From Halobaculum limi (GTDB lineage: Archaea > Halobacteriota > Halobacteria > Halobacteriales > Haloferacaceae), in contig NZ_CP120468.1 in the NCBI RefSeq assembly GCF_029490015.1, positions 1,550,001 to 1,614,000 of the forward strand: a stretch of 64,000 bases of DNA. Reading direction: 5' to 3'. Shown here one piece after another: positions 1 to 64,000 of the stretch; position 1 is the stretch's first letter, and each line of letters begins with the position of its first letter. Below the pieces are notes generated by a model. The model had not been told where the DNA came from and searched no databases. It saw only the letters and a list, made by a program, of their open reading frames with translations. The position numbers were made by a program, and so were the translations under genes.

Positions 1-2628
1 GACGAGATCGCAGACCTGCTCGCGAATGGGTCGCTCAACGGTCGAGTCATCGATGAATCACCGGAATACAAAGCTGGAACCGATAGTGAGGACGTAGAAT
101 TCAAGCCAACGCAGTCGGGTGAATACGTTCTTGTTGCGGTCGCGAAAGAAGACAACAACGACCCCGGTGTGACCGGGCCAGGAGAGAACGACCCCGCGGG
201 CACGTTGAGTGTCAAGGGGAACGTGACCATCGTCGGTGCGGACTTCCTGACTGTCAAAGAAGGCGACCCACAGGTTAGCGTCTCTGCGGACGCAGGCGGC
301 ACGGGTGCGAACGTCACGTTCGACGCGAATACGTCGAGTACCTTTGGCGATGATGACGTCGTTCACACGGTTCTGCTCATTGACGAACAGAAGTTCGAAA
401 GCCAGAGTATCGAACTCGTCATCGACCAAGAGAACGGTAGTGTCGAGGTCGAGACTTCCATCGAGAACGCACAGGGCGTCGTCAACTCACGTCCGGGTTC
501 CTCTGATGTTGAAGTGCCTGACCTTGCTGGCATCTCCATCGAAGGAACGGAAATCAACACAACCGAAGAACTCCTCGGCGCACTCCGCAATGAGAGTGAC
601 CGGGTGACGTTCACCTTCACCGACAACACGACGATCAACGCCTCTGCGACCGCAGTCGTCGGGAGCGCGAATGAGTCGCTTGAGGTTGGAACGCTGCAGG
701 AATGGCCCAGCCAGAACTACACGTACCTCTACGTCGGTTCCTCAACTGAGTCGGGCAAGACGGTCGCCAAGCGTGGTGAAGTCAGTCTCAAAGACGGCGT
801 CCAGCTTGATCTGAGTTCCAGTGACGAGGCGATTCAGGCTGGAAAAGAGGTCACGTTTACCCTACGCCGTGAAGACTCCGGCGAGCGGACGAAGGGTACG
901 CTGACGATTGAAGGGCCAAGTGGTACGACGACCGTCGAGACCGACGAAGACGGTGAGGCAGTCGTGACGCTCGGCGAGGTCGGTGACTACACCATCACTG
1001 CCGAGAAGACCAGCACGGCAGACATCGACTTCCTCAAAGACTCGGTCGACGTCAAGGTCGTTGAGAATAACGAAGCGTACGTTGAGTCGTTCTCGCTGTC
1101 GGCCTCTGAGGTCGAACCTGGTGAGGATGTGACTGTGACATTCACCGCGAAGAACCCGACTGATGAGGAAGACGATGAAACAGTTCAGCTGTTCGTCGAT
1201 GGCTCGGAAGTCGACACGAAGAAAGTCACCGTCGATGCGAACTCTGAGGTGACTGAGACGTTCACCATCTCGTTCGACGACGAAGGTGAGTACGACATCT
1301 CCGTCGACCAGCTCCCCGAGAAGACGCTCACCGTCGCCAAGGATGATGACGATGGAGACGCACCGAAAGCGGATATCTCCGTCACCGGCGGAAGCCTCTC
1401 GGATAGTTCGGTGCGGACGGGAGAGAACATCAACATCAAGGTCAACGTGGAGAACACCGGCGATGCGTCCGGGTCCTTCAAGGTGAAAGTCACCGCCAAC
1501 GGCCAACAGATCAATAGTCGAGAAGTTACCGTTGGTGCTGACTCGAGCAAGACTGTCACGTTCTCGCGAAGCTTCAGTAGCGTCGGGTCACGCACGATCC
1601 GCGCGAACGGTGTTCGGATCGGACAGGTCACCGTTAACGCCGGCGGTGGAGGCGGAGGCGGTGGAGGAGGCGGTGGCGCTCCGCCAAGCGGAGGCAGCGG
1701 TGGACCGCCAGTTGACGTCATCGAGACGCCGTCTGGTGTCACCGTCAATGTCGGTGAAGGCCGGATCGGCCAGCGAGTCAGCGTTAACGTCGGGAACGGC
1801 GTCTCCCAGAGCGGAACTGGGCTGACCGGGCTTGACATCGACCTCGGTGACAGTACCAGCGGCTTCCGTGTCGAAGTGACGCCGCCGCAGGCCAACCCGC
1901 CTGCAGGCCGGCCAGCAGTTGATGAAGCCCGTGACGGCGCTCGTGGGCTGTTCTACTTCGAGGCGAACCCGCTCGGCAGTGACGTTCCGCAGTTCAACGG
2001 TGTGACGTACACGTTCTCCGTTGCGACGTCTGACCTGCCCGAGGGTGTCACCCCGGAGGAGGTTGTCCTCCTGCGGTACAACGAGGAAGAGGAGCGCTAC
2101 AACACGTTGGAGACGACGTACCTCGGTAACGAGCAGTACGAGGCACGCTCGCCCGGCTTCTCGCTGTACGCCATTGGCGTTAGAAACCGCCAGGCGTCCT
2201 TCTCCATTCAGGAGACGGGCATCAGCACGCAGGAACTCGAGGTCGGCGAGGAGACCACTGTGGAAGCGACCATCACCAACAACGGTGACGCAAGCGGGAC
2301 GTTCACCGCCAACGTCACTGTTGATGGCGAGGTCCGCGATGAACAGTCGGTCGAACTCGGTCCCGGCGAGTCCCAGACGGTCGAGTTCACTGTGAGCTTC
2401 GATGAGACGGGGACGTACGACGTCGCCGTCAGCGGCCAGGCGGTCGCGACCGTTGATGTCATCGAGGCCCAGGGCCCGGCTGACGACTCTGGTGGAGATG
2501 GCGACGGCACTGCAACTCCCGGCGGCAGCGGTGGGAGTAACATCGGCATCATCGGGATCGTACTCCTCGTGGGGGCGCTGCTGGTGGTCGGTGGCTTCGT
2601 CCTCCTGCGCCGCCAACAAGAAGAATAG
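1..2628 (+). CDS. Large transmembrane surface protein with CARDB-like and PGF-pre-PGF domains (5' partial)
   Basis: The reading frame is open from the first base of the window, so the N-terminus and signal peptide lie upstream; 875 codons are visible. The visible part is a chain of beta-sandwich modules, including CARDB-like repeats. A run of about 11 glycines plus a Gly/Pro linker (near 1642-1710) leads into a PGF-pre-PGF-type domain (about 1717-2190). A further CARDB-like module follows, then a Gly/Ser/Thr linker and one C-terminal membrane helix with a short RRQQEE tail. This architecture indicates an exported protein anchored by its C-terminus and exposed on the cell surface. It lacks the PGF-CTERM tripeptide despite having the companion domain. 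The last ~1.2 kb is closely paralogous to 11618-13672. Function beyond surface adhesion or structure is not known. A UUCG-loop hairpin follows the stop codon. Confidence 0.85.
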   Translation, partial: DEIADLLANGSLNGRVIDESPEYKAGTDSEDVEFKPTQSGEYVLVAVAKEDNNDPGVTGPGENDPAGTLSVKGNVTIVGADFLTVKEGDPQVSVSADAGGTGANVTFDANTSSTFGDDDVVHTVLLIDEQKFESQSIELVIDQENGSVEVETSIENAQGVVNSRPGSSDVEVPDLAGISIEGTEINTTEELLGALRNESDRVTFTFTDNTTINASATAVVGSANESLEVGTLQEWPSQNYTYLYVGSSTESGKTVAKRGEVSLKDGVQLDLSSSDEAIQAGKEVTFTLRREDSGERTKGTLTIEGPSGTTTVETDEDGEAVVTLGEVGDYTITAEKTSTADIDFLKDSVDVKVVENNEAYVESFSLSASEVEPGEDVTVTFTAKNPTDEEDDETVQLFVDGSEVDTKKVTVDANSEVTETFTISFDDEGEYDISVDQLPEKTLTVAKDDDDGDAPKADISVTGGSLSDSSVRTGENINIKVNVENTGDASGSFKVKVTANGQQINSREVTVGADSSKTVTFSRSFSSVGSRTIRANGVRIGQVTVNAGGGGGGGGGGGGAPPSGGSGGPPVDVIETPSGVTVNVGEGRIGQRVSVNVGNGVSQSGTGLTGLDIDLGDSTSGFRVEVTPPQANPPAGRPAVDEARDGARGLFYFEANPLGSDVPQFNGVTYTFSVATSDLPEGVTPEEVVLLRYNEEEERYNTLETTYLGNEQYEARSPGFSLYAIGVRNRQASFSIQETGISTQELEVGEETTVEATITNNGDASGTFTANVTVDGEVRDEQSVELGPGESQTVEFTVSFDETGTYDVAVSGQAVATVDVIEAQGPADDSGGDGDGTATPGGSGGSNIGIIGIVLLVGALLVVGGFVLLRRQQEE

Positions 2629-2632
2629 ACGT

Positions 2633-2664
2633 CTGCTGCTTCGGTAGCAGTTCTCCGGTTTTTT
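2633..2664 (+). terminator. Hairpin with UUCG tetraloop followed by a T-run
   Basis: CTGCTGC (2633-2639) pairs with GTAGCAG (2644-2650) around a TTCG loop, with one G-T wobble. A run of six T follows at 2659-2664. It begins 4 bases after the stop codon of the upstream surface protein, so it probably ends that transcript. Confidence 0.6.
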
Positions 2665-2847
2665 CTCCCGCTTTAGCAAGATGACTCACGTCGAACGCAC
2701 GAACTCTCTAACAGTGTTCAATAGGTATCACTCGCCTGTGACGACGATTCTGAACCCTTCTCGGCGTTCATAACACTCGGGAGATCCGCCCGTCTCCTCC
2801 ACGGAATACCTGATTTTTATTGTGTGTGTTTGCCGTAATTATCAAAT

Positions 2848-2860
2848 AATATTATATATC
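2848..2860 (+). promoter_or_regulatory. Probable TATA-box promoter of the giant surface protein
   Basis: An AT-rich TATA element (TTATATAT, about 2853-2860) lies in the 300-base gap before the giant gene. Transcription would start near 2883, giving a leader of roughly 45 bases before ATG 2929. Apart from the upstream terminator nothing else is visible in this gap. Confidence 0.4.
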
Positions 2861-2928
2861 GACTCTATGAGGAATGTGACGTACAACATTGTGGACAAGT
2901 ACTGACGTATTTGTTGCAAATTTCGCCT

Positions 2929-5900
2929 ATGAGTGACCAAGACTCGTCATCGTCGATTGCGTGGACACAGAAGGTAGCGGTCGTGCTGATTACCGTACTC
3001 GTTGCGTCTTCACCAGTAGTGGGAGCAGTCTCGGCAGGTCAGGCGACGACCGATAGCGACAGCTCTCTTTCAATCCCATTACTTGGGGCAGACAGTGGTG
3101 AGTGGCTCGGTGGCCTAGAGACGGATTCCACGGCACAGACAGCAACAAGCACGCCAGGTCCGAACGAGACAACAACACCGCGAACAACAACCAGTACACC
3201 ACCGCCGTCTGAAACAGCAACACCAAGCGCTACATCGACACCGACCTCCACGCCAACGTCGACGCCTGCGTCAACTCCTACTTCTACTCCGACCTCGACC
3301 CCGACTTCGACACCAACGACGACACCAAGTTCCAACTCGACCTCGACACCAACATCCACCCCTACCTCCACTTCAACGCCTGAGTCGACCTCGACTCCAA
3401 CATCGACTCCAGATCCCACGAACAATTCTACAACAACTGCTGGGGAAACAAACTCAACGACCAACGAGTCTACCTCCACAGCCCAACAGACTGCAGAAAC
3501 GCTGGCAGCGAAGAATATCTCGGAAGGGCAAATCGAGGGTGAGTTGGCTGACGGTGAGGTTCACGTCTACCAGATCGACCTCGATGCGGGTGACACGCTC
3601 AATGTTACGCTGTTGTTCGAAAATGCAGCTGGCAATCTCGACTTGGTTGTCGGTCGAAACACTGACTCCGACGCGTATCTCGAACAGCAACGCGAATACT
3701 CCCGGAGCGACACCGACAACGAGAGTGTCGCACTTACTGCTCGGGCCAACGATACATTCACCATCCGCGTGTCTGGGCGCACCGAAACAACGAACAATTC
3801 CTACACACTCGACGTCAACCGAGTTACTCCAGACGAGACGGACCGGAAAGAGCCGAACTGGAATCCCGCCTCTGCATCAACCGTCACTGAAGGTCGATAT
3901 AACCTGAATATCACGACCGGAGACACAGATTGGCACAAGATCGACCTCGATGCGGGGGACACACTGACGGTCATTACTCGCTTCAGCAACGCAGCCGGCA
4001 ACCTTGACTTGTCGATTCACCGTGATACTGACGGTGATGGATATTACGAGCGGCTCGAAGACTCCCACTCGAATACTGATAACGAGCAGGTGGCGTTCAC
4101 CGCGCGGGCAAACGCGTCGTACTATATCAACATCAAAGGCCGCGACCAGTACTCCACTCGTGCTGCATACACACTCGTTCTTGACCGCGTAACGCCGAAT
4201 GAAACGGCTGCGACAGAGCCCAACTGGAACCCCGAATCGGCTGCTCACATTACAGAGGGAACGTATGCCGACCGTGAGATCACACGGGGAGACACTGACT
4301 GGTATGCGATCAACCTCAGTGCCGGTGATACGGTAAACATCAGCGCGATTTTCAGCGACGAAATCGGAAATCTCGATTTGGAAGTCCGCCGTGATCGCGA
4401 CTCTGACACCTACTACGAATACATCGAAGGCACCTCCAGCAACAGCGATAACGAGCAGGTTGCGTTTACCGCTCGGGCGAACGATACCTACTACATCCAC
4501 ATTGAGGGGCGCAACCAGTACACCACCGCAGCAACATACGACCTCATCGTCAATCGGACGACGCCTGATGAGACTGACAGTGACGAGCCAAATTGGAACG
4601 CACAGTCGGCTGCACCCATTACGGAAGGACAGTACGAACGTGAGTTCCTCACTGGTGACACAGACTGGTATGCGCTCAGCCTGAATGCCGGTGATACGGT
4701 CAACATCAGTGCGCTATTCAACAACAGCCAGGGCAATCTCGATCTGACTGTCCGTGCCAACACTGACGACGATCAATATCTCGAGTATGTCGAAGGCGCT
4801 TCAACCAACTCCGACAACGAACAGGTGGCGTTCACCGCGCGGCAAAACACGACATACTACATCCATATTGATGGCCGGGAGCAGTACTCCACGAGTGCGG
4901 ACTACACGCTTGCGATTGACCGCGTCACGCCAAACGAAACCGATGCGACCGAGCCGAACTGGAACACCAAATCGGCAACGCCGCTCTCGGAAGGCAGGTA
5001 CAATCTGGAGTTCACACAGGGAGACGATGACTGGTATGCGGTCGACTTGAACGCAGGTGATACGCTCAATCTCTCCGTCTTATTTGAGCAAAGCGACGGA
5101 AATCTCGACCTGTCCGTGCGCTCAGATACGGATGGTGATGGGTATCTCGAGTATGTCGAAGACTCAAGTACCAATTCGGACAATGAACAGGTCGCCTTCA
5201 CGGCACTGCATTCGGGGACGTATTATGTCCATATCGACGGCAGAGACCAATACACAACTGCTGCGCCATACACGCTTGTCGTCGACCGCGTCACCCCGGA
5301 TGAAAACGACCCCGCAGAGCCCACATTCAGTCGAGCGAGCGCTGCGCCACTTCCCGCGAGCGGGACAACGTTCAATCTGACACGTGGTGACGTCGACTGG
5401 TACGTAATTGGCGTCCGCGCTGGGGAGGAGCTCACCATCTCTGCTGGTTTCGACCATAGCGTGGGCGACTTGGAAATGGACGTGTACAGCAACACTGACC
5501 AGGATGGCGACCTCGACTACGTCGACTCCGCCCAGACAAACACCGATGACGAGTCACTCAGTCTCGGTGTCTCTGAAACTGGCTTCTATTACGTTCGAGT
5601 GTATGGCGATGATGACGACACGACAGCTACGCCATACACGCTGACCACTTCTTCGACAGGGAGTGAGCCCCCTGTGAACCTCTCGGTTACACGTGAGGAA
5701 CTACCCAACGGGAGGCTCAATATCTCGGTTGTTGTGACAAATACGCGAGCGAGCAGCGCAGATCAGGTCACGGTTGATCTCGCACAGATCGGTGGTGACT
5801 GGACCATTGAAAGCAGGAGTTCTGAGGGTGGCCAGTGGTCATCAGATTTCTCCTGGCAGTGGGCATCGCTGGCGGGTGGTGAATCGAAGCGAGCGTCGAT

Positions 5901-8900
5901 CATTATCGACAAGCGGACCGATCAGCGCCCGAGCCCGCGGGTCGCGACTGTGACTGTCTCGAATAGTTCCGCGAATACTGACGCTGAGGTTGTCTCACTG
6001 TGGCGAGAAAATACGACGACGACCGGTGACGAACTTACGGTTGAGTTCGACTGGGAGCCGACGAGCCCGACAACTGCAGACAGCATTACGTTCACCGGCA
6101 ATGCCTCAACCACAGCCAATGCATCAGACATTAGCTATGCTTGGGATCTCGATAGTGACGGTCTCGCTGAGGCGACAGGCACCTCTGCAACCCGCTCATT
6201 CCCGCTGGCCGGGGAGTTCCCAGTTACGTTGATGGTTCGCGACGGGAATGGGAATACCAATCGGACGACGAAATTCGTCTCCGTGTCGCCAGCTGGAAAC
6301 CTCGATGAAGAGCCGAACGATCTGCAAGAAGACTCGACGAACGTCATCGAAGGCCGTTACAATCGGGAGATTACGAGCGGCGATGTCGATTGGTATGCGA
6401 TCAATCTGTCTGCTGGAACAACAGTCAATATCTCGACGTTGTTCGACACTGATACTGGCGACCTCAGCCTCGTCGTTGGGCGAAATACAGACAATGATGA
6501 GTATCTCGAAGAGCGATACCGCTCGTACACAGACACAGATAATGAGCAATTGGCGTTTACTGCCACAGCGAACGCGACTTATTACATCCGCGTCGAAGGC
6601 GAGCGAGATACGTCAACTGCGCCATACACGCTCTCGATTGATCGGGTAACCCCCGCGGAGACCGATGCCTCCGAGCCAAACTGGGATCCGGAATCTGCAA
6701 CGAAACTGACCGAGGGGCGATATGACCGAGAGCTGACCGTTGGAGACACCGATTGGTATGCAATCAACCTCAGCGCTGGTGACACGCTCACAGCCATTGC
6801 CCGATTCAGTAATAGTGCTGGGAATCTCGATTTGACCGTTCGACGCGACACCGATGGCGACCAATATTACGAGTACATCGAGGGTGCCTCCAGCAACTCC
6901 GACAACGAGCGCGTCGCGTTCACGGCCACGCAAAATGGCACCTATTACGTTCATATCGACGGCAGAAATCGTGACACAACAAGCGCTCTCTACACACTGG
7001 TGCTGAATCGCGTCACGCCTGATGAAAACGACGCTTCAGAGCCCACGTGGGATAGCGACTCTGCTGCAGAGGTTACTGAAGGGCGGTACAACCGTACCAT
7101 TACTGCTGGGGACGTCGACTGGTATGCGGTCGACCTCAATGCCGGTGATACAGTCAACATCTCCGTCCTGTTCGACAATAACGTCGGCAACCTCGATTTC
7201 GTTGTTCGGAGTAATCACGATAACGACGACTATCTCGAATACATTGAGGGAGCCTCCAGTAATTCCGACAACGAACAGGTCGCATTCACGGCTCGCCACA
7301 ACGGCACCTACTACATCAATATCGAGGGCCGTCACCAGTACACAACCCAAGCGCCCTACACGCTGGCAATTGACCGCGTTACACCTAACGAAACAGACGC
7401 AACCGAGCCACAGTGGGATCTTGACTCGGCCACCACAGTGACCGAGGGTCGATACGATCTTGAGTTCACCCAGGGTGACACGGACTGGTATGCCATCAGG
7501 CTCGACGCTGGTGACACGGTAGATATCCGTGCGCTGTTTGAAGATAGCGAAGGGAACCTAGACCTCACAGTTCGACACAACAGAGATGACGACGACTACG
7601 TCGAATATCTCGAAGACTCCACAACCAACACAGATAACGAGCAGCTCGCATTCACAGCGAAGCAGTCTGGTGTCTACTACATCCACGTCGATGGGAGAAA
7701 CCAGTACACGACTGAGACACCATACACGCTCGATATTGACCGGGTGACGCCAAGCGAGAATGACGCCTCTGAGCCCACCTATAACAGGGATTCTGCAGCA
7801 GTCATCACGGATGGGACGATCAGTCGGAACCTCACCCGTGGAGACGTTGATTACTACGTGGTCGGGCTCGCTGCGAATGAGCAGCTCTCACTGGATGTGC
7901 TCTTCGACAACAGCAGAGGAAATCTGAACGTCGAGCTGCGAGGGAACACAGACGACGACGAGTACGTCGAGTATATCGACCGCGCATCGAGCAACTCCGA
8001 TAATGAGAGTCTCAGCTACCGCGCAGAGCGCGCTGGCGTTTACTACATCAAAGTCACTGGCCGTGATGATGACACGACAGCCGCACCGTATCGCCTCCGG
8101 CTCAACACGAGCGATGAAACCCCACCTGTCGACGTTGAAGCAACGACCAAACAACTCGATTCCGGGAACCTCAACCTGACAATCACCGTCACGAACACGC
8201 AGTCGAGTGCAACGAGCGATGTCACGGTCGATGGGTCCCAGATAGGTGGCAACTGGCAAATTGAGTCACACAGTTCAGAAGGCGGTCAGTGGAGTTCTGA
8301 TATCTCCTGGCAGTGGGACTCACTTGCAGCCGGTGAGACACGGCAGGCAACCGTTATTCTGAGCCCCCGCAGCCAGGCGTTGAGTACGCCCCGGTTTGCG
8401 GTGATCAGTGCCCAAAATAGCAGTGCAACGACTGATGTGGAAGCTGCCTCACTGTGGGTTGGCAATCGGAGTGATCTGACCTCACTGGAGGCTACCTTCG
8501 ACTGGCAGCCACAACCCCCAGCGCCTGGCGAGTCACTCACGCTGAACGCGACTGTCACAAGTTCCAGTGCGTCAGTGACCGCATACCGCTGGGATGTCGA
8601 CAGTGATGGGTACATTGAGGCCACAGGAAAGACTGCATCCACATCGTTCCCGATGCAGGGAATGTTCCCAGTTGAATTAGCGGTCGAGAATGCGGATAAC
8701 CAGACCGCCCGTGTGACAAAGTTCGTCACTGTTGGCGATGCAAATCGTGATGCGGTCGCTTCGAATGAGCAACAATCCGACGCGACGCCACTTCTCGAAG
8801 GCCGCTATCGTGGCTCGATTACGGCTGATGACACCGACTGGTACGCGGTCAACCTTGCTGCTGGCCAGACGGTGAACATCTCTACTCGCTTCTCGAATCA

Positions 8901-11463
8901 GGAGGGCAATCTCGATCTCGTTGTTGGTCGGTCCACTGATGACGATGCGTATCTCGAAGAGCGGTACTCCTCTTCGAGTTCCACTGATGATGAGCAACTC
9001 GCGTTTACCGCCCAGGCGAACGCGACCTACTACATCAAAGTCGTGGGCAGAGATGCCTCGACAAACGCCTCGTACACGCTCTCGATTGATCGAGTCACCG
9101 CTGCGGAGACTGATGCATCTGAGCCCAACTGGGACCCCGCATCTGCAGCCCAAATCACAGAAGGGCGCTATGACCGTGAGCTCACGACCGGCGATACTGA
9201 CTGGTATGCGATTGACCTCAATGCCGGTGACACGCTCGCCGTCATCACGCGGTTCAGCAACGATGCAGGCAATCTTGATCTCACTGTCCGGACTAATCGC
9301 GATGACGACGACTACCTCGAGTACGTTGAAGGCGCCTCGAGTAACTCTGATAACGAGCAGGTCGCATTCACTGCTCGCCACAACGGCACCTACTATATCC
9401 ATATCGACGGCCGCGATCGCGACACGACGAACGCGCCGTACACGCTCATTGCCGACCGCGTCACGCCTGATGAAACAGACGCTGGTGAGCCGACGTGGAA
9501 CGCAGGATCGGCCGCGCCGATTACTGAAGGCAGCGGGACGTATGAGATAACGCGCGGTGACACCGACTGGTACGAAATCTCGCTCAATGCCGGTGATACG
9601 GTCAACATCACTGCGTTCTTCGACAACAGTGCTGGAAATCTCGATATGGAGGTGCGTGCGAATACTGATGATGACGACTACCTTGAGTACATCCGCGGTT
9701 CGAATTCAAACTCGGATAACGAGCAACTCGCATTCACAGCTCGTCACAACACCTCCTACTACATCCATATCGATGGGCGGAATCAGTACACGACAGCCGC
9801 CCGGTACACACTCGATGTTGATCGTGTCGAGCCGGATGAGACGGATGGCTCTGAGCCACAGTGGGACCGTGAGTCGGCAGCCACGATCACAGAGGGCAGA
9901 TACGACTTCGAGTTCCCTGCAGGCGACACAGACTGGTATGCGATTTCGTTGAATGCCGGCGACTCAGTCAACATCACGGCACTGTTCAACAACAGCCAGG
10001 GCAATTTGGATATCGAGGTTCGCCACGACGATGATGACGATCGCTATCTCGAATACGTAGAGAGCTCGTCGACGGAGTCCGACAACGAGCAACTCGCGTT
10101 CACGGCGCGGCAAGATGGCGTCTACTACATCCACGTCGATGGCCGGGACCAAGACCGGACGGCAACGAACTACACTCTCGACGTTGACCGCCTCACGCCA
10201 TCGGAGAACGACCCCTCCGAGCCGACATACGGCACGAGCTCTGCCGACCCGGTTGAGCCAGGGGCTTACAATCGGACACTCGTTCACGGCGACGTTGACT
10301 GGTACGTGATTGGCCTGTCTGAGGGAGAACAACTCAACACCTCCATCCTATTCGATGATAGTGTTGGGAATCTCGACCTTGAGGTCCGTGCTGACGACGA
10401 TGATGACGGATACATCGAGTACATTGACGCCTCAGACAGCTACACCGATGATGAGCAGCTGACGATCACTGCTGACACCACTGGGGTCTACTACATCAAG
10501 GTTGACGGCCGAGATGACGACACAACCGCTGCGCCGTATCAACTCCGTGTGGACCGCAGTGGTGGGCCAGCCCCGCTTGATCTTGATATCGAGAGCCGAA
10601 AATTACCCAATGGCTCTGTGGATATCTCTGTCGTCGTCACGAACACGAAGTCCACGACCGCCACCGACGTCATTGTTGATGGCGCACAAATCGGTGGGAA
10701 TTGGCGTGTCGTCAATAACAGTTCCGAGGGTGGTGTCTGGGGCGCAGACATCACGTGGCAATGGGAATCGATTGCAAGCGGAGAGTCGAAACGGGCAACG
10801 CTCGTGCTCGCGCCTCGAGACAGTGCGCGACGGACGCCTCGATTCGCCACCTTCGAGGCACGCAATTCGACAGCCCGCCTTGACACAGCGGTGACCTCGT
10901 TGTGGCTCATTAACCGCTCACAGAGAGCGTTCAATGCCGATGCGGAGTTCACCATCACGCCAGACACGCCCGTTGCCGGTGAACAGGTGCAGTTCGATGC
11001 AAGTCCATCGACTGGTAACTCGACAATCGTCGCGTACAGATGGGACCTTGACAACGACGGTGCCGTCGATGCGACAGGGCCGACAGCTGCTCGCACATTC
11101 ACCAGCGGCGGGGATTACTTGGTCACAGTCTCAATCGAGACGGAGCGGGGAGCTACAGATCAAATTACAAAACGCCTCACCGTCGCTGCAAACGAATCTG
11201 ACTCCGATAACGGAACGTCGGCTCCGCCTGCACTCCCCGGGTTTGCGGCGCCAACTGACCCGGATGGTGATGGCTATTACGAAGACGTCAATGGTGATGG
11301 CAGGTTCACCATTGCCGACATTCAAACGCTGTTCACCAATCTGAACAGCTCAGCGGTTGCTGAGACACCTTCGGGCTATGACTTCAATGATGACGGCACG
11401 ATCGATATCGTGGACGTCCAACGGCTCTACGTTGAGCTAGTCCCACCTGAAGACTCAAAGTAA
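2929..11463 (+). CDS. Giant secreted protein: 16 PPC-like repeats, three PKD-like domains, C-terminal dockerin
   Basis: The protein has 2,844 residues from ATG 2929; an in-frame TTG at 2911 would add six residues before the signal peptide and is less likely. A Sec-type signal peptide occupies about residues 1-36. A long Thr/Ser/Pro linker (about 75-185) probably forms an O-glycosylated stalk. There are then 16 copies of a ~122-residue PPC-like (bacterial pre-peptidase C-terminal) domain, recognisable by GDTDWY, GNLDL and an Asp-rich DxDxDxYxEY loop that could bind calcium. They fall in blocks of 6, 5 and 5, each closed by a CARDB/NEW3-like domain (SSEGGQWSSD motif) and a PKD-like domain. The C-terminus carries two dockerin-type calcium loops (DVNGDGRFTIADIQ and DFNDDGTIDIVDVQ). 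There is no protease domain and no membrane anchor. The likely role is an extracellular scaffold or adhesin, possibly docked onto another protein. Confidence 0.88.
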   Translation: MSDQDSSSSIAWTQKVAVVLITVLVASSPVVGAVSAGQATTDSDSSLSIPLLGADSGEWLGGLETDSTAQTATSTPGPNETTTPRTTTSTPPPSETATPSATSTPTSTPTSTPASTPTSTPTSTPTSTPTTTPSSNSTSTPTSTPTSTSTPESTSTPTSTPDPTNNSTTTAGETNSTTNESTSTAQQTAETLAAKNISEGQIEGELADGEVHVYQIDLDAGDTLNVTLLFENAAGNLDLVVGRNTDSDAYLEQQREYSRSDTDNESVALTARANDTFTIRVSGRTETTNNSYTLDVNRVTPDETDRKEPNWNPASASTVTEGRYNLNITTGDTDWHKIDLDAGDTLTVITRFSNAAGNLDLSIHRDTDGDGYYERLEDSHSNTDNEQVAFTARANASYYINIKGRDQYSTRAAYTLVLDRVTPNETAATEPNWNPESAAHITEGTYADREITRGDTDWYAINLSAGDTVNISAIFSDEIGNLDLEVRRDRDSDTYYEYIEGTSSNSDNEQVAFTARANDTYYIHIEGRNQYTTAATYDLIVNRTTPDETDSDEPNWNAQSAAPITEGQYEREFLTGDTDWYALSLNAGDTVNISALFNNSQGNLDLTVRANTDDDQYLEYVEGASTNSDNEQVAFTARQNTTYYIHIDGREQYSTSADYTLAIDRVTPNETDATEPNWNTKSATPLSEGRYNLEFTQGDDDWYAVDLNAGDTLNLSVLFEQSDGNLDLSVRSDTDGDGYLEYVEDSSTNSDNEQVAFTALHSGTYYVHIDGRDQYTTAAPYTLVVDRVTPDENDPAEPTFSRASAAPLPASGTTFNLTRGDVDWYVIGVRAGEELTISAGFDHSVGDLEMDVYSNTDQDGDLDYVDSAQTNTDDESLSLGVSETGFYYVRVYGDDDDTTATPYTLTTSSTGSEPPVNLSVTREELPNGRLNISVVVTNTRASSADQVTVDLAQIGGDWTIESRSSEGGQWSSDFSWQWASLAGGESKRASIIIDKRTDQRPSPRVATVTVSNSSANTDAEVVSLWRENTTTTGDELTVEFDWEPTSPTTADSITFTGNASTTANASDISYAWDLDSDGLAEATGTSATRSFPLAGEFPVTLMVRDGNGNTNRTTKFVSVSPAGNLDEEPNDLQEDSTNVIEGRYNREITSGDVDWYAINLSAGTTVNISTLFDTDTGDLSLVVGRNTDNDEYLEERYRSYTDTDNEQLAFTATANATYYIRVEGERDTSTAPYTLSIDRVTPAETDASEPNWDPESATKLTEGRYDRELTVGDTDWYAINLSAGDTLTAIARFSNSAGNLDLTVRRDTDGDQYYEYIEGASSNSDNERVAFTATQNGTYYVHIDGRNRDTTSALYTLVLNRVTPDENDASEPTWDSDSAAEVTEGRYNRTITAGDVDWYAVDLNAGDTVNISVLFDNNVGNLDFVVRSNHDNDDYLEYIEGASSNSDNEQVAFTARHNGTYYINIEGRHQYTTQAPYTLAIDRVTPNETDATEPQWDLDSATTVTEGRYDLEFTQGDTDWYAIRLDAGDTVDIRALFEDSEGNLDLTVRHNRDDDDYVEYLEDSTTNTDNEQLAFTAKQSGVYYIHVDGRNQYTTETPYTLDIDRVTPSENDASEPTYNRDSAAVITDGTISRNLTRGDVDYYVVGLAANEQLSLDVLFDNSRGNLNVELRGNTDDDEYVEYIDRASSNSDNESLSYRAERAGVYYIKVTGRDDDTTAAPYRLRLNTSDETPPVDVEATTKQLDSGNLNLTITVTNTQSSATSDVTVDGSQIGGNWQIESHSSEGGQWSSDISWQWDSLAAGETRQATVILSPRSQALSTPRFAVISAQNSSATTDVEAASLWVGNRSDLTSLEATFDWQPQPPAPGESLTLNATVTSSSASVTAYRWDVDSDGYIEATGKTASTSFPMQGMFPVELAVENADNQTARVTKFVTVGDANRDAVASNEQQSDATPLLEGRYRGSITADDTDWYAVNLAAGQTVNISTRFSNQEGNLDLVVGRSTDDDAYLEERYSSSSSTDDEQLAFTAQANATYYIKVVGRDASTNASYTLSIDRVTAAETDASEPNWDPASAAQITEGRYDRELTTGDTDWYAIDLNAGDTLAVITRFSNDAGNLDLTVRTNRDDDDYLEYVEGASSNSDNEQVAFTARHNGTYYIHIDGRDRDTTNAPYTLIADRVTPDETDAGEPTWNAGSAAPITEGSGTYEITRGDTDWYEISLNAGDTVNITAFFDNSAGNLDMEVRANTDDDDYLEYIRGSNSNSDNEQLAFTARHNTSYYIHIDGRNQYTTAARYTLDVDRVEPDETDGSEPQWDRESAATITEGRYDFEFPAGDTDWYAISLNAGDSVNITALFNNSQGNLDIEVRHDDDDDRYLEYVESSSTESDNEQLAFTARQDGVYYIHVDGRDQDRTATNYTLDVDRLTPSENDPSEPTYGTSSADPVEPGAYNRTLVHGDVDWYVIGLSEGEQLNTSILFDDSVGNLDLEVRADDDDDGYIEYIDASDSYTDDEQLTITADTTGVYYIKVDGRDDDTTAAPYQLRVDRSGGPAPLDLDIESRKLPNGSVDISVVVTNTKSTTATDVIVDGAQIGGNWRVVNNSSEGGVWGADITWQWESIASGESKRATLVLAPRDSARRTPRFATFEARNSTARLDTAVTSLWLINRSQRAFNADAEFTITPDTPVAGEQVQFDASPSTGNSTIVAYRWDLDNDGAVDATGPTAARTFTSGGDYLVTVSIETERGATDQITKRLTVAANESDSDNGTSAPPALPGFAAPTDPDGDGYYEDVNGDGRFTIADIQTLFTNLNSSAVAETPSGYDFNDDGTIDIVDVQRLYVELVPPEDSK
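3535..11196 (+). repeat. Higher-order coding repeat: three blocks of PPC repeats plus spacer and PKD domains
   Basis: GD-DWY motifs recur near 3553, 3919, 4290, 4654, 5023, 5386, then 6380, 6742, 7109, 7472, 7838, then 8828, 9191, 9554, 9924 and 10290. The period is about 366 bases within a block, with ~990 bases across each block junction. The block period is about 2.45 kb (unit 2 of block 2 to unit 2 of block 3). Units keep their identity by position: first units share GRNTD/GRSTD and LEERYxS, second units share a TRFSN-like segment, last units share a GVxWY-VIG-like core. This implies duplication of whole five-unit blocks, with one extra unit in block 1. Confidence 0.85.
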
Positions 11464-11471
11464 ACACCCCT

Positions 11472-11498
11472 GACGGCCTCTCAGTTCGAGAGTCCGTC
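11472..11498 (+). terminator. Hairpin after the giant gene
   Basis: GACGG and CTCTC (11472-11482) pair with GAGAG and CCGTC (11488-11498) around AGTTC, with one C/T mismatch. It starts 8 bases after the stop codon. There is no T-run, so termination is only likely. Confidence 0.4.
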
Positions 11499-11617
11499 GC
11501 AGTGCTAATTCCGGACTGGTATGCCAGGCTGTTATCCTCGCTTGTCGTTCAGCCTGAGTATCAGAACTCGATATTGTGACCCCATAACTTATCAATTGCC
11601 TGTCGTACCACCAACGC

Positions 11618-13672
11618 GTGCGATCGAGTGTTTGCGTGGTTGTTGTCTTCCTCTGCTGTAGTCTTGTGCTCCCTGTGATAGCTCCAACATCCGCGGCGAC
11701 TGCGGCTGATATCACCGTTGTCGATGGGAGTGTTACTCCTAATTCTGTGAGTACAGGCGGGAGTGTGCTGATCACAGTCAGTGTCGAGAATACTGGTGAT
11801 ACCTCAGGGACCAAGGACATCCGCATCACCGCGAGTGGCTCGCAGGTTGCGACGCGGAGCGTCACTGTCGATGCTGGCTCGACCAAAACTATTGACACGA
11901 CAGTGAGCTTCGGGACTGCCCGCTCATATCTAATTCGAGCGAATGGTGTCCGACTCGGGACTGTCGAGGTGACTGAGGGAAGTACCGCACCAGGGACAGA
12001 CGTCATCGAAACATCTTCTGGCGCGACGATCAACATTGGTGAAGCCCGAATTGGACAGCAAGTGACCGTGGGCACTGGCCAAGCAGTTACGCAGGGCAGC
12101 ACTGGGCTCACAGGGCTTGAGATGGATTTAGGTGACAGTACTGGTGGCTTTCGCGTCGAGGTGACGCCACCGCAGGCGAGCCCGCCCGCAGGTCGCCCAG
12201 CAGTTGATGAAGCCCGTGACGGCGCTCGCGGGCTGTTCTACTTCGAAGCGACTCCTCTGGGAAGTGAGGTCCCCGTATTCAACGGTGTGACGTACAAATT
12301 CTCCGTTGCGACACCGGACTTGCCAGACGGCGTCACGCCCGAGCAGGTCGTTCTCTTACGATATAACACAGATGAGGAGCGCTGGGCCGAGCGACCCACA
12401 ACGTACCTCGGTAACGAGGAGTACGAAGCGCAATCACCAGGGTTTTCATCATATGCAATCGGCGTTAGGGTTCTGGAGCCGACATTTTCGATCCAAGAGA
12501 CAGGTATTACTACGCGTGAACCCGCGGTTGGTGAAGAGACAACTGTAGAAGCGACCATCGCCAACACCGGTGACGCGAGTGGGACGTTCACCGCAAACCT
12601 GACTGTCAACGGTGCGGTTCTGGATGAACAGTCGGTCGAACTCAGTCCCGGCGAATCACAGACGGTCGAGTTCACTGTGAGCTTCGATGAGACAGGAGCG
12701 TACGACGTCGCCGTCAGCGGCCAGGCAGCCGCTGTCATTGAGGTAGTCGAAGCTCAAGCCCCATCAGAACGCGAATCAGTTACTGAGGAATCAGAAACAC
12801 AGGTAGCGGTATCTACTGAGACTCCCCTGCACCTTGTTGAACGGACTATCGTAGGCGTTGGAATCTTTGGAGTTGTCTTGGGTGCGATCTACTTCCGCAG
12901 CCGCCGCGAGGATGATCTTGACGATACGTCTGGTGATGCAGTGACAGGAACTGCTGATACAGATAGCCGCCTCGACGCCGTCGACGATCTCGTGAGCGAT
13001 GCTGAGGCTGCCCGCGCGAACGGGAACTTCGATACCGCTGTGGAAACCTACGATGAAGTATTGGAGGAGTATACCGCGATCCGTGAGACGCTCCCAGCCG
13101 ATGATGACCAGAGTGACGAGGTCGAAACGGCAGTCACGGCTGCGCAAACCGCCCGGAGTGAGGTTGCGACATTGGCGACGACGAAAGAAGACGTCGAGGA
13201 GACGCTTGCAGCTGCCGAACGGCAGTTCCTCGAGGGAATCATTGCCCACGTGCAAGGAGAGTCGGTGCTCGCGAAAACACGCTATCGGAGTGCCCGGAGT
13301 CGCTTCGAAGAGAGCACTGATCTGCTCTCGAATGTTGATGCAACTGAGGTGCTTGAGACTGTCTCAGTGACGCCAGAGACGCAGGCGAGCCTCTCACAAC
13401 TCCCGGAGTCGCTTGAGTCGCATCCAGATATCTCAGCTAAGTTGTTGGAGACACTCGCGGAGACCGATGTGACCACACCCGCAGACCTTGCTGATAGCGA
13501 CCTTGACTTGGAAGAACAGTTCACAGCTGTGGAAGCTGACGACGACGAGCTGCTTGCTACACTGACCGCACTCTCGTGGTGGCACGAACCAGACGAGGAG
13601 AAAGAATGGACGCTCGAAGAGATTGAGCGGCGAATCGACCAAGCTGGTCAAGGGCGGCGCGCGTGCTTGTGA
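11618..13672 (+). CDS. Single-pass surface protein with PGF-pre-PGF ectodomain and large helical cytoplasmic tail
   Basis: The protein has 684 residues from GTG 11618, which opens directly into a signal peptide (about 1-29). Domains in order: CARDB-like (31-118), PGF-pre-PGF type (127-283), CARDB-like (288-376), an acidic linker, one membrane helix (about 409-426), then about 258 residues predicted in the cytoplasm. The tail is acidic and helical with a TPR-like segment (EAARANGNFDTAVETYDEV, near 475) and ends in a Trp-containing region. The ectodomain is a close paralogue of the end of the protein at 1-2628, but only this copy has a large internal tail. It converges on the FtsZ-like/GTPase operon. 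By inference, it could couple the extracellular matrix to an internal machine. No enzymatic motif is seen. Confidence 0.82.
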   Translation: MRSSVCVVVVFLCCSLVLPVIAPTSAATAADITVVDGSVTPNSVSTGGSVLITVSVENTGDTSGTKDIRITASGSQVATRSVTVDAGSTKTIDTTVSFGTARSYLIRANGVRLGTVEVTEGSTAPGTDVIETSSGATINIGEARIGQQVTVGTGQAVTQGSTGLTGLEMDLGDSTGGFRVEVTPPQASPPAGRPAVDEARDGARGLFYFEATPLGSEVPVFNGVTYKFSVATPDLPDGVTPEQVVLLRYNTDEERWAERPTTYLGNEEYEAQSPGFSSYAIGVRVLEPTFSIQETGITTREPAVGEETTVEATIANTGDASGTFTANLTVNGAVLDEQSVELSPGESQTVEFTVSFDETGAYDVAVSGQAAAVIEVVEAQAPSERESVTEESETQVAVSTETPLHLVERTIVGVGIFGVVLGAIYFRSRREDDLDDTSGDAVTGTADTDSRLDAVDDLVSDAEAARANGNFDTAVETYDEVLEEYTAIRETLPADDDQSDEVETAVTAAQTARSEVATLATTKEDVEETLAAAERQFLEGIIAHVQGESVLAKTRYRSARSRFEESTDLLSNVDATEVLETVSVTPETQASLSQLPESLESHPDISAKLLETLAETDVTTPADLADSDLDLEEQFTAVEADDDELLATLTALSWWHEPDEEKEWTLEEIERRIDQAGQGRRACL

Positions 13673-13764
13673 ACTGAGGCAACCAACCACTCCCTCCCCG
13701 GCATCAGTACCGATTGGAAAACAAGGACTTCTGCCTGTAATTTCGGCAAGTCAACGCACAGCCG

Positions 13765-14931
13765 TCAGATCGGCAGGGCGTCAGGGAAGAGAATGAATGC
13801 GAGTGAACCGCCCACGAGGAGCAACCCAGCCAGGACCATCACAATCGCGAGTATCGTTCCTTGGTCGGCAGGAATGACACCGCTGGAACTGCCCGAGCTA
13901 TTAAACGAGTCTCCGAGTGAGCCCTCTTCAGGGCTGCCGAAGCTCCCACTACTGCTTTGAGAGGTGCTTGTTCCGCTTGTAGCTGACCCGGTCGTCGACG
14001 ATTGTGCTGTGGAAGTCGACCCCGGCGTCTTGAGCGTCGGCACTTGCTGTGTGATCTTCTGGCGGATTTCACCATCCGAAAGGCCGTGTCCTTTCGAGAG
14101 GCCTTCAACCGCTTCACGAATCTCTGTGACGGCCTGCTGCACCCCAGAGGGGTACATCGAGACTGTCGACGCTGAGTCGGTCTGTGCACGTCCGGTTTGG
14201 AGTGTGGGAACTTCGCCGAACACGACAGACCGGATCTCATCATCATCCAATCCGTGCGTCCGTGAGAGTTCGTTCACCGAACTGCGGACCGTGTTCACCG
14301 CCTCAAACACGTTCGACTCACGCGCAGACTCTTGGGCAGTTGACCACTGCTCAGCCGTCTCACCGAGCGGCGTCACACCACGGCCCTTCCCGGGGACGAC
14401 CACGAAATCGTACGTCGAGATCGAACTCGACTCAATCGAATCTGTGATCGCGGCTGTCGTGTAATTGGAGACGAACACGTTCAGTAAGCCCACAGCGTTG
14501 TCTTCATCGGCAACACCGAGTCGCGGGCGCCGTCCCTGTGAGAGGAGGTCCGAGACAATGTCGTGATCTACCTCGGTGCCTGGAACCTCATACTCCCCAT
14601 TACGAAGCACTTGATAGAGGTTCATCTCGCTGCTTGAGTTATCAATGGTATACCCCCAGTCACCCTCGATCGTCTCTTCGAGCGCATTCAACAGTTCACT
14701 GAGGTACTGATTATCTGAGCGTGTCTCAAAGCGCGCGTAGAACTGCTCTGAGCGCGCATTCTCGGACTCCTTGGCTCTGAAGAATACCGTGATGGTGAGC
14801 TGTCTGCCTGTCTCGATGGCGAATCGCACCCCGCCATAGAACAGGTCTTTGATTGATTCGTCGGTCTCGGCAGTAGCACTGCCATCCGCGTAGCGATTCC
14901 CCGTCGTGTCGTATACTGTGAGCGTTGACAT
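13765..14931 (-). CDS. Tail-anchored protein of the FtsZ-like/GTPase operon
   Basis: The protein has 388 residues and no signal peptide. The N-terminal ~180 residues look like a mixed alpha/beta cytoplasmic domain with no motif I recognise. Two copies of a ~33-residue helical motif follow (about 214-246 and 269-301), each with a VxxLSxxHGLxDxEIR core and ending VPTLxT. Next is a Ser/Thr/Gly-rich linker (about 302-352) and one C-terminal membrane helix (about 358-383), giving a tail-anchored topology. It is the last gene of the operon; its ATG is 3 bases after the GTPase stop codon, so the two are probably co-translated. The duplicated motif may be a docking element for the GTPase or the tubulin-like protein (inference). 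I do not recognise the family; it is not an obvious von Willebrand A protein. Confidence 0.75.
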   Translation of the reverse strand: MSTLTVYDTTGNRYADGSATAETDESIKDLFYGGVRFAIETGRQLTITVFFRAKESENARSEQFYARFETRSDNQYLSELLNALEETIEGDWGYTIDNSSSEMNLYQVLRNGEYEVPGTEVDHDIVSDLLSQGRRPRLGVADEDNAVGLLNVFVSNYTTAAITDSIESSSISTYDFVVVPGKGRGVTPLGETAEQWSTAQESARESNVFEAVNTVRSSVNELSRTHGLDDDEIRSVVFGEVPTLQTGRAQTDSASTVSMYPSGVQQAVTEIREAVEGLSKGHGLSDGEIRQKITQQVPTLKTPGSTSTAQSSTTGSATSGTSTSQSSSGSFGSPEEGSLGDSFNSSGSSSGVIPADQGTILAIVMVLAGLLLVGGSLAFILFPDALPI

Positions 14932-14934
14932 CGT

Positions 14935-16377
14935 TTACCTCAGCTTTTTGAGTAGTTCATCGAACCCGAAGCGGTTCGTGTTGCCGTTACGGTCGCGCAG
15001 TGGGACCCGTTCGCCATCGTCGGTGACTTTGGTCTGGTAGTACACCGGATGGATCTTCGCCCCGGACGTGTCCTGCACCAGCGTTCGCACTGCCTGACTG
15101 TTCTCCCGGAGTGTCTCGTTGGTGAACTCGCGGAAGTCATCGAAGTACTGGTGCGCCTCAAGCGACTGCTGCTCGCGGAACTGGTCAGCGAGGATGTCCG
15201 CTTTCGTTGCGACGAGAATGATGTCCTTCCCAGAGGCAACGTTGAGGATGTCGAAGTACGGCTCGATGCCGAGCTTCTCGTTGTTGTGATATCGCTCAAC
15301 GTCCACGAGAAGGACGATGGTGTCTGCCCCTTGGACACGCTCTGCAAGCCGCTGGAGCGTTGTGTCGTCGACCTGCTGGTCAGGGTTCATCAACACGTCT
15401 GGAAGTCGCTCAAGATACTCACCCGCGTAATCGAGGCTGGACACCCCGATGTTCTTCGGGAAGACCGTTCCGTCGATGAACTGGAAGCTGAGGTCTTCGA
15501 TGTCCTGTGCGCCTGTGGAGTCAACGTTCCACCCAGCTTCCGAATCTGCGGCGTCGAGTGTCCCCACAAGGTCCATCAGGTCACTGCTCGGGTTGAGTGG
15601 CGTGTCAGAGTCGCGGCTTTCCGCGTCTTCGAGCGCCGCGAGGTACGCTCCGACGAGGAACAGCGACTTCCCCGAGCCACGCGGCCCGAGGACGAAGAAC
15701 TGCTCATCGGAGTCGTACTTCACGAATCGGCCGAGCGTGACGACGAACACCCCGCTCATCAGTAGGTTGGTGAAGATACCCGAGGTATCCACCGAAAGCG
15801 AGGGTGTAACCGCGTGCAACACCAGCCCCTGCTGACTCACGGTGAACACTTCGGGATACTGAATATGGTACTCGAGGAGCCCAACGACGACAACCAGCGT
15901 CAATACGTAATACAGCAGAAGCGCAGAGCGACGGAACTCACGTGCCTCCGCCGTCTGCACCTCAGTCAGCTTTCTGCCGCCACCAAGCAAGACACCGATG
16001 ACGACACCTGCGGCAACCCACCCGTAGTTCTGGCCAAGCCCGAGATTCGGGAGGAACAGCCCGATTGATGACAGGGCAGCGAGCGCGGTTGCCGTACCAA
16101 CCCACAGCAGAATCCCCTGAACGCGCTTTTTCGGGTCGAGCGTCAGCAGGACCAACAATCCGAGGAACGTCCCAAACGCGAATGAGGCGAACTGTGCCAG
16201 CGTGATCGACAGGATGGGATCCAGCGAGATGATGATCGGCCGGATGAAATGTGAGTCTCGCCACGCCTCACCGAGGGTGAGGAATAACGGGCCGGCGACG
16301 GCAATCATCACGACGAAATAGATCAGCAGCTTGATCTTCTCGCCGTGATTTTCAAGTGTTTCTGTGAGGCCAGCCAT
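14935..16377 (-). CDS. Polytopic membrane protein with cytoplasmic TRAFAC-like GTPase domain
   Basis: The protein has 480 residues. Hydrophobic segments lie at about 15-37, 56-80, 88-108, 118-132, 150-170 and 200-217. A P-loop GTPase domain follows: G1 GPRGSGKS (231-238), a DYAG G3-like motif (316-319), a hydrophobic strand ending LLVDVERY, and a G4-like TKAD (391-394; the usual N is T). The domain is expected on the cytoplasmic face. The ATG overlaps the stop codon of the FtsZ-like gene by one base (TAATG), which indicates translational coupling. Pairing of an FtsZ/tubulin-like protein with a distinct GTPase is the hallmark of the FtsZl context described for bacteria and archaea. A role in membrane remodelling is inferred from that context only. 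Confidence 0.82.
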   Translation of the reverse strand: MAGLTETLENHGEKIKLLIYFVVMIAVAGPLFLTLGEAWRDSHFIRPIIISLDPILSITLAQFASFAFGTFLGLLVLLTLDPKKRVQGILLWVGTATALAALSSIGLFLPNLGLGQNYGWVAAGVVIGVLLGGGRKLTEVQTAEAREFRRSALLLYYVLTLVVVVGLLEYHIQYPEVFTVSQQGLVLHAVTPSLSVDTSGIFTNLLMSGVFVVTLGRFVKYDSDEQFFVLGPRGSGKSLFLVGAYLAALEDAESRDSDTPLNPSSDLMDLVGTLDAADSEAGWNVDSTGAQDIEDLSFQFIDGTVFPKNIGVSSLDYAGEYLERLPDVLMNPDQQVDDTTLQRLAERVQGADTIVLLVDVERYHNNEKLGIEPYFDILNVASGKDIILVATKADILADQFREQQSLEAHQYFDDFREFTNETLRENSQAVRTLVQDTSGAKIHPVYYQTKVTDDGERVPLRDRNGNTNRFGFDELLKKLR

Positions 16378-19300
16378 TACCGATCCCGCCCTCCGTCGGT
16401 CAGATCGCCGGTTGGCCCGTCATACTCAATTGCTTCATCAGGAGTGTCGTTCCCCTCTTTCGTGGGAACGACCTCAATGTACTCCTGCAGAAGGTCCTCA
16501 CGGATTGACGCCTCATCGCGCAGGAAGAACTCTATGTCATCCGGGTTCTCAAGGTTGAGCACGTCATTCCGGCGGACGTAGAAGCCCTCTTCGAGCCCGT
16601 ACGTGTGGTGAACGAGGATATCGAGTTCGTCGCTGTTCAGCTTCGCACGGTAGCCCTCGCGGTAGCCATCAGCCTCTGCCTCCGCACGGAGGTTGTCGAG
16701 GAAGATGCCGCCGATGAACACACCAAGCCCAATGTCCCAGTTGCCGCCTGCATCAACCGGGTAGGAGGCGTAATTCTCCTCACCGGGGCCGAGATTGTAC
16801 GCCCCTGCGAAGATTTCCTGAAGCCGGGCAGCCTCTTCACCAATCTGATCGATGGCTTGGCTGACTGCACCAACTGCGATCTGCATATCCTCGTAGCGTG
16901 CCCGCGAGCTACTGATACGGCGTTTGCGCAGCCCGGAGTACTTTGAATTGTGGATATTTCGCGCCAGCTCTTCAAGCGAAGAGCGCAGCCGTTGGCGCTC
17001 GGCTTCGTCATCGAAGATTCCGCTTTCGTCGATATCCGAGTCATCGCGAATCTGCAGAATATCGTTCGGGCGGACCGTCTTCATGTAGCGGTACTCCTCT
17101 TCTTCAGTGGAGACCGCAGACGACCGCTCTTCACCGTAGGAACTCCGCCGCCGATTGTACTCTGCGTGGGAGTTGACGAACGTCTCCCGACGGTTGTTGA
17201 TCTCCTCGAATAGCGACACAGTTGCCGAGAACAGCTCTGCACGTCCGCGTGCGTCTTCAAGATCGGCTTCGAGGTCGTCTTTGCGCTCGGAAATGTCTCC
17301 GGTGTCAACGATGACATCGGTGAGTGCATCCTCGACAATTTGCTTCACGTCAGCCAGCGAGCGGCCTCGGTCAAGTTGCGTGCCGACCTTCTGCATCGCA
17401 CTATCAACCTGCGGGCCGTTCTCATCGAACTGCTCGCGCAGCTCCATAATAATCTGGTCACGGCGCTGTTCTTCCTCGCGTTTGACGCGGTCGATGAGCG
17501 ACGTCCCATCGTACTCGACCTCGATACTCAAGTTGCTCCCCGCACTCGAGATGGCGAACACGCCCTTGTCATCGAGCTGGTTGCGCTTCGTCCGGTAGTT
17601 CTTGCGCGCCTGCTGGCGTTCCTCTTCAGCCGACGACTCCCAGGGGAGAATCTTCTCGACAGTCCCCTCCTCAGAGTTCATTTTCAGGAAGGACTTCTTC
17701 GCTTCCGCAAGGTCTCTGACCGACGACTGGATGTCCTGCTCTTCAGAGGAGATGTCGATCCCAATCGCTTCCAGTTCATCAGAGAGGGTATTGAGCGCCT
17801 GCGTGACGTCCTGACTCGAGATATTGTCGATTTCCTCGGGGTCAGTCGCGTTATCGATATTCATCGAGAAGTTGCCGATCGCCGTCTCTAGCGACCCAAC
17901 ACGCGACTCAATCGAAATGTCCTGACACGCCTGGAAGTCTTCGAAGTCCATCCGGACCGCCCGCTCCCACTCATCAGCGCGGCGTTCGATCTCTTGGCGC
18001 TGCGTGTCTCGCTTTTCTTCGAGTTCCTCGCGAACTTCTGCGAGGTCGCTCTCGAGACGCTCCATCCGCTCTTCAGCGTCTTCGCGCTTCGCCTCAAGCT
18101 GGTTGAGACGAACGCCAGCGTTGATCCCTTCGTCATCAAGCGCTAGCAGGTAGCTGAGCGTACTCTGAATCCGTGGTGCATCGACCCGACGCAGGTCCTC
18201 GAGCAGCTCCTTGCGTCGGCCAAGATTCCGGATGTCACTTCGAATGATGTCTGCGAGCTCTTTGTCGATGCTATCGACGAACTGCTCACTCTCGCCGCCG
18301 AGGCTGGCCGTACCTGCACGAATCGAGCTGGAGACGATCTCAACCTGTTCGGCGACGTCTTCCGTCTCGTTGCGTGCCTCACCGATGATCTCCCGGAAGA
18401 TGGAGATCGACTCATAGCCGAGTTCCTCGAAGAGGTCGACCTCTAACAGCGACTCAAGCGAGTCGAAGCGGTTTTTGAGATCGGAACGATCAGAGTCGTG
18501 AAGCTCGCCCGTCTCGCCATCATCGAAGTGGCGTGCGAAGAAGCGGTCGAGTTCGCCGTAGATTTCCTCCTCGGCTTCGAGTGCATCCTGCTTTTCGGAG
18601 AGCAGGTCGGTCATCTTCGTCTTCGCGCCTTTGATCGCGTCGACGTTGTATCGCAGCACCTGCGGAATGCCGATAATGAACGGCGCATACGACGGCATAT
18701 CCGCGAACGGGTCTTCCATCCCCGTCTTGTTGAAATACGAGACGATGAGATAGACAGCTGCACGGTCGAACTCAACGAGTGCGTCAGAACTCTGGAGAAT
18801 GTTTGCCTTCTTCCCGCCGAAGTCGGTCGGGTCAATCGGCATCAACACGCGGTCTTTGAAGACATCTTCACCCTGCAGCGAGAGATACTCCAACTCAGAG
18901 AGTGCTGCGTGTGCGTTCGCGTTTTCAGCGTCTCCTTCGGCGTCGTTCGGGAGCACACCGAACAGCGTGATTTCTGCGGTTCGTTGGGTACGCTTGAGAT
19001 GTTGGACGAGGTCGATAAACATGCCAGACCCACTCCCACCACCAAGTCCTGCGATGACGGCGACCTTTCCTCGGCTTGGGAGGTCGATCTGCGTTCGGAC
19101 CTCGTCATCTTCGGCATACGCCTTGTAGTAGAGACCCTTACCCAGCCCTCGTTTGCGGACCACACCTGTGGCGAAATTGAGATTCTCGTTGATGTACTCT
19201 GGTCGGAGCCACCAGTTCTCGCGGTCCATCCCAACGCCGTCCGCTATCCGTGGAATGACCGACTCGCCGATCAAGTCATTCTGGTCGTGCAGTTGGATAT

Positions 19301-19583
19301 TCCGCGTGAGCGGGAGGTAGTCGATAGTGATTTCTCCCGGCCGACCACTACTCTCCTCGCGCAACCGTTCTTTTGTTTCCCTGATGTCTGCCCGGATTTG
19401 CTTAATCCGTTCTTCGTCATCGTTGATTTCGTCCTCAGCCGTGTCAACCAACGTGACTGTCAGCGACTTCGGATTCGGCCGGGGTTCAAGAATCTCTTCT
19501 TGAACCCAGTCAGCCTCCAACAATTCGTACGTGATCGCCTTTCCCGCGCCTCCGATGGCGTAGATTCGTTCGGGAAGATTCAT
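16377..19583 (-). CDS. Large FtsZ/tubulin-superfamily (FtsZ-like, FtsZl-type) protein
   Basis: The protein has 1,068 residues from ATG 19583; a TTG at 19592 is an upstream alternative. The N-terminal third reads as a divergent tubulin/FtsZ GTPase fold. It has an IYAIGGAGKA nucleotide-binding start (about 7-16) and the tubulin signature GGGSGSGM (181-188) after a VAVIAGL strand. The remaining ~700 residues are acidic and strongly coiled-coil forming (for example about 480-560). No membrane segment is evident. At nearly three times the length of FtsZ, it does not match FtsZ1, FtsZ2 or CetZ. It is the first gene of a three-gene operon with the membrane GTPase and the tail-anchored protein. The likely role is a GTP-dependent polymer or scaffold acting at the membrane (inference). 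Confidence 0.83.
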   Translation of the reverse strand: MNLPERIYAIGGAGKAITYELLEADWVQEEILEPRPNPKSLTVTLVDTAEDEINDDEERIKQIRADIRETKERLREESSGRPGEITIDYLPLTRNIQLHDQNDLIGESVIPRIADGVGMDRENWWLRPEYINENLNFATGVVRKRGLGKGLYYKAYAEDDEVRTQIDLPSRGKVAVIAGLGGGSGSGMFIDLVQHLKRTQRTAEITLFGVLPNDAEGDAENANAHAALSELEYLSLQGEDVFKDRVLMPIDPTDFGGKKANILQSSDALVEFDRAAVYLIVSYFNKTGMEDPFADMPSYAPFIIGIPQVLRYNVDAIKGAKTKMTDLLSEKQDALEAEEEIYGELDRFFARHFDDGETGELHDSDRSDLKNRFDSLESLLEVDLFEELGYESISIFREIIGEARNETEDVAEQVEIVSSSIRAGTASLGGESEQFVDSIDKELADIIRSDIRNLGRRKELLEDLRRVDAPRIQSTLSYLLALDDEGINAGVRLNQLEAKREDAEERMERLESDLAEVREELEEKRDTQRQEIERRADEWERAVRMDFEDFQACQDISIESRVGSLETAIGNFSMNIDNATDPEEIDNISSQDVTQALNTLSDELEAIGIDISSEEQDIQSSVRDLAEAKKSFLKMNSEEGTVEKILPWESSAEEERQQARKNYRTKRNQLDDKGVFAISSAGSNLSIEVEYDGTSLIDRVKREEEQRRDQIIMELREQFDENGPQVDSAMQKVGTQLDRGRSLADVKQIVEDALTDVIVDTGDISERKDDLEADLEDARGRAELFSATVSLFEEINNRRETFVNSHAEYNRRRSSYGEERSSAVSTEEEEYRYMKTVRPNDILQIRDDSDIDESGIFDDEAERQRLRSSLEELARNIHNSKYSGLRKRRISSSRARYEDMQIAVGAVSQAIDQIGEEAARLQEIFAGAYNLGPGEENYASYPVDAGGNWDIGLGVFIGGIFLDNLRAEAEADGYREGYRAKLNSDELDILVHHTYGLEEGFYVRRNDVLNLENPDDIEFFLRDEASIREDLLQEYIEVVPTKEGNDTPDEAIEYDGPTGDLTDGGRDR

Positions 19584-19933
19584 AGAGTCCAAGTGGACAT
19601 ACTATGTTTGCACTATAATTGTATCGGGCTTACATTTTTTTCTGATAATTAAAGCGGAATAATGTGTTCAGTCGGCAGCACAGTCCATTAGACTGGCAGA
19701 ATCGCTGGTTCTGAGCGTTACCTGACGTGTCATTCGTTTATATCGGGAGTGACTATATCTCTCGGCATCAATTTCAGAGTGAGGCGCGGTCGGCTCTCAT
19801 CAGTTCTGGGGCTGGTGAAAATCGAAGTGCGGAACCACCGCACCCCGTACGGGCGGGAACCTATCCCCACCCGCTGCTGTGTCAGATGTTGGGTCGGAAC
19901 CCGCCCAATCGTTCGTGTAAGTCAGCAAAAAAA
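19584..19933. other. Intergenic region between FtsZ-like operon and HTH gene
   Basis: The right edge of the FtsZ-like operon promoter lies here: on the minus strand a CAATTATAG TATA-like element around 19611-19621 would start transcription within ~10 bases of ATG 19583. The segment 19840-19915 has C/G runs that could form weak hairpins. No convincing gene is seen. Confidence 0.4.
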
Positions 19934-20707
19934 CTACGGATCCAGGGGTAATCGTGCTCGGGCCTGAGGTGCGATCGAGATCGTTGTTTCACCGATGCTG
20001 ACGCCGTCACCAACGAGCGTCCGAACCAACATCGCGACGCCTTCGCGGAAGTCTCGCCCGCGGTTCGGCATCTGCAGTGTGAGAATGTCGCTGTGGGTGT
20101 GTTCGGCCCCGCGCTCGATGACCCACACGAGGCCACACGTCTGCTGTGTCGCCAGGGAGCACTTGCCGAACAGTGTAGGGAGTGAGTCAACCTGTGAGAA
20201 ATCACGCGGCACGCCAATCGCTTGGAGCGCACGCCCGAGTACCGATGCATCCTCGCTGGGGACGATTTCAGTGGGTCGCTCGGAATCCGCCTCGTGTCTA
20301 GTACGGTGGCCAACACCGAGTGTTGAGAGGGCGTGTGTGATCAACAGTCGGGTAGCGCTGGTCTCAGACGTCCACGCTGGGACGTGATTAGCGTTGATGC
20401 CGCCACACGCGTATGTCGCCGCCGCGAGTACAGCAAATGCGTCACCCGTCGCCGTGTTCGGCTCGGTATCGATCCAGTCCTGCTCACGCGCAGTCTCGAC
20501 ACCGCGGGCCGCATCAGGCTTTCCACCGTTGATCCACGCACGTACTCGGCTTGGTGGGAGGTCAAGGGTGTTTCCGACGCGAACCCGTCCGTGATCAGGA
20601 TTGTGGCTCGCGTACTCGCGAACGCGCTCGAAGTCTGCGAGCTGATCGGTGGGGTCAGCGTAGCTTTCGGGATTATACGTTCGTGCGAGGCTATCCGGTG
20701 TGAGCAT
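19934..20707 (-). CDS. HTH-containing protein linked to a pilin (copy 1)
   Basis: The protein has 257 residues from ATG 20707, which is 24 bases after the pilin stop codon and on the same strand, so the pair is probably co-transcribed. The N-terminus has a helix-turn-helix-like segment, VGNTLDLPPSRVRAWI followed by NGGKPD, typical of sequence-specific DNA-binding proteins of haloarchaea. The C-terminal ~170 residues contain an AFAVLAAATYACGGI segment and a second hydrophobic helix (CGLVWVIERGA). These faintly recall the paired LAGLIDADG-like folds found in WhiA-type regulators; that resemblance is inference. The paralogue at 25848-26639 sits in the same position beside two pilins, so a role in regulating pilin expression is plausible. 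Confidence 0.72.
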   Translation of the reverse strand: MLTPDSLARTYNPESYADPTDQLADFERVREYASHNPDHGRVRVGNTLDLPPSRVRAWINGGKPDAARGVETAREQDWIDTEPNTATGDAFAVLAAATYACGGINANHVPAWTSETSATRLLITHALSTLGVGHRTRHEADSERPTEIVPSEDASVLGRALQAIGVPRDFSQVDSLPTLFGKCSLATQQTCGLVWVIERGAEHTHSDILTLQMPNRGRDFREGVAMLVRTLVGDGVSIGETTISIAPQARARLPLDP

Positions 20708-20731
20708 CGAAAAATCGCGTTCGGGTTTTGT

Positions 20732-21205
20732 TTACGAGGGAATCTGATCTTCCGCGAGTGCTTGTGAACTCCCGCCGTTCTGTGAGGTCCAGATTACACG
20801 GACAGTCTCACCAGCGCTAGGCAATTCTGAGGAACTAACAGAAGCGTTCGTGATATTGAGCGAACTACCTGCAGTGAATGGGAATTGGGAGTCGGCAGCG
20901 AAGACGGATACTCCTGGTGCTGTCAGCGACAGGTTTCCGGTGTTGTCTGATGTGAGTGAGTCTCCACCCGTATGAGTCGCTGTAACATTGTACTCAATGG
21001 CAGCATCACCCGTAGTATTCGCTTGTTCTTCGAAATCGAAGTCGAAGTTTGCGTTAGGTGCGGTCTGTTGCACACTGTTTCCGAGGCCGAGGACGAACGA
21101 GCCGATGACAGCGGCGAGGATCACAGTGATTGCGACCATGAGGATCACGCCGATGACAGGTGACACGGCACGGTCGTCGCCAGTGAATAGGTTTGAAATT
21201 TGCAT
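20732..21205 (-). CDS. Type IV pilin (archaeal Pilin_N, H-domain)
   Basis: The protein has 157 residues from ATG 21205; a GTG at 21220 would add five. The N-terminus is a class III prepilin signal: a short charged leader with DDRAVSPV, then the hydrophobic H-domain [20 protein letters not shown], which in archaeal pilins is processed by PibD and forms the filament core. A conserved [18 protein letters not shown] segment follows, then a variable beta-rich exposed domain. The C-terminal stretch (VRVIWTSQNGGSSQ) is shared with the pilins at 26687-27136 and 27143-27559. It is followed by the HTH gene. It probably serves as an adhesion pilus subunit. Confidence 0.9.
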   Translation of the reverse strand: MQISNLFTGDDRAVSPVIGVILMVAITVILAAVIGSFVLGLGNSVQQTAPNANFDFDFEEQANTTGDAAIEYNVTATHTGGDSLTSDNTGNLSLTAPGVSVFAADSQFPFTAGSSLNITNASVSSSELPSAGETVRVIWTSQNGGSSQALAEDQIPS

Positions 21206-21561
21206 TGGTTTGTCTGACACAGCAGCGAGTTACCCCCGCAGGGCTGTGTTGTCGGGGCCACGAGACGAGTCAACTAAAATGTACTGTCCAAGTATCAATT
21301 ATGGAAGTGATTGACAGACAGCAAAACGAAACAGCGTTGGGTGCTCCGATAGCGCCCTTTCGTGTAGTCTTCCCCGATCACAATCGCACAACAACCGAAA
21401 GAAATCCGTTAACAGCCGATCTACAGACTACACTACTCAACGTCAGAGCATACGAGATACACTATGCCTGTTCGTAGGGGGTGGGACATCCCTGCCTCCA
21501 TACGACAGAATCGGCGAAACCGTCACGCTTGTAAGGAACTGCCGATGTGACTACCATACGA
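21206..21561. other. Intergenic region between divergent pilin and DUF4350-MoxR operons
   Basis: This stretch separates the leftward pilin gene from the rightward membrane/DUF4350/MoxR operon and must hold both promoters. I see no strong TATA match and no convincing gene. The short reading frames across 21301-21477 lack haloarchaeal coding character. Confidence 0.35.
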
Positions 21562-21837
21562 ATGACGACCCAGCGACGTGCGCGATTCGTCCGTGCCCAG
21601 ATGGCATGGATGCTGGGTGCTGCACTCGTCCTCGCGTTGCTTGACTCGCTGGAGTACGAGCTGTTCTTCGTGGTCTCGCTCATCGGCTTTCTCGTTGTTA
21701 CCGAACTTACCGCGCCGTTTGCCGTCACACCGGCGTGGCGAAAGCGGTTGAAGTGGCTAATTGCGATTGGCTTGGCTGTGTTCGGGTATGTGGTCATCCG
21801 ACGGATCTTGGAAATCCTCCCCCCGGGGGTGATCTAA
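21562..21837 (+). CDS. Small membrane protein, first gene of the DUF4350-MoxR operon
   Basis: The protein has 91 residues from ATG 21562 (GTG 21547 is an in-frame alternative). It has two to three hydrophobic segments (MAWMLGAALVLALL, FFVVSLIGFLVV, LIAIGLAVFGYVVI) separated by a short basic stretch. Its stop codon is 1 base before the next start, so it is operonic with DUF4350 and MoxR. I do not recognise a named family. Confidence 0.7.
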   Translation: MTTQRRARFVRAQMAWMLGAALVLALLDSLEYELFFVVSLIGFLVVTELTAPFAVTPAWRKRLKWLIAIGLAVFGYVVIRRILEILPPGVI

Positions 21838-21838
21838 G

Positions 21839-22957
21839 ATGCGGCTGTGGCCTGATTCGTGGGGGTACCCCCACGCGCTGTTGATTGCGCTTGTTGTCGT
21901 GATGGTCGGCTCTGTTGTCTTTGCAGGCGCAACCTCTGCGGCGGCGTTCGGATCATACAACCCATCGTGGGATGGCGCATCACAACTTCGCGGGATTGCC
22001 ACAGACACGGGCGGCGACTCGACGATTCTGACAGAGACGGCTGCCTATGAAACGGTCGAGCCGAACGGAACGGTCGCGGTGGTTCTCTCCCCAGATCGAC
22101 CGTACACGGAGTCACAGCGAGCAGCACTGAGATCGTTTGTCCGTGATGGGGGGACACTCGTCGTCGCCGAAGACTACGGGCCAATCGGGAACTCCATCCT
22201 CAGCGCCGTTGGTGCGAGCGTCCGTGTAAGCGGGCAGCCGCTCCGTGACGAGCGCGAGTACTATCGCGGCCCTGCACTCCCTGTGGCGCCCTCGACTGCT
22301 ACACATCCAGTCACGGACGGTGTTGACGAACTCACGTTGAATCACGGCACCGTGCTTGTCCCCGCACAGAACACGAACGCATCGACGGTCGCCGAGACGA
22401 ACGCGACGGCCGTCGTGAACTCCTCTGGCTTTTCGTATCTCGATAGGAATCGTAACGAGCAGTTGGACGACTCCGAGACGTTGGCTGCCCGACCAGTCGT
22501 CGCCGTCGAGTCCATTGGCGAGGGACAGGTGATCGCGGTTGCAGACCCGAGTGTGTTCATCAACTCGATGTTAGAACGTGAGGGGAACCAACAGTTCGCG
22601 ACGAATATCATCGCAGCCCACGACCGAATCCTGCTTGATTACTCACACACCGAGGGGCAGCCACCGCTGATTGCAGCGCTGTTAGCACTGCAGAAGTCCT
22701 CGCTGTTGACGGTCACCATTGCCACGCTCGTTGTGGGAAGCATTGGTCTGTGGACCCGGCGACCAGACATCACCCTCCCAGGTGGCAGTACTGTCTTTGG
22801 CGGCGACGCTGGGCCACCGCAGGCAGGCGCCACAGATGACGGGAGCGCTGTGGTAGCGTATCTTCGCGAGCAACATCCAGACTGGAGTGAACGTCGCCTT
22901 CGCCGATTGATGACAGCCGTTTTCACGGGGCAACCCGAGGACAGCGACAATGAGTGA
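21839..22957 (+). CDS. DUF4350 domain-containing membrane protein
   Basis: The protein has 372 residues. An N-terminal signal-anchor segment (about 12-35) precedes a DUF4350-type, glutamine-amidotransferase-like alpha/beta domain, with VAVVLSPDRPYTESQ and SFVRDGGTLVVAEDYG in the first half. A membrane helix follows near residue 285-300, then a cytoplasmic tail. The last 8 bases overlap the MoxR start, indicating tight coupling. DUF4350 proteins are common companions of MoxR/DUF58 loci; the family has no proven catalytic function. Confidence 0.83.
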   Translation: MRLWPDSWGYPHALLIALVVVMVGSVVFAGATSAAAFGSYNPSWDGASQLRGIATDTGGDSTILTETAAYETVEPNGTVAVVLSPDRPYTESQRAALRSFVRDGGTLVVAEDYGPIGNSILSAVGASVRVSGQPLRDEREYYRGPALPVAPSTATHPVTDGVDELTLNHGTVLVPAQNTNASTVAETNATAVVNSSGFSYLDRNRNEQLDDSETLAARPVVAVESIGEGQVIAVADPSVFINSMLEREGNQQFATNIIAAHDRILLDYSHTEGQPPLIAALLALQKSSLLTVTIATLVVGSIGLWTRRPDITLPGGSTVFGGDAGPPQAGATDDGSAVVAYLREQHPDWSERRLRRLMTAVFTGQPEDSDNE

Positions 22958-23936
22958 CTCGACGACGGATCCAGCCACCCTCTATGAGACCATTCAAGAA
23001 GAGGCTGGCACGGTCCTCATCGGGAATGACGATGCCATCGAGCGCATCACGATTGCCTTGCTGACGCGCGGGCACGTGCTGTTAGAGGGCGTCCCCGGCG
23101 TCGCGAAGACGACGATCGCGAATCTGTTTGCGCGAACAACGGGGCTGGATTTCACCCGCATCCAGATGACGCCCGACCTCCTCCCTGCAGACATCACTGG
23201 ATCACACATCTACCGCGAAAGTGTGGGTGAGTTCGAACTCAACAAGGGCCCGATCTTCTCGAATGTCGTCGTCGCCGACGAGATCAATCGCGCGACGCCG
23301 AAGACGCAGTCAGCGCTGTTGGAGGCGATGCAAGAGCGGACCGTCTCTATCGAAGGTGACACCCTTTCGTTGCCAGAGCCGTTCATCGTCATCGCGACGC
23401 AGAACCCCATCGAGATGGAAGGCGTGTTCGAACTCCCGGAAGCACAGCGTGACCGCTTCCAATTCAAACTCCATATTGATCTCCCCGACCGCGTCGACGA
23501 GCGGGAGTTGCTCGACCGGTTCGACAGCAATCCAGACCTCGGTCCAGACCAAGTTAAGCAGGTGATTGACACGGCTGCACTGACCGAGGCACGCGACATC
23601 GTCGAGGAGGTCCACGTCGCCGACCCGGTTCGCGAATACATCCTCGATATTGTCGGCCGCACGCGCGAGTCGCCTGACGTACAGTTTGGCGCCTCACCTC
23701 GGGCGACGCTCGCGTTCCTCAACGCTGGGAAGGCGCGCGCTGCGATTCACGGCCGTGACTACGTGATTCCTGACGACATCAAAGCGCTCGCCGAGCCAAT
23801 CCTGATCCACCGGCTCCTGTTGTCGACTGAAGCAGAAATTGGTGACCAGTCGACTGAGGAGGTCGTCGAGCGGATCGTTGGCTCCGTCGATGTGCCCAGT
23901 GGTGTGGATGAAGCTGCTGCACCGACGACTGACTGA
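22950..23936 (+). CDS. MoxR-family AAA+ ATPase
   Basis: The protein has 328 residues. It has Walker A GVPGVAKT (47-54), Walker B VVVADEIN (106-113), a sensor-type TQNP motif and the C-terminal MoxR lid, with the family signatures TPKTQSALLEAMQE and FELPEAQRDRF. MoxR ATPases act as chaperone-like remodelers for proteins with vWA or MIDAS domains, usually the neighbouring DUF58 protein. Here the DUF58 gene is about 5.5 kb away (29434-30945), separated by an ATPase/DUF234 gene and a pilin module, so the locus looks interrupted or rearranged. Confidence 0.93.
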   Translation: MSDSTTDPATLYETIQEEAGTVLIGNDDAIERITIALLTRGHVLLEGVPGVAKTTIANLFARTTGLDFTRIQMTPDLLPADITGSHIYRESVGEFELNKGPIFSNVVVADEINRATPKTQSALLEAMQERTVSIEGDTLSLPEPFIVIATQNPIEMEGVFELPEAQRDRFQFKLHIDLPDRVDERELLDRFDSNPDLGPDQVKQVIDTAALTEARDIVEEVHVADPVREYILDIVGRTRESPDVQFGASPRATLAFLNAGKARAAIHGRDYVIPDDIKALAEPILIHRLLLSTEAEIGDQSTEEVVERIVGSVDVPSGVDEAAAPTTD

Positions 23937-23961
23937 CGCAGGTGGTGACTTCAGTCGTGGG

Positions 23962-25347
23962 TCACTGGCGGTATTGTGTGATGTCCTGAAGGTCGAACAC
24001 TCGTAGGTCATCACGCTCGGACACGGCCTCCTGAACGGATTGTGTTACCCCATTTCTTATGAACAGTGCGTATTTCGTGTCGATGTCATCGCCATCCGGT
24101 GTCCAGCGGATTTCCGCAGCGTGGCTTTCGAGTGAGGAGAGCGCACTGTAATCCAGTGGCGCGTTCGTGAACTTGCACTCACCCACGACCATCGTCCCAT
24201 CTGTGGTGAAGCCGACGACGTCAACCTCGTGTTCCTTGTACCACCAGCGGCCGAGATCGAGGAATGTCTCTTCGGGGTACAACTCCGGAAGCGTCCGTTG
24301 ACAGAGTGTCTCGAATTCCGGACTCACGAAGTCCGGGAGCTCTGGTTCGATGACAGCCTCGTATGCACCCTCACCAAGCCGTTCGTACCGATCTTCTTTC
24401 CCATAGACGAATCGGAACCAGAACCTGAACAGCGGATCGAGGATTCGGTACCGACCGCGGCGTGACTTCGCTTTCTCTTCGGTAATCGGGACTTCACGCT
24501 CGATGAGTCGCAATCGCTCTAACTTCTGCGTGTACGTCGAGATCTGTTTTCCATCGATCCCTACTGCTTGGGCGATCTCGTTTGACGTCGTCTTTCCCGC
24601 AGCAATCGCAGTGAGAATCGCAAAGTACCGATTTGGGTCAGTAAGCTCTGTCCGGAGCACGTACTCCGGTTCGTTGTGGAGATACCCTTTCTGTGAGAGC
24701 ACTTCGGTGGTGAGGACTGTCCCGAGACCCTGATCAAGATCGACACCGTCGAGATAGTACGGGACGCCACCGAAGATACCCCACGTGAAGATTCGGTCTT
24801 CGGGAGAATAGTTCTCCGGAAGAAACTCCTGGGCGGCATCGAACTCAAGCGGTCGAAGGTCGAGTTTCTCGGTGAACCGGCCGTAGAGGGGGCTGTTTCC
24901 CAGAAGTGTCGCCTCTTCCATCATACTAATTGACGACCCAACTAGTATGAGCGTCCCACCGGTGTTCTGCAACCGCTGATCCCACAAGCGCTGAATCACT
25001 GACGGCAGGCTGTCATCGGCGTCAATGAGGTAGGGGAACTCGTCGAGAACGACGATTGCGTCTTGGTCTCCGAGGTAGCCAAGTAGTGCTTCCCAGTCTT
25101 GTTTGATTTGCGTGATGCCGGGGAATGGTTCGGACGCTATATCGACGAACTCGTCAAGTTGTATCTGAGACGTGGTCTCCGTGGCTTGGTAAACGACGGC
25201 ATCGTCCCGGTCGGATAGTGAGTGCTGGACGAGCTGTGTCTTTCCGAGTCGTCGCCGCCCGAATATGACGGCCATCTCGGAGTCCCTCGACTCGTAGCAC
25301 CCGCGAAGCCGCGAGAGCTCTCTTTCCCGGTTCACGAATCGATCCAT
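23962..25347 (-). CDS. Archaeal ATPase with C-terminal DUF234 (PD-(D/E)XK-like) domain
   Basis: The protein has 461 residues. The N-terminal P-loop ATPase has the archaeal signature FVNRERELS, Walker A GRRRLGKT (30-37) and Walker B VVLDEF (99-104). A winged-helix region follows near residue 250-300. The C-terminal DUF234 domain has a nuclease-like core: an aspartate in HEVDVVGF, then GECKF about 15 residues later. Members are widespread in archaea, often multi-copy and linked to mobile elements; their function is unproven. It converges with MoxR. Its promoter carries a 15-base tandem repeat with a palindrome (25386-25430), which suggests specific regulation. Confidence 0.88.
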   Translation of the reverse strand: MDRFVNRERELSRLRGCYESRDSEMAVIFGRRRLGKTQLVQHSLSDRDDAVVYQATETTSQIQLDEFVDIASEPFPGITQIKQDWEALLGYLGDQDAIVVLDEFPYLIDADDSLPSVIQRLWDQRLQNTGGTLILVGSSISMMEEATLLGNSPLYGRFTEKLDLRPLEFDAAQEFLPENYSPEDRIFTWGIFGGVPYYLDGVDLDQGLGTVLTTEVLSQKGYLHNEPEYVLRTELTDPNRYFAILTAIAAGKTTSNEIAQAVGIDGKQISTYTQKLERLRLIEREVPITEEKAKSRRGRYRILDPLFRFWFRFVYGKEDRYERLGEGAYEAVIEPELPDFVSPEFETLCQRTLPELYPEETFLDLGRWWYKEHEVDVVGFTTDGTMVVGECKFTNAPLDYSALSSLESHAAEIRWTPDGDDIDTKYALFIRNGVTQSVQEAVSERDDLRVFDLQDITQYRQ

Positions 25348-25385
25348 ATGCGTACTCCATTGCCACGGCGAATAATTCTTCCGAG

Positions 25386-25430
25386 TAGCCTATTTGAGAT
25401 TAGCCTATTTCGAACTAGGCTATTTGAGGT
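25386..25430. repeat. Three tandem 15-base repeats containing a near-perfect palindrome
   Basis: TAGCCTATTTGAGAT, TAGCCTATTTCGAAC and TAGGCTATTTGAGGT follow each other without spacing. The centre forms a 20-base dyad, AGCCTATTTCGAACTAGGCT (25402-25421), with one mismatched pair. It lies 39-83 bases upstream of the ATPase/DUF234 start, so it is probably the operator of that gene. Confidence 0.6.
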
Positions 25431-25847
25431 TGCCTTGACGGCGGGATTCTCGTGTAGTAAAAGAGCTTGTTTGAGTTAGATATCATCACTGACGCGTACG
25501 GGTAATTCACGCGCTGAGTTCAGCACGCTTTCAGAAATCTCACCGAATGCTGCCAGAAGGTGCGTGAAACATTCAGAGGGTATATTCAATAAGTTACTTC
25601 CCTTCGTTTCATCAACGATAGAACGGATTATCCGATAGGAAGGTGCTGCGAAGGTACCGCTGGGAGTTCTGCCAGACTGCGCTGATGTTCCTCTCGGCTT
25701 GCTGAATACAGTGCGCGAATTGGTGGTCATCGCGCTGACGCTCCCTGATTAGAAACAATGGCGCGGGCAACTACTCCGCGCCAACTGTGTGGAGAACACC
25801 CGAAGTGTTCATCAATATATTTTTGTCAGATTACTAAAGACCACCTA
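25431..25847. other. Gene-poor stretch with two hairpins and a possible ORF remnant
   Basis: A minus-strand reading frame of 84 codons (25476-25730) has some coding character in its second half but no recognisable family, and an overlapping frame is equally open, so it may be a decayed gene. Two strong stem-loops follow: GGCGCGG/CCGCGCC (25760-25766 with 25776-25782) and GAACAC/GTGTTC (25794-25799 with 25805-25810), the latter followed by an AT-rich run with TTTTT. They may terminate transcription or mark the edge of a lost element. Confidence 0.35.
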
Positions 25848-26639
25848 TTATCGGATCACGCTGGGGAGCTTCCGCGCAGCGTCAGCACTAATGACTACAT
25901 TTTGTTCAGTGGCACTAATTGATCCATCAACAATCTCGCGGATGAGTGAGGCAACATCTGAACGATAGAGATCTCCCCGGGAACGCGCCTGAATCACCTG
26001 CGTCTCTTTGTCACTATGAGCAGTTGCACGCTCACAAGCCCACAGAAGTGCAAGCGTCCGGCGAGTTCCGGTTGACGCTTGTTTGAACCAGCTGGGTAGC
26101 GCTTCGACCATAGAAAAATCTCCGTGAGGGACACCGAGGCTCAGCAATACGCGACCTAAGACGCTCGCATCAGTAGCTGGAATGGTCTCTGTCGGACGCT
26201 CAGGGGCGTCGCTATGTCGGTCCATAGATCTAATCCCAACAACCTCGAGGGCGTGGAGTATGAGTTGACTTGTGATCTCCGTACTTGGGTTCCATACGGG
26301 GACGATACGGTCGGTGTCGATGCTTCCGCAGGTGTAGATACCTGCGGCAAGTACGGCAAAGGCGTCACCAATTGAATCTTGAAGATCTGCGGTGAGCCAA
26401 CCGTGGTCCCGAGCTGTCTCAACAGCGTGAACTGAATCGGGCTTACCACCGTTGATCCAACCTCGCACTCGACTTGGCGGAAGTTCGAGAGCCTTCCCGA
26501 CGCGTGTCCGACCGTAATCTGGATGCTTTGACGCGAACTCCATCACGCAATCGTAATCCGCCAGCTGGTCTGCCGGGTCAGGATACGACGGTGGATTGTA
26601 TGTTCTCGCGAGCGCCGCGGCGTCAATCAAGGGACTCAT
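25848..26639 (-). CDS. HTH-containing protein linked to pilins (copy 2)
   Basis: The protein has 263 residues from ATG 26639 (TTG 26654 is less likely). It is paralogous to 19934-20707 over its whole length. Shared blocks are ARTYNPPSYPDPADQLADY, VGKALELPPSRVRGWINGGKPD, GDAFAVLAAGIYTCGSI, ASVLGRVLLSLGVP and a C-terminal ALLWACERA segment. The N-terminal part is a helix-turn-helix; the C-terminal part is unassigned. It lies 47 bases downstream of the second pilin on the same strand, repeating the pilin-then-HTH order of copy 1. Regulation of surface-fibre genes is the simplest inference. Confidence 0.72.
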   Translation of the reverse strand: MSPLIDAAALARTYNPPSYPDPADQLADYDCVMEFASKHPDYGRTRVGKALELPPSRVRGWINGGKPDSVHAVETARDHGWLTADLQDSIGDAFAVLAAGIYTCGSIDTDRIVPVWNPSTEITSQLILHALEVVGIRSMDRHSDAPERPTETIPATDASVLGRVLLSLGVPHGDFSMVEALPSWFKQASTGTRRTLALLWACERATAHSDKETQVIQARSRGDLYRSDVASLIREIVDGSISATEQNVVISADAARKLPSVIR

Positions 26640-26686
26640 CGGATCTTTGGGCAAGAAGTGAAAAACAGGTAGATTAGGTGGAGCTG

Positions 26687-27136
26687 TTAGTTCGGAGCCT
26701 GCTCGCTGGCGAGTGTTTGCGACGACCCACCGTTTTGTGCGGTCCAGATGACGCGGACCGTATCACCTGCAGCGACGGCTTGACTACTGGCTGCTGTTTC
26801 GTTCGTCAAAATGAGCTGATCACCCGCTGCAAATGGGAAGCTCGTGGAACTGTTTGTCCCACTTGGTGCAGTCAAATTCACCGTCTGCGTATTTTGACTA
26901 TTGAGCGTGTCGCCACCTTCGTGCGTGGCAGTCACATTGTACGTTCCTGTCGTTCCGACTTCTTCGAAGTCGAAATCGAAATTCGCGTTCGGTGCGGTCT
27001 GCTGCACGGAGTTACCGAGGCCGAGGACGAACGAGCCGATGACGGCCGCGAGGATCACGGTGATCGCGACCATAAGTATCACTCCAATCACAGGAGAGAC
27101 AGCCCGATCGTCGGCGAATAGTTGCTGGAAATTCAT
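26687..27136 (-). CDS. Type IV pilin (archaeal Pilin_N, H-domain), second of tandem pair
   Basis: The protein has 149 residues. The class III leader [16 protein letters not shown] precedes the H-domain [19 protein letters not shown], then [18 protein letters not shown], a variable exposed domain and a C-terminal [17 protein letters not shown]. It starts 6 bases after the stop codon of the neighbouring pilin (27143-27559). The first ~150 bases of the two genes are nearly identical, which points to a recent tandem duplication or gene conversion. Confidence 0.9.
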
Positions 27137-27142
27137 AGTTGG

Positions 27143-27559
27143 TTAGGGGGTCTGCGTCTCAGCAAGTGTCTGGGAGCTCTCACCGTTTTGTGCCGTCCAC
27201 ACTACGGCGACACGGTCACCACTACTGGTGTTATCATACGTGGCGTCAATGCTGTCGCCTGCTTTGATCGGGCCGGATACCTCGGTCTCATTCCCGGTTG
27301 CCGACTGAAGGGTAATCGTGTCTGTGTCAGCAATCGTGTCTCCACCAGTGTGAGTGGCAGTCACGACGCCGGGACTGACGGAATCATCAAAGTCGAACTG
27401 GAAGTTTGCGTTCGGTGCGGTCTGCTGCACGGAGTTGCCGAGGCCGAGGACGAACGAACCGATAACGGCCGCGAGGATCACGGTGATCGCGACCATAAGG
27501 ATCACTCCAATCACAGGAGAGACAGCCCGATCGTCGGCGAATAGTTGCTTGAATTGCAT
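27143..27559 (-). CDS. Type IV pilin (archaeal Pilin_N, H-domain), first of tandem pair
   Basis: The protein has 138 residues from ATG 27559; an in-frame upstream start at 27577 is unlikely because the class III leader [16 protein letters not shown] begins here. The H-domain matches the other two pilins, the middle is short and variable, and the C-terminal [18 protein letters not shown] is conserved. It is the first gene of a pilin-pilin-HTH operon reading leftwards. Confidence 0.9.
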
Positions 27560-27936
27560 TTTGTTTGTTGTCCACACAGCATTTTAGCCGGGAACCACCG
27601 ACGTTGCTGTGATGTCCTCATCACATATCGCCTGTAGGATAAATATTCGCATCCAGTTCGCAAAAATGAAATCTCCAATAGTGTGTTAATTATGGCAGAG
27701 TGGCTCTAAAATTCAATTGATGCCAAACCTACTATGCGCAAGATGGATCAATTAACACAACGACCACGGAGGTGAATCCGCTGTACGTTCCCCGGGAAAA
27801 ACGACTGTTCGACCGCCATGTACTCAGCACGCTCGCAGGAAATATCAGCAACTGTGGGTTCAAACAGAGCCACTATCGGGTAGACTTTGCTACCAATCAC
27901 AGTAGCCGAATAGAACTTTGGTACACACCCACGACT
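27560..27936. other. AT-rich intergenic region upstream of the pilin pair
   Basis: This stretch holds the leftward pilin promoter and the 3' flank of the DUF58 operon. It is visibly AT-rich between 27650 and 27760. A 60-codon plus-strand frame (27772-27954) has no recognisable features and overlaps the end of the next gene, so no gene is called. Confidence 0.35.
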
Positions 27937-28890
27937 TCAGTCACTGTTCACTGACTGAGTCTCGCGTTCAGATTCGTCACCCGCGGGCGAAGCGTCGTCC
28001 TTGGCAGCTTGCTCGGCTTCCTCCGGCTCCCAGTAAAACGCCATTGCGTAGTCGTTCTCAGAGCCAGCACGTTCCGTGCGGATGGGGACGTCGAGATGTT
28101 CAGCGAGGCCGACCGCAAACAACGAGGTGATCGGGTCATCAAAGTCAGCCTCCACCCCAAAGACGCTCCCGCGGACGTCGATCGTGACACGCCCATCTGC
28201 GGCGTCGAGGTCGGCGTCGACGGCATCCGCGATCTCGAACGTCTCGACGAACGCCTCCGTGAGTTGGTCGACACGGTCGCGAAGTGCGTCAGTCGTGGTC
28301 GGGGCGCTTTGTTCGAATTCACGGAATAACGGCCCGCCAGTCGGAGTGAGCGCGACCCCACGCATTGCTGGGTCATCGGGGATGACGAGCGTGGACTCCA
28401 GCTCATCTTGTGGTGGGATGTCGTACTCACGGCGCTCTGGGATGAACAGGCGTGCTGTCTCCGTTCCTTCGACCGGGACGTAGATGCGTTCAGATTGCAG
28501 GCCGAGTTCGGCTGTGATGGCTGCTTCGTTCCCCGCTAACGCTGAGTAAACACGCTCGCCGACGTCTGCTGAGACAAACCGTTCTGGAGTGAGATACCGA
28601 GTGAGAATTCCCCCGAAGAGGCCGACTGCGCCGATGATGATCAAGACGGAGCGCACTGCCGGGAAGAGTGCAGCCCCAGTGAGTGCGACCGCACCTACGC
28701 CACCGAGTCCGAGTGCAGCACGGCGGTACTCAACTTGCTGTCGTCGTGCGTACTCTTCGCGAAGGCGCTGGTTCTCAGTCGCTAAGAGATCAACCCGCGC
28801 TTGGAGGTCGGTTGGTGACTCAGCGTCTGTAGTGGGTGGTGTTTCTGCGTCTTCATTCTGGGGTGGCACTGCGCCTGCTTCCTCACTCAT
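27937..28890 (-). CDS. Membrane protein of the DUF58 operon
   Basis: The protein has 317 residues with no signal peptide. An acidic N-terminus and a coiled-coil segment (about 27-55, LQARVDLLATENQRLREEYA) precede two hydrophobic helices (about 60-95, LGLGGVGAVALTGAALF and SVLIIIGAVGLFGGIL). A cytoplasmic alpha/beta domain follows, and the tail is again acidic. Its ATG overlaps the stop codon of the 160-residue gene (ATGA), so it is translationally coupled in the DUF58 operon. The family is not recognised; a membrane partner of the DUF58/MoxR complex is inferred. Confidence 0.75.
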   Translation of the reverse strand: MSEEAGAVPPQNEDAETPPTTDAESPTDLQARVDLLATENQRLREEYARRQQVEYRRAALGLGGVGAVALTGAALFPAVRSVLIIIGAVGLFGGILTRYLTPERFVSADVGERVYSALAGNEAAITAELGLQSERIYVPVEGTETARLFIPERREYDIPPQDELESTLVIPDDPAMRGVALTPTGGPLFREFEQSAPTTTDALRDRVDQLTEAFVETFEIADAVDADLDAADGRVTIDVRGSVFGVEADFDDPITSLFAVGLAEHLDVPIRTERAGSENDYAMAFYWEPEEAEQAAKDDASPAGDESERETQSVNSD

Positions 28891-29369
28891 ACGCTATCAC
28901 CGGTTGGAGTGTCGTCGACAAGTCCGAGCGTCACCAGTTCGACGCGATGGATGGCGTACAACACGGTTGCGGCTGTAATGGTGAGCGTGGCTGCAATGAG
29001 CCAGAGTGACGGCGTCGACACACTCGCCAAGGCCACGACACCGCCAAGCCCAATCGCAGCGAGCCAGGCGGCCGCTGCAGCACGCATCGAGGCGCGCTCG
29101 GCAATGGGTAGTGCGAGTAGTGGGGCACACGCCGTTTCCAAGCCGATGAGGACTAGTGCTGGTGGGTCGGCAAGCGTGAGTGCAGCAAACAGGTGGACTG
29201 CAAGAAGCCCGACAACGGGACCAATTCGCGCTGCCACCGCCGTAATGACGATAGCGAGAACTGCACCAAGTGGGCCGGCTGTGATAGCGAACAGGAGTGC
29301 GACAAGCAGCGCTGCAAGTCCCGGTAGGAGATGGTCGCGAGTAGTCAACGACCGGAGCGGACCGCGCAT
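28887..29369 (-). CDS. Polytopic membrane protein of the DUF58 operon
   Basis: The protein has 160 residues, almost entirely hydrophobic with about five membrane helices (for example LLPGLAALLVALLFAITAG and LWLIAATLTITAATVLYAI). It lies 64 bases after the DUF58 gene and overlaps the next gene by 4 bases. No catalytic motif is visible. It probably belongs to the membrane complex of the DUF58/MoxR system. Confidence 0.75.
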   Translation of the reverse strand: MRGPLRSLTTRDHLLPGLAALLVALLFAITAGPLGAVLAIVITAVAARIGPVVGLLAVHLFAALTLADPPALVLIGLETACAPLLALPIAERASMRAAAAAWLAAIGLGGVVALASVSTPSLWLIAATLTITAATVLYAIHRVELVTLGLVDDTPTGDSV

Positions 29370-29433
29370 ATCTCGGGGTTGGGTGGGGGCGTGTTAAGCG
29401 GGCTGGTTTCGCGGGTCAAAAAGAGGGGCTTCG

Positions 29434-30945
29434 TTACCGCCGCCGCGTCGCCAGCAACCCATCCAGTCGATCGCCCGGGCCGACTTCGAATGCAGTCACT
29501 CGCGGAATCCCCTCAAGCGACCGGCGGAACTCCTCAAAGTCGATGTACTGTTCGTACTCCGCTTCGACATCCAGCGAGCGGTCGTCTGTGAACAAGAGCT
29601 GAGGTGCGATGAATACGAACGCGTAGTTACCTCTCCGGGTGGCGAGCCTGACTGCCTCACGGAGGCGGTCGCGGTTTGCGTCATCAGTGATTATGACCGA
29701 GAGGGTCGTCCCAGCCGTGCTTGCTTGCATCCGCTCGACCGTCTGGAATAGGGGATCGCCCTGCAGGCGCTGAACGTACGAGTCCTGATTCTCGAAGAAG
29801 GGGCGCAGTCGCGTGGCAAAATCAGTTTGCTCGTCACCGAGACGGGTATTGCGCGCCCGCGCTGTTGCCGGGCGGACCACCGCGTGATCTTCGCTGGGTA
29901 GTGTTGATGACGTAGCGTGGCCGTTCGTGGCCGGGGTTCCCATCGCGGCCTCTGAGTCAGAATCGTCGGGTATGGAACTGGGGTCTGTGTCAGTCGCCGT
30001 CGTCGGTGTCAGATCTTGAATATGGGTTCGAATGCGATCATATCCAGCACTCGAACTCGTGGGCTCGAACTGGCCTGTGATTCCAGCATCTCCAACCGTC
30101 CAACAACCCACTGGGTCAGAGAGTCCGGCCGCTCCCTCGATGAAGCCAAGGGCGACCTCGCGTGTGTACGCGAACAATGTCGCTCCATCCGGGCCAGTAT
30201 CGGTTCGCGCCCGGTGATCAAGGCAGATGACTGTCTGGCGATCAGATTCTGCCTCGAACTCGCGGACGTACAGATCGCCGTGACGCGCTGTCGCCTTCCA
30301 GTCAATGCGATCTGTGGAGTCGCCCGGCTGGTACTGGCGCAGTTCTTCAGGTGAGAGGCCACCACTCCCACGACCGGCTGGATGTTGGCCATAGGAGAGT
30401 GCAAGCGCTTCACCGCCCTTCCCGACGTGGAGGTCCGCAGGTGTCCGTGGCTCGGCACGGATCGTCGGCGTCTCACCACGGCTGAGCGTCTCACTAAACA
30501 GGCCATCCACTGGGCCAATCGTCAGTTGTGGCGTGGGGAAGTTGTAGCGGCCTGCTGTCGGGAACGAACACTCGAATGTGGTGGCAGCGCTGGTTGCGCC
30601 CTTCTCGAGTGTGAGTGTCCGGTCTTCGCGGTCAGCGCCCGTCGCACCGAGTGGCTGTGGAACCACAATCGTGAGTGGGGCCGGCGTTGGTGTATCCAGT
30701 TCTACCGTTACTGCGAGGCGTACGGATTCTTCGATGGAGACCGATGTTCGAGGCGTCGCGACCGAGATGTCGATTGTGGACTCGAGTTGTCGGAACAGGC
30801 GAAGCGCCTGCAACTGCCGTCCGATGAGCCACGCGGCGATGGTGAGACCAGCTATGAGTAAGACCGCCGTCTCAGCAAGCACGCCAAGGGCAGTAACGGC
30901 CACTCCCGAAAGCGCCGTACCCCATACTCGCCGCGTAGCCCGCAT
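29434..30945 (-). CDS. DUF58 domain-containing membrane protein
   Basis: The protein has 503 residues from ATG 30945 (TTG 30972 is the alternative). Two N-terminal membrane helices (about 10-50) precede a beta-sandwich region and the DUF58 signature LRQYQPGDSTDRIDWKATA with GDLYVREFEAE. A vWA-like half follows, in which VICLDHRART stands at the place of the MIDAS aspartate; the usual DxSxS is degenerate. A low-complexity insert lies near residue 340-385. DUF58 proteins are typical clients of MoxR ATPases. It heads a three-gene operon. Confidence 0.87.
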   Translation of the reverse strand: MRATRRVWGTALSGVAVTALGVLAETAVLLIAGLTIAAWLIGRQLQALRLFRQLESTIDISVATPRTSVSIEESVRLAVTVELDTPTPAPLTIVVPQPLGATGADREDRTLTLEKGATSAATTFECSFPTAGRYNFPTPQLTIGPVDGLFSETLSRGETPTIRAEPRTPADLHVGKGGEALALSYGQHPAGRGSGGLSPEELRQYQPGDSTDRIDWKATARHGDLYVREFEAESDRQTVICLDHRARTDTGPDGATLFAYTREVALGFIEGAAGLSDPVGCWTVGDAGITGQFEPTSSSAGYDRIRTHIQDLTPTTATDTDPSSIPDDSDSEAAMGTPATNGHATSSTLPSEDHAVVRPATARARNTRLGDEQTDFATRLRPFFENQDSYVQRLQGDPLFQTVERMQASTAGTTLSVIITDDANRDRLREAVRLATRRGNYAFVFIAPQLLFTDDRSLDVEAEYEQYIDFEEFRRSLEGIPRVTAFEVGPGDRLDGLLATRRR

Positions 30946-31204
30946 ATACCTCGTGTGGTTGTGGGTGGCCAATGAGTGTTCCTTTCGACGCTCAGAGGTG
31001 ATCGAGTGAGCCTTCGATCTCCATCACGTACCTGTCAACAGTGGTCCATTATAAAAGAGATGTAGCGGGAACTGTGGTCCAGTCACATCCGTTTGGGAGT
31101 TCACTAGCTCAGACTGGGGAAGGTGTGGTGGAACTGATGACTGTTTATGTGGGCAGTCTGGACCTCGTCAACCACAGTCCGAACAATCAACCGAAGCTAC
31201 TTAC

Positions 31205-31222
31205 GTGATACAGGCGTATCAC
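31205..31222. promoter_or_regulatory. Perfect inverted repeat before the antitoxin gene (likely operator)
   Basis: GTGATAC (31205-31211), AGGC, GTATCAC (31216-31222), a perfect 7-base dyad ending 5 bases before the antitoxin ATG. Ribbon-helix-helix antitoxins usually repress their own operon by binding such dyads; the location fits. Confidence 0.6.
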
Positions 31223-31227
31223 AGCAT

Positions 31228-31506
31228 ATGAGCACTGACAGCGACGCCGACGCCGACGGCGAGATGGAGAAGATCAACGTCCGGGTGCCGCAGTCGCTGC
31301 TGGCACAGGTCGACGAGGCCTGGGAGGAGCGTGGCTACGCGACCAAGTCCGAATTCATCCGCGACGCCCTTCGGGACGCTGTGAACCCGCCAACCCAGCT
31401 ATCCGAGGAAGCGCTAGAGCATCTGGCTGAAAGTCGCACGCAGCGGGAGCAGGGCGAGACGGTGTCGCAGGACGACGTGAAGGACCGCTTGGGAATCGAT
31501 GACTGA
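31228..31506 (+). CDS. Ribbon-helix-helix antitoxin (CopG/ParD-like)
   Basis: The protein has 92 residues from ATG 31228. After an acidic leader comes a ribbon-helix-helix DNA-binding domain: the strand KINVRVPQSL, then LAQVDEAWEERGYATKSEFI and the helix RDALRDAV. The C-terminal ~45 acidic residues would wrap the toxin. Its last 8 bases overlap the toxin gene, and a perfect dyad lies just upstream. A longer start at 31147 is unlikely because it would read through the operator. Confidence 0.88.
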   Translation: MSTDSDADADGEMEKINVRVPQSLLAQVDEAWEERGYATKSEFIRDALRDAVNPPTQLSEEALEHLAESRTQREQGETVSQDDVKDRLGIDD

Positions 31507-31762
31507 GGTCCAGTGGACACCGAAAGCACTCGATTTACTGGAGGGTCTCGAGACTGAAGGCCAAGGGCGGTTGGTGAAGAAACTCGACGAGGCGAAAGAC
31601 TGGACATCCCATCGCCTCGAAAAGCTCACCGGCTACCCGTACTACAAGCTCCGCGCCGGCGACTACCGAGCGATCATCACGTGGGACCGAGACGAGGATG
31701 TCCTCGTCGTTGAGGCGGTTGGGCATCGGCGGAATATCTACGATCGCCACCTCCCGCCGTAA
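31499..31762 (+). CDS. RelE/ParE-superfamily toxin
   Basis: The protein has 87 residues. It has the compact RelE fold pattern: VQWTPKALDLLEGL, a basic helical hairpin, LTGYPYYKLRAGDYRAII strand pairs with the characteristic LRxGDYR motif, and a C-terminal VVEAVGHRRNIYD ending in H/R/Y residues typical of ribosome-dependent RNases of this family. It follows the RHH antitoxin with an 8-base overlap. Confidence 0.9.
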   Translation: MTEVQWTPKALDLLEGLETEGQGRLVKKLDEAKDWTSHRLEKLTGYPYYKLRAGDYRAIITWDRDEDVLVVEAVGHRRNIYDRHLPP

Positions 31763-31876
31763 CCCATTCTACCTACAAGGAGAGAAGGCCGGGATTCCCT
31801 CCTTGTAGGAAGATGGCCAGCTGTGAAGAGAGTTCGAATCACTACAACTAATTGTGACGGGAGATAGCCACCACCC

Positions 31877-33943
31877 GTGCGAGAGTCTGCTGTGGTTCGC
31901 CTCCTTGTGGTCTTTCTACTAATAGCAGGTGCCACAAGCGGTGTCACTGCCGCCGCGAATCCGGCGCCGACGCCACAGGCCCTCTCTGATACTGTGGTCT
32001 TTCAGCAGGAGACGACGCCGACGCAGCAAAACAACTCGACGGTCCAGCAGGAAGACCCCGAGACCGTTGCTGAAGACGGCGATTCAGAAGCGCTTCGGTC
32101 CTACCTCGCTCAGTCACTTGCTCGCCGCCTCCAAGGCAGTACCGTCAATTTGAGTCAAGGCGAGTACGACCAAGCCCGCGAGCTTGTTGGCGAGGAGTAC
32201 CAGGAAGACTTCGAGAAATTCGTTGAGGTCAGCGGCGAGACCGATGGTGACCAGACACCAGAGTCGTTCGAGCAAGCAATTCAAAATCAGCAGGAGTTCA
32301 TCAACCGAACGCAGTCATACCGCGAGACAAAAGCCGAGTATGAAGAAGCGGTCGCGAACGGGAACGAGACGCGTGCCCGGGAGTTGGCTCGCGAACTGAA
32401 TCAGATTGCGGCTCAAGTGAACGAGTCCGAGGGGAATGTCTCGAGATCGTACACTGCGGTCCAAAATCAAACGGGTGCGAATCTCAGTCGTGAGGAGACG
32501 TCGGTGCAAGAGGTTGGCCAGAACATCACGAGTGATGCAGCGTCAGTTGTCCAAGCGACGTTCATTCAAACGCGGCTTTCAGCAGAGATTGACCGAACTT
32601 CTATCTCATTTCTCAACCCTGTTGCGCTGACTGGCACACTCCAAACTGGAAATGGAACGGCAGTCGCCAATCAGTCAGTGACACTCTCTGTTGGTGGCCA
32701 ACAATTGACGACCCAGACTGACTCGACTGGGTCGTTCAGTGTTGAGTATCGACCGGTGTTAATCGATGTTAACGCGACGACGCTCAACGTTAGCTACCAG
32801 CCGAGCAATGGATCTGTGTATCTCGGCAACTCCACGACTGTACCGGTGACTGGCGTCGAACAAGTTGTTGTCGAGCAAACGGTCACTGGGCCAGACTCCG
32901 CAGGATTTGGTGAGACTGTTACTATCTCTGGGCAGATTGACGCTGAAGGGGTTCCAGTTGGCGACGTCCCTGTTCGAATTATGGCTGGCGACGTTCGGCT
33001 TGGTACGGTTCGCACGAACGAATCGGGCGTGTACTCACTGACGACTACGCTTCCGGCGAACGTCAGCAGTGGTTCTCAATCGATCACTGCATCGATTCCG
33101 CTGACTGGCCGGGCCGTCGCGGGGCAGCCAGTCCAAACGACTGTGCAGATTAGCGAGACAGCCACCGAACTTGATCTCGACACTGCCGTGAATAGCACCA
33201 CTGGGACTGTATCGGGAGCGTTGACGACGACAAGTGGTGCTCCACTCCCAAATCAGCAACTCGACGTCCTTGTCGATGGGACCGTCGTGACTACGGTAGA
33301 GACCAATTCAGAGGGTCAGTTTGCGACGACCGTCGCACGCCCGCTTGCGAACACTACGCGCGCAACAGTTACTATCCGCTATGATTCTGCGGGGACAAAT
33401 CTTGGAGACTCACAGGCACGTAGTGTATTAGAGTGGGAAGGAGAGACTGATGGTCAAAGTGGGCTCCTCCAAACGCTTGTCGCCAATCAATCGGTGGTTG
33501 TGGTTGGCGGGATTGGAGTTCTTGTGTTGGCCAGCGGTGCTGGACTACTGTTCCTGATTCGCGACGAGGACCAAGTTGCAGCTGTGGGTGATTCGACAAA
33601 CGGACCCACAGAGAACGGACCCGCTGTCAGCGATAGTGTTGATGATTCATCAGTCACCGACAGGGTCGACGCGCTGACGCAGCATCTGGACGATGACCCG
33701 ACAGCTGCGGTAACGCTCGCGTTCACACTGGTTCGTACCCAACTTGCTGAGAGTACCAACGTTGACAACGCGTTAACACACCGTGAGTTCCTACGAAAGT
33801 GCCAGCGTAGTGTTTCTGCAGAACAGTTCACCCAACTTGAGGCGCTTACTGATATGTATGAACGCGCTGCGTTCCGTTCAACTCCGATTTCGGACGAAGA
33901 AGCGCAAGATGTAGTCGATATTGCCAAGTCATTGCTTCGTTAG
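31877..33943 (+). CDS. Secreted single-pass membrane protein with DUF4129-like cytoplasmic end
   Basis: The protein has 688 residues from GTG 31877, opening into a signal peptide (about 1-27). The exported part is Gln/Thr-rich, then helical (about 75-215), then two or three carboxypeptidase-regulatory or Ig-like beta modules (PVALTGTLQTGNGTAV, EGVPVGDVPVRIMAG, TTSGAPLPNQQLDVLVDG). One membrane helix (about 536-557) leads to a cytoplasmic tail. The tail ends in a ~75-residue helical domain (DDDPTAAVTLAFTLVRTQL, THREFLRKC, LTDMYERAAFRS) that resembles the DUF4129 domain often encoded with MoxR/DUF58. It is likely a surface component of that system (inference). Confidence 0.78.
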   Translation: MRESAVVRLLVVFLLIAGATSGVTAAANPAPTPQALSDTVVFQQETTPTQQNNSTVQQEDPETVAEDGDSEALRSYLAQSLARRLQGSTVNLSQGEYDQARELVGEEYQEDFEKFVEVSGETDGDQTPESFEQAIQNQQEFINRTQSYRETKAEYEEAVANGNETRARELARELNQIAAQVNESEGNVSRSYTAVQNQTGANLSREETSVQEVGQNITSDAASVVQATFIQTRLSAEIDRTSISFLNPVALTGTLQTGNGTAVANQSVTLSVGGQQLTTQTDSTGSFSVEYRPVLIDVNATTLNVSYQPSNGSVYLGNSTTVPVTGVEQVVVEQTVTGPDSAGFGETVTISGQIDAEGVPVGDVPVRIMAGDVRLGTVRTNESGVYSLTTTLPANVSSGSQSITASIPLTGRAVAGQPVQTTVQISETATELDLDTAVNSTTGTVSGALTTTSGAPLPNQQLDVLVDGTVVTTVETNSEGQFATTVARPLANTTRATVTIRYDSAGTNLGDSQARSVLEWEGETDGQSGLLQTLVANQSVVVVGGIGVLVLASGAGLLFLIRDEDQVAAVGDSTNGPTENGPAVSDSVDDSSVTDRVDALTQHLDDDPTAAVTLAFTLVRTQLAESTNVDNALTHREFLRKCQRSVSAEQFTQLEALTDMYERAAFRSTPISDEEAQDVVDIAKSLLR

Positions 33944-34203
33944 CGAGCTGTGGTACAATACTCTACAAGTATAGACTATTGCTCAACATTGGTAGTCCTT
34001 CTCCCACTAGAGAGATGATTCGAACAAGTTGTTCATCACAATCACACTCGAACTCAATCATCGACGAATAAGCGATATGCGTACGGGCTGTTCTCTGATT
34101 ATATACTAATAACTTGTTTGTAAATTACTGTAGTAGCTATTTGCATATATTTCGAACACCAAATACAAATGTTCAAGTGAGTGAACACCTGATACGTCAG
34201 TTA

Positions 34204-34329
34204 ATGGGACGTTACCCTCGGCAGGTACGTAGTTCTCGCGTCAAATGCCTCGGTTGCAACGCGCCAGCAGCAGAGACAATTGACGATGTCTACGTGTGTG
34301 TTGAGTGTGGTGATACCGTCGCCGGCTGA
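34204..34329 (+). CDS. Small zinc-ribbon protein
   Basis: The protein has 41 residues from ATG 34204. It has CLGC followed 16 residues later by CVEC, a classic two-knuckle zinc ribbon. In-frame GTG 34177 or TTG 34114 would extend it without obvious conserved sequence. It lies 14 bases before the glycosyltransferase start and may be co-transcribed. Such tiny zinc proteins are common in haloarchaea; the function is unknown. Confidence 0.6.
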   Translation: MGRYPRQVRSSRVKCLGCNAPAAETIDDVYVCVECGDTVAG

Positions 34330-34343
34330 GAACAACGATAACG

Positions 34344-35585
34344 ATGTCAGGACAATCGATAGCAGAAAATGGAGGGGGGACCGTATCGGAGATCGAATCA
34401 CTAGACCGTCCAGAAGGAGAACACCGGTCTGCAGCGGAACTAATTGTTGGTGAAGAAAGCGAGATTCGCCCGACGCTTAGCGTCGTAATGCCGACCCTAA
34501 ATGAGGAAGAGGGCATCGCTGAGTGTATCGAGATGATTCGGACTGCAGTTGAAGAACTGCAGCTGTATACGGAGATTCTCGTCTCAGACAGTTCGACGGA
34601 CCGCACTCCAGAGATCGCCCGAGAGATGGGTGCAATCGTCGTGACGCCCGATGCAGGCGGATACGGCTATGCGTACCGCTACGCGTTTGCTCGCGCTCGC
34701 GGGGATTACATCGCGATGGGGGACGCGGACACAACGTACGACTTCGAGGATCTCCCGGAGCTTATTGACCTCGTCGAGGACGGCGACGCAGATATGGCGA
34801 TGGGCTCTCGCCTCGACGGCGAGATTATGCCAGGTGCAATGCCGACGCTCCACCAGTACATCGGAAACCCTGCTCTCACCGCGTTCTTGAACGCCTTCTA
34901 CGGGGCGGGCGTCTCTGACGCCCACTCGGGGATGCGCGTGTTCACGCGCGAGGCGTGGGACCGGATGGACTGCGATACGACGGGGATGGAATTCGCCTCG
35001 GAGATGATTATGGAAGCGGGAGCGAAGGACCTGGAGATTGCCGAGCGGCCAATCGTCTACCACGAGCGTGAAGGTGAAGAGACGCTCGAGAGCTTCTCTG
35101 ACGGCTGGCGTCACGTTCGGTTCATGCTGTTGAACGCACCAGGATATCTGTTCTCAGCGCCTGGAATCGCGCTTGCGCTTGTGGGCGCAGTGTTACTCGG
35201 CTTGGTTGCTAGTGGCGGAGAGCTTGGCGCAGCCACGTTCGGTCCCCGGACGTCGATTGCCGGGAGTCTGTTCGTGATTGCTGGGGTCAACGTCGCGAGT
35301 TACGGAATCTATGCCAGCATCGCGAGTGACCCGATTCGCCGCCCGGAAGACCCGATCACGAACTTCGTGACGAACACGTTGTCACTAGAAACAGGTGTCG
35401 CTGCAGGGGCCGCGACCCTTGCGGTTGGTGGTGCATATGCGCTGCTTGCAGTCACCCAGTGGTCGATCTCGGGATTCCAAATCGTGCCATCGCTGTCAGC
35501 GAGTCTGCTCGCGTTCACAGCGATCGTCGTTGGGATCCAAGTGATGTTCGGGAGCTTCTTCGTTGGAATTCTCTCCCGGAACTAA
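34344..35585 (+). CDS. GT2 glycosyltransferase, dolichyl-phosphate sugar transferase type
   Basis: The protein has 413 residues. The GT-A domain begins LSVVMPTLNEEEGIAECI, with SDSSTDRT and the DxD-containing YIAMGDADTTYDF. The acceptor part has NPALTAFLNAFYGAGVSDAHSGMR, as in dolichyl-phosphate glucosyl/mannosyl transferases. Four C-terminal membrane helices follow. It probably charges dolichyl phosphate for protein N-glycosylation, like haloarchaeal AglD/AglJ-type enzymes. It forms the GC-rich left border of the glycan region. Confidence 0.85.
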   Translation: MSGQSIAENGGGTVSEIESLDRPEGEHRSAAELIVGEESEIRPTLSVVMPTLNEEEGIAECIEMIRTAVEELQLYTEILVSDSSTDRTPEIAREMGAIVVTPDAGGYGYAYRYAFARARGDYIAMGDADTTYDFEDLPELIDLVEDGDADMAMGSRLDGEIMPGAMPTLHQYIGNPALTAFLNAFYGAGVSDAHSGMRVFTREAWDRMDCDTTGMEFASEMIMEAGAKDLEIAERPIVYHEREGEETLESFSDGWRHVRFMLLNAPGYLFSAPGIALALVGAVLLGLVASGGELGAATFGPRTSIAGSLFVIAGVNVASYGIYASIASDPIRRPEDPITNFVTNTLSLETGVAAGAATLAVGGAYALLAVTQWSISGFQIVPSLSASLLAFTAIVVGIQVMFGSFFVGILSRN

Positions 35586-36466
35586 CCGGCTGAAACTTTT
35601 TAACCATTTTAGCTTCTACATATGTAGATCTATCTGATAGTTTTGATGTTCAAGCGAATCTAAACGATGGATTGAGCGATCCTGAGCCATCGAGGGCCCA
35701 GAAAACTGCAATTCGGAGATGATCAGATATCTCATCGGCGACGACGAATTTCGGCCAGCGGACAGAAACGACGACCCAGGCGCTGATCTGTGCGGCTTTG
35801 ACCAGCATATGGAAGTGAGATATTTCGTCACAGTGTCTTGCTTGAGGAGGCCCGCGCCATCCAACACAGTGACTCTGTGTTGGCCGTCTCCAGTAATCGG
35901 ATCGCTGGCGTGTTGAGGGGTTTGATCAAGAGCGAGGAGACTCGCGGGATGGCGACTATCTGGCTTCGTGACCAGCCTCGAGAACGTCCATAGGCAGGCC
36001 GATCTCGCAACAACCTCTAATTGCGTCGCGTCCGATTTGGTCATCTCACTTGGCGAGATGCAGCCGATAGTCGGCTACATAATTGGTGATGAGTGACTGT
36101 CTTTGAGCGTAGAAGATTAATAATAATTCTGAAACGATTCAACTAATAATACCGAAAGCGGGACAGATTTGATGTTGGCAGAAGGAAATAATTAATTAAA
36201 TGTATTCATTTATTTCCGCTTCCACCTCCCCCCATTGTCACGCCACCAACGTTCCGCATCGTCTGGGTCCTTCGCCAGGCGTCCAGTGGGATGGCGTCGA
36301 TAGTCCGGTCACCTTCCAACATTAAGCCGACGGCGTCAGTGATCACGAACTCAACACGATTCAATTGATAAATAGATTGATCGAGTGGAGAGATTGCAGG
36401 ACTGAACGTGTAGAAGCCGACATCGACCGAATACCTAAAATAGGCCTTTCCCTTCTTATCGGTTAA
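35586..36466. other. Long gene-poor junction before the AT-rich glycan island
   Basis: This 881-base stretch has no convincing gene. The part 35640-36045 is GC-moderate and open in a minus-strand frame of 142 codons, but neighbouring frames read equally well and no family is recognised, so it may be a decayed gene. From about 36060 the sequence is AT-rich. A minus-strand frame at about 36209-36460 (ending GGVTMGGGGSGNK) could be the tail of a broken gene. The promoter of the following GT4 gene, with TAAAATA near 36436-36442, lies at the right end, 25-31 bases before its ATG. Confidence 0.4.
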
Positions 36467-37555
36467 ATGAAAATTGGTGTAAATGCTCGAACATTCATGG
36501 TTGAGGAACCAGACGGTGCAGTACAGTCTGCACAAAAATTGGTTGAGGAGTTAGCCTCTCGAAACGCTATTGAGGTGGTTCTGTACGGTAACTCCAGACT
36601 GAAACAGAAATTTGGTTCCATACTAGAGGTTCGTAGTACCGGGTTTGCCTCAAATTCTCCATTTTTTGGAGTTTTTTGGGAGCGGACTGTTCTTCCTTGC
36701 TTAGTAAACTCTGATGAACTTGATATACTACTCTGCCCAAACGGAAATGCTCCGCTTACCCCAGTGAATTGTCCAGTGGTAACCTACATTCACGATGTGA
36801 ATGCTCAAAAAGGGATGTCTAGTGGGATACATGGAATCTACCGGAAGCTGGCTGTTCCTCTGGGAATTCGCAACTCTGACCTTGTTTTGACTGTATCCGA
36901 GTTCTCAAAAAGAGAAATATCCGAGCACCTCTCAGTTGAAGAAGAGGATATCTATGTTGTGTACAATGGACTTAGCAAGAGGTATTTAAGTGATAGCGAA
37001 GGTACACCTTGGGAACTCCCCGAAAACTACCTTCTATACGTAGGGGCAATGAACCCCAGAAAAAATGTTCAGAGGCTCGTAAAAGCATATAATCAGGTCA
37101 GAAGAGAGATCCCTCATAGGTTAGTACTAATCGGACCTCAAAACAAATCCGTATATAAGAAAATGGATATTGACGAATTCAGTGACGATATCATCACTCC
37201 TGGGTTCGTGTCGGAGTCTAAATTAAAATTCGCTTATAGAAATGCAGATCTGTTTGTATATCCTTCTCTGTATGAGGGATTTGGATTGCCCCCGTTGGAA
37301 GCTATGGCAGTTGGAACTCCTGTTGTCGCATCTGATAGGGCATCGCTTCCCGAACTGCTTAATGGACACTGTGAGTTAGTCAATCCAACTGAAATTGATC
37401 AAATCGCGAATTCCATTCTTAGATCGATAGCGCAGCCGTTAGATGAATCCGACCGGCAAAAACTTCGAAGGTATGCGCATAAATTTTCTTGGCAAAGTTC
37501 CGGTGACCAGGTAATTAATATCTTGAGATCAGTTGTTGACAACCGGGATTTCTAA
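36467..37555 (+). CDS. GT4-family glycosyltransferase
   Basis: The protein has 362 residues. A GT-B fold is indicated by [10 protein letters not shown] at the start, [20 protein letters not shown] as the linker strand, and the donor-site motif [19 protein letters not shown] with the conserved E-x7-E. It transfers a nucleotide-activated sugar. Base composition is clearly lower in GC than the transferase at 34344. A TAAAATA box 25-31 bases before the ATG suggests a leaderless transcript. It belongs to the AT-rich glycan island. Confidence 0.88.
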
Positions 37556-37587
37556 GATTCTCATCGAAATACCACGCTTTCTTATTT

Positions 37588-39102
37588 TTACTCCGTAATT
37601 TGATCTTTTACCGTCTTTAACGACAGCGGAATTTTTGACTCAATCATTTCGATTATGAGCTTGTCTTCAGGTTGTAGCAGTCCCGCAACCAAGGTCAACA
37701 CTACGGTGAAGGTTGCAGATCCAAAGAGAACTGCAAGAAAGCTGAATAATGGTGACTCAGTGGTGAGAGATAACAAATTTCCGATAGGAAAAACGAATGC
37801 TATCAAAACAGCATACGTTTTTGCGTTTGCTTTTGAGAACGGCGTGATTCTGAAGTTTTTAAATAAAATAGTAAAAACATATATATTCAATATTGTAAAC
37901 GAAATTAACGAGGAAACTGCAGCTCCAACGTAGCTGTACCTTGGCACTAAGATAATATTCAGAAGAACATTAACAGAGAATGCTAACAGATTAGCATATG
38001 ATATGTGCCGGGTTTCTCCCAGTGCGGAAAGTGTTTCGCGATTACGACCAACCATCACATTCGTGAAAAACCCCAGGGCGAGGATCGATAGCGCGACCCC
38101 TGCTGGCTGATACTCAACACCCCATAGAAGGACCATTGTTTTCTGAGGTATGACCACAAAAGTCACCAAGGCAGGTAGTGAAATAATAAATATCCAACGG
38201 GTAGTCATCTGATAGACCTGATTCAGTTCATTGGTGCGCCCTTTAGCGTCTAACTTTGAGGCCAAAGGGAGATATAAAAATCCAAATGATGACAAAACCA
38301 GTTGTAAGCCCGCCGCGACCGGATACGCTGCGCTGTATTGCCCGACATCGGCAGGTGTATTAAAATAACCCACCATCAGGGTATCAGTCCTCGTTAATAG
38401 TATCCCTATTATTGAGGAGACAATTAGAGGGAACGAAAATTGAAGTAACTTGCTTGTCGTCCTTTCTGCAGGGCCAAAGAGAGAGAATACATTGTTCGCA
38501 TAGTATAGCGATACCACGAAGACGAGCAAAGAAGACGCAAAGTACGCAAACCCAGCCGCAACGAGTTCATATCCGAGAGTTAGGAGAGCCAACAAAATCG
38601 CAATTCGACCTAGCGGGTATATGAGGTCTTGTGTGTACGTCTTGTACTTCGTTATCTCGTATCCTCGAATGGCTGCAATTGATATTCGGAAACCCGAGTA
38701 GAAGGGGATCGCGACAACGAATACACTCAGGACTCTCCCGTATTCTGATGACTGTAAAAATGCTCTTGAGAGGTCCTGGATAAAGAAGTTAGCAAGTATA
38801 ACTAGCAAAATGGAGATAGATATGCAGATAGCAATTGCACTTACCCAGACACCTCGTTTCTTTCTTGTCTCCTCGTATCTCGAAATGTATCTGGGTATAC
38901 CTTGATTTAATCCAAATATTGAGATTATTGATAAGAGTGTGAATATCGTGATTCCAACACTGATTATTCCGTAATCTGATGGCCCGAGAAACCGTCCGAT
39001 GATTATTCTCTCAACTAATCCAGAGACAGAGGCCACTATTGAGCCTAAGAACACCAGAATAGTACTGGAAAGGAGTCCTTTGAGTTCCGAGTCGTCCACC
39101 AT
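37588..39102 (-). CDS. Polysaccharide flippase (MATE-like/Wzx family)
   Basis: The protein has 504 residues with about 12-14 membrane helices. It starts LSSTILVFLGSIVASVSG and has GRFLGPSDYGIISVG, RIISIFGLNQGIPRYISR-like and TRTDTLMVGYFNTPADVGQYSAA, all typical of Wzx-type lipid-linked oligosaccharide flippases. It is expected to move lipid-linked glycans across the membrane. The start overlaps the stop codon of the sulfatase gene by one base (TGATG), so the two are coupled. Confidence 0.9.
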   Translation of the reverse strand: MVDDSELKGLLSSTILVFLGSIVASVSGLVERIIIGRFLGPSDYGIISVGITIFTLLSIISIFGLNQGIPRYISRYEETRKKRGVWVSAIAICISISILLVILANFFIQDLSRAFLQSSEYGRVLSVFVVAIPFYSGFRISIAAIRGYEITKYKTYTQDLIYPLGRIAILLALLTLGYELVAAGFAYFASSLLVFVVSLYYANNVFSLFGPAERTTSKLLQFSFPLIVSSIIGILLTRTDTLMVGYFNTPADVGQYSAAYPVAAGLQLVLSSFGFLYLPLASKLDAKGRTNELNQVYQMTTRWIFIISLPALVTFVVIPQKTMVLLWGVEYQPAGVALSILALGFFTNVMVGRNRETLSALGETRHISYANLLAFSVNVLLNIILVPRYSYVGAAVSSLISFTILNIYVFTILFKNFRITPFSKANAKTYAVLIAFVFPIGNLLSLTTESPLFSFLAVLFGSATFTVVLTLVAGLLQPEDKLIIEMIESKIPLSLKTVKDQITE

Positions 39103-40412
39103 CAGGCGTAGCCCAAATCCTCCAAACGAGACATTACATCCGTATCAACATCCATAGTAGACGCTGTAATCTCCTTTCGATCTAATTCAGCTATGAGATC
39201 CTCCAGGATGCTCTCGGCTTCGGTCTCACTCAGCTCTGATTTTGAAGTTAGGCAACCATCGTGTTCTTCATAGGCATATCGATTTCTACGATCAACGAAG
39301 CCAGACAACTGACAGTCAAGCTGATTGTACATATCCTCTGCGACACCCTTCTTTTCAAACTGTGCTAAGTGCCACTTAAGTAGCCCGTGGTATTCCACAA
39401 CGTAGTCGCGTGAATCAACAGATGACAACAAGTCTTGACCCCGAGAATCAGCACTTACGCCACACATTTCACATATTGTTTTGTGAACATCTAAGATACT
39501 AACCACTTCTTTACGACTCTCTGACTTGCAGTTTGAGCCAGAGATCACCAAAGGAACGTGAGTTAACTCTGGGTAAATACCATAGCTGTGGTTCCAAAGG
39601 TCCTGTTCGCCAAGCATCTCCCCGTGGTCAGAGAGTGTAATAACGTAGTCAAACTGTTTTTCCAGAATAGAGAATATTTTCTCGTACATATCTGACAAGT
39701 ATTCTACGGAACCATTGTACGCTTCTCTGATTTCATCTGGATCGTCAACATTGTCAGATAAGGCGTCGCCAAGAACAACGTCAACTGGTGTGTCAACATC
39801 ACAGTACTCTTCTGGAGGATCGTAAGGTGTGTGCGCATCCATTATATTCAGGAATAGAAAGTTGTCAGATTCGAATGAAGTGTTCCTCAGGCGTTCAAGT
39901 ATCTTCTCGGAACCTCCATCCGCGGTGCTCAACTCCATTTTGATTCCTTGGCGAATAGACGGTAAGACCTTCCCATCACTGAAGAAACAGTGCCTTAGGG
40001 CGTCGACGTATTTGCGAATACCACTTGATTCGTTATTTGCATAGAACTCTTCCCAGTCAACGACGTCGTCATTTCTTATTGAGAGATTTGACGGTCCAAC
40101 AAAAGTATCAAATCCACTCTCCCACCCGTCCCACATAGTTATCTGGGGGTTCGCAGAGAATAGGGAGTTATGATATCCTTGGTTAGAAAGTAGCTCTGGG
40201 AGGGTCTCGAAGTCAACACTTAATGACGGGCTCTTACCGTGTACCGCGATTTCTGACGGGTATTTTCCAGTGAACAAAGATGCGTGGGCAGGAATCGTCC
40301 AGTGAGAAGTTGAATAGCAATTCTCGAATCTCTTACCAGGCAACCAGTCAAAGTGCTCATTGAATGAATCATAGCGTAGTGTATCCAAAACGACGACCGC
40401 GACATCATTCAT
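39102..40412 (-). CDS. Sulfatase-superfamily hydrolase or transferase (1)
   Basis: The protein has 436 residues from ATG 40412 (GTG 40418 adds two). It has the alkaline-phosphatase/sulfatase fold: metal-binding VVVLDTLRYDSF, a nucleophile region SHWTIPAHASLFTG in which Thr-x-Pro-x-His replaces the usual Cys/Ser-x-Pro-x-Arg, DAHTPYDPP, and the second metal site TLSDHGEMLGE. The C-terminus ends SRLEDLGYA. No signal peptide is seen, so it is probably cytoplasmic. It may modify or trim an anionic substituent on glycan precursors. The substrate cannot be read from sequence. Confidence 0.85.
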   Translation of the reverse strand: MNDVAVVVLDTLRYDSFNEHFDWLPGKRFENCYSTSHWTIPAHASLFTGKYPSEIAVHGKSPSLSVDFETLPELLSNQGYHNSLFSANPQITMWDGWESGFDTFVGPSNLSIRNDDVVDWEEFYANNESSGIRKYVDALRHCFFSDGKVLPSIRQGIKMELSTADGGSEKILERLRNTSFESDNFLFLNIMDAHTPYDPPEEYCDVDTPVDVVLGDALSDNVDDPDEIREAYNGSVEYLSDMYEKIFSILEKQFDYVITLSDHGEMLGEQDLWNHSYGIYPELTHVPLVISGSNCKSESRKEVVSILDVHKTICEMCGVSADSRGQDLLSSVDSRDYVVEYHGLLKWHLAQFEKKGVAEDMYNQLDCQLSGFVDRRNRYAYEEHDGCLTSKSELSETEAESILEDLIAELDRKEITASTMDVDTDVMSRLEDLGYA

Positions 40413-40546
40413 AATCACGCTTAGCTACCAGAAGGTAAATAATACTTAGTGGTTCACTCTGCATCAAGTGAGCGAAGTAGACGTGTAGCAACGACGTAGA
40501 ACAAATTAAATATGTAGATGGTATGTTTCTCGAAGAGGATAAAGTC

Positions 40547-40552
40547 TATATA
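40547..40552 (+). promoter_or_regulatory. TATA box of the GT2 gene
   Basis: TATATA centred 26 bases before GTG 40576 is the archaeal TATA distance. It supports the GTG as both transcription and translation start (leaderless) rather than ATG 40618. Confidence 0.5.
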
Positions 40553-40575
40553 CCAACCTATGTAAGCCGCGTACA

Positions 40576-41280
40576 GTGATAGACCAGAACTATCGGGCTA
40601 ATATCGAATACTGCCAAATGGCACCCGATCCATTAGTCTCTGTCATTATCCCATCCGTCCCAGAGAGCTCTCACAGAAGTGTAGTAGATATGCTATCCGA
40701 ACAGGATTTTGAGGAGAGTTATGAAGTCCTCGTCGTAAATGATTCTTCGTTGGGAGTTTCGGACGCTAGGAATGCTGGTCTTTTAGCGGCGAATGCTGAC
40801 ACAGTCGCATTCATTGACGACGACTGTGAACCCGAGTCAAACTGGCTCAGTTCGATATATTCAGAGATGAAAGACAACGAATTTGTGTGTATTGAAGGGA
40901 AAGTTGTAGGCGGCCTCTCGTACACAGGAAAAAGGGGATATCCAACCTGTAATCTAACTGTTGACCGTGAGACTGCTATTGATGTTGGTGGATTCCGGAG
41001 CGAGTTTGATGGCTGGCGAGAGGATACCGAGTTCGGGTGGAGAATGGAACGAGATGGAGACGGCAAGTGTGGTTACAATCCAAACCAGGTAGTAGCACAC
41101 CCCAGCCGACCCCGGGCAAACTACATTGACAAAAATGAACAATTGCTAAAAAATGAGTACCCAGATAATTATAATGAGGTGATGAACAACACGATCAAAG
41201 ACAGACTGTTCCGTGCCTTGCAAAAGAGGGGAATCACGAACTGGCTAAATCACCACCGATGGGGAGAAAAGAGCCAATGA
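40576..41280 (+). CDS. GT2-family glycosyltransferase
   Basis: The protein has 234 residues from GTG 40576, supported by the upstream TATA box; ATG 40618 is the alternative. The GT-A core has LVSVIIPSVPES, VLVVNDSSLGVSDARNAGL and the DxD motif FIDDDCEP. The acceptor motif is WREDTEFGWRMERDG. It is soluble and rather short. It overlaps the next gene by four bases (ATGA). It probably adds a sugar to a lipid-linked glycan of the island. Confidence 0.87.
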   Translation: MIDQNYRANIEYCQMAPDPLVSVIIPSVPESSHRSVVDMLSEQDFEESYEVLVVNDSSLGVSDARNAGLLAANADTVAFIDDDCEPESNWLSSIYSEMKDNEFVCIEGKVVGGLSYTGKRGYPTCNLTVDRETAIDVGGFRSEFDGWREDTEFGWRMERDGDGKCGYNPNQVVAHPSRPRANYIDKNEQLLKNEYPDNYNEVMNNTIKDRLFRALQKRGITNWLNHHRWGEKSQ

Positions 41281-42176
41281 ATTTTGGGATAGTAAGTCAG
41301 TGGAAAAAGTACTATCAGAACCATGGTGTGAAGTCAGGTAATCTCATAGTAAAAGATATTCTTAGTGGAGTTAGCTATATCTCAGGTGTACACAAAAGAG
41401 GGCAATCCGTGTTTGAAAAAGAATGGGACCTGCTCATAATACTAGACGCTTGCAGGTACGACCACTACTGCGAGATCGTCAACAACTGTGAGAAACATAC
41501 CTCAAATGCTAGCACTTCCAGTGAATGGATGGCAAAAAATTTCGGCGAGGATTATAGCTCAGAAGTCAGTAAAACGGCGTACATCACATCAAACCCACAT
41601 TCGTCGATGATAGAACAGAACTCGTTTGAGTACGTCGATGAAGTCTGGAAAAATGGATGGAACAAAGAGTTGGGAACGGTTCTCCCTCAGACTGTGACTG
41701 ACAGAGCCATATCTGCTGCACGTGAGAATGATTTCGAACGTCTCATAGTTCATTATATGCAGCCACACTTCCCATTCATAGCTGGAGATCAAAATGTGGG
41801 GAGTATGAAAAAGGTAGATTCGGGGAAGGGGGCTCATTCAGGGAACGTTTGGCAGCAAATCGCTGTAGGTAATCTCTCGGTTGATGAAATTTTGTCACCT
41901 TACAAACAAAACCTCGAATTCGTTATGGAGAGTGTAGAAGTTTTGCTCGAGAACTTCGACGGGAACGCAGTTATTACCGCAGACCATGCCAACGCCTTGG
42001 GCGAGTACGGAGTAACGGGACACCCAGCATATATTCCGATTGACGCGATTAGGGCTGTACCTTGGGATGAGAGAACGTGTGTTGACTCTGAAAACCACAT
42101 CCCCAAAAGCACGGAATTGAGTGCAGAAGAAACAAATAATGTAGAGTCACGCCTTGCAGATCTGGGTTATATGTGA
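41277..42176 (+). CDS. Sulfatase-superfamily-like protein (2), reduced active site
   Basis: The protein has 299 residues from ATG 41277, coupled to the GT2 gene by an ATGA overlap. It keeps metal-binding LLIILDACRYDHY and VITADHANALGEYG plus a YMQPHFPF segment. No Thr/Ser/Cys-x-Pro nucleophile motif is seen between them; NASTSSEWM occupies the place. It ends ESRLADLGYM, like sulfatase 1. It may be a phospho- or sulfo-transferase/hydrolase with a divergent centre. No signal peptide is present. Confidence 0.72.
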   Translation: MNFGIVSQWKKYYQNHGVKSGNLIVKDILSGVSYISGVHKRGQSVFEKEWDLLIILDACRYDHYCEIVNNCEKHTSNASTSSEWMAKNFGEDYSSEVSKTAYITSNPHSSMIEQNSFEYVDEVWKNGWNKELGTVLPQTVTDRAISAARENDFERLIVHYMQPHFPFIAGDQNVGSMKKVDSGKGAHSGNVWQQIAVGNLSVDEILSPYKQNLEFVMESVEVLLENFDGNAVITADHANALGEYGVTGHPAYIPIDAIRAVPWDERTCVDSENHIPKSTELSAEETNNVESRLADLGYM

Positions 42177-42219
42177 GTATCCGAAAGGGTTATACCCTAA
42201 AATACTCCAAAGTTACTAC

Positions 42220-43668
42220 ATGAAAGAGGGGCAATTTAACGTACTTCTACTGACTATAGACTGTCTAAGATACGATCGATGTGGTATCAATGGCTACCAC
42301 CGAAATACGACACCTCAAATTGATCAACTGGGAGCTGAATCAGTAGTCTTTGATAGGGCCTACTCTACCGGCTCTTGGACGCCAGAGTCGTTCCCCGGTA
42401 TTCTTGCGGGACTTCACTCACACAATTCCTCGTACTATACTACACCAAATCTAAAGGCTATACCACCAAAGCAAAAGACCATAGCATCTGAAATAAGTGA
42501 GCACGGATACGATACGTTTGCAAAGATTTCTAACCCTCATCTGACGGAAGATCGGAATTACGACATCGGATTTGACCATTTTACAAATATTAGGGATGAG
42601 CAGAGCTCAAAGGAATTTAGAGAATCTAAAGAATCGTCTGGAATCTTAGACAATGTCGGAGGTTCATTATGGGAATTGAAAGAGAAGATGCAAAGTCGAA
42701 GTACACTTCCGAAGTATAGCCTTTCTTCACTTGGATTCTCAGCGTACAGATACTATCAAAAAAAGTCTGGATGGCCCACGATCAAAGGAGAAGATGTAGT
42801 TGACGAACTGATTGATTCAATCTCCACAGCGGAAAATCCATTTTTTGGTTGGGGACACTTTATGGACCTACACGCGCCGCTTAACCCGAATACTGTTACA
42901 GAAGGTGGACTGTTTTCCGGCTCATACTTCGATCAATTCAGCCACGATGCAAAGCGGGCTAGTAACATATTCTCTCCGGGTTACGAAGCAATGTACGATA
43001 GTGCTCTGCGTTACGTCGATGCCCAAGTGTCCAGGCTAATAGAGGAACTGAAGCAGCAGGGTGTCTGGGAGAATACAGTGGTGATACTAACAGCAGACCA
43101 CGGTGAAGCACTACACGAACGTGGAGTGTATGGTCATTTATCTCTAGGGGAAGAGTTCGTTCATGGTGAGGGACGTCACTACCTATACGACGAACTACTT
43201 CATGTCCCTCTCATTGTTAGAATCCCAGATAACAACCACCGTCGGAATAACAGTCCTTTTTCACTTGGCTGGCTTCATGAATTACTGGGAGAAATCGCAG
43301 GAGTCGACTTAGGAGAGTTCCCATACTCAAGCGAACAGGAGTCACATCTTTCGGAAGCTTTGAGCACTGACACGCCAGTAGTCTCAGACACGTTATCCGA
43401 GAGTGGTCATACGGTTGCGGTACAAGATTCAGATAAGAAACTCTGGAAGATGACTCACAGCAAAGCAGGATACGAGGATACAGGTATTGCATTTAGACTT
43501 ATGTCTGATGGCTCGGAGCGAATTGAGATCGACCCAGAGTCAGTTGACCGTCAATTTCATAAATTAATATCAGAGCACTCTTCATCACCAAATTCACTTC
43601 GTTCCGTTGAAGGCGAAATTAGTTCAGAAACAGATGATCTGTTGAAGCAGTTAGGATACAAGACATAA
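42220..43668 (+). CDS. Sulfatase-superfamily hydrolase or transferase (3)
   Basis: The protein has 482 residues from ATG 42220; upstream in-frame codons overlap the previous gene and lack family similarity. The metal site is VLLLTIDCLRYDRCG. The nucleophile region GSWTPESFPGILAG has Thr-Pro-Glu-Ser instead of Cys-x-Pro-x-Arg. The second metal site is ILTADHGEALHERG, with HLSLGEEFVHGEG downstream. The C-terminus is LLKQLGYKT. It is cytoplasmic by prediction. A TTATAC element about 27 bases before the ATG may be its promoter. Confidence 0.85.
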   Translation: MKEGQFNVLLLTIDCLRYDRCGINGYHRNTTPQIDQLGAESVVFDRAYSTGSWTPESFPGILAGLHSHNSSYYTTPNLKAIPPKQKTIASEISEHGYDTFAKISNPHLTEDRNYDIGFDHFTNIRDEQSSKEFRESKESSGILDNVGGSLWELKEKMQSRSTLPKYSLSSLGFSAYRYYQKKSGWPTIKGEDVVDELIDSISTAENPFFGWGHFMDLHAPLNPNTVTEGGLFSGSYFDQFSHDAKRASNIFSPGYEAMYDSALRYVDAQVSRLIEELKQQGVWENTVVILTADHGEALHERGVYGHLSLGEEFVHGEGRHYLYDELLHVPLIVRIPDNNHRRNNSPFSLGWLHELLGEIAGVDLGEFPYSSEQESHLSEALSTDTPVVSDTLSESGHTVAVQDSDKKLWKMTHSKAGYEDTGIAFRLMSDGSERIEIDPESVDRQFHKLISEHSSSPNSLRSVEGEISSETDDLLKQLGYKT

Positions 43669-43731
43669 AATCTTAGAAAACGATCATAAAACTGCTTGAT
43701 AAACTGTTAACCATCAAAATTAATTAAAAAA

Positions 43732-45156
43732 TTGCCACGGCAAATAAAAGTCCTCTATTCAGTTTTATTTTTAACCTTTGGGGCCCTCGTTTCATATCAG
43801 GCCTGGCTCCCAACGAGAGCAACGTCGGATGAGCGCTTCGCATCATATAGCATTCACAATTTGCTCTCTCAGAACCATTTGTATACTAATACTGGTGTGA
43901 GCTATAGCAACGGCAACCTGTATCAAATATTTTCATCGGTAGCTCTCAAAGTTACAGGACTGAATTACCCTGCTACAGACCTATTGTCACCAACGATCGG
44001 TGTCTTAGTATTCGCGCTAATCACTTCTCTTCTAATCACTATCCATAATCGGGAATCAAAAACAAGAAATTGGTGGGTAGCAGTGATAATCCCAGCAGGA
44101 ATCTTAGTTTTCCCAGGGTTCGTGTCTCGACTTTTGGAAACAAGTCATAAAGCAATTACATTCACATTTGTTTTTGCCAGCCTCTATCTTGTGATTCGTC
44201 TAAGAGACGACCGAAGATTTAGTATTCTTTTTCTATCGCTCGCATTGTGTATCGGCCTGACAAATTATGTGTGGGGAATCGTGTACGGATCGATGCTCGT
44301 GTTGTTTGCAGTGGGATATCATCGATACTGGATCTTCGATCATATCGCAGTTGCCGTTATACCTGTCTCAGTTGCAGTCGTTGCACCACTTTACTTGCCA
44401 TCAATCAGCTGGAACATCAACTCAACTGTGAGGATTACTCGAGCAATCCGTGGACTTCAAACGGCCAGTCCTAAAGGTGCAGGAGGAACAGGCGCACTAC
44501 AGGGATGGCCAATATTCTCTATCGGAGGAATTAGTGTGAATATATGGTTTGTTTTTGTTATTGGTATTATGGCGATTTCAATCATCTCACTATTTGTTGG
44601 TTTTTTAGTATTGCACCGGTTGAGAATGCCAGAGGTTTCAAACCTTGATACCGGAATGTTTGGTATGTTCCTATGGAGTTCGGCAATTTTAATTGCACTT
44701 CTTGCTGCCGGGAATCTTGCAACTTTAAAGCGTGTTATTATTATTCCAAGCATTTTGAGCTTACTTTATTTATCCACCAGAATTTCTATCGGCTCACTGT
44801 ATAATGGGGTTAGTTTCACGAAGCGAGGCCAGTCACAGATATTCACCGTACTGGCGATTATTCTATTGATTTCTGTACCACTAGCAAGTCCCAGACTCGC
44901 ACCGCATGGTGATATTTCGCCTTACAACTTCTATGCCGATGAAGCAAACGTGGAGTCTATTGAATGGATAGCTGAATCTAGTTCTAGTTGTCTGGCTGCG
45001 GATGAAAAATTAGACGCGTACGTAAGTGGAAAAATGTACAATGTCAATATTCCAGTTATTGAACCAAGCGTAAACTCTACTCAGGTATATGATAGTGGAG
45101 GGACGAACCAGTTGACCTGCGAACAAGACATTCCAAAGTGGGCATACTGGGTGTAA
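43732..45156 (+). CDS. Polytopic membrane protein of the glycan island
   Basis: The protein has 474 residues from TTG 43732, the only start near the beginning of the first membrane helix. About ten membrane segments are followed by a short exposed C-terminus with three cysteines. RATSDERFASYSIHNLL with an early Asp-Glu pair and a loop of aromatic residues recalls GT-C type glycosyltransferases or glycan polymerases, but the match is weak. Base composition is AT-rich like its neighbours. Candidate roles are oligosaccharide polymerase or lipid-linked sugar transferase. Confidence 0.7.
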   Translation: MPRQIKVLYSVLFLTFGALVSYQAWLPTRATSDERFASYSIHNLLSQNHLYTNTGVSYSNGNLYQIFSSVALKVTGLNYPATDLLSPTIGVLVFALITSLLITIHNRESKTRNWWVAVIIPAGILVFPGFVSRLLETSHKAITFTFVFASLYLVIRLRDDRRFSILFLSLALCIGLTNYVWGIVYGSMLVLFAVGYHRYWIFDHIAVAVIPVSVAVVAPLYLPSISWNINSTVRITRAIRGLQTASPKGAGGTGALQGWPIFSIGGISVNIWFVFVIGIMAISIISLFVGFLVLHRLRMPEVSNLDTGMFGMFLWSSAILIALLAAGNLATLKRVIIIPSILSLLYLSTRISIGSLYNGVSFTKRGQSQIFTVLAIILLISVPLASPRLAPHGDISPYNFYADEANVESIEWIAESSSSCLAADEKLDAYVSGKMYNVNIPVIEPSVNSTQVYDSGGTNQLTCEQDIPKWAYWV

Positions 45157-45273
45157 AGATCAGGTTGTATGCTCTGATGAGCGTCAAGTGCCTAAAATAT
45201 CTATAATCCACAGAGATCATCCAAAATTGCTCAACCGAAAGAAGAATTAACTAGCTCGTATGCTAAGAAGATA

Positions 45274-46425
45274 GTGCGTATCTGTTTCATCTCTAACGTT
45301 GTCTATCCATTCATCACCGGTGGCGCTGAAAAACGGATCCACGAAATCAGCCAGCGTCTTGCCAACGAAGGCCACGATGTCACGATCTACGGCCGTCACT
45401 ATTGGGATGGACCGAAAGAAGCACGCTACGGCGATGTGCGACTCCGAGCAGTCGCACCCGCCCAAGATCTCTACACAGACGATCGTCGCTCAATCACTGA
45501 GGCCATTGATTTCTCTGCGCGACTCTTCCCATCGCTCGCAAAGCACCTCCAGCGTGGAAGACACGACCTCGTGGTCGCCTCCGTCTTCCCGTACTTCCCC
45601 GTGCTCTCCTCTAAGCTCGCCACACTTGGCACGGACACACCCATTGTAACGACGTGGCACGAAGTGTGGGGCGACTACTGGGACGGCTATCTCGGTCGGC
45701 TTGCTCCCTTCGGGAAGGCAGTCGAACACTTGACCGCCAGAACCCCACAGCATCCAATCGCGGTGTCGGGAATCACGGCAGACCGACTCGCAGAAGTTGG
45801 TCCCGATAGAAATGAGATCGAAGTCGTCCCGAACGGGATCGATGTTGAAAAGATACAGAACGCGGCACTCCCCGAAGAACACGGAGAGCAAGACTACGAC
45901 GTGCTCTTCGCGGGGCGACTCATCGCCGACAAGAACGTCTCGCTTCTCTTAGACGCTTTCAATAGGGTCGCCGACGAATACGATGCGACACTTGGAATCA
46001 TTGGTGATGGTCCCGAGAAAGAACGACTCGAACAGCAATCTGCGAATCTCAACCACACCGACCAAATTGAGTTCCTAGGATTTCTCGACGAGTACGAGGA
46101 TGTTCTTGGACATATGCGCGCGGCCTCGGTATTTGCCTCACCGTCGACACGAGAAGGATTCGGGATTACGTTCGCCGAAGCGATGGCAGCTGATTGTACC
46201 GTCATCGCGGCTGAGCACCCAGAGAGTGCTGCAAGTGAGGTCATAGGGGACTCAGGATACCTCGCTCAGCCAACTGTCGACTCGGTCACTGAAATGCTCT
46301 CGAAAGCACTGGACGGGGAACGACCACCACAAAGCCCCACTGAACGAGCCTCGCATTATGACTGGGATGCCGTGGCTCAGCAGGCAGAAGACGTGTACTT
46401 ACGTGCGATTACCGGAGATTGGTGA
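45274..46425 (+). CDS. GT4-family glycosyltransferase
   Basis: The protein has 383 residues from GTG 45274. The GT-B fold is shown by RICFISNVVYPFITGGAEKR with the glycine-rich acceptor loop, VEVVPNGIDVEKI-like linker residues, YDVLFAGRLIADKNVSLLL and the donor motif STREGFGITFAEAMAADC. Its GC content is visibly higher than that of the genes at 36.5-45.1 kb, so it marks the right border of the AT-rich island. It is probably part of the core N-glycan pathway. Confidence 0.9.
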   Translation: MRICFISNVVYPFITGGAEKRIHEISQRLANEGHDVTIYGRHYWDGPKEARYGDVRLRAVAPAQDLYTDDRRSITEAIDFSARLFPSLAKHLQRGRHDLVVASVFPYFPVLSSKLATLGTDTPIVTTWHEVWGDYWDGYLGRLAPFGKAVEHLTARTPQHPIAVSGITADRLAEVGPDRNEIEVVPNGIDVEKIQNAALPEEHGEQDYDVLFAGRLIADKNVSLLLDAFNRVADEYDATLGIIGDGPEKERLEQQSANLNHTDQIEFLGFLDEYEDVLGHMRAASVFASPSTREGFGITFAEAMAADCTVIAAEHPESAASEVIGDSGYLAQPTVDSVTEMLSKALDGERPPQSPTERASHYDWDAVAQQAEDVYLRAITGDW

Positions 46426-46552
46426 CTCACGTAGAAAGCACCGTAGTGAACACACCGAAAAAGACGAAACAGGGTGTGCCTCCCGCGATACTCCTATTAA
46501 TTACCGAAGGCAGAAGCAGAGAAGCTCGTGAGATATTCTAAACAGGGAGCGG

Positions 46553-46801
46553 TTAGACCGTCGCCGTCACAATCATATTGCTACCCTGCAGTGATGCGTC
46601 GACGAGTGTTACACCCCACCCTGCGAGCGTCTGAAGGACATCGGTTGGGACCACTCCCCGCGAGAGCGTCGCTTCAACGGTCCAGTTGGTGTGTGGTCCT
46701 ACATTCGGTGCACACACATCCACACCGAGGACGCACTCACACTGTGCCAGCGCATTCGCCACATTATGTACGTGTATCCGATCGCGAACGGTACACGACA
46801 T
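46553..46801 (-). CDS. Small cysteine-containing hypothetical protein
   Basis: The protein has 82 residues from ATG 46801 (46819 possible). It carries CECVLGVDVCAPNVG in the middle and a C-terminal beta-like VTLVDASLQGSNMIVTATV. No known family is recognised. It lies downstream of another small Cys-rich gene on the same strand, 112 bases away. Confidence 0.5.
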   Translation of the reverse strand: MSCTVRDRIHVHNVANALAQCECVLGVDVCAPNVGPHTNWTVEATLSRGVVPTDVLQTLAGWGVTLVDASLQGSNMIVTATV

Positions 46802-46913
46802 TAGCGTACCTCTCTGCAAGAACCATCACACCGAGCACACAGCGCTGCATCTATCGATCCACGTAGCAGCACTCGCCGACACAGTATACACTGTGTCCCG
46901 TATATGCGAACAC

Positions 46914-47162
46914 TCATTCCTCACTCCACGACCAACGAAAACTGTCAAGCGTACACTCGGCGGTGCTCACACGGGCAACTGATTCACTCGCGCAAGCCTC
47001 ACGGGACGTGTTCGTCGCACAGAAGCATTCAAAACACGGGAGAATATCCGACCGAACGGTAGGATTCTCGCCATCTACTCCCGGGCAGAATATGTTCTCG
47101 TGGCGGCAGGCAGTCGGTTCATCGTCGCTAGCTATTTCAGTCGGAGTTGTGTCTGTTTGCAT
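46914..47162 (-). CDS. Small cysteine-rich hypothetical protein
   Basis: The protein has 82 residues from ATG 47162. It has eight visible residues of Cys/His type, including CRHENIFCPG and CFECFC, suggesting metal binding. It is divergent from the winged-helix gene at 47317, and the two share a 154-base promoter region. Function unknown. Confidence 0.5.
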   Translation of the reverse strand: MQTDTTPTEIASDDEPTACRHENIFCPGVDGENPTVRSDILPCFECFCATNTSREACASESVARVSTAECTLDSFRWSWSEE

Positions 47163-47283
47163 GGGTTCCTTCTCTCTGTAGAACACCCACCGCCCACCTG
47201 CTCCAACAGGGGGCATTTCACCAGTCTCAGTGGCTGGCTGTGGTGTATGTTCGTAGTAGACCCTTGTTCCGGAGAACCCATAA

Positions 47284-47307
47284 AACTATTGAAGCGCAGA
47301 AATAGTT
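47284..47307. promoter_or_regulatory. Inverted repeat upstream of winged-helix gene
   Basis: AACTATT (47284-47290) and AATAGTT (47301-47307) form a perfect 7-base dyad with a 10-base spacer, ending 9 bases before the ATG of the regulator. Autoregulation is a reasonable inference. Confidence 0.45.
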
Positions 47308-47316
47308 AGTAGTAGT

Positions 47317-47544
47317 ATGAACGCCGAAAAGGCCGCAGGGCGACAGAAAGTCAGTGACGATCAAGTTGTTCAGTTGTTCCGTGACGCACATCAGCCGATC
47401 CGAACCGCGGGCGATCTCACAGAACAGTTGCCCATCACCCGTCAAGCTGTGAATAAGCGGCTCAGGCGGCTCGCATCACGAGGCCTTCTCTGCCGACGAA
47501 AAGTCGGTAGCTCCGCTGTCGTGTATTGGTTGCCAGACCGCTAG
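47317..47544 (+). CDS. Winged-helix DNA-binding protein (paralogue A)
   Basis: The protein has 75 residues. It is a single winged helix-turn-helix: VSDDQVVQLF, AGDLTEQLPITRQAVNKRLRRL as the recognition region, then a wing and strand GLLCRRKVGSSAVVYWL. It is clearly paralogous to the convergent gene at 47541-47789; the two share the four bases CTAG as overlapping stop codons. It probably regulates the neighbouring small genes or itself. Confidence 0.8.
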   Translation: MNAEKAAGRQKVSDDQVVQLFRDAHQPIRTAGDLTEQLPITRQAVNKRLRRLASRGLLCRRKVGSSAVVYWLPDR

Positions 47545-47789
47545 TCGAGATCGGCTGGTGCTGCCAGCTTTCTGCCAGCAGGGGTGATCCAGTAGACACG
47601 TGCTGCACCGCCTACCTTTCGGCTTTCGAGGTACCCAGCCTCGACAAGGGATTTGAGCCGCTTGTTTACCCCTTGTTGGGTCATTTCGATTTGATCGGTG
47701 AGTTCACCCGCAGTGACGATTGGGTCCGGAGCAAGAGCGACGAGTTGGAGAATCTGCTCGTCTGAGACCTTTGGATCCGGACCGGGCAT
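47541..47789 (-). CDS. Winged-helix DNA-binding protein (paralogue B)
   Basis: The protein has 82 residues from ATG 47789. It shares KVSDEQILQLVA, TAGELTDQIEMTQQGVNKRL and SRKVGGAARVYWI with paralogue A, plus a short C-terminal extension. The two genes converge with a 4-base overlap of their ends. It is probably a small transcription regulator of plasmid or element origin. Confidence 0.8.
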   Translation of the reverse strand: MPGPDPKVSDEQILQLVALAPDPIVTAGELTDQIEMTQQGVNKRLKSLVEAGYLESRKVGGAARVYWITPAGRKLAAPADLD

Positions 47790-47867
47790 ATGTATCGAAT
47801 CACCATAGCACCGAGTAAAATTCTGTGTGATTGCCATCTGTTGATACGCATCACCGTTTATGCGCAA

Positions 47868-48252
47868 CTACTAAGTGGTGGCCATCCCTCGAGAGTGTAC
47901 GCGACGCTCCACGGTGAGGCCGCCCACAAGAAGGGCGGCCGGTGTCATAGCACCGACCGCCGTGTGAGGTCGCTCAGCCAGAGCAACATGCACTATTCTC
48001 ACCTCGCACGGCTTCAACATACCGAACAGAATGACCGCAACACCGCATCACCACAGCCGACGCCACCCCAGCGGGCTGTGAATAAGGCGGTCGCGGTCCA
48101 CGCCATAACTCGCGTCGACACGGCGATCCCCACCGCACCCGCCAAACTACCCGGTTCACACCGAACGTACACACGGTCGCACACAGCGACCCAGTAGTCA
48201 GCCACCGAGCGTACCGCTCCGACACCCACCAGCCACAGCGACAGCCATCGAT
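47868..48252. other. Intergenic region with two adjacent stem-loops
   Basis: GGCCGCCC (47918-47925) pairs perfectly with GGGCGGCC (47933-47940) around ACAAGAA. It is followed at once by GGCCGGTG with CACCGACC (47937-47958), 7 of 8 pairs; the two stems are mutually exclusive because they share GGCC. The rest, 47960-48252, shows no convincing gene. The elements could lie in the leader of the gene at 48253 or be a remnant of a mobile element. Confidence 0.4.
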
Positions 48253-49056
48253 ATGTCCACAGAATCCACCACCGAGCAGATTGCCGATCTCACCGACCTC
48301 ATCGCAGAACAGCGCACCATCATCGAAGAGCAACGCGAGATCATCGACGAACAAGCCGTACAGCTCGCCCAGCAACACAACGAGGTCACCTCCAGACTCG
48401 ACGATCTCGAGGCCGTCATCACTACGACCGATATCGACGAGCGATTCGAACGCCTCGAACGTCGCGTCGATATCAAACACGAACGGCATCTCTCACGAGT
48501 CGACACCATCCTCGTTGGCGACGAGTCAGGCTACCTGACTGACGAGCAAGAGACGTTCCTCGCTGACCACGATTCAGTGCTCGACTGCTTACAGACACTC
48601 ACGGACGAACTCACGCAGTCGACCACCACGAACACACCAGCAGCAGCCACCACCCGCCTCCGTCGGATCCTCGAATCGGTTGCTGACTCAGTCGGCATCG
48701 ACACTGACGATGCACTTGGCGGCGCCGGTGAAGACACACTCACGAGATTGCTGCGTTACGGCCCGAGTGACATCACAGACAGAGTCTATGCTGTTCACAA
48801 CAGAGCCAGAGACCTGTTGAGCCATATCGGTGAGTGGGGTCACACAGTCAAGGACGCCTACGGACGTCGTGTCACAATCACCGCCGCAGTGGTCAAAGAG
48901 AAGTTGAGCCTCAAACGAGGTGAGCAACTCACCTCCACAGAGGTGCGCCGCATCTTCGAGAAACTCGAAGCCCTCGCCGCGGACTCACCACGTGAGGTTC
49001 GCGCTGATACAGGCGGGCGGTCACCGAACCGCCTGTTGATCCGACTACCCGAATAG
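48253..49056 (+). CDS. Coiled-coil protein, unknown function
   Basis: The protein has 267 residues from ATG 48253. The N-terminal ~75 residues form a heptad-patterned coiled coil (IIEEQREIIDEQAVQLAQQ), followed by a helical middle and a C-terminal ~90-residue domain with a winged-helix-like pattern (DAYGRRVTITAAVVKEKL and TSTEVRRIFEKLEAL). The C-terminus is basic near RSPNRLLIRLPE. This resembles small DNA-binding proteins of haloarchaeal plasmids and integrated elements. Specific role unknown. Confidence 0.72.
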   Translation: MSTESTTEQIADLTDLIAEQRTIIEEQREIIDEQAVQLAQQHNEVTSRLDDLEAVITTTDIDERFERLERRVDIKHERHLSRVDTILVGDESGYLTDEQETFLADHDSVLDCLQTLTDELTQSTTTNTPAAATTRLRRILESVADSVGIDTDDALGGAGEDTLTRLLRYGPSDITDRVYAVHNRARDLLSHIGEWGHTVKDAYGRRVTITAAVVKEKLSLKRGEQLTSTEVRRIFEKLEALAADSPREVRADTGGRSPNRLLIRLPE

Positions 49057-49390
49057 CTCAAGACTGACAGCTGGTGGCAGCCGGTCAAGCCACTACCCCT
49101 GTCAGCGGCCACGCAATCGCAGTCACACAGCGACCGAGCAACACACCATCCGCGGACTGATCGCCCACGTCGACCCACGTATGAGGGGTCGACTACTGGT
49201 GGGTGCGTCGAACAGTGCGGCGGTCGGCGGCGGTCTGTGGGTCAGTGCGAGAATTGTGTGGGCTACCACCAGGTGTCAGCGTCGTCCACGACGGCGAAGA
49301 CATCCCAGCAGATCCGTGGTACCGCCTCCTGAGGAAGGGGCCTTTCCACTCCCACCTGACAGACGCTGCATCCAGCGGCTCATAGACCTC
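49057..49390. other. Intergenic region with a possible small ORF
   Basis: A plus-strand frame at 49203-49385 encodes up to 60 residues; its last ~40 (GLPPGVSVVHDGEDIPADPW) look protein-like, but the start is uncertain and no family is recognised. It could be a small gene or the tail of a lost one. No other feature is seen. Confidence 0.3.
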
Positions 49391-50242
49391 TCACTTCAGA
49401 ACCATAGCGACACGCTGGGCGAGTGTACTCCGGAGTTCCCCGATGTCGAACGACGTCCCGTTGTGCGTGAGTCGCCCGAAATCATCCCGCAACGCTTGAT
49501 CCAACACTGCATCGGTCACCATCGACACACTCAGCGACGAACCACCCTCCTCAACAATCGACGTAAGCACCGAATCTGCTGCCACCGTCGCGGCATACTC
49601 ATCCACGGACGATTCGATCGGAGCTATGTGCGGTGGCTCCCCCGTATACTCGCTCGCGATCTCCCGCGCGATGCCACCGCCTTTCTTGCGATACAGCACC
49701 CCGTAGGCAGTCCCCTCACCCCACTGTGTCTCTGGGGTTTCCTTCCCATCCACGCCGATATCGCGCACGTGGACTTCCGTATCGATTGTCGGCAGGGTCG
49801 CGAGCCCGAGGGCCTCGAACACCTGCTCCAGTTCGTGCGGAAGGAACGTGGAGCTGGGATACTCGATGTCGACGCCGACGACTGATGGAGCCAGGTCCCA
49901 GTCATACCCTCTGTGGCGTCGGTGGACGGCGAGACACCAAATCGTCACACTCTCCGGGTCAGCAAGGGCGGCTTGGAAGGCACTTCGATCGAAGTGCTGG
50001 TGGATGTACCGAACGGCGAAGCCATATTCGGGTTGTACTCGCTCAGCGTGAACCCACTGACGTGACGCTTGACCCCTACTCGGGTCCGTAAACGCAAACA
50101 GGAGACGTCCATCAGCTCCAAGTCGCAGTCCGAATGGTGTGCCATCGACATACTCGTGAACCCATACGTGACCTGTCGCGAGAAATTCGTCGCTGACTGC
50201 CGCGAGTGAAGGAAGATAGAACCCATCTGGCGAGCCAGACAT
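49391..50242 (-). CDS. RNA-ligase/nucleotidyltransferase-like protein with degenerate motif I
   Basis: The protein has 283 residues from ATG 50242; a GTG at 50290 would add 16. The pattern of a covalent nucleotidyltransferase is visible. HVWVHEYVDGTPFGLRL stands where motif I (KxDG) belongs, but Tyr31 replaces the catalytic Lys. The motif IIIa/IV-like GYDWDLAPSVVGVDI and a motif V-like GVLYRKKGGG (about 181-190) follow at the right spacing. The C-terminal ~90 residues are helical. It may be a catalytically dead ligase-like protein or use a different nucleophile. It stands alone between gaps, in an accessory region. Confidence 0.55.
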   Translation of the reverse strand: MSGSPDGFYLPSLAAVSDEFLATGHVWVHEYVDGTPFGLRLGADGRLLFAFTDPSRGQASRQWVHAERVQPEYGFAVRYIHQHFDRSAFQAALADPESVTIWCLAVHRRHRGYDWDLAPSVVGVDIEYPSSTFLPHELEQVFEALGLATLPTIDTEVHVRDIGVDGKETPETQWGEGTAYGVLYRKKGGGIAREIASEYTGEPPHIAPIESSVDEYAATVAADSVLTSIVEEGGSSLSVSMVTDAVLDQALRDDFGRLTHNGTSFDIGELRSTLAQRVAMVLK

Positions 50243-50692
50243 ACGTGAGTCAACGGTTGACCCGTACTTGAGTGTGGCCTCGGCCAGCACGCTCCAGTCA
50301 GTGACCTCTCAAACACTGATCGTGCAGGACAACGAGGACGGTCGGTGATTCCACCGTTTTGAGTTCGACGTCTCTGATGACGCATCATCTCCGGTAGCTC
50401 GACGTCGAGCACTGGGAGCCACACAATGGATCGTCAATTCCTCACCCAGGCCAGTGGGTGGATTCGTCGACTCACCCCGTCGAGAGAGCATCCTAAGAAT
50501 GCGAGCTTGAGTGTTGTTGTGTGATTCAACACCACTCCAAATATGTCATCTTTCAAGCGCTTTCCGGGCAGGTGCGGAACCGAGCCGGATACCCCGATCG
50601 AACCGACCGCTGCTTCACCACCAGTGACAACAGTTAAAATCCAAGCCAATTGTTCCGGAACGGCTTAGGGACCGGCCTTGCAAGGCATCGCT
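50243..50692. other. Intergenic region before the sugar nucleotidyltransferase
   Basis: No gene is seen in these 450 bases apart from a possible 16-codon extension of the RNA-ligase-like gene. TTAAAAT near 50634-50640 may be the TATA box of the rightward gene. The palindrome GTTCCGGAAC (50652-50661) lies where transcription would begin. Confidence 0.35.
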
Positions 50693-51904
50693 GTGCAGAC
50701 AGTCGTCCTCGCTGCTGGCCAAGGAACACGGATGCGGCCCCTCACAGACCGCCGGCCGAAGCCGATGCTTCCAGTCGCCGGGAAGCCACTGGTTTCACAC
50801 ACTGTTGACGCCGCGGTCGCTGCTGGGGCCTCACGTCTCGTTATTGTTGTAGGGTATGAAGCAGCAGACGTTCGCGAATATTTCGGTGACTCTGTCCAGG
50901 ACGTCCCAGTCGAGTTTGCGGTACAAGAGCAGCAGCGCGGGACTGCTGATGCAGTCCGTGCTGCCCAGCCCCACCTCGAAGAGGGCCCATTCGCTGTCGT
51001 CAACGGCGATGCGCTGTATGACGAGCCCTCGCTAACGACGCTGTTCGAGACAGCGCCCTCGGTCGGCTCCTATCGCGTCTCGAATCCCTCTGCCTACGGC
51101 GTGTTACACACGGCTGACGACAACGAAAATGGAACTCGTGTCACTGGCGTCGTCGAGAAGCCGGCTGACCCGCCCTCGGATTTGATCAATGCAGGCGCGT
51201 ACGTCTTCCCCGCAGAGGCACAGGAGTGGCTCGATGTCGGTGAAAGCGAGCGTGGTGAACTCGAACTCACGGATGTCTTAGAACAGGCGTGTTCCAACGA
51301 CACCGTCACCGCGGTCCCATTCGAGCGTTGGCTCGACGTTGGACGACCGTGGGAACTGCTTGAGGCAAACGAATGGAAACTCGCAGAGCTTGACCGCCGC
51401 ATCGAGGGCGATGTCCACGAAGACGCTGAGATCCGTGGCGACGTCGTCGTCGAAGCAGGCGCCTCCGTCGATGCAGGTGTCGTCATTGAGGGTCCGGCGC
51501 TGCTCGAAGCAGAGGCGAGTGTTGGACCGAACGCGTACGTTCGTGGGTGTACCCACCTTGGGACTGGCGCATCGGTCGGCCACAGCGTCGAGATCAAAAA
51601 CAGCGTGCTGATGGAGGATGCAACTGTTGGCCATCTGTCGTACGTCGGCGACAGCATCCTCGGTCGCGACGTGAACTTTGGCGCTGGGACTACCGTTGCG
51701 AACCTACGTCACGATGATAAACCAGTCCAAATGCTGGTCAAGGGAGACCTCGTCTCGACAGACCGGCGTAAGTTCGGTGTTGTCTGTGGAGATGGCGTAA
51801 AAACTGGGATTCAAACGACGCTCAATGCGGGCGTCAAGCTGGGGAGTGATGAACGAACCATTCCTGCTGAGCGAATCCTTCGCGACCCGGCACAAGGCGA
51901 ATGA
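50693..51904 (+). CDS. Bifunctional-type sugar-1-phosphate nucleotidyltransferase (GlmU/AglF-like)
   Basis: The protein has 403 residues from GTG 50693, which begins the signature QTVVLAAGQGTRMRPLTDRR; a TTG at 50678 is in frame but adds no conserved sequence. The N-terminal nucleotidyltransferase domain has LAAGQGTRMRPL and KPMLPVAGKPL. From about residue 245 onward a left-handed beta helix of hexapeptide repeats occurs (IRGDVVVEAGASVDAGVVI). It makes a UDP- or dTDP-sugar for glycan synthesis; the sugar cannot be specified. It probably works with the epimerase at 54331 and the glycosyltransferases of region 4. Confidence 0.88.
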   Translation: MQTVVLAAGQGTRMRPLTDRRPKPMLPVAGKPLVSHTVDAAVAAGASRLVIVVGYEAADVREYFGDSVQDVPVEFAVQEQQRGTADAVRAAQPHLEEGPFAVVNGDALYDEPSLTTLFETAPSVGSYRVSNPSAYGVLHTADDNENGTRVTGVVEKPADPPSDLINAGAYVFPAEAQEWLDVGESERGELELTDVLEQACSNDTVTAVPFERWLDVGRPWELLEANEWKLAELDRRIEGDVHEDAEIRGDVVVEAGASVDAGVVIEGPALLEAEASVGPNAYVRGCTHLGTGASVGHSVEIKNSVLMEDATVGHLSYVGDSILGRDVNFGAGTTVANLRHDDKPVQMLVKGDLVSTDRRKFGVVCGDGVKTGIQTTLNAGVKLGSDERTIPAERILRDPAQGE

Positions 51905-52014
51905 CAACTTGAGACATCGCTAACTAGGTGAGTGACCGTACGGCAGACCTTCGAATTCAGTTAGCAAAAGACGCCCCGGGGGCGTGTTCTCCCCAGCGAC
52001 GGGCGCTGGTCGGA

Positions 52015-52140
52015 CTACGAGTCGTCACCAACGGAACCCCCACACACCTCACACAGGTTTGACTGCCAGGGGACAGTTGCGATGACGGGCTGGTCTTCAT
52101 CACACTGAGGGCAGTACTCAGTCGAGTCACTGCCGGGCAC
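52015..52140 (-). CDS. Small zinc-ribbon protein (41 aa)
   Basis: The frame runs from GTG 52140 and encodes 41 residues with CPQC, then 16 residues later CEVC, a two-knuckle zinc ribbon, in an Asp/Glu-rich frame. The longer reading frame in another phase over the same bases is Arg/Ser-rich and has no such pattern. It is equal in length to the zinc ribbon at 34204-34329. Function unknown. Confidence 0.6.
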   Translation of the reverse strand: MPGSDSTEYCPQCDEDQPVIATVPWQSNLCEVCGGSVGDDS

Positions 52141-52519
52141 AGCAGCAACCTATTTTGTTTACTCATTGATTAGTTTATCCCCCGACAGGATTCGGAGGAT
52201 GTCACTGTCTAGTTAATTTCCTGAGCTGGCGTTCTTCCGTCGAGCGATAGACGCTGAATTAGCTGAGAGAGAGCAAGTGTCTAGTTGGACGTGATTACAC
52301 GATAATCACGACCACCTTGACTCACCCCGACGCCATCGGGTAAGCACGAATGTTGCCATCGACTCAGAACGGCGCTTCCCCCAAGGGAGAGCCGCCGAGA
52401 CCGGGCTGCGAGTTTGCTGTAGCTCCGCACAGCAACGTCGAAGAACTAGCGGAATACCAGGGTTCGATATAAGACGAATAACATCAATCTATATCGGGAT
52501 GAGGCGTGAACAGTAACGT
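52141..52519. other. Intergenic region with the promoter of the HTH gene
   Basis: A TATAT element at 52490-52494 lies 28 bases before ATG 52520, consistent with a leaderless transcript. No gene is recognised in the remainder. Confidence 0.4.
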
Positions 52520-53059
52520 ATGACCGAAGAAGAATCGAATTCCAAGGGCCTGATGGAGCGCCAGACCACCGGCGAAGACCGCGTGCGGATGGCCGCCCGA
52601 CAGCTGTCGGAGCCGCGGACGGCCAACTGGATCGCCTCCGAAGCGGGCTGGTCACACGAGCCGACCAAGCGCGTCCTCGAACGGCTCGTCGACGATGGCA
52701 TCCTCCACCGTGACGAGAGCGGTACTCACAGGACGTACTACCCTGATTACCGCCGCCAAGCGATGCAGGAAGCGATGCGGCTTCGAGACAGCGGGCACAC
52801 TGTCGAGGAACTCACGGACCGTCTCGCCGATATGAAGGCGCAGATCCGCAACTGGGAGGACGAATTCGACGTCGAGTCACCGAACCAGCTTCGCGGAACG
52901 CTCGCCGAGGAGGGTCTCGACGCCGACGAAGAAGACCGTCGCCGTGAGATCGCCCGCGAGTGGGAACACCTCCAGCGTCGCATCGACATTGTCGGCTTCA
53001 CCATCCGCGAATGGGACTTTCTCACTCCAACGAACGAGCCTGCCGAGGCCAGTAGCTGA
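52520..53059 (+). CDS. Winged-helix transcription regulator
   Basis: The protein has 179 residues. The N-terminal part is a winged helix: RMAARQLSEPRTANWIASEAGWSHEPTKRVLERLVDDGIL, then an HRTYYPDYRR wing. A coiled helical segment (about 85-150) with TVEELTDRLADMKAQI suggests dimerisation. This is the pattern of ArsR/TrmB-like haloarchaeal regulators. The ligand and targets cannot be inferred. It has a TATA element at leaderless distance. Confidence 0.82.
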   Translation: MTEEESNSKGLMERQTTGEDRVRMAARQLSEPRTANWIASEAGWSHEPTKRVLERLVDDGILHRDESGTHRTYYPDYRRQAMQEAMRLRDSGHTVEELTDRLADMKAQIRNWEDEFDVESPNQLRGTLAEEGLDADEEDRRREIAREWEHLQRRIDIVGFTIREWDFLTPTNEPAEASS

Positions 53060-53112
53060 CGGATGTCGGTCCCGCATCCCGGTGGTGATGGCGACGGTGG
53101 GAACTATTATCG

Positions 53113-53691
53113 CTACTGCAGTTGGCGCGGGCGCTTCGCATTAGCGAAGTATGTGATGAGGCGAAGGCCAACGAAGACAGCCAGTGCAGCGACGATCAAT
53201 TCGATTTGTGGGTGCGTATCCATATCCTGATAGATACGAATCATCCTCGTCCACGGGGCGATTTCATCGGCTGGGCTCTCTGGAACTGGAAACAACGGAT
53301 AGAGGAGAAAGCGAGCGGCGTAGTACTTCCCTGAGAGGAAGAACGTGTAGGTGTCTCCCAATAGATGACTGGCGTAGCCAATTGCGAACGCTGCAGGAGT
53401 CAGTCGCCGTAATCTGTCCAGCGGAGACCCTGTAGGCCACCGATCGGCCAGCCGCACCGAAACATACCACACCGCTCCGCTCACCAACGCGAACGTGAAA
53501 ACAGAGTGAGCGAGTGAGCGCCCGTACGTGAGGACGCCGACATACGCGAGTGGTTTGTCGACCAGATCTGGAAACTGACTCCCAAACAAGACTGGTAGTA
53601 ATGCAAGCCGAGCGGGGAGTCGATGAGTCCCAATCGCAGCATACGCAACATAGCAGAGATACGCGAGTGTCGCGTGGCCCAGCGGTAACAC
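53113..53691 (-). CDS. YdjM-type metal-dependent membrane hydrolase
   Basis: The protein has 192 residues from GTG 53691, starting LPLGHATLAYLCY, the family's usual start. It has SQFPDLVDKPLAYVG, LTYGRSLAHSVFTFALV and FAIGYASHLLGDTYTFF, with His/Asp residues on membrane helices typical of the YdjM (LexA-regulated, membrane-bound hydrolase) family. It has about four membrane helices. Its biochemical substrate is not established. Confidence 0.88.
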   Translation of the reverse strand: MLPLGHATLAYLCYVAYAAIGTHRLPARLALLPVLFGSQFPDLVDKPLAYVGVLTYGRSLAHSVFTFALVSGAVWYVSVRLADRWPTGSPLDRLRRLTPAAFAIGYASHLLGDTYTFFLSGKYYAARFLLYPLFPVPESPADEIAPWTRMIRIYQDMDTHPQIELIVAALAVFVGLRLITYFANAKRPRQLQ

Positions 53692-53880
53692 ACCCTATCG
53701 TGGATGTGTGGGAGTGTAAGCTTGTCCGAACGCGCCCTACCTCAAGCTGAGACAACGTCTCAAATCAATTACTTGCATCTCAAATACAGATTTTGACCAA
53801 ACCCAGTGTAATTCGTCCAAGGATAAATCATCGAATATTCTATGAAAACACCTAACAAGAATACCTGTGAAAAAGGGCGT

Positions 53881-54288
53881 ATGGCATTCGAAAAATTCGA
53901 TGAATCTGGTGCTGGGCGTGGCCGTCCCGCTGGAACTGAACCGATGATCTCCCTCCGCAAATCCGCAAGCATCGGTATCAACCGCGCAGCGCTTGAGGAG
54001 TTCTTCGCAGAGAATGAGGGGGCTGTGATGTACTACGATGAGGATAAGAACCGTATTGGGATCGAACCGGTCGCTGACAAGGATGCTGATGAGGCAGCCT
54101 ACACAGTCTCAATTACCGATGCTGGTGGAACGATTGCACCCAAAGCATTCCTCGAACGGTATGGGCTTGTGCCAGAGGTTACGACCCAGTTCGATCCTGA
54201 GTGGGACGATGATGAGTCACTCGTTGTCCTCGATTTGGATAACCCATCTGGAACGTATGGGACCCCTGACGACGAAACCGACGAATAG
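53881..54288 (+). CDS. Haloarchaeal conserved-type small acidic protein
   Basis: The protein has 135 residues from ATG 53881; ATG 53842 would add 13 residues. It has a Gly/Arg-rich leader (SGAGRGRPAGTEP), then SLRKSASIGINRAALEEFF and a beta-rich acidic body with VMYYDEDKNRIGIEPV. The layout faintly resembles an AbrB-like swapped hairpin, but that is inference. Function unknown. Confidence 0.65.
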   Translation: MAFEKFDESGAGRGRPAGTEPMISLRKSASIGINRAALEEFFAENEGAVMYYDEDKNRIGIEPVADKDADEAAYTVSITDAGGTIAPKAFLERYGLVPEVTTQFDPEWDDDESLVVLDLDNPSGTYGTPDDETDE

Positions 54289-54330
54289 GCATCTCCACCT
54301 AGTTGTCTCCGCTGCCCAACGCCGTCGCTC

Positions 54331-55266
54331 TTAGCTGAGTTCGTCGAGCAGGTCGCGCGTGGCCGCACGAACCGCATCATCACTCGAGGTCGGGGGCTCC
54401 CAGCCAAGTGCGGAGAGTTTCTCGACTGACAGGCGCATCTTCGGGACGTCGCCCGTCCATCCACGGTCACCGCCCGTGTATGCATACTCCGGAGAGAGGT
54501 CCATCTCTTCGCTCACAATATCGGCAATCCGGTTCACGGACGTCGTCGTCCGCGATCCCAGGTTGTAGGTGTTGAGGTCGCGTTCGGCGTTGTCGACAAT
54601 ATAGCACATTGCGTCGACGCAGTCAGTGACGTGGAGATACGACTTCTCTTGGCGCCCGTCACCGAGGATCTCTAATTCCTCGTTATTCGCCTGCAGTTTT
54701 TGGATGAAGTCGGGGATGACGTTCCCCCGTTGGTAGGGGCCAACGATATTCGCGAAGCGGTATACCCACGCAGTGAAGCCGTAACTCTTGGCGTACGTCG
54801 AGATCAGCGCCTCATCGGCAAGTTTCGAGGACCCGTAGATGCTGATGGGCTCGAGTGGGGCGTAGTCCTCTGGCGTCGGTCGGGGAGCCTCACCATACAC
54901 GGTAGAAGAAGACGTGAACGCAAGATTCGACACACCAGCATCCTCCATCGCCTCAAGGACGTTGTACGTCATCTCGGTGTTCTCTTCAAACAGCGTCCGG
55001 TCGTCGTCGTAGTTCGTGTCCGTGTACGCTGCGAGGTGGAAGACGACGTCTAGATCTGCTGTGACCGCCTCGGAAGTGTCACCGGCATCCGTGAGATCGG
55101 CCTCAATGATTTCAACGCCCTCCGGAATCCGACCAGGGTCGCCTTTGGAGAAATCGTCGGCGACACGAACGTCGGCGTCGTATGACTCCTGCAGGTGTCC
55201 AGCAAGGTGCGAGCCGATGAGTCCACCGCCACCAGTCACGAGAACCGTTGAATCGCGTAGGTTCAT
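54331..55266 (-). CDS. NAD-dependent sugar epimerase/dehydratase (GalE-like)
   Basis: The protein has 311 residues, an extended short-chain dehydrogenase. It has the Rossmann motif VTGGGGLIGSHLAGH, LDVVFHLAAYTDTNYD, TSSSTVYGE with the catalytic Ser/Thr, ISIYGSSK with the Tyr-x3-Lys pair, and YRFANIVGPYQRG. It is likely a UDP-glucose 4-epimerase or a related nucleotide-sugar epimerase supplying glycan precursors. It lies 42 bases from the end of the convergent small gene. Confidence 0.9.
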   Translation of the reverse strand: MNLRDSTVLVTGGGGLIGSHLAGHLQESYDADVRVADDFSKGDPGRIPEGVEIIEADLTDAGDTSEAVTADLDVVFHLAAYTDTNYDDDRTLFEENTEMTYNVLEAMEDAGVSNLAFTSSSTVYGEAPRPTPEDYAPLEPISIYGSSKLADEALISTYAKSYGFTAWVYRFANIVGPYQRGNVIPDFIQKLQANNEELEILGDGRQEKSYLHVTDCVDAMCYIVDNAERDLNTYNLGSRTTTSVNRIADIVSEEMDLSPEYAYTGGDRGWTGDVPKMRLSVEKLSALGWEPPTSSDDAVRAATRDLLDELS

Positions 55267-55538
55267 ATGAGATACAGCAACGATGGTCGGAAATGTCTTC
55301 TCTCTCAGTTTGACACTCTGATAGCCCTGGTGACTATGATAATATACTCGCTCACTTCGCAGTCAACGGACGATCACAGCTCAAAGGGGCTGGAAAAGCT
55401 GGTCTCCCCCGGGCTGCATACGAGAGTGAGACCCCTCTCTAACAATAGCAGGACATACTCGAACGAATTGACTCAGACTCCCGGGGCGTAGTGCAGGTGC
55501 GTCTAAGATCGGCAGGAATACTGAGACTGTACGCTACT

Positions 55539-56429
55539 TCAGTCGGTTGCTCCCGCAGGTGAATCACTCACAAGTTTACACGCACGCTCGATTGTCCGCT
55601 CGCCATAGGTCGCGCCATCGCTGTAGTGGACGTCATCCCACTTCGAGCGGACAAGCCCAGACTTGCGAAAGAGGCGGTCGACTTTGGATGGCTCACCATC
55701 CGTCCAAAACGCAAGCAGGCAACAAAGCGCCATATCTGCCTCGGAGTGGCTCTCATACCCGGCTGTCGAGCCGTTCCAGAGGGCGGTGAACTTCTCCCCA
55801 TTGGCTGCAGCCTTGGCGCGGTCAATGATCTCGACATCATCCCACGATGCACGAATGTCACCCGAGTTGGAGGTGCGATAATAGGTAGTCCCCGAGGAGT
55901 GAGACACGTCTACGTACTCGCTGTGAATCACCTGCAGCGCACCAGGTCGGACACAGGCGCGTGAGGGCGTTCCAGGAAGTCGTTCCCCGGTCATCGTGAA
56001 GAAGCGGGCATCATCGTACATTTCGACACTGCCGCGCCGCCGAGCCCCGTCTGGCAACCGTCCACGGGCGATTATGTGAACTCCAGTTCCCGATGGAGAC
56101 ACCTCAGTATACGACTGCAATCGCGTGACGATACGCACAGCATCGTCAGTAAGCACCCCAGTCTTAGGCTTTCGACAGTCGTCAAGATCCACACCGACGA
56201 ACGGGTCATCCTCGGTGAAGACGAAGCCGATTCCATCAACATCGGACCGTGCCGCACGGGACAACGCTGCGTCGAATGTTCCCCACGTCTCTGGGGATGC
56301 CGTTGAGGCGAACGATCCCTTCGATGGATCGAATGGGACTTTGGTTGTCCTTCCATCTCGATCTTGACTGATCCAACACACCCACTGTGGGTACTCACGA
56401 AGCCCGATTGGGAGCGCATTCGGATTCAT
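55539..56429 (-). CDS. PrimPol-type primase-polymerase (NrS-1 polymerase-like)
   Basis: The protein has 296 residues. It has the archaeo-eukaryotic primase core: GVDLDDC with the metal-binding acidic pair (81-84), SGTGVHII with the His (113-120) and SVEMYDDARFFTMTGE as the third motif. A C-terminal SHSEADMALCCLLAFWTDG module (about 223-262) matches the helix-bundle accessory domain seen in NrS-1-like phage polymerases. It is the last gene after the VirB4 ATPase with a 6-base gap, so it is co-transcribed with the conjugation-like operon. It probably synthesises primers or replicates the transferred element. Confidence 0.85.
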   Translation of the reverse strand: MNPNALPIGLREYPQWVCWISQDRDGRTTKVPFDPSKGSFASTASPETWGTFDAALSRAARSDVDGIGFVFTEDDPFVGVDLDDCRKPKTGVLTDDAVRIVTRLQSYTEVSPSGTGVHIIARGRLPDGARRRGSVEMYDDARFFTMTGERLPGTPSRACVRPGALQVIHSEYVDVSHSSGTTYYRTSNSGDIRASWDDVEIIDRAKAAANGEKFTALWNGSTAGYESHSEADMALCCLLAFWTDGEPSKVDRLFRKSGLVRSKWDDVHYSDGATYGERTIERACKLVSDSPAGATD

Positions 56430-56435
56430 CGGCTC

Positions 56436-58511
56436 TCACCACTCACGTGTTTCTCCGTCATCACCCGTCAGGGAGGCCGATAGACCGTGGCCATTCGACG
56501 CTGGCTCACTCAACTCCTGAGGAGAACCTGTGGACCGCTTTTCAGGGATTCCTGGCATCCCATTCGCGATGACTTGCCCTTCGAACGAACTAGCACGCAC
56601 GCGGAGCGGGAACCACCCTTCTTCGTCGATTCCGAGCAGGGCTTCTGAATATCCGTCTTCATCATTCCCGGCTTTCGCAGTCTGCACCCAGTTCACCTCG
56701 CGCTCGCTCAATCCGAACCATTCAGCGAGTTTCTCGGCTTCTTCTTGCACGCGGTGTATGAGCGTCATCGAGCAGAGGCTCGCAATCGTCCGAGCTTCCG
56801 GCGTCAGCGCGAACTCACCACCAGTTTGCGTGATAAACTGCAGTGACAGGTCGTAGTGCCTGCTGTGGCGCACGGCCGTCTCCAAGAAGCCGAGCGAGGT
56901 CGAATCTGCCATCAGATAATGGGCTTCGTCAATGGCGAACACTACGCGCTTGTCGGTGCCTTTCGCACGCTCATACACTGTGTTGAACAGCACCTGCATC
57001 ATCAGGCTCGTCTGGCTCCGCCCTCGCGTTCCCTCCTCTTGATGTAAGTCGAGATAGAGCACATCTGAGGTGAGATCAAGGTCGGTCGGCGCCGCCAAGT
57101 TGGCGAGGTCGCCACCATCGCGAAACGATGGACGGAGGTCTTTCAACAGCGTCTGTGCATCTGCGGTGACGCTCGATTGCTCACCACTCGTCGCATACCC
57201 GAATTCTGCAGGCAGTTCTAGCAGGTCTTCTAATACCGCAATCACATCTCGAATCGTCGGCGACGTCCGCGTGTGCGTCGACGGGTCGCGCGTGATTCCA
57301 TGTCGTTCATACGCCTCCTGGATCGCACGCCGAAGTGTCTGTGTTCGCCCGCCAAGCGGGCTTGCTGCGATATGCGTGAAGAACGTCTCGAAGAACGTCA
57401 TCACCCACGCAATCTGCTCAGACCACGGGTCGAGGTCAGGAACCTCAGCCAGGATCGCTTGGGGCGTGGCTTTCAGCTCGAGTGGGTTCAATCCGCGCGT
57501 CCCGCCAATCGTCACACGCTCGCCGCCGAGCGCGTCGTTCACGCCCGCGAATCCCTCCAGCGGGTCAAGCATCACGATGAGTGTCTCTTCATCATACATC
57601 GCCCGCCGAAGCAGCTGTAGCTTCGTCGAGAAGGACTTGCCCGCACCAAGTTTCCCGATAACCATCGCACAATAGCCCGTCTCGCGATTGAATCGATCAA
57701 GGATGAGCGGGCTCTCATTCAGCGCGTACGTCCCGTATTCGATCCCTGGTTCGGCAAAGGCGCCAGCGACAAATGGGAACATTGCACCGAGTGCGCCACC
57801 CAGCATCGGCGTTTGCGTATCCATCGACTCATTCAGTTTGTCGACGCCGACCGGGCTTGAGGAGATGAGCGAGTCAAGTTGTGCCCAGCGCGGCGTCACA
57901 GGAGTGAGATTCGCAGGTGAGCGACGAGCGGCGCTTGTGACGCCGTCGACGTCGATCTCAGTAGCTTGCTCACCTCGGACGGTGAGGTACATCGACGCGT
58001 CGAAGGCACGCATCGACGTGTTTCTGAGGACGTCATACAGCTCTTGGTGGTCCTCCAAGTCCTTTCGGACGCCGCGGGCGCCTGCCCGCCGCTTCTCTGA
58101 GAGGTACTCGTAATTCGCCTCTAATTCCTCGAGTTTGTTCTCGAGTGCGTCGAGCGTCCGATGCGTATCACGCGGTGTGATATGCAGCGAGACATCTGTG
58201 GTCCGTGTCTCTGGAGTCGAGTACAGTTCTTCGAACAAACCATCAACAGGCGCGTCCGGAAACTCACTCACCCATAGCGTCCGTGCCCACTGCTCGCCCG
58301 TTCGGATTGCGTTTGGCGTCCGCTCGATATCTGAGGGCGTCACAACCGACTGATGGACTGACTCAATCCCTCGCAATGGCCCAGTGTCTGGTTCATACTT
58401 GACGTCGATGTCTGGAGTCTGGTCAACTGCCGCTGTCTGGTCTGTCTCGTCTGTCGCGTGTTCGTCATCCGATGCTGCAGTACCGATGAATGGGAGTCTA
58501 TCGCGGATCAT
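56436..58511 (-). CDS. VirB4/TraC-type conjugative AAA+ ATPase
   Basis: The protein has 691 residues from ATG 58511, overlapping the preceding gene by 14 bases; longer frames run through that gene. It has Walker A GKLGAGKS (286-293), Walker B VVFAIDEAHYLMA (523-535), RGLNPLEL and RIQEAY-like helices. The N-terminal ~250 residues match the VirB4 C-terminal part of the N domain. It is the energy motor of a type IV secretion or conjugation-like apparatus. It is soluble and attaches to the membrane through partners. Confidence 0.9.
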   Translation of the reverse strand: MIRDRLPFIGTAASDDEHATDETDQTAAVDQTPDIDVKYEPDTGPLRGIESVHQSVVTPSDIERTPNAIRTGEQWARTLWVSEFPDAPVDGLFEELYSTPETRTTDVSLHITPRDTHRTLDALENKLEELEANYEYLSEKRRAGARGVRKDLEDHQELYDVLRNTSMRAFDASMYLTVRGEQATEIDVDGVTSAARRSPANLTPVTPRWAQLDSLISSSPVGVDKLNESMDTQTPMLGGALGAMFPFVAGAFAEPGIEYGTYALNESPLILDRFNRETGYCAMVIGKLGAGKSFSTKLQLLRRAMYDEETLIVMLDPLEGFAGVNDALGGERVTIGGTRGLNPLELKATPQAILAEVPDLDPWSEQIAWVMTFFETFFTHIAASPLGGRTQTLRRAIQEAYERHGITRDPSTHTRTSPTIRDVIAVLEDLLELPAEFGYATSGEQSSVTADAQTLLKDLRPSFRDGGDLANLAAPTDLDLTSDVLYLDLHQEEGTRGRSQTSLMMQVLFNTVYERAKGTDKRVVFAIDEAHYLMADSTSLGFLETAVRHSRHYDLSLQFITQTGGEFALTPEARTIASLCSMTLIHRVQEEAEKLAEWFGLSEREVNWVQTAKAGNDEDGYSEALLGIDEEGWFPLRVRASSFEGQVIANGMPGIPEKRSTGSPQELSEPASNGHGLSASLTGDDGETREW

Positions 58512-59532
58512 CGTGGATTGTGGAGGGTGTGTGCACAAGCGGGCGCGTCCGAAGCACCTGCTCCATATTCTCGTATTCGCGCTGCTCGCCAGCCCAGAAC
58601 GCTGCAAGCAACTCCGTTGCCTCACTACAGTCAACGCGTGTTGCCGCACAGCCGTCGATCTCGCGAAGGCCAGCCTCAACGCGACGCAGGCGGTCATCGA
58701 GTTCAGCAATCATCGCCACTCGCTGGTCATCCACAGACGGGGCCAGCCAGATATCGATAAACACGCCAAGAACGGGAACGACGGCGAGTTTCTGGATGAG
58801 GCTCTCGCGTTCGTAGCGAACTTCTCCGGACGTCACGGGGACGACCACATAGTGGTCGCGGATGGTCATCCGACGCTCAGCAAGATCGAATGCATACCAA
58901 TCGAGGTAGTGCTCAATGAGCGCTGCAAGCCGCGGATTCGACTTCACATCGGCGTCGCCAAGTCGCGCCTCGTACGTCGCGAGGAACTCGTCGACGGGAA
59001 ACGGCTGCGTCGTCGAGAAGATCTGGATGGGAAACTCAACGACGGTGTTACAGAACTCCTCGAATGCGTGAGCTTTCGCCGCCCATTCATCCCTCGTCGC
59101 GAGCGCCATCGCTGGTGGGTCAACCTGCACCACCCCGACGAACGCGCCGTCAGTGCGCTCAAGCAGTCCTTCCTCGGGGTGAACCCGCTCAATCTGTGTG
59201 TACTGCTTTGCGTCCTCGTGCGGGAGGTCGTGGACACTTCGGTGGTACCCGAGAAACGTCACGAACCAGTTGAGGCTCGTCGTGTACGAGGGAGTGAGAT
59301 ACACGAAGGTCACACCCAGGGCGATGCCGACTGCTGCAAGTGGAAGCGTGAGCGTCTGCGGTTGGTATCCACCGACCGTAAGCGTCGACGGCAGCAATAC
59401 CTGCGTCAACAGGATGACTACCACGCCGGGCGTGAGTGCAACTGCAAGGTCGGTGAGCGTGTACGACCCGAAGAGTTTCGTCTCGGTTCCGATGGACTTC
59501 GGGATACGCTTGGCTGGATCAGTCGCACTCAT
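58498..59532 (-). CDS. PrgI/VirB3-like membrane protein fused to a VirB4 N-terminal-like domain
   Basis: The protein has 344 residues. Two N-terminal membrane helices (about 25-80) as in PrgI/VirB3 are followed by a soluble domain with ERTDGAFVGVVQVDPPAMALATRDEW and FPIQIFSTTQPFP, which reads like the N-terminal domain of VirB4/TraC. A third hydrophobic segment occurs near 245-265. The start overlaps the VirB6-like stop codon (ATGA). It probably anchors the VirB4 ATPase at the membrane. Confidence 0.82.
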   Translation of the reverse strand: MSATDPAKRIPKSIGTETKLFGSYTLTDLAVALTPGVVVILLTQVLLPSTLTVGGYQPQTLTLPLAAVGIALGVTFVYLTPSYTTSLNWFVTFLGYHRSVHDLPHEDAKQYTQIERVHPEEGLLERTDGAFVGVVQVDPPAMALATRDEWAAKAHAFEEFCNTVVEFPIQIFSTTQPFPVDEFLATYEARLGDADVKSNPRLAALIEHYLDWYAFDLAERRMTIRDHYVVVPVTSGEVRYERESLIQKLAVVPVLGVFIDIWLAPSVDDQRVAMIAELDDRLRRVEAGLREIDGCAATRVDCSEATELLAAFWAGEQREYENMEQVLRTRPLVHTPSTIHDDPR

Positions 59533-60794
59533 TGCTCGTCCTCGCGGTCGCGTTGCTTGCGAGCGTGAGAATCACGCCTGGTGGGCGAGTGAGAGCCAGA
59601 GTCACGCTGTGAGTTGTCGCCACGGGTAGGCCCAAGCGGGTCACGCTGCCCACGTGCACGGCTTCCCGCTCGACGAAGGGTTTCGAGCCGTGATGTGTGA
59701 CTATCTTCACCTGATTCGGGTGTGACCCGGTCGACAAGACGCGTTTTCGCAGTCCGCGTTCGAGAGCGCAATCGCATCCCTGCCCGGTTTGCACGTGAGT
59801 CACCAGACCCGAACTCACGAGTCCCGTCACGGCTGACCGCACCGTCGCCGCGGACGCCACGCCAGAAATTCCGACTCTGGTGTGTGCCAGATTTCCCCGC
59901 AGCAGTTGCCCGAGTTGTCCGTCGCCGTGCGCGTTCTGCAGAGACGTGTTGTGCAGTCCGGTCAGCTGTGAACAGCAGGGCACCCGCTTGCCAGAACAGG
60001 ACGAACGGTGACGCAACTGCAACGACCGGGATCACGAGTGCGGTAATCCACGCGCCGAATCCACCCAGTGACAGTGAAACCTCATCGCCGAGGATCTCCC
60101 CAAGTCGAAAGAGAATGGCTACTGGCACGGTCATAAACAAGAACGGAACGTAGAACCCAGCGAGTCGGCGGACGAAGCCTGAAACGAGGGTAAATGGTCC
60201 AACTCCTGGAACCCAGAGGGCAATGAGGAGTGGCATCATCAACACGAACAGATAGAGGACAATCTCGCGAACGAAGTAAACGAGTCCGATGAGAATGAAC
60301 AAGATGAGGTCAACTGAGAGTGCGAGCGCTACTCCAAGGACTCCGATAGCTCCGAAGGAAAGTGTCTCAAACAGCGTGATGTTCGAGAGGTCCGGAACGA
60401 GATAGCCCGTCAGCGCCTCTATGAAGCGAAGCGATAAGGCAGCGATCCACCACCAGAAGAGGATTCCAACTAACCCCGAGAATGCACGCTTCTTGAGCTT
60501 CGAGCGGTGGTAGCCACTGAAGAGGTAACTCGTGGATTCGAGGAATATCACAAGCCCAATCGAGAGGCCCCACAGGAGAAGCGCCAATGGGAAGATGTAC
60601 TCCCAGTACTGATCGTACAAGCTGGGCCAGATTCCATTCGTTGGGACCTCAAAAACGGAATCCGGGTGAGGGGTTCCAACAATCTCTTTGACAATAGTAT
60701 TCCCTTGATTTTGTATCAACTTCCGAACTGGTTCCGTCAAAACCTGTAGAAACTCACGAAGGGCGGAGACGATAACATCGACGAGTGTGCTCAA
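59529..60794 (-). CDS. VirB6/TrbL-like polytopic membrane protein
   Basis: The protein has 421 residues from TTG 60794; no ATG is close. About seven membrane helices lie in residues 45-290 (for example YIFPLALLLWGLSIGLVIF and LYLFVLMMPLLIALWVPG). The hydrophilic, Arg/Gly/Ser-rich tail of ~130 residues is probably disordered and cytoplasmic. This is the VirB6/CedA type of channel component. Confidence 0.82.
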   Translation of the reverse strand: MSTLVDVIVSALREFLQVLTEPVRKLIQNQGNTIVKEIVGTPHPDSVFEVPTNGIWPSLYDQYWEYIFPLALLLWGLSIGLVIFLESTSYLFSGYHRSKLKKRAFSGLVGILFWWWIAALSLRFIEALTGYLVPDLSNITLFETLSFGAIGVLGVALALSVDLILFILIGLVYFVREIVLYLFVLMMPLLIALWVPGVGPFTLVSGFVRRLAGFYVPFLFMTVPVAILFRLGEILGDEVSLSLGGFGAWITALVIPVVAVASPFVLFWQAGALLFTADRTAQHVSAERARRRTTRATAAGKSGTHQSRNFWRGVRGDGAVSRDGTREFGSGDSRANRAGMRLRSRTRTAKTRLVDRVTPESGEDSHTSRLETLRRAGSRARGQRDPLGPTRGDNSQRDSGSHSPTRRDSHARKQRDREDEQ

Positions 60795-60795
60795 A

Positions 60796-61674
60796 TCACT
60801 CCCCTCCGTGGCTAATCCGGTTTTGTATGATTGTGGACTGCTCGTTGAGGAGCGCTAATTCAACTTTTGAACAGACGTATTCCCCAATAGAGTTGACCTG
60901 ACGGGACTGACCTCCAGGGTTGAATTTGACTTTTTGCTCTACAGCGGTGCCATCAGCAACACCTACGACCACTGTGAACTCACCATCTTCACTGCAGGAA
61001 TCTACCGCAGAGTCGGGGAATAACAAGGGAGACTCATACCCAACATACGACTGGGTTTCACCAGGACCTATGACTAGTTCCGATGCGTTCTCTGGTCTCT
61101 TAATCCAGGGTATCCCGAGAAGACCTGTTAAATCTCTATTTGCGCTCTCCTGTGGAGCATTACGGTATACAAGATCGTAGACCCAGGTCGGCGCTGTCCC
61201 GACATTTTCAATTGAGACTATGACTCTGCCCAAGTCTTCAGGGCGGGGTCCAGTATATTGTGAGACACCTCTTATCCTGAGTTGTGGTGTGAAGTCCAGT
61301 TGCGTTTGTTCTCCATCTGTTTCAGGAAGTGCGATGACCTCGTAACTACCCGGACGATAGTGGTCGTGCCCGCCGAGTCCATCATTAAGATCCAGCATCT
61401 CAATCAACACCCGAGTCTCTCCAACCGCCACACGCTGTTGTGCGAAGAGACTCCCTTCGGGGTCGATCACATTGATCATCGAGACGTCGTGGTCCTCGCG
61501 GAGTCGAATCGCGAGATGCTGCCCCTCGAACGCGATCGACTCAAACACGGACTCGGTTGCTGGCGTCGCAGTCGATGAGCCGCCCACGCTAGTACACCCA
61601 GCGAGTGCTGTTGCCCCGAGTGCACCAGCTCCAGTGAGCACACGGCGACGCGAAATTGGACTGTCACGCCGCAT
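60796..61674 (-). CDS. Tat-exported lipoprotein of the conjugation-like operon
   Basis: The protein has 292 residues. The N-terminal Tat motif SRRRVLTGAG is followed by the lipobox LAGC, so it is exported folded and lipid-anchored at Cys27. The mature part is beta-rich with an SIENVGTAPTWVYDL module. It is adjacent to the upstream gene with no gap and one base from the next. Role: surface component of the secretion apparatus (inference). Confidence 0.82.
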   Translation of the reverse strand: MRRDSPISRRRVLTGAGALGATALAGCTSVGGSSTATPATESVFESIAFEGQHLAIRLREDHDVSMINVIDPEGSLFAQQRVAVGETRVLIEMLDLNDGLGGHDHYRPGSYEVIALPETDGEQTQLDFTPQLRIRGVSQYTGPRPEDLGRVIVSIENVGTAPTWVYDLVYRNAPQESANRDLTGLLGIPWIKRPENASELVIGPGETQSYVGYESPLLFPDSAVDSCSEDGEFTVVVGVADGTAVEQKVKFNPGGQSRQVNSIGEYVCSKVELALLNEQSTIIQNRISHGGE

Positions 61675-63402
61675 TCACATCCCCCTCCACGGTGGCCACA
61701 CACTCCAGCCAGTCAATCGGTCGATAATGAACGTGCCAAAGAGGACGAGCCCAAGCGGGACGGCAAACTCGAAGAGTGCCTGGACTGTCTCCAAGACAAC
61801 CCCTCGCGGTGAGACAACATCGGAGTCACCTGTGTAGGCAATCCCACCGTCCCACCACGGGCGGGGCTCATAGCGAGCGGAGACGCCACCAACCTCACGG
61901 TCAAGCGTTACCGTCACAGTGCCATCCGGTCCAGTGTCGACCTCGCGACCATTGATACGGAGAGATTCTCCCCTGTCAGCCGTATCAATCGCCTCGCCTG
62001 TCTCCGCATCGCGGAGCGAAGCGCGCACAACGACCGTCTCGTCGGTCGTCTCGTCGATTGTGAGTGTCAGGTTGCTGCGGTGCATCGGAACCGCTGTGAG
62101 CTCGCTCGGAGTGAGCGTAACGCGTTCACGACCGACGAGTCCGCGAGCGACAATTCGCCAAGAATCGGGCTCGACTCCAGACGACCGCGTCGCGATACCG
62201 TAGCTAGCTGTGTATGCTTCGGTCAGGACGTCCAGATTAACGTGGGGAGGAAGCGGTGGAGGCATCGTCCGGTCCCCATAGGTGTCAAGAATCGCTATTT
62301 GTGAACGCGGCGCCGCGGTCGGCCCCGTCTCGATCGGGTATGCGTTCACCTGCAAGGGATGCAGTGACGAGTGCTCTGTCGTCGTCTCAGTCCCATCCGC
62401 TCGCGTCAGCGTATCCCACGCAGGGTCACGCGCCGAGTAGAAGCGCCAAACCCCACTCACGGATGCGTCACCGAGTGCGTATCCGAGCCACGGCTGGTTC
62501 TTGTAGAGGACCACGCCGACGTCTCCGTTCGGGTACTGTGTCCGCGCGCCTGAGACGTCGAGGTCGTACCCCACAACATCGATGGCGTCGGAAACGGTGA
62601 GCGACTCCGATAGCGTCCGCACGCTTGTTGTCCACGTGGTCGTACACGAACTCGAGTTGTTCCACGATGGGCACGTTGGCTCGCCAGCTGTCGTCGTCCG
62701 CGTGAACGAGACGTCGATATCGGCTTCGAGTGTAAGCGTGCGTGGCTCACCAGCCGCATCGACGAGGTCGTATTCGAGCGTCGGCGTTCGCGTCCCCTCG
62801 GCGCGAGCAACGACCGCGCCGTCGACGAGGAGTCGGATCTCGCTGATTGTGTAGCTGGTGAGCTCCCACGACTCGCGGTACAGCGCAGATCGAATATCGT
62901 CAGGCACGGCGACGCGGTAGTCCACAACTCCGAGGACGGCGCCTCGATCGGCAACGTAGAGCGGTTGCTCACCCACGGCAAGCCGTGCGTGCGTCGACGG
63001 CTGCACCGTGAAGATCGTCGCGTGGGCATCGGCGATGAATCGACCACTGACTGGCGTGGCTGCCGTTGGGTACACCGACGCTCCTGGCCCAGTTACAGGG
63101 AACTCGGAGAGTTCACCCACGTTCCACTGCTCGACTGCCTTCGGTGGTGCATCAAGCGGGATGTCCGTCCCCGCAGCGAGGAGCCGCATCCCCGATGGTG
63201 ACTCCTCGGTCGCATTGCCAATGAGCGTCAGATTCGTCTCGTCCGTGTCACCTGCCCACAGTGTTGCGTGCGTCGTCGCGTTGACGCCGTGGTCGGTTTC
63301 AGTCTCCGGGTGGGCGAACGAGTGCGTCGTCGTCGCGACGAGCGCACTCACAAGGATGACCACCACCAAGGCGGTACGGGGTATTGCGCTCAGAAGCCGC
63401 AA
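61675..63402 (-). CDS. Large exported membrane protein of the conjugation-like operon
   Basis: The protein has 575 residues from TTG 63402, overlapping the pilin-like gene by 13 bases. The upstream part of the longer open frame lies over that gene and is an Arg-rich shadow, so it is excluded. A signal peptide (AIPRTALVVVILVSALVA) precedes a beta-rich ectodomain of about 500 residues with no recognised fold. One C-terminal membrane helix (FAVPLGLVLFGTFIIDRL) and a short cytoplasmic end follow. It is likely a receptor or structural component. Family not recognised. Confidence 0.75.
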   Translation of the reverse strand: MRLLSAIPRTALVVVILVSALVATTTHSFAHPETETDHGVNATTHATLWAGDTDETNLTLIGNATEESPSGMRLLAAGTDIPLDAPPKAVEQWNVGELSEFPVTGPGASVYPTAATPVSGRFIADAHATIFTVQPSTHARLAVGEQPLYVADRGAVLGVVDYRVAVPDDIRSALYRESWELTSYTISEIRLLVDGAVVARAEGTRTPTLEYDLVDAAGEPRTLTLEADIDVSFTRTTTAGEPTCPSWNNSSSCTTTWTTSVRTLSESLTVSDAIDVVGYDLDVSGARTQYPNGDVGVVLYKNQPWLGYALGDASVSGVWRFYSARDPAWDTLTRADGTETTTEHSSLHPLQVNAYPIETGPTAAPRSQIAILDTYGDRTMPPPLPPHVNLDVLTEAYTASYGIATRSSGVEPDSWRIVARGLVGRERVTLTPSELTAVPMHRSNLTLTIDETTDETVVVRASLRDAETGEAIDTADRGESLRINGREVDTGPDGTVTVTLDREVGGVSARYEPRPWWDGGIAYTGDSDVVSPRGVVLETVQALFEFAVPLGLVLFGTFIIDRLTGWSVWPPWRGM

Positions 63403-63788
63403 CTGGTGCCTCCGACGACGACATTGTTGAGCAGGAACGCGATGATGGCCGTGCCAAGCGGTGCGACGAGGACGCCCCAGATGACGGCTTGGTTGCGCAT
63501 CTCTGTGACCTCCTTCTTGCGGTCTGCACGCGAGACGGCCGGGAGAGCGACTGTCGAGCCAAGTGCGATGACGCCGCCGATAAGCGGCCCACCAAACTGG
63601 ATGAGCGTGAAGACGTTCTTGATCGTCGCGACCATATCGGTGTCGCAAAATGCTGTTCCCGTCGTCTGTGCGTGGACAGGAGCGACGGCAACGATTGCGA
63701 GCGCGGCAACTGCGACGAGCGGTCGGCGAAGCGTGATAAGCCAGGTGGACACCGCGCGAACGACTGGTAGGTGAGATGTATCTTTCAT
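63390..63788 (-). CDS. VirB2/TrbC-like pilin subunit candidate
   Basis: The protein has 132 residues from ATG 63788. A signal peptide (about 1-40, cleavage after PVHA) leaves a ~92-residue mature protein with two hydrophobic helices (IQFGGPLIGGVIALGSTVALP and AVIWGVLVAPLGTAIIAFLL) around a charged loop (RADRKKE). This is the VirB2/CedA1-like layout. Two Cys, near the mature N-terminus (Cys48) and at the C-terminus (Cys130), could form a disulfide. It is the first gene of the operon. Confidence 0.75.
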   Translation of the reverse strand: MKDTSHLPVVRAVSTWLITLRRPLVAVAALAIVAVAPVHAQTTGTAFCDTDMVATIKNVFTLIQFGGPLIGGVIALGSTVALPAVSRADRKKEVTEMRNQAVIWGVLVAPLGTAIIAFLLNNVVVGGTSCGF

Positions 63789-63848
63789 ATGCTGTCGAAA
63801 ATCGCACAAGTGGCGTAGATAGCCGCAGTACGTGAAATTCGACAGTAT

Positions 63849-63873
63849 TCTCCGAGGAGAGATTGAATATAAA
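63849..63873 (-). promoter_or_regulatory. Promoter and palindrome of the conjugation-like operon
   Basis: AATATAAA at 63866-63873 gives TTTATATT on the minus strand, a TATA box for a start near 63840 and a leader of about 50 bases. Immediately downstream lies the palindrome TCTCCGAGGAGA (63849-63860), placed where a repressor could block initiation. The rest of 63789-64000 shows no gene. Confidence 0.45.
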
Positions 63874-64000
63874 TCTTATTTCTAGGTGCTGTAATTATCG
63901 AAGAACAAGTTGGTAAATAGTCATTCTAACAGACGTAACTCTCTTAGCGCATAATGGATGCTCTGATTTTGGAAATCGTGAGTTCTTACTCACGCAGGTC

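Follow-up and report, generated by a model that had tools for sequence, protein, structure and literature searches.

The collagen-binding domains (CBDs) of the clostridial collagenases ColG and ColH are described as a subclass of the PPC domains, and calcium raises the stability of both these and the PKD-like domains of the same enzymes (PMC4356367, available text). Collagen binding by the ColG CBDs requires calcium, while a PPC segment from Grimontia does without it (PMC6168687, available text). Type I dockerins, for their part, are on record in ANME archaea (PMC9012536, available text) and, in haloarchaea, on GH26 enzymes and GAG lyases, where a role in substrate binding has been suggested; the word cohesin is never used in the available text of these haloarchaeal papers (PMC10963439, PMC13260240). 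No description of a haloarchaeal cohesin partner, or of a multi-PPC haloarchaeal protein of the kind reported here, was recognised in the open-licence literature.

The window analysed here, a stretch of 64,000 nucleotides from Halobaculum limi, contains one unbroken frame at 2929-11463 (+) with a predicted product of 2844 amino acids (an in-frame TTG lies upstream of the ORF start at 2929, at 2911). The protein has 16 PPC stretches (Pfam, E 4.6e-114; 373.8 bits against a cut-off of 25.9). They are arranged in three blocks of six, five and five (A to C), each ending in one Ig-like and one PKD domain; a signal segment and a Ser/Thr/Pro linker precede the first block, and a dockerin follows the last (Table 1). 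On balance, this is probably a calcium-stabilised extracellular PPC arm that is tethered by its dockerin. In a six-frame search of the 3.48 Mb host genome, each of the 16 PPC at the locus exceeds the cut-off singly, and one further PPC is found elsewhere. The protein has no cysteine, and 22 lysines against 500 aspartates and glutamates. No peptidase model matches it in Pfam and NCBIfam scans, and residues 8-37 are its only hydrophobic stretch, with no second segment at the C-terminus. The linker is probably O-glycosylated.

The three closers, of about 220 amino acids each, share 39-47% pairwise identity. The initial annotation had them as CARDB-like plus PKD-like. The second half of this stands, with three stretches matching PKD_4 (Pfam, E 8.5e-22) and a PKD match (PF18911/PF00801) of 77.4 bits against a cut-off of 27. 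The first half does not: neither the whole protein nor any of the three closers matches CARDB (PF07705) in Pfam, and the closest model to the first domain is DUF11 (E 6.5e-5), at 23.7 bits under a cut-off of 24.6.

Table 1. Positions in the window of the features discussed in the text; COHL coordinates are those of locus L112.
Feature	Positions	Strand	Basis or remark
n1, membrane-anchored CARDB / PGF-pre-PGF protein, 1054 aa, upstream of the giant gene	1-2628	+	starts before the window
Sec-type signal segment, aa 1-37	2929-3039	+	hydrophobic stretch aa 8-37
Thr/Ser/Pro-rich linker, aa 68-196	3130-3516	+	51 T, 25 S and 21 P in 129 residues
Block A, PPC A1-A6	3484-5661	+	Pfam, unit order, identity/tree
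PPC A1	3484-3831	+	
PPC A2	3847-4194	+	
PPC A3	4216-4563	+	
PPC A4	4582-4929	+	
PPC A5	4948-5295	+	
PPC A6	5314-5661	+	
Block A closer, Ig-like domain	5683-6015	+	nearest Pfam model DUF11
Block A closer, PKD (limits approximate)	6055-6285	+	loop DLDSDGLAE at aa 1073
Block B, PPC B1-B5	6307-8115	+	Pfam, unit order, identity/tree
PPC B1	6307-6654	+	
PPC B2	6670-7017	+	
PPC B3	7036-7383	+	
PPC B4	7402-7749	+	
PPC B5	7768-8115	+	
Block B closer, Ig-like domain	8137-8469	+	nearest Pfam model DUF11
Block B closer, PKD (limits approximate)	8503-8733	+	loop DVDSDGYIE at aa 1889
Block C, PPC C1-C5	8755-10563	+	Pfam, unit order, identity/tree; C2-C3 structure predicted
PPC C1	8755-9102	+	
PPC C2	9118-9465	+	
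PPC C3	9484-9831	+	
PPC C4	9850-10197	+	
PPC C5	10216-10563	+	
Block C closer, Ig-like domain	10585-10917	+	nearest Pfam model DUF11
Block C closer, PKD, aa 2676-2752	10954-11184	+	Pfam; loop DLDNDGAVD at aa 2706
Type I dockerin, aa 2784-2833, two EF-like loops	11278-11427	+	Pfam
n3, partial paralogue of n1, downstream of the giant gene	11618-13672	+	65.5% identity over 374 aa
COHL domain of the host	L112:5115-5510	-	
COHL domain of the host	L112:5861-6253	-	

A protein built on this plan might also be a cell-cell adhesin or the stalk of a biofilm, with the PPC array merely a spacer. Its giant, repetitive, secreted architecture, its Ser/Thr/Pro linker and the lack of any catalytic domain in Pfam and NCBIfam would all suit such a role; it has, however, no recognised ligand-binding tip, the N-terminus being linker, and we consider this possible but rather unlikely. 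The PPC arm would share with the bacterial calcium-stabilised tandem beta-sandwich adhesins (RTX/BIg; NCBIfam NF033510, Ca_tandemer) the proposed principle that calcium stiffens a long arm. Those adhesins belong to a different domain family than PPC, however, and the giant protein has no match to NF033510 in an NCBIfam scan at E up to 0.1.

The blocks are also visible in the DNA, as repeats at spacings of about 366 and 2450 nt. At the protein level, units from different blocks are 61.1% identical when their positions correspond (17 pairs) and 50.2% when they do not (68 pairs), while neighbours along the chain reach 55.7% (13 pairs); the permutation p for an effect of position is 5e-5 (20,000 shuffles of positions within blocks). 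Units are thus closer to their counterparts in other blocks than to their neighbours, and positional clades appear in a FastTree protein tree, with support of 0.946 for the first units, 0.906 for the second and 0.915 for the penultimate pair B4 and C4, which A5 joins at 0.764. No resolved grouping emerges for the middle units (A3, A4, B3 and C3). With the units of two other genomes (G083 and G266) added in IQ-TREE, the second-unit clade is recovered at 89%, B1 with C1 at 94% and B4 with C4 at 95%, but the clade of last units, at 0.998 in FastTree, reaches only 52%. A three-level hierarchy with position-specific units, as first proposed from the sequence, is borne out by these comparisons.

Third codon positions agree between units at 42.1%, against a background of 39.6% (p 0.03). 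Such near-saturation indicates that the blocks are old duplications kept by selection rather than products of recent amplification or mis-assembly. The unequal block lengths suggest that one PPC was either gained by block A or lost from blocks B and C.

Searches of 392 genomes from the order and 170 from the family gave no homologue that equals the giant protein in size. The Ig-like closer is matched at E <= 0.001 in 11 of the 392 order genomes, the host included, and among the 170 family genomes (ten of them from other members of the genus) there is no full-length match and a single partial one (G145, E 1.6e-6). The best match outside the host (E 7.6e-13) is in G083, the only one of the 26 genomes of its own family with a full-length match to the domain. 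The protein concerned (L088:5409-8729, -) has five PPC, an Ig-like closer and a PKD in the same order as here, and similarly long hairpins (23-26 residues). It has a single block, however, and its tail is different: the PKD is followed by more Ig-like sequence and then, by eye, an EF-hand-like end, with no dockerin recognised by Pfam. Its hairpin loops lack the Asp pattern of the giant protein (see below) in four of the five units. The PPC-Ig-PKD block therefore exists as a unit elsewhere, with three copies here; the whole block, beyond the single domains, acts as a unit of duplication, and the single-block relative provides a reference point. The idea that positional identity predates the split from G083 was not borne out, since only one of its units (u5) leans to a position class (the last, at 33.0% identity against 26.5-31.4%) and its units group with one another (59% support, IQ-TREE).

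Haloarchaeal PPC matches are mostly in single-PPC frames of about 530-560 amino acids, the size of secreted subtilases. The initial annotation considered a 16-copy protein without a protease domain unusual. The giant protein does lack one, but the claim of rarity is overstated. Proteins with no recognised protease have five PPC in G083, G243 and G295 and four in G033, and a proteobacterial MAG contig (L110:1-5142, +) encodes at least 14 in tandem in an open-ended frame, with no peptidase seen by eye. Other arrays include one of six PPC fused to a putative metallopeptidase domain, which has a HELTH motif but no name in Pfam (L089:5103-8765, -); one of five with a single PKD, where Pfam alone detects three of the five (L096); and arrays of five and four (L105) and of four (L102). 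These five loci share tandem PPC with the giant protein, but not its Ig-like/PKD block hierarchy, and their hairpins are mostly of 15-18 residues. Arrays were looked at in 20 chosen regions and PPC matches occur in 185 of the 392 order genomes, so a longer array may exist. A scan with one peptide pattern for the PPC unit, which misses divergent arrays, gave 24 pattern matches, two of them confirmed, both in bacterial MAGs; for the closer domain, a scan of 84,980 species gave 46 pattern matches, and none was confirmed. Plasmid and phage collections gave no match.

An AlphaFold2 model of the C2-C3 pair (21 alignment rows) has a pLDDT of 89.4 and a pTM of 0.67. The structure closest to it is the ColH CBD 3jqw (Z 16.0, rmsd 1.8 over 107, 22% identity), and the ColG s3b structures score Z 14.2-14.7. 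Foldseek ranks the calcium-bound tandem 5iku first (E 1.2e-11); its domains match singly, but the arrangement of the pair differs (rmsd 16.4 over 215; range 16-17). The predicted fold of the PPC units is therefore the beta-sandwich of the ColG/ColH CBDs, and with the Pfam result confirms the identity first given to the repeat. AlphaFold models carry no ions, and that of a whole block (three alignment rows) is poor (pLDDT 64, pTM 0.30), too weak to support any claim about block shape. A designed repeat protein, the sole PDB profile match of the 16 units alone, was judged spurious.

ColG and ColH (s3, s3a, s3b) thus resemble the giant protein in fold and in combining PPC with PKD-like domains; they differ in having one or two CBD copies on a metallopeptidase, where the giant protein has 16 PPC, no peptidase and a longer hairpin. 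In domains of the CBD type, acidic and Asn residues near the N-terminus belong to a calcium site. In this region EP is kept in 14 of the 16 units and both Asp of DxD[WY] in 15, but Asp follows EPN in B1 alone; W, F or Y comes after EP[NTQ] in 13 units, while most other aligned PPC units have EPND or EPNN.

The dockerin at the C-terminus was overlooked in the initial annotation, and changes the likely mode of attachment. It scores 29.4 bits against Dockerin_1 (PF00404; cut-off 22.9), its two calcium-loop repeats are DVNGDGRFTIAD and DFNDDGTIDIVD, and its weak PDB matches (E 0.009-0.08) include dockerin-bearing cellulases. Described archaeal dockerin proteins are likewise exported and of type I, but in the available text they bear enzymes or binding proteins (PMC9012536, PMC10963439, PMC13260240) rather than a PPC array. 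The host's only other Dockerin_1 is on a 2232-aa subtilase, where it is directly preceded by a domain here called COHL; the gene next to it encodes a 1734-aa PGF-CTERM protein that begins with another COHL.

COHL was found in 17 of 60 relatives, the host included. Dockerins occur in ten of these 17 genomes and in four of the 43 others (Fisher p 1.5e-4), an association that is not fully independent since some dockerin frames also contain COHL; all seven genomes with strong COHL matches have a dockerin. At eight places in seven genomes (L156-L161 among them), a COHL frame lies downstream of a dockerin frame and adjoins or overlaps it. The Pfam cohesin model (PF00963) matches none of 19 COHL members and nothing in the host genome. 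The top two PDB matches of COHL are scaffoldin chains (E 0.0066 and 0.0096), and hhalign aligns it to cohesins with a probability of 24%. COHL may be an unannotated haloarchaeal cohesin-like family, of marginal similarity to known cohesins, and a candidate partner of haloarchaeal dockerins. Another member of the order (G038, 2.7 Mb) has 56 Dockerin_1 and six COHL matches, possibly a large dockerin-based surface system.

If the dockerin bound the COHL of the subtilase or of its PGF-CTERM neighbour, the giant protein could serve an extracellular protease complex as the arm that captures substrate, with PPC domains that bind insoluble protein in the manner of the ColG CBDs. The CBD fold of the units would fit this, as would the presence of the host's only two dockerins on this protein and on a COHL-bearing subtilase; given that the two genes are about 1 Mb apart and that the cohesin homology of COHL is marginal, we think it unlikely.

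The calcium proposed to stiffen the PPC arm could be bound in a hairpin of each unit. Between the strand NLDLxV and the motif SDNE there are 21-22 residues in all 16 units, compared with 15-18 in 47 of 57 PPC units from 12 other proteins (lengths from alignment columns); the other ten are five from G083, four from L105 (21) and one from L111 (20). The pattern [DNS]xDxDxxx[DE] is found in 16 of 16 units and in two of the 57, a contrast that is partly by construction because the pattern was built from the giant protein, and in an average of 1.1 (maximum six) of 16 units with shuffled residues. Conserved and variable positions alternate: position 1 is N in nine units, D in six and S in one, positions 3 and 5 are always D, position 7 is Y in 15 and D in one, and position 9 is E in 15 and D in one, while positions 2, 4 and 6 vary (position 6 is Gly in four). 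Within the whole protein the pattern has 20 matches, in the 16 PPC, the three PKD domains and once just before the dockerin.

Short calcium loops use positions 1, 3, 5, 7 and 9. The PPC hairpin loop is arranged like the calcium loops of other proteins, and may bind calcium; the presence of Gly at position 6 in only four units speaks against this. The terms PPC, pre-peptidase and collagen are absent, on a term search, from the main text of a paper that surveyed the contexts of Dx[DN]xDG in 2011 (PMC3123361), so that the hairpin may be a new context for such a loop. With 16 repeats, the protein offers as many chances to test whether the PPC fold gained a calcium site when its hairpin grew longer.

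The loops could instead be an adaptation to high salt only, with no specific ion bound. Haloarchaeal proteins are acidic, and the strict motif Dx[DN]xDG is present in only three of the 16 hairpins. The Asp and Glu content of the loop (0.29) is equalled elsewhere (0.06-0.29 in the 12 other proteins; 0.29 in G243, 0.28 in G248, 0.25 in G083), so acidity alone is not unique to the giant protein. What distinguishes it is spacing: whole units are about as acidic as others (0.19, against 0.15-0.22), yet the loop is longer and has acidic residues at fixed alternate places in all 16. A pure salt effect is accordingly doubtful, and the Asp-rich loop reported from the outset for every unit is substantiated as a feature of its own.

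The giant gene is flanked on both sides by genes for related CARDB / PGF-pre-PGF membrane proteins, n1 and n3; n3 also has a hydrophobic segment, and its tail weakly matches TPR. In three genomes of the genus (G004, G006, G009), DUF4350 and MoxR come 1.6 kb after n1, whereas in the host 19.2 kb separate n1 from DUF4350 and hold the giant gene, n3 and a tubulin-like gene set. That the giant gene is a low-impact accessory, a passenger of this variable segment, is improbable: the interval itself and the lack of any Ig-like closer match at E <= 1e-5 in the ten other genomes of the genus speak for it, but an intact frame of 2844 codons and residues kept against near-saturated third positions argue for long selection.

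The tubulin-like set, at 13765-19592 (-) and absent with the rest of the segment from the three relatives, has three genes, for a Tubulin_2-like protein of 1071 amino acids, a membrane protein in which one region resembles a P-loop GTPase, and a protein of 388 amino acids that has a hydrophobic segment at its C-terminus. Further along the window, G+C falls to 0.43-0.44 at 36000-44000 (0.51-0.61 in other 4-kb stretches); judged by eye from their first residues, proteins encoded there resemble a glycosyltransferase, a flippase-type membrane protein and sulfatase-like enzymes.

For the calcium-stabilised, dockerin-tethered PPC arm that we favour, the domains, blocks, loop, fold and dockerin are computed; calcium, stiffness, docking partner and ligand we infer. 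A very acidic, cysteine-free surface protein would be exported by the Sec route, its Ser/Thr/Pro-rich linker leading into three tandem PPC blocks, each ended by Ig-like and PKD domains. These blocks would go back to ancient duplications of the PPC-Ig-PKD module, of which G083 has a single copy. The dockerin would attach the protein, by a non-covalent contact, to a cohesin-like domain of a second exported protein, perhaps one anchored in the membrane, although dockerins of haloarchaea may have another role. There would be some 22 candidate calcium sites, in the PPC hairpins, the three PKD loops, the loop before the dockerin and the two dockerin loops, and the calcium-rigidified fibre suggested in the initial annotation is plausible. 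Most likely, the stiffened arm would hold or capture material (neighbouring cells, matrix, or a protein or polysaccharide substrate) at a distance from the S-layer, each PPC domain contributing one of many weak binding sites.

Through the giant protein, a candidate family of cohesins for haloarchaeal dockerins has come to light. In a more speculative scheme, which we think unlikely to hold, the PGF-CTERM protein with its COHL as anchor, the subtilase with dockerin and COHL, and the 16-PPC protein would form a three-part, protease-centred analogue of the cellulosome, in which the long calcium-stiffened arm captures substrate. If this were true, haloarchaea would assemble complexes on their surface by pairing dockerins with a cohesin-like domain that has so far escaped annotation, the subtilase could both plug in and receive, and the hairpin would add to the PPC fold a new calcium site, present 16 times in this protein.

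Follow-up and report, generated by a model that had tools for sequence, protein, structure and literature searches.

The FtsZl1 family was founded on Huta_2051 of Halorhabdus utahensis, a 1051-residue protein with an FtsZ-like domain, a coiled coil and a helical C-terminus (PMC2875224). The founding locus, Huta_2050-2056, also has three genes for kinases and three called 'hypothetical' (Makarova and Koonin 2010, PMC2875224), and the diverged GTPases linked to archaeal FtsZl1 proteins are membrane-associated (PMC2875224). Both bacteria and archaea have FtsZl1 proteins, which form one branch of the tubulin superfamily, and in the literature that we found their function is predicted from gene context alone; our search of that literature returned no experimental study of the family. 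Later work regarded Tubulin_2 proteins as a divergent side branch and left them out (PMC9871819). Tubulin homologs have also been described in GTPase-centred conflict systems (DO-GTPase / GAP1-N2; Kaur et al. 2020, PMC7159879).

We analysed a 64,000-nucleotide stretch (the window) of the 3.05-Mb main contig of Halobaculum limi, whose genome comprises 3.48 Mb on two contigs. The window encodes a three-gene FtsZl1 cassette, whose products we call Z, G and T (Table 1). A first-pass annotation of the window had described three tightly coupled genes, and the coupling is as close as it claimed: the Z and G genes overlap by one base (TAATG) and 3 bases separate G from T. An alternative TTG start lies 9 bases upstream of the Z ATG, from which the 1068 residues are counted.

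The same annotation suggested that this might be an undescribed archaeal variant. That suggestion falls: FtsZl1 was itself defined from a coiled-coil haloarchaeal protein, Huta_2051, and a genome in our sample taken as Halorhabdus utahensis (G075, locus L053) has the same three-gene order, with consecutive genes for Z (1052 residues), G (482 residues) and T (423 residues) flanked by kinase-domain genes. The Z proteins of the window and of this genome are about 46% identical over nearly their full length. Judged by this alignment, and with G075 taken as H. utahensis (the Huta_2051 locus tag itself was not seen), the window locus is an ortholog of the founding FtsZl1 locus. The two have in common the N-terminal FtsZ-like domain, the coiled coil, the helical C-terminal domain, the adjacent membrane-associated GTPase and the gene order. 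By contrast, the window's genome gave no match to the linked kinase subfamily, its T has a duplicated motif and no ectodomain, and its cassette is adjoined by a receptor-like protein with a CARDB ectodomain and, in the cytoplasm, a helical domain (H) some 235 residues long. Already known, then, are the family, its haloarchaeal founding member and the link to a membrane-associated GTPase. Beyond the 2010 text go the H-domain fourth partner, a possible, faintly longin/roadblock-like fold in T, and arm-less FtsZl1 paralogs; what deserves further work is the H-domain partner and the way in which T is built.

Table 1. Features of the FtsZl1 cassette and its receptor-like neighbour (window positions).
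Feature	Position	Strand	Evidence
FtsZl1 (Tubulin_2 family) protein Z, 1068 aa	16377..19583	-	Tubulin_2 40 bits; tubulin fold in residues 1-305; neighbours shared by 27 close full-length relatives
GTP-binding T4 signature GGGSGSG, Z residues 181-187	19023..19043	-	invariant G in 30 homologs
Long helical/coiled-coil arm of Z, residues about 317-824	17112..18635	-	helical in model; missing from 560-562-aa homologs
Conserved C-terminal domain of Z, residues about 825-1049	16437..17111	-	kept in arm-less homologs; invariant residues
Polytopic membrane GTPase G, 480 aa	14935..16377	-	six hydrophobic segments; P-loop, DxxG and TKxD invariant in 21 homologs; directly downstream of FtsZl1 in close clade
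P-loop GPRGSGKS of G, residues 231-238	15664..15687	-	G231 and S235-G236-K237-S238 invariant in 21 homologs
Third cassette protein T, 388 aa: cytoplasmic N-terminal domain, linker, C-terminal membrane helix	13765..14931	-	positional homologs in all close loci but one and in one genome from beyond the order (G415)
Conserved N-terminal domain of T, residues 1-199	14335..14931	-	invariant residues; 1-97 longin/roadblock-like in model (weak)
Helical motif copy 1 of T, residues 210-244	14200..14304	-	17 of 35 residues the same as in copy 2
Helical motif copy 2 of T, residues 266-300	14032..14136	-	motif-bearing relatives carry one copy
Membrane helix of T, residues 363-381	13789..13845	-	most relatives run on into a beta-sandwich ectodomain here
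Receptor-like partner, 684 aa: signal peptide, CARDB ectodomain, membrane helix, cytoplasmic H domain	11618..13672	+	convergent with T
H domain, residues 448-682 of the 684-aa protein	12959..13663	+	E 1e-80 to family profile

Z is a nucleotide-binding protein of the tubulin fold, as computed from its family, its fold and its signature loop; the nucleotide is presumably GTP. Its match to Pfam Tubulin_2 lies above the cut-off of 27 bits, and all 30 homologs scanned also exceed that cut-off. Residues G181, G182, G183, G185 and G187 of the GGGSGSG loop are the invariant glycines, and a profile built from the 30 homologs matched FtsZ, TubZ, RepX and tubulin in the PDB over residues 145-227. Our structure predictions were built from three sequences (the window and two related loci) and are weak models; that of Z, from a 3-row alignment, is of low confidence overall (mean pLDDT 46). 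The top structural alignments of its residues 1-305 are to tubulin, FtsZ, CetZ and PhuZ chains (Z-score up to 12.6), and the best 50 matches listed all belong to the tubulin/FtsZ superfamily. The first-pass assignment to the FtsZl family and the tubulin superfamily stands, as does the tubulin fold in the first 300 residues, on which that annotation had staked its reading in advance.

Beyond this fold and the GGGxGxG loop, Z departs from FtsZ, CetZ, TubZ and tubulin in its long helical arm and in a C-terminal domain of another kind. Pfam reported neither FtsZ_C nor Tubulin_C on Z, and FtsZ_C was absent also across the 30 homologs. In the model, at low confidence, long helices span residues 315-816 and the chain is mostly helical after residue 848. 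Two homologs of 560 and 562 residues (loci L074 and L075) keep the regions equivalent to residues 2-319 and 819-1049, so that the arm is a separable insertion between two conserved parts. Invariant residues of the C-terminal domain are S908, G959, D963, Y978, H993, G1000 and R1005. The genes of these short paralogs, without the coiled-coil arm, lie at L074:3931-5613 and L075:8155-9843, and no G or T homolog was recognised flanking either of them.

The second protein, G, had been described as a polytopic membrane protein with a TRAFAC-like GTPase domain, and it is just that. Its six hydrophobic segments occupy residues 17-219 and are followed by the features of a TRAFAC-type P-loop GTPase: a Walker A motif, a DxxG motif within DYAGE (316-320) and an [NT]KxD motif, TKAD (391-394). 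Besides the P-loop residues, D316-E320, K392 and D394 are invariant in the 21 homologs. Pfam placed the window's G in no family above cut-off; the nearest, both sub-threshold, were ATP_bind_1 and DO-GTPase (PF19993, 14.7 bits against a cut-off of 27). Sub-threshold similarity to DO-GTPase2 and DO-GTPase1 appears in 4 and 1 of the 21 GTPases respectively (best in relatives, E 0.0014), and a search of the PDB with the G profile gave no match.

The third protein, T, is where the first-pass annotation needs most amendment. It had described a tail-anchored protein with a duplicated helical motif, and both descriptions are right for the window copy. The sole hydrophobic helix ends seven residues before the C-terminus and there is no signal peptide; the identity between the two motif copies was not equalled in 20,000 shuffles at that offset. 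Neither description extends to the relatives, most of which have an ectodomain after the membrane helix and the helical motif in one copy or none. Many of these extracellular extensions match CarboxypepD_reg, SpaA, PEGA or CARDB beta-sandwiches, and N-glycosylation-like sequons are present in them. In the window, the distance from the end of T (13765) to the convergent gene (13672) is too short for an exterior domain. T is thus, by its predicted topology and that of its homologs, a membrane protein with a swappable exterior.

The N-terminal part of T is conserved, with Y7, D8, G11, F51, R52, R60, Q63 and Y65 invariant. Residues 1-100 modelled alone reach a pLDDT of about 80, and in residues 1-97 strands and helices follow in the order seen in longin/roadblock domains. 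The structural matches to this segment (VIA list) are headed by Mon1-Ccz1, the Vamp7 longin domain, Ragulator and other longin/roadblock chains, all weak (Z-score at most 4.6). Foldseek found no significant match to the T model; the T profile matched nothing meaningful in the PDB, and the vWA fold was not among the matches listed. A longin/roadblock-like fold in the N-terminus of T is possible, as a faint resemblance in the model. Longin/roadblock domains often act as platforms for small GTPases (PMC10933270). T resembles such platforms (MglB, Ragulator, Mon1-Ccz1) in secondary-structure order, in the weak alignment and in having its gene beside that of a GTPase; it differs from them in being membrane-anchored and, in relatives, in bearing an ectodomain, and what likeness there is comes from structure, with no sequence similarity seen.

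The cassette is patchily distributed and strongly conserved where it occurs. Full-length close relatives of Z are found in about 30 of 392 Halobacteriales genomes, and a named Haloarcula species has a relative (L033); only one of the 7 sampled genomes of the window's own genus has the cassette. A neighbourhood survey bore out the expectation that the three-gene order would be kept in relatives: Z, G and T follow one another with gaps near zero in 27 close loci, down to about 39% identity, and G415, a genome from outside the order, has all three genes. The gene calls missed G at L036 and T at L059, where a longer ORF on the opposite strand was called instead. The distant haloarchaeal FtsZl1 loci (23-31% identity) mostly have recognisable G relatives and T homologs, some with two G-like genes or a divergent arrangement. 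Four distant loci (L066, L068, L070 and L073) encode two different G-like membrane GTPases and larger T-like proteins.

On this evidence of homology and position, T is a standing third gene of the archaeal FtsZl1 cassette. The first-pass annotation had it taking the place of a vWA protein; T homologs stand in the archaeal cassette, most of the distant haloarchaeal loci included, and we set that idea aside. The annotation was right that a vWA protein is not evident. Genes for vWA proteins are frequent but non-defining in FtsZl1 operons (most, not all, have one), and neither PF13519 nor PF00092 matched anywhere in the window's genome at E 0.001; no vWA family match was found among the scanned neighbours either. 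The bacterial FtsZl1/vWA operons likewise pair a Tubulin_2 protein with a diverged P-loop GTPase, but the archaeal GTPase is an integral-membrane protein.

A Ser/Thr kinase subfamily, also frequent and non-defining for FtsZl1, adjoins many Z relatives. We did not accept it as specific to the cassette or count it in the window's system, since the family occurs widely (115 of 392 genomes) and has no match in the window's genome at E 1e-6. In the kinase-like domains beside FtsZl1 in L035, L039, L040, L046, L050 and L053, the usual DFG reads DWG, and in several loci these chains cross the membrane and have beta-sandwich, beta-propeller or solute-binding exteriors.

The H-domain protein represents a fourth partner that recurs. 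In the window's 684-residue neighbour the CARDB match scores 55 bits and signal and membrane segments are detected. An iterated search found H-domain proteins next to the cassette at five further loci, in many cases following a PQQ beta-propeller. Strong H matches occur in 11 of the 392 Halobacteriales genomes, and all 11 have the cassette (hypergeometric probability 7e-14). Because related genomes are not independent, we also compared H and cassette within genera, using tallies made by hand: in seven genera each H-bearing genome is cassette-bearing (product probability 6e-7). An extra sample of 202 genomes from the phylum gave no strong match in any additional genome. H copies may be linked or unlinked to the cassette. 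Several lie on other contigs, and in the window's genome a copy on the second contig is fused to a beta-propeller and a PKD-like domain; these copies on other contigs argue against simple hitch-hiking. H is optional or diverged, since well over half of the cassette-bearing genomes have no strong match. We put the weak partial matches (E 3e-7 to 5e-6) in G023, G249, G253, G332 and G413 down to chance or to similarity of repeats; two of these genomes, G249 and G332, have the cassette as well. Pfam found nothing on H except one sub-threshold helix-hairpin-helix match, and H-type proteins are not named in the main text of the 2010 FtsZl1 paper (PMC2875224). At the edge of the window, a further surface protein (1-2628, +) is 65% identical in its C-terminal part to the ectodomain of the CARDB/H protein, so that these two neighbours share an exterior.

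What might such a system do? The reading that we favour, with about even confidence, is a membrane-tethered tubulin/GTPase scaffold positioned by, or positioning, cell-surface proteins. In Z, a long helical arm would be set between the tubulin fold and the conserved C-terminal domain. Given the coupling of their genes, G most likely recruits or switches Z at the cytoplasmic membrane. The cytoplasmic domain of T, carried on a single membrane helix, is a candidate regulator of or platform for G if it is indeed longin/roadblock-like, a suggestion that we make tentatively. T may thus regulate G or connect the complex with the surface; in most relatives T also has a variable beta-sandwich, predicted to lie outside the cell. 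The H proteins, in turn, may report the state of the surface to the complex or be arranged by it, and envelope organisation would be coupled to a putative cytoplasmic polymer or meshwork. As the window's T has no ectodomain, the surface link in this organism would run through other proteins.

A different role, possible though doubtful in our view, is membrane remodelling or vesicle formation, with Z and G bending or pinching the cytoplasmic membrane and the surface partners serving as cargo or anchors. This was proposed from gene context for the whole FtsZl1 family in 2010, and a reviewer of that paper questioned the inference (PMC2875224). A polytopic GTPase with single-pass partners is compatible with remodelling, but no ESCRT, dynamin or BAR domain was reported in Z, G or T, and surface-receptor partners suit coupling or signalling at least equally well.

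A bolder reading, which we think rather unlikely as a whole, puts haloarchaeal FtsZl1 at the centre of a signal-receiving chain across the membrane: surface sensors with interchangeable ectodomains (beta-propeller, CARDB, carboxypeptidase-regulatory or solute-binding) would act through shared cytoplasmic H or kinase-like domains on G and its longin-like partner, and these would govern the assembly of an armed tubulin. Such a receptor-coupled tubulin system, if real, would be, in principle, the archaeal equivalent of cytoskeletons linked to adhesion or to receptors.

Variable sensor-like domains would suit a conflict or immune-like system, in which receptor-like proteins and the GTPase sense a trigger from outside or inside the cell and polymerising FtsZl1 is the effector. 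GTPase-tubulin conflict systems are on record (PMC7159879), and like them the cassette encodes a TRAFAC-type GTPase with a tubulin homolog fused to a coiled coil. The patchy distribution (about 30 of 392 genomes, one of 7 in the genus) fits, and so does the sub-threshold DO-GTPase2/1 similarity of 4 and 1 of the 21 GTPases. We nevertheless judge this analogy unlikely to hold: the window's DO-GTPase matches are below cut-off, PADLOC has no match for Z, G or T, the genome lacks a vWA match, HSP70 and GAP1 were not reported among the scanned proteins, and the cassette has no nuclease or toxin.

Haloarchaea use FtsZ and CetZ in cell shape and division. Z shares the fold of that superfamily and might serve as a cytoskeleton of the same type, but the genome has another, shorter tubulin/FtsZ-superfamily ORF (a 401-residue open frame near C1:608,700), most sampled haloarchaea lack the cassette, and FtsZl1 has no recognised FtsZ_C or Tubulin_C domain; we consider this role quite improbable. 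A TubZ-like DNA segregation system, suggested by TubZ and RepX among the best profile and fold matches, is highly improbable for a locus on the main contig whose partners are membrane and surface proteins and in which no small DNA-binding gene recurs.

The core of archaeal FtsZl1 loci is fixed here at three genes, and a receptor-like partner tightly co-occurs with it. The H-domain partner could help to reveal the role of the FtsZl1 family.

The window holds several other gene groups around the cassette. Twice within 8 kb (19934-21220 and 25848-27577, both -) there is a module of a 257- or 268-residue protein with archaeal type IV pilin-like genes; the two module proteins are 49% identical and the 257-residue one has no Pfam match. 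After a DUF4350 gene and a MoxR AAA ATPase gene (21839-23936, +) there is neither a DUF58 nor a vWA gene; next comes an archaeal ATPase_2/DUF234 gene in convergent orientation. On the other side of the cassette, 2911-11463 (+) encodes a surface-type protein of 2,850 residues that has about 15 PPC repeats and three PKD domains and carries a dockerin at its C-terminus.
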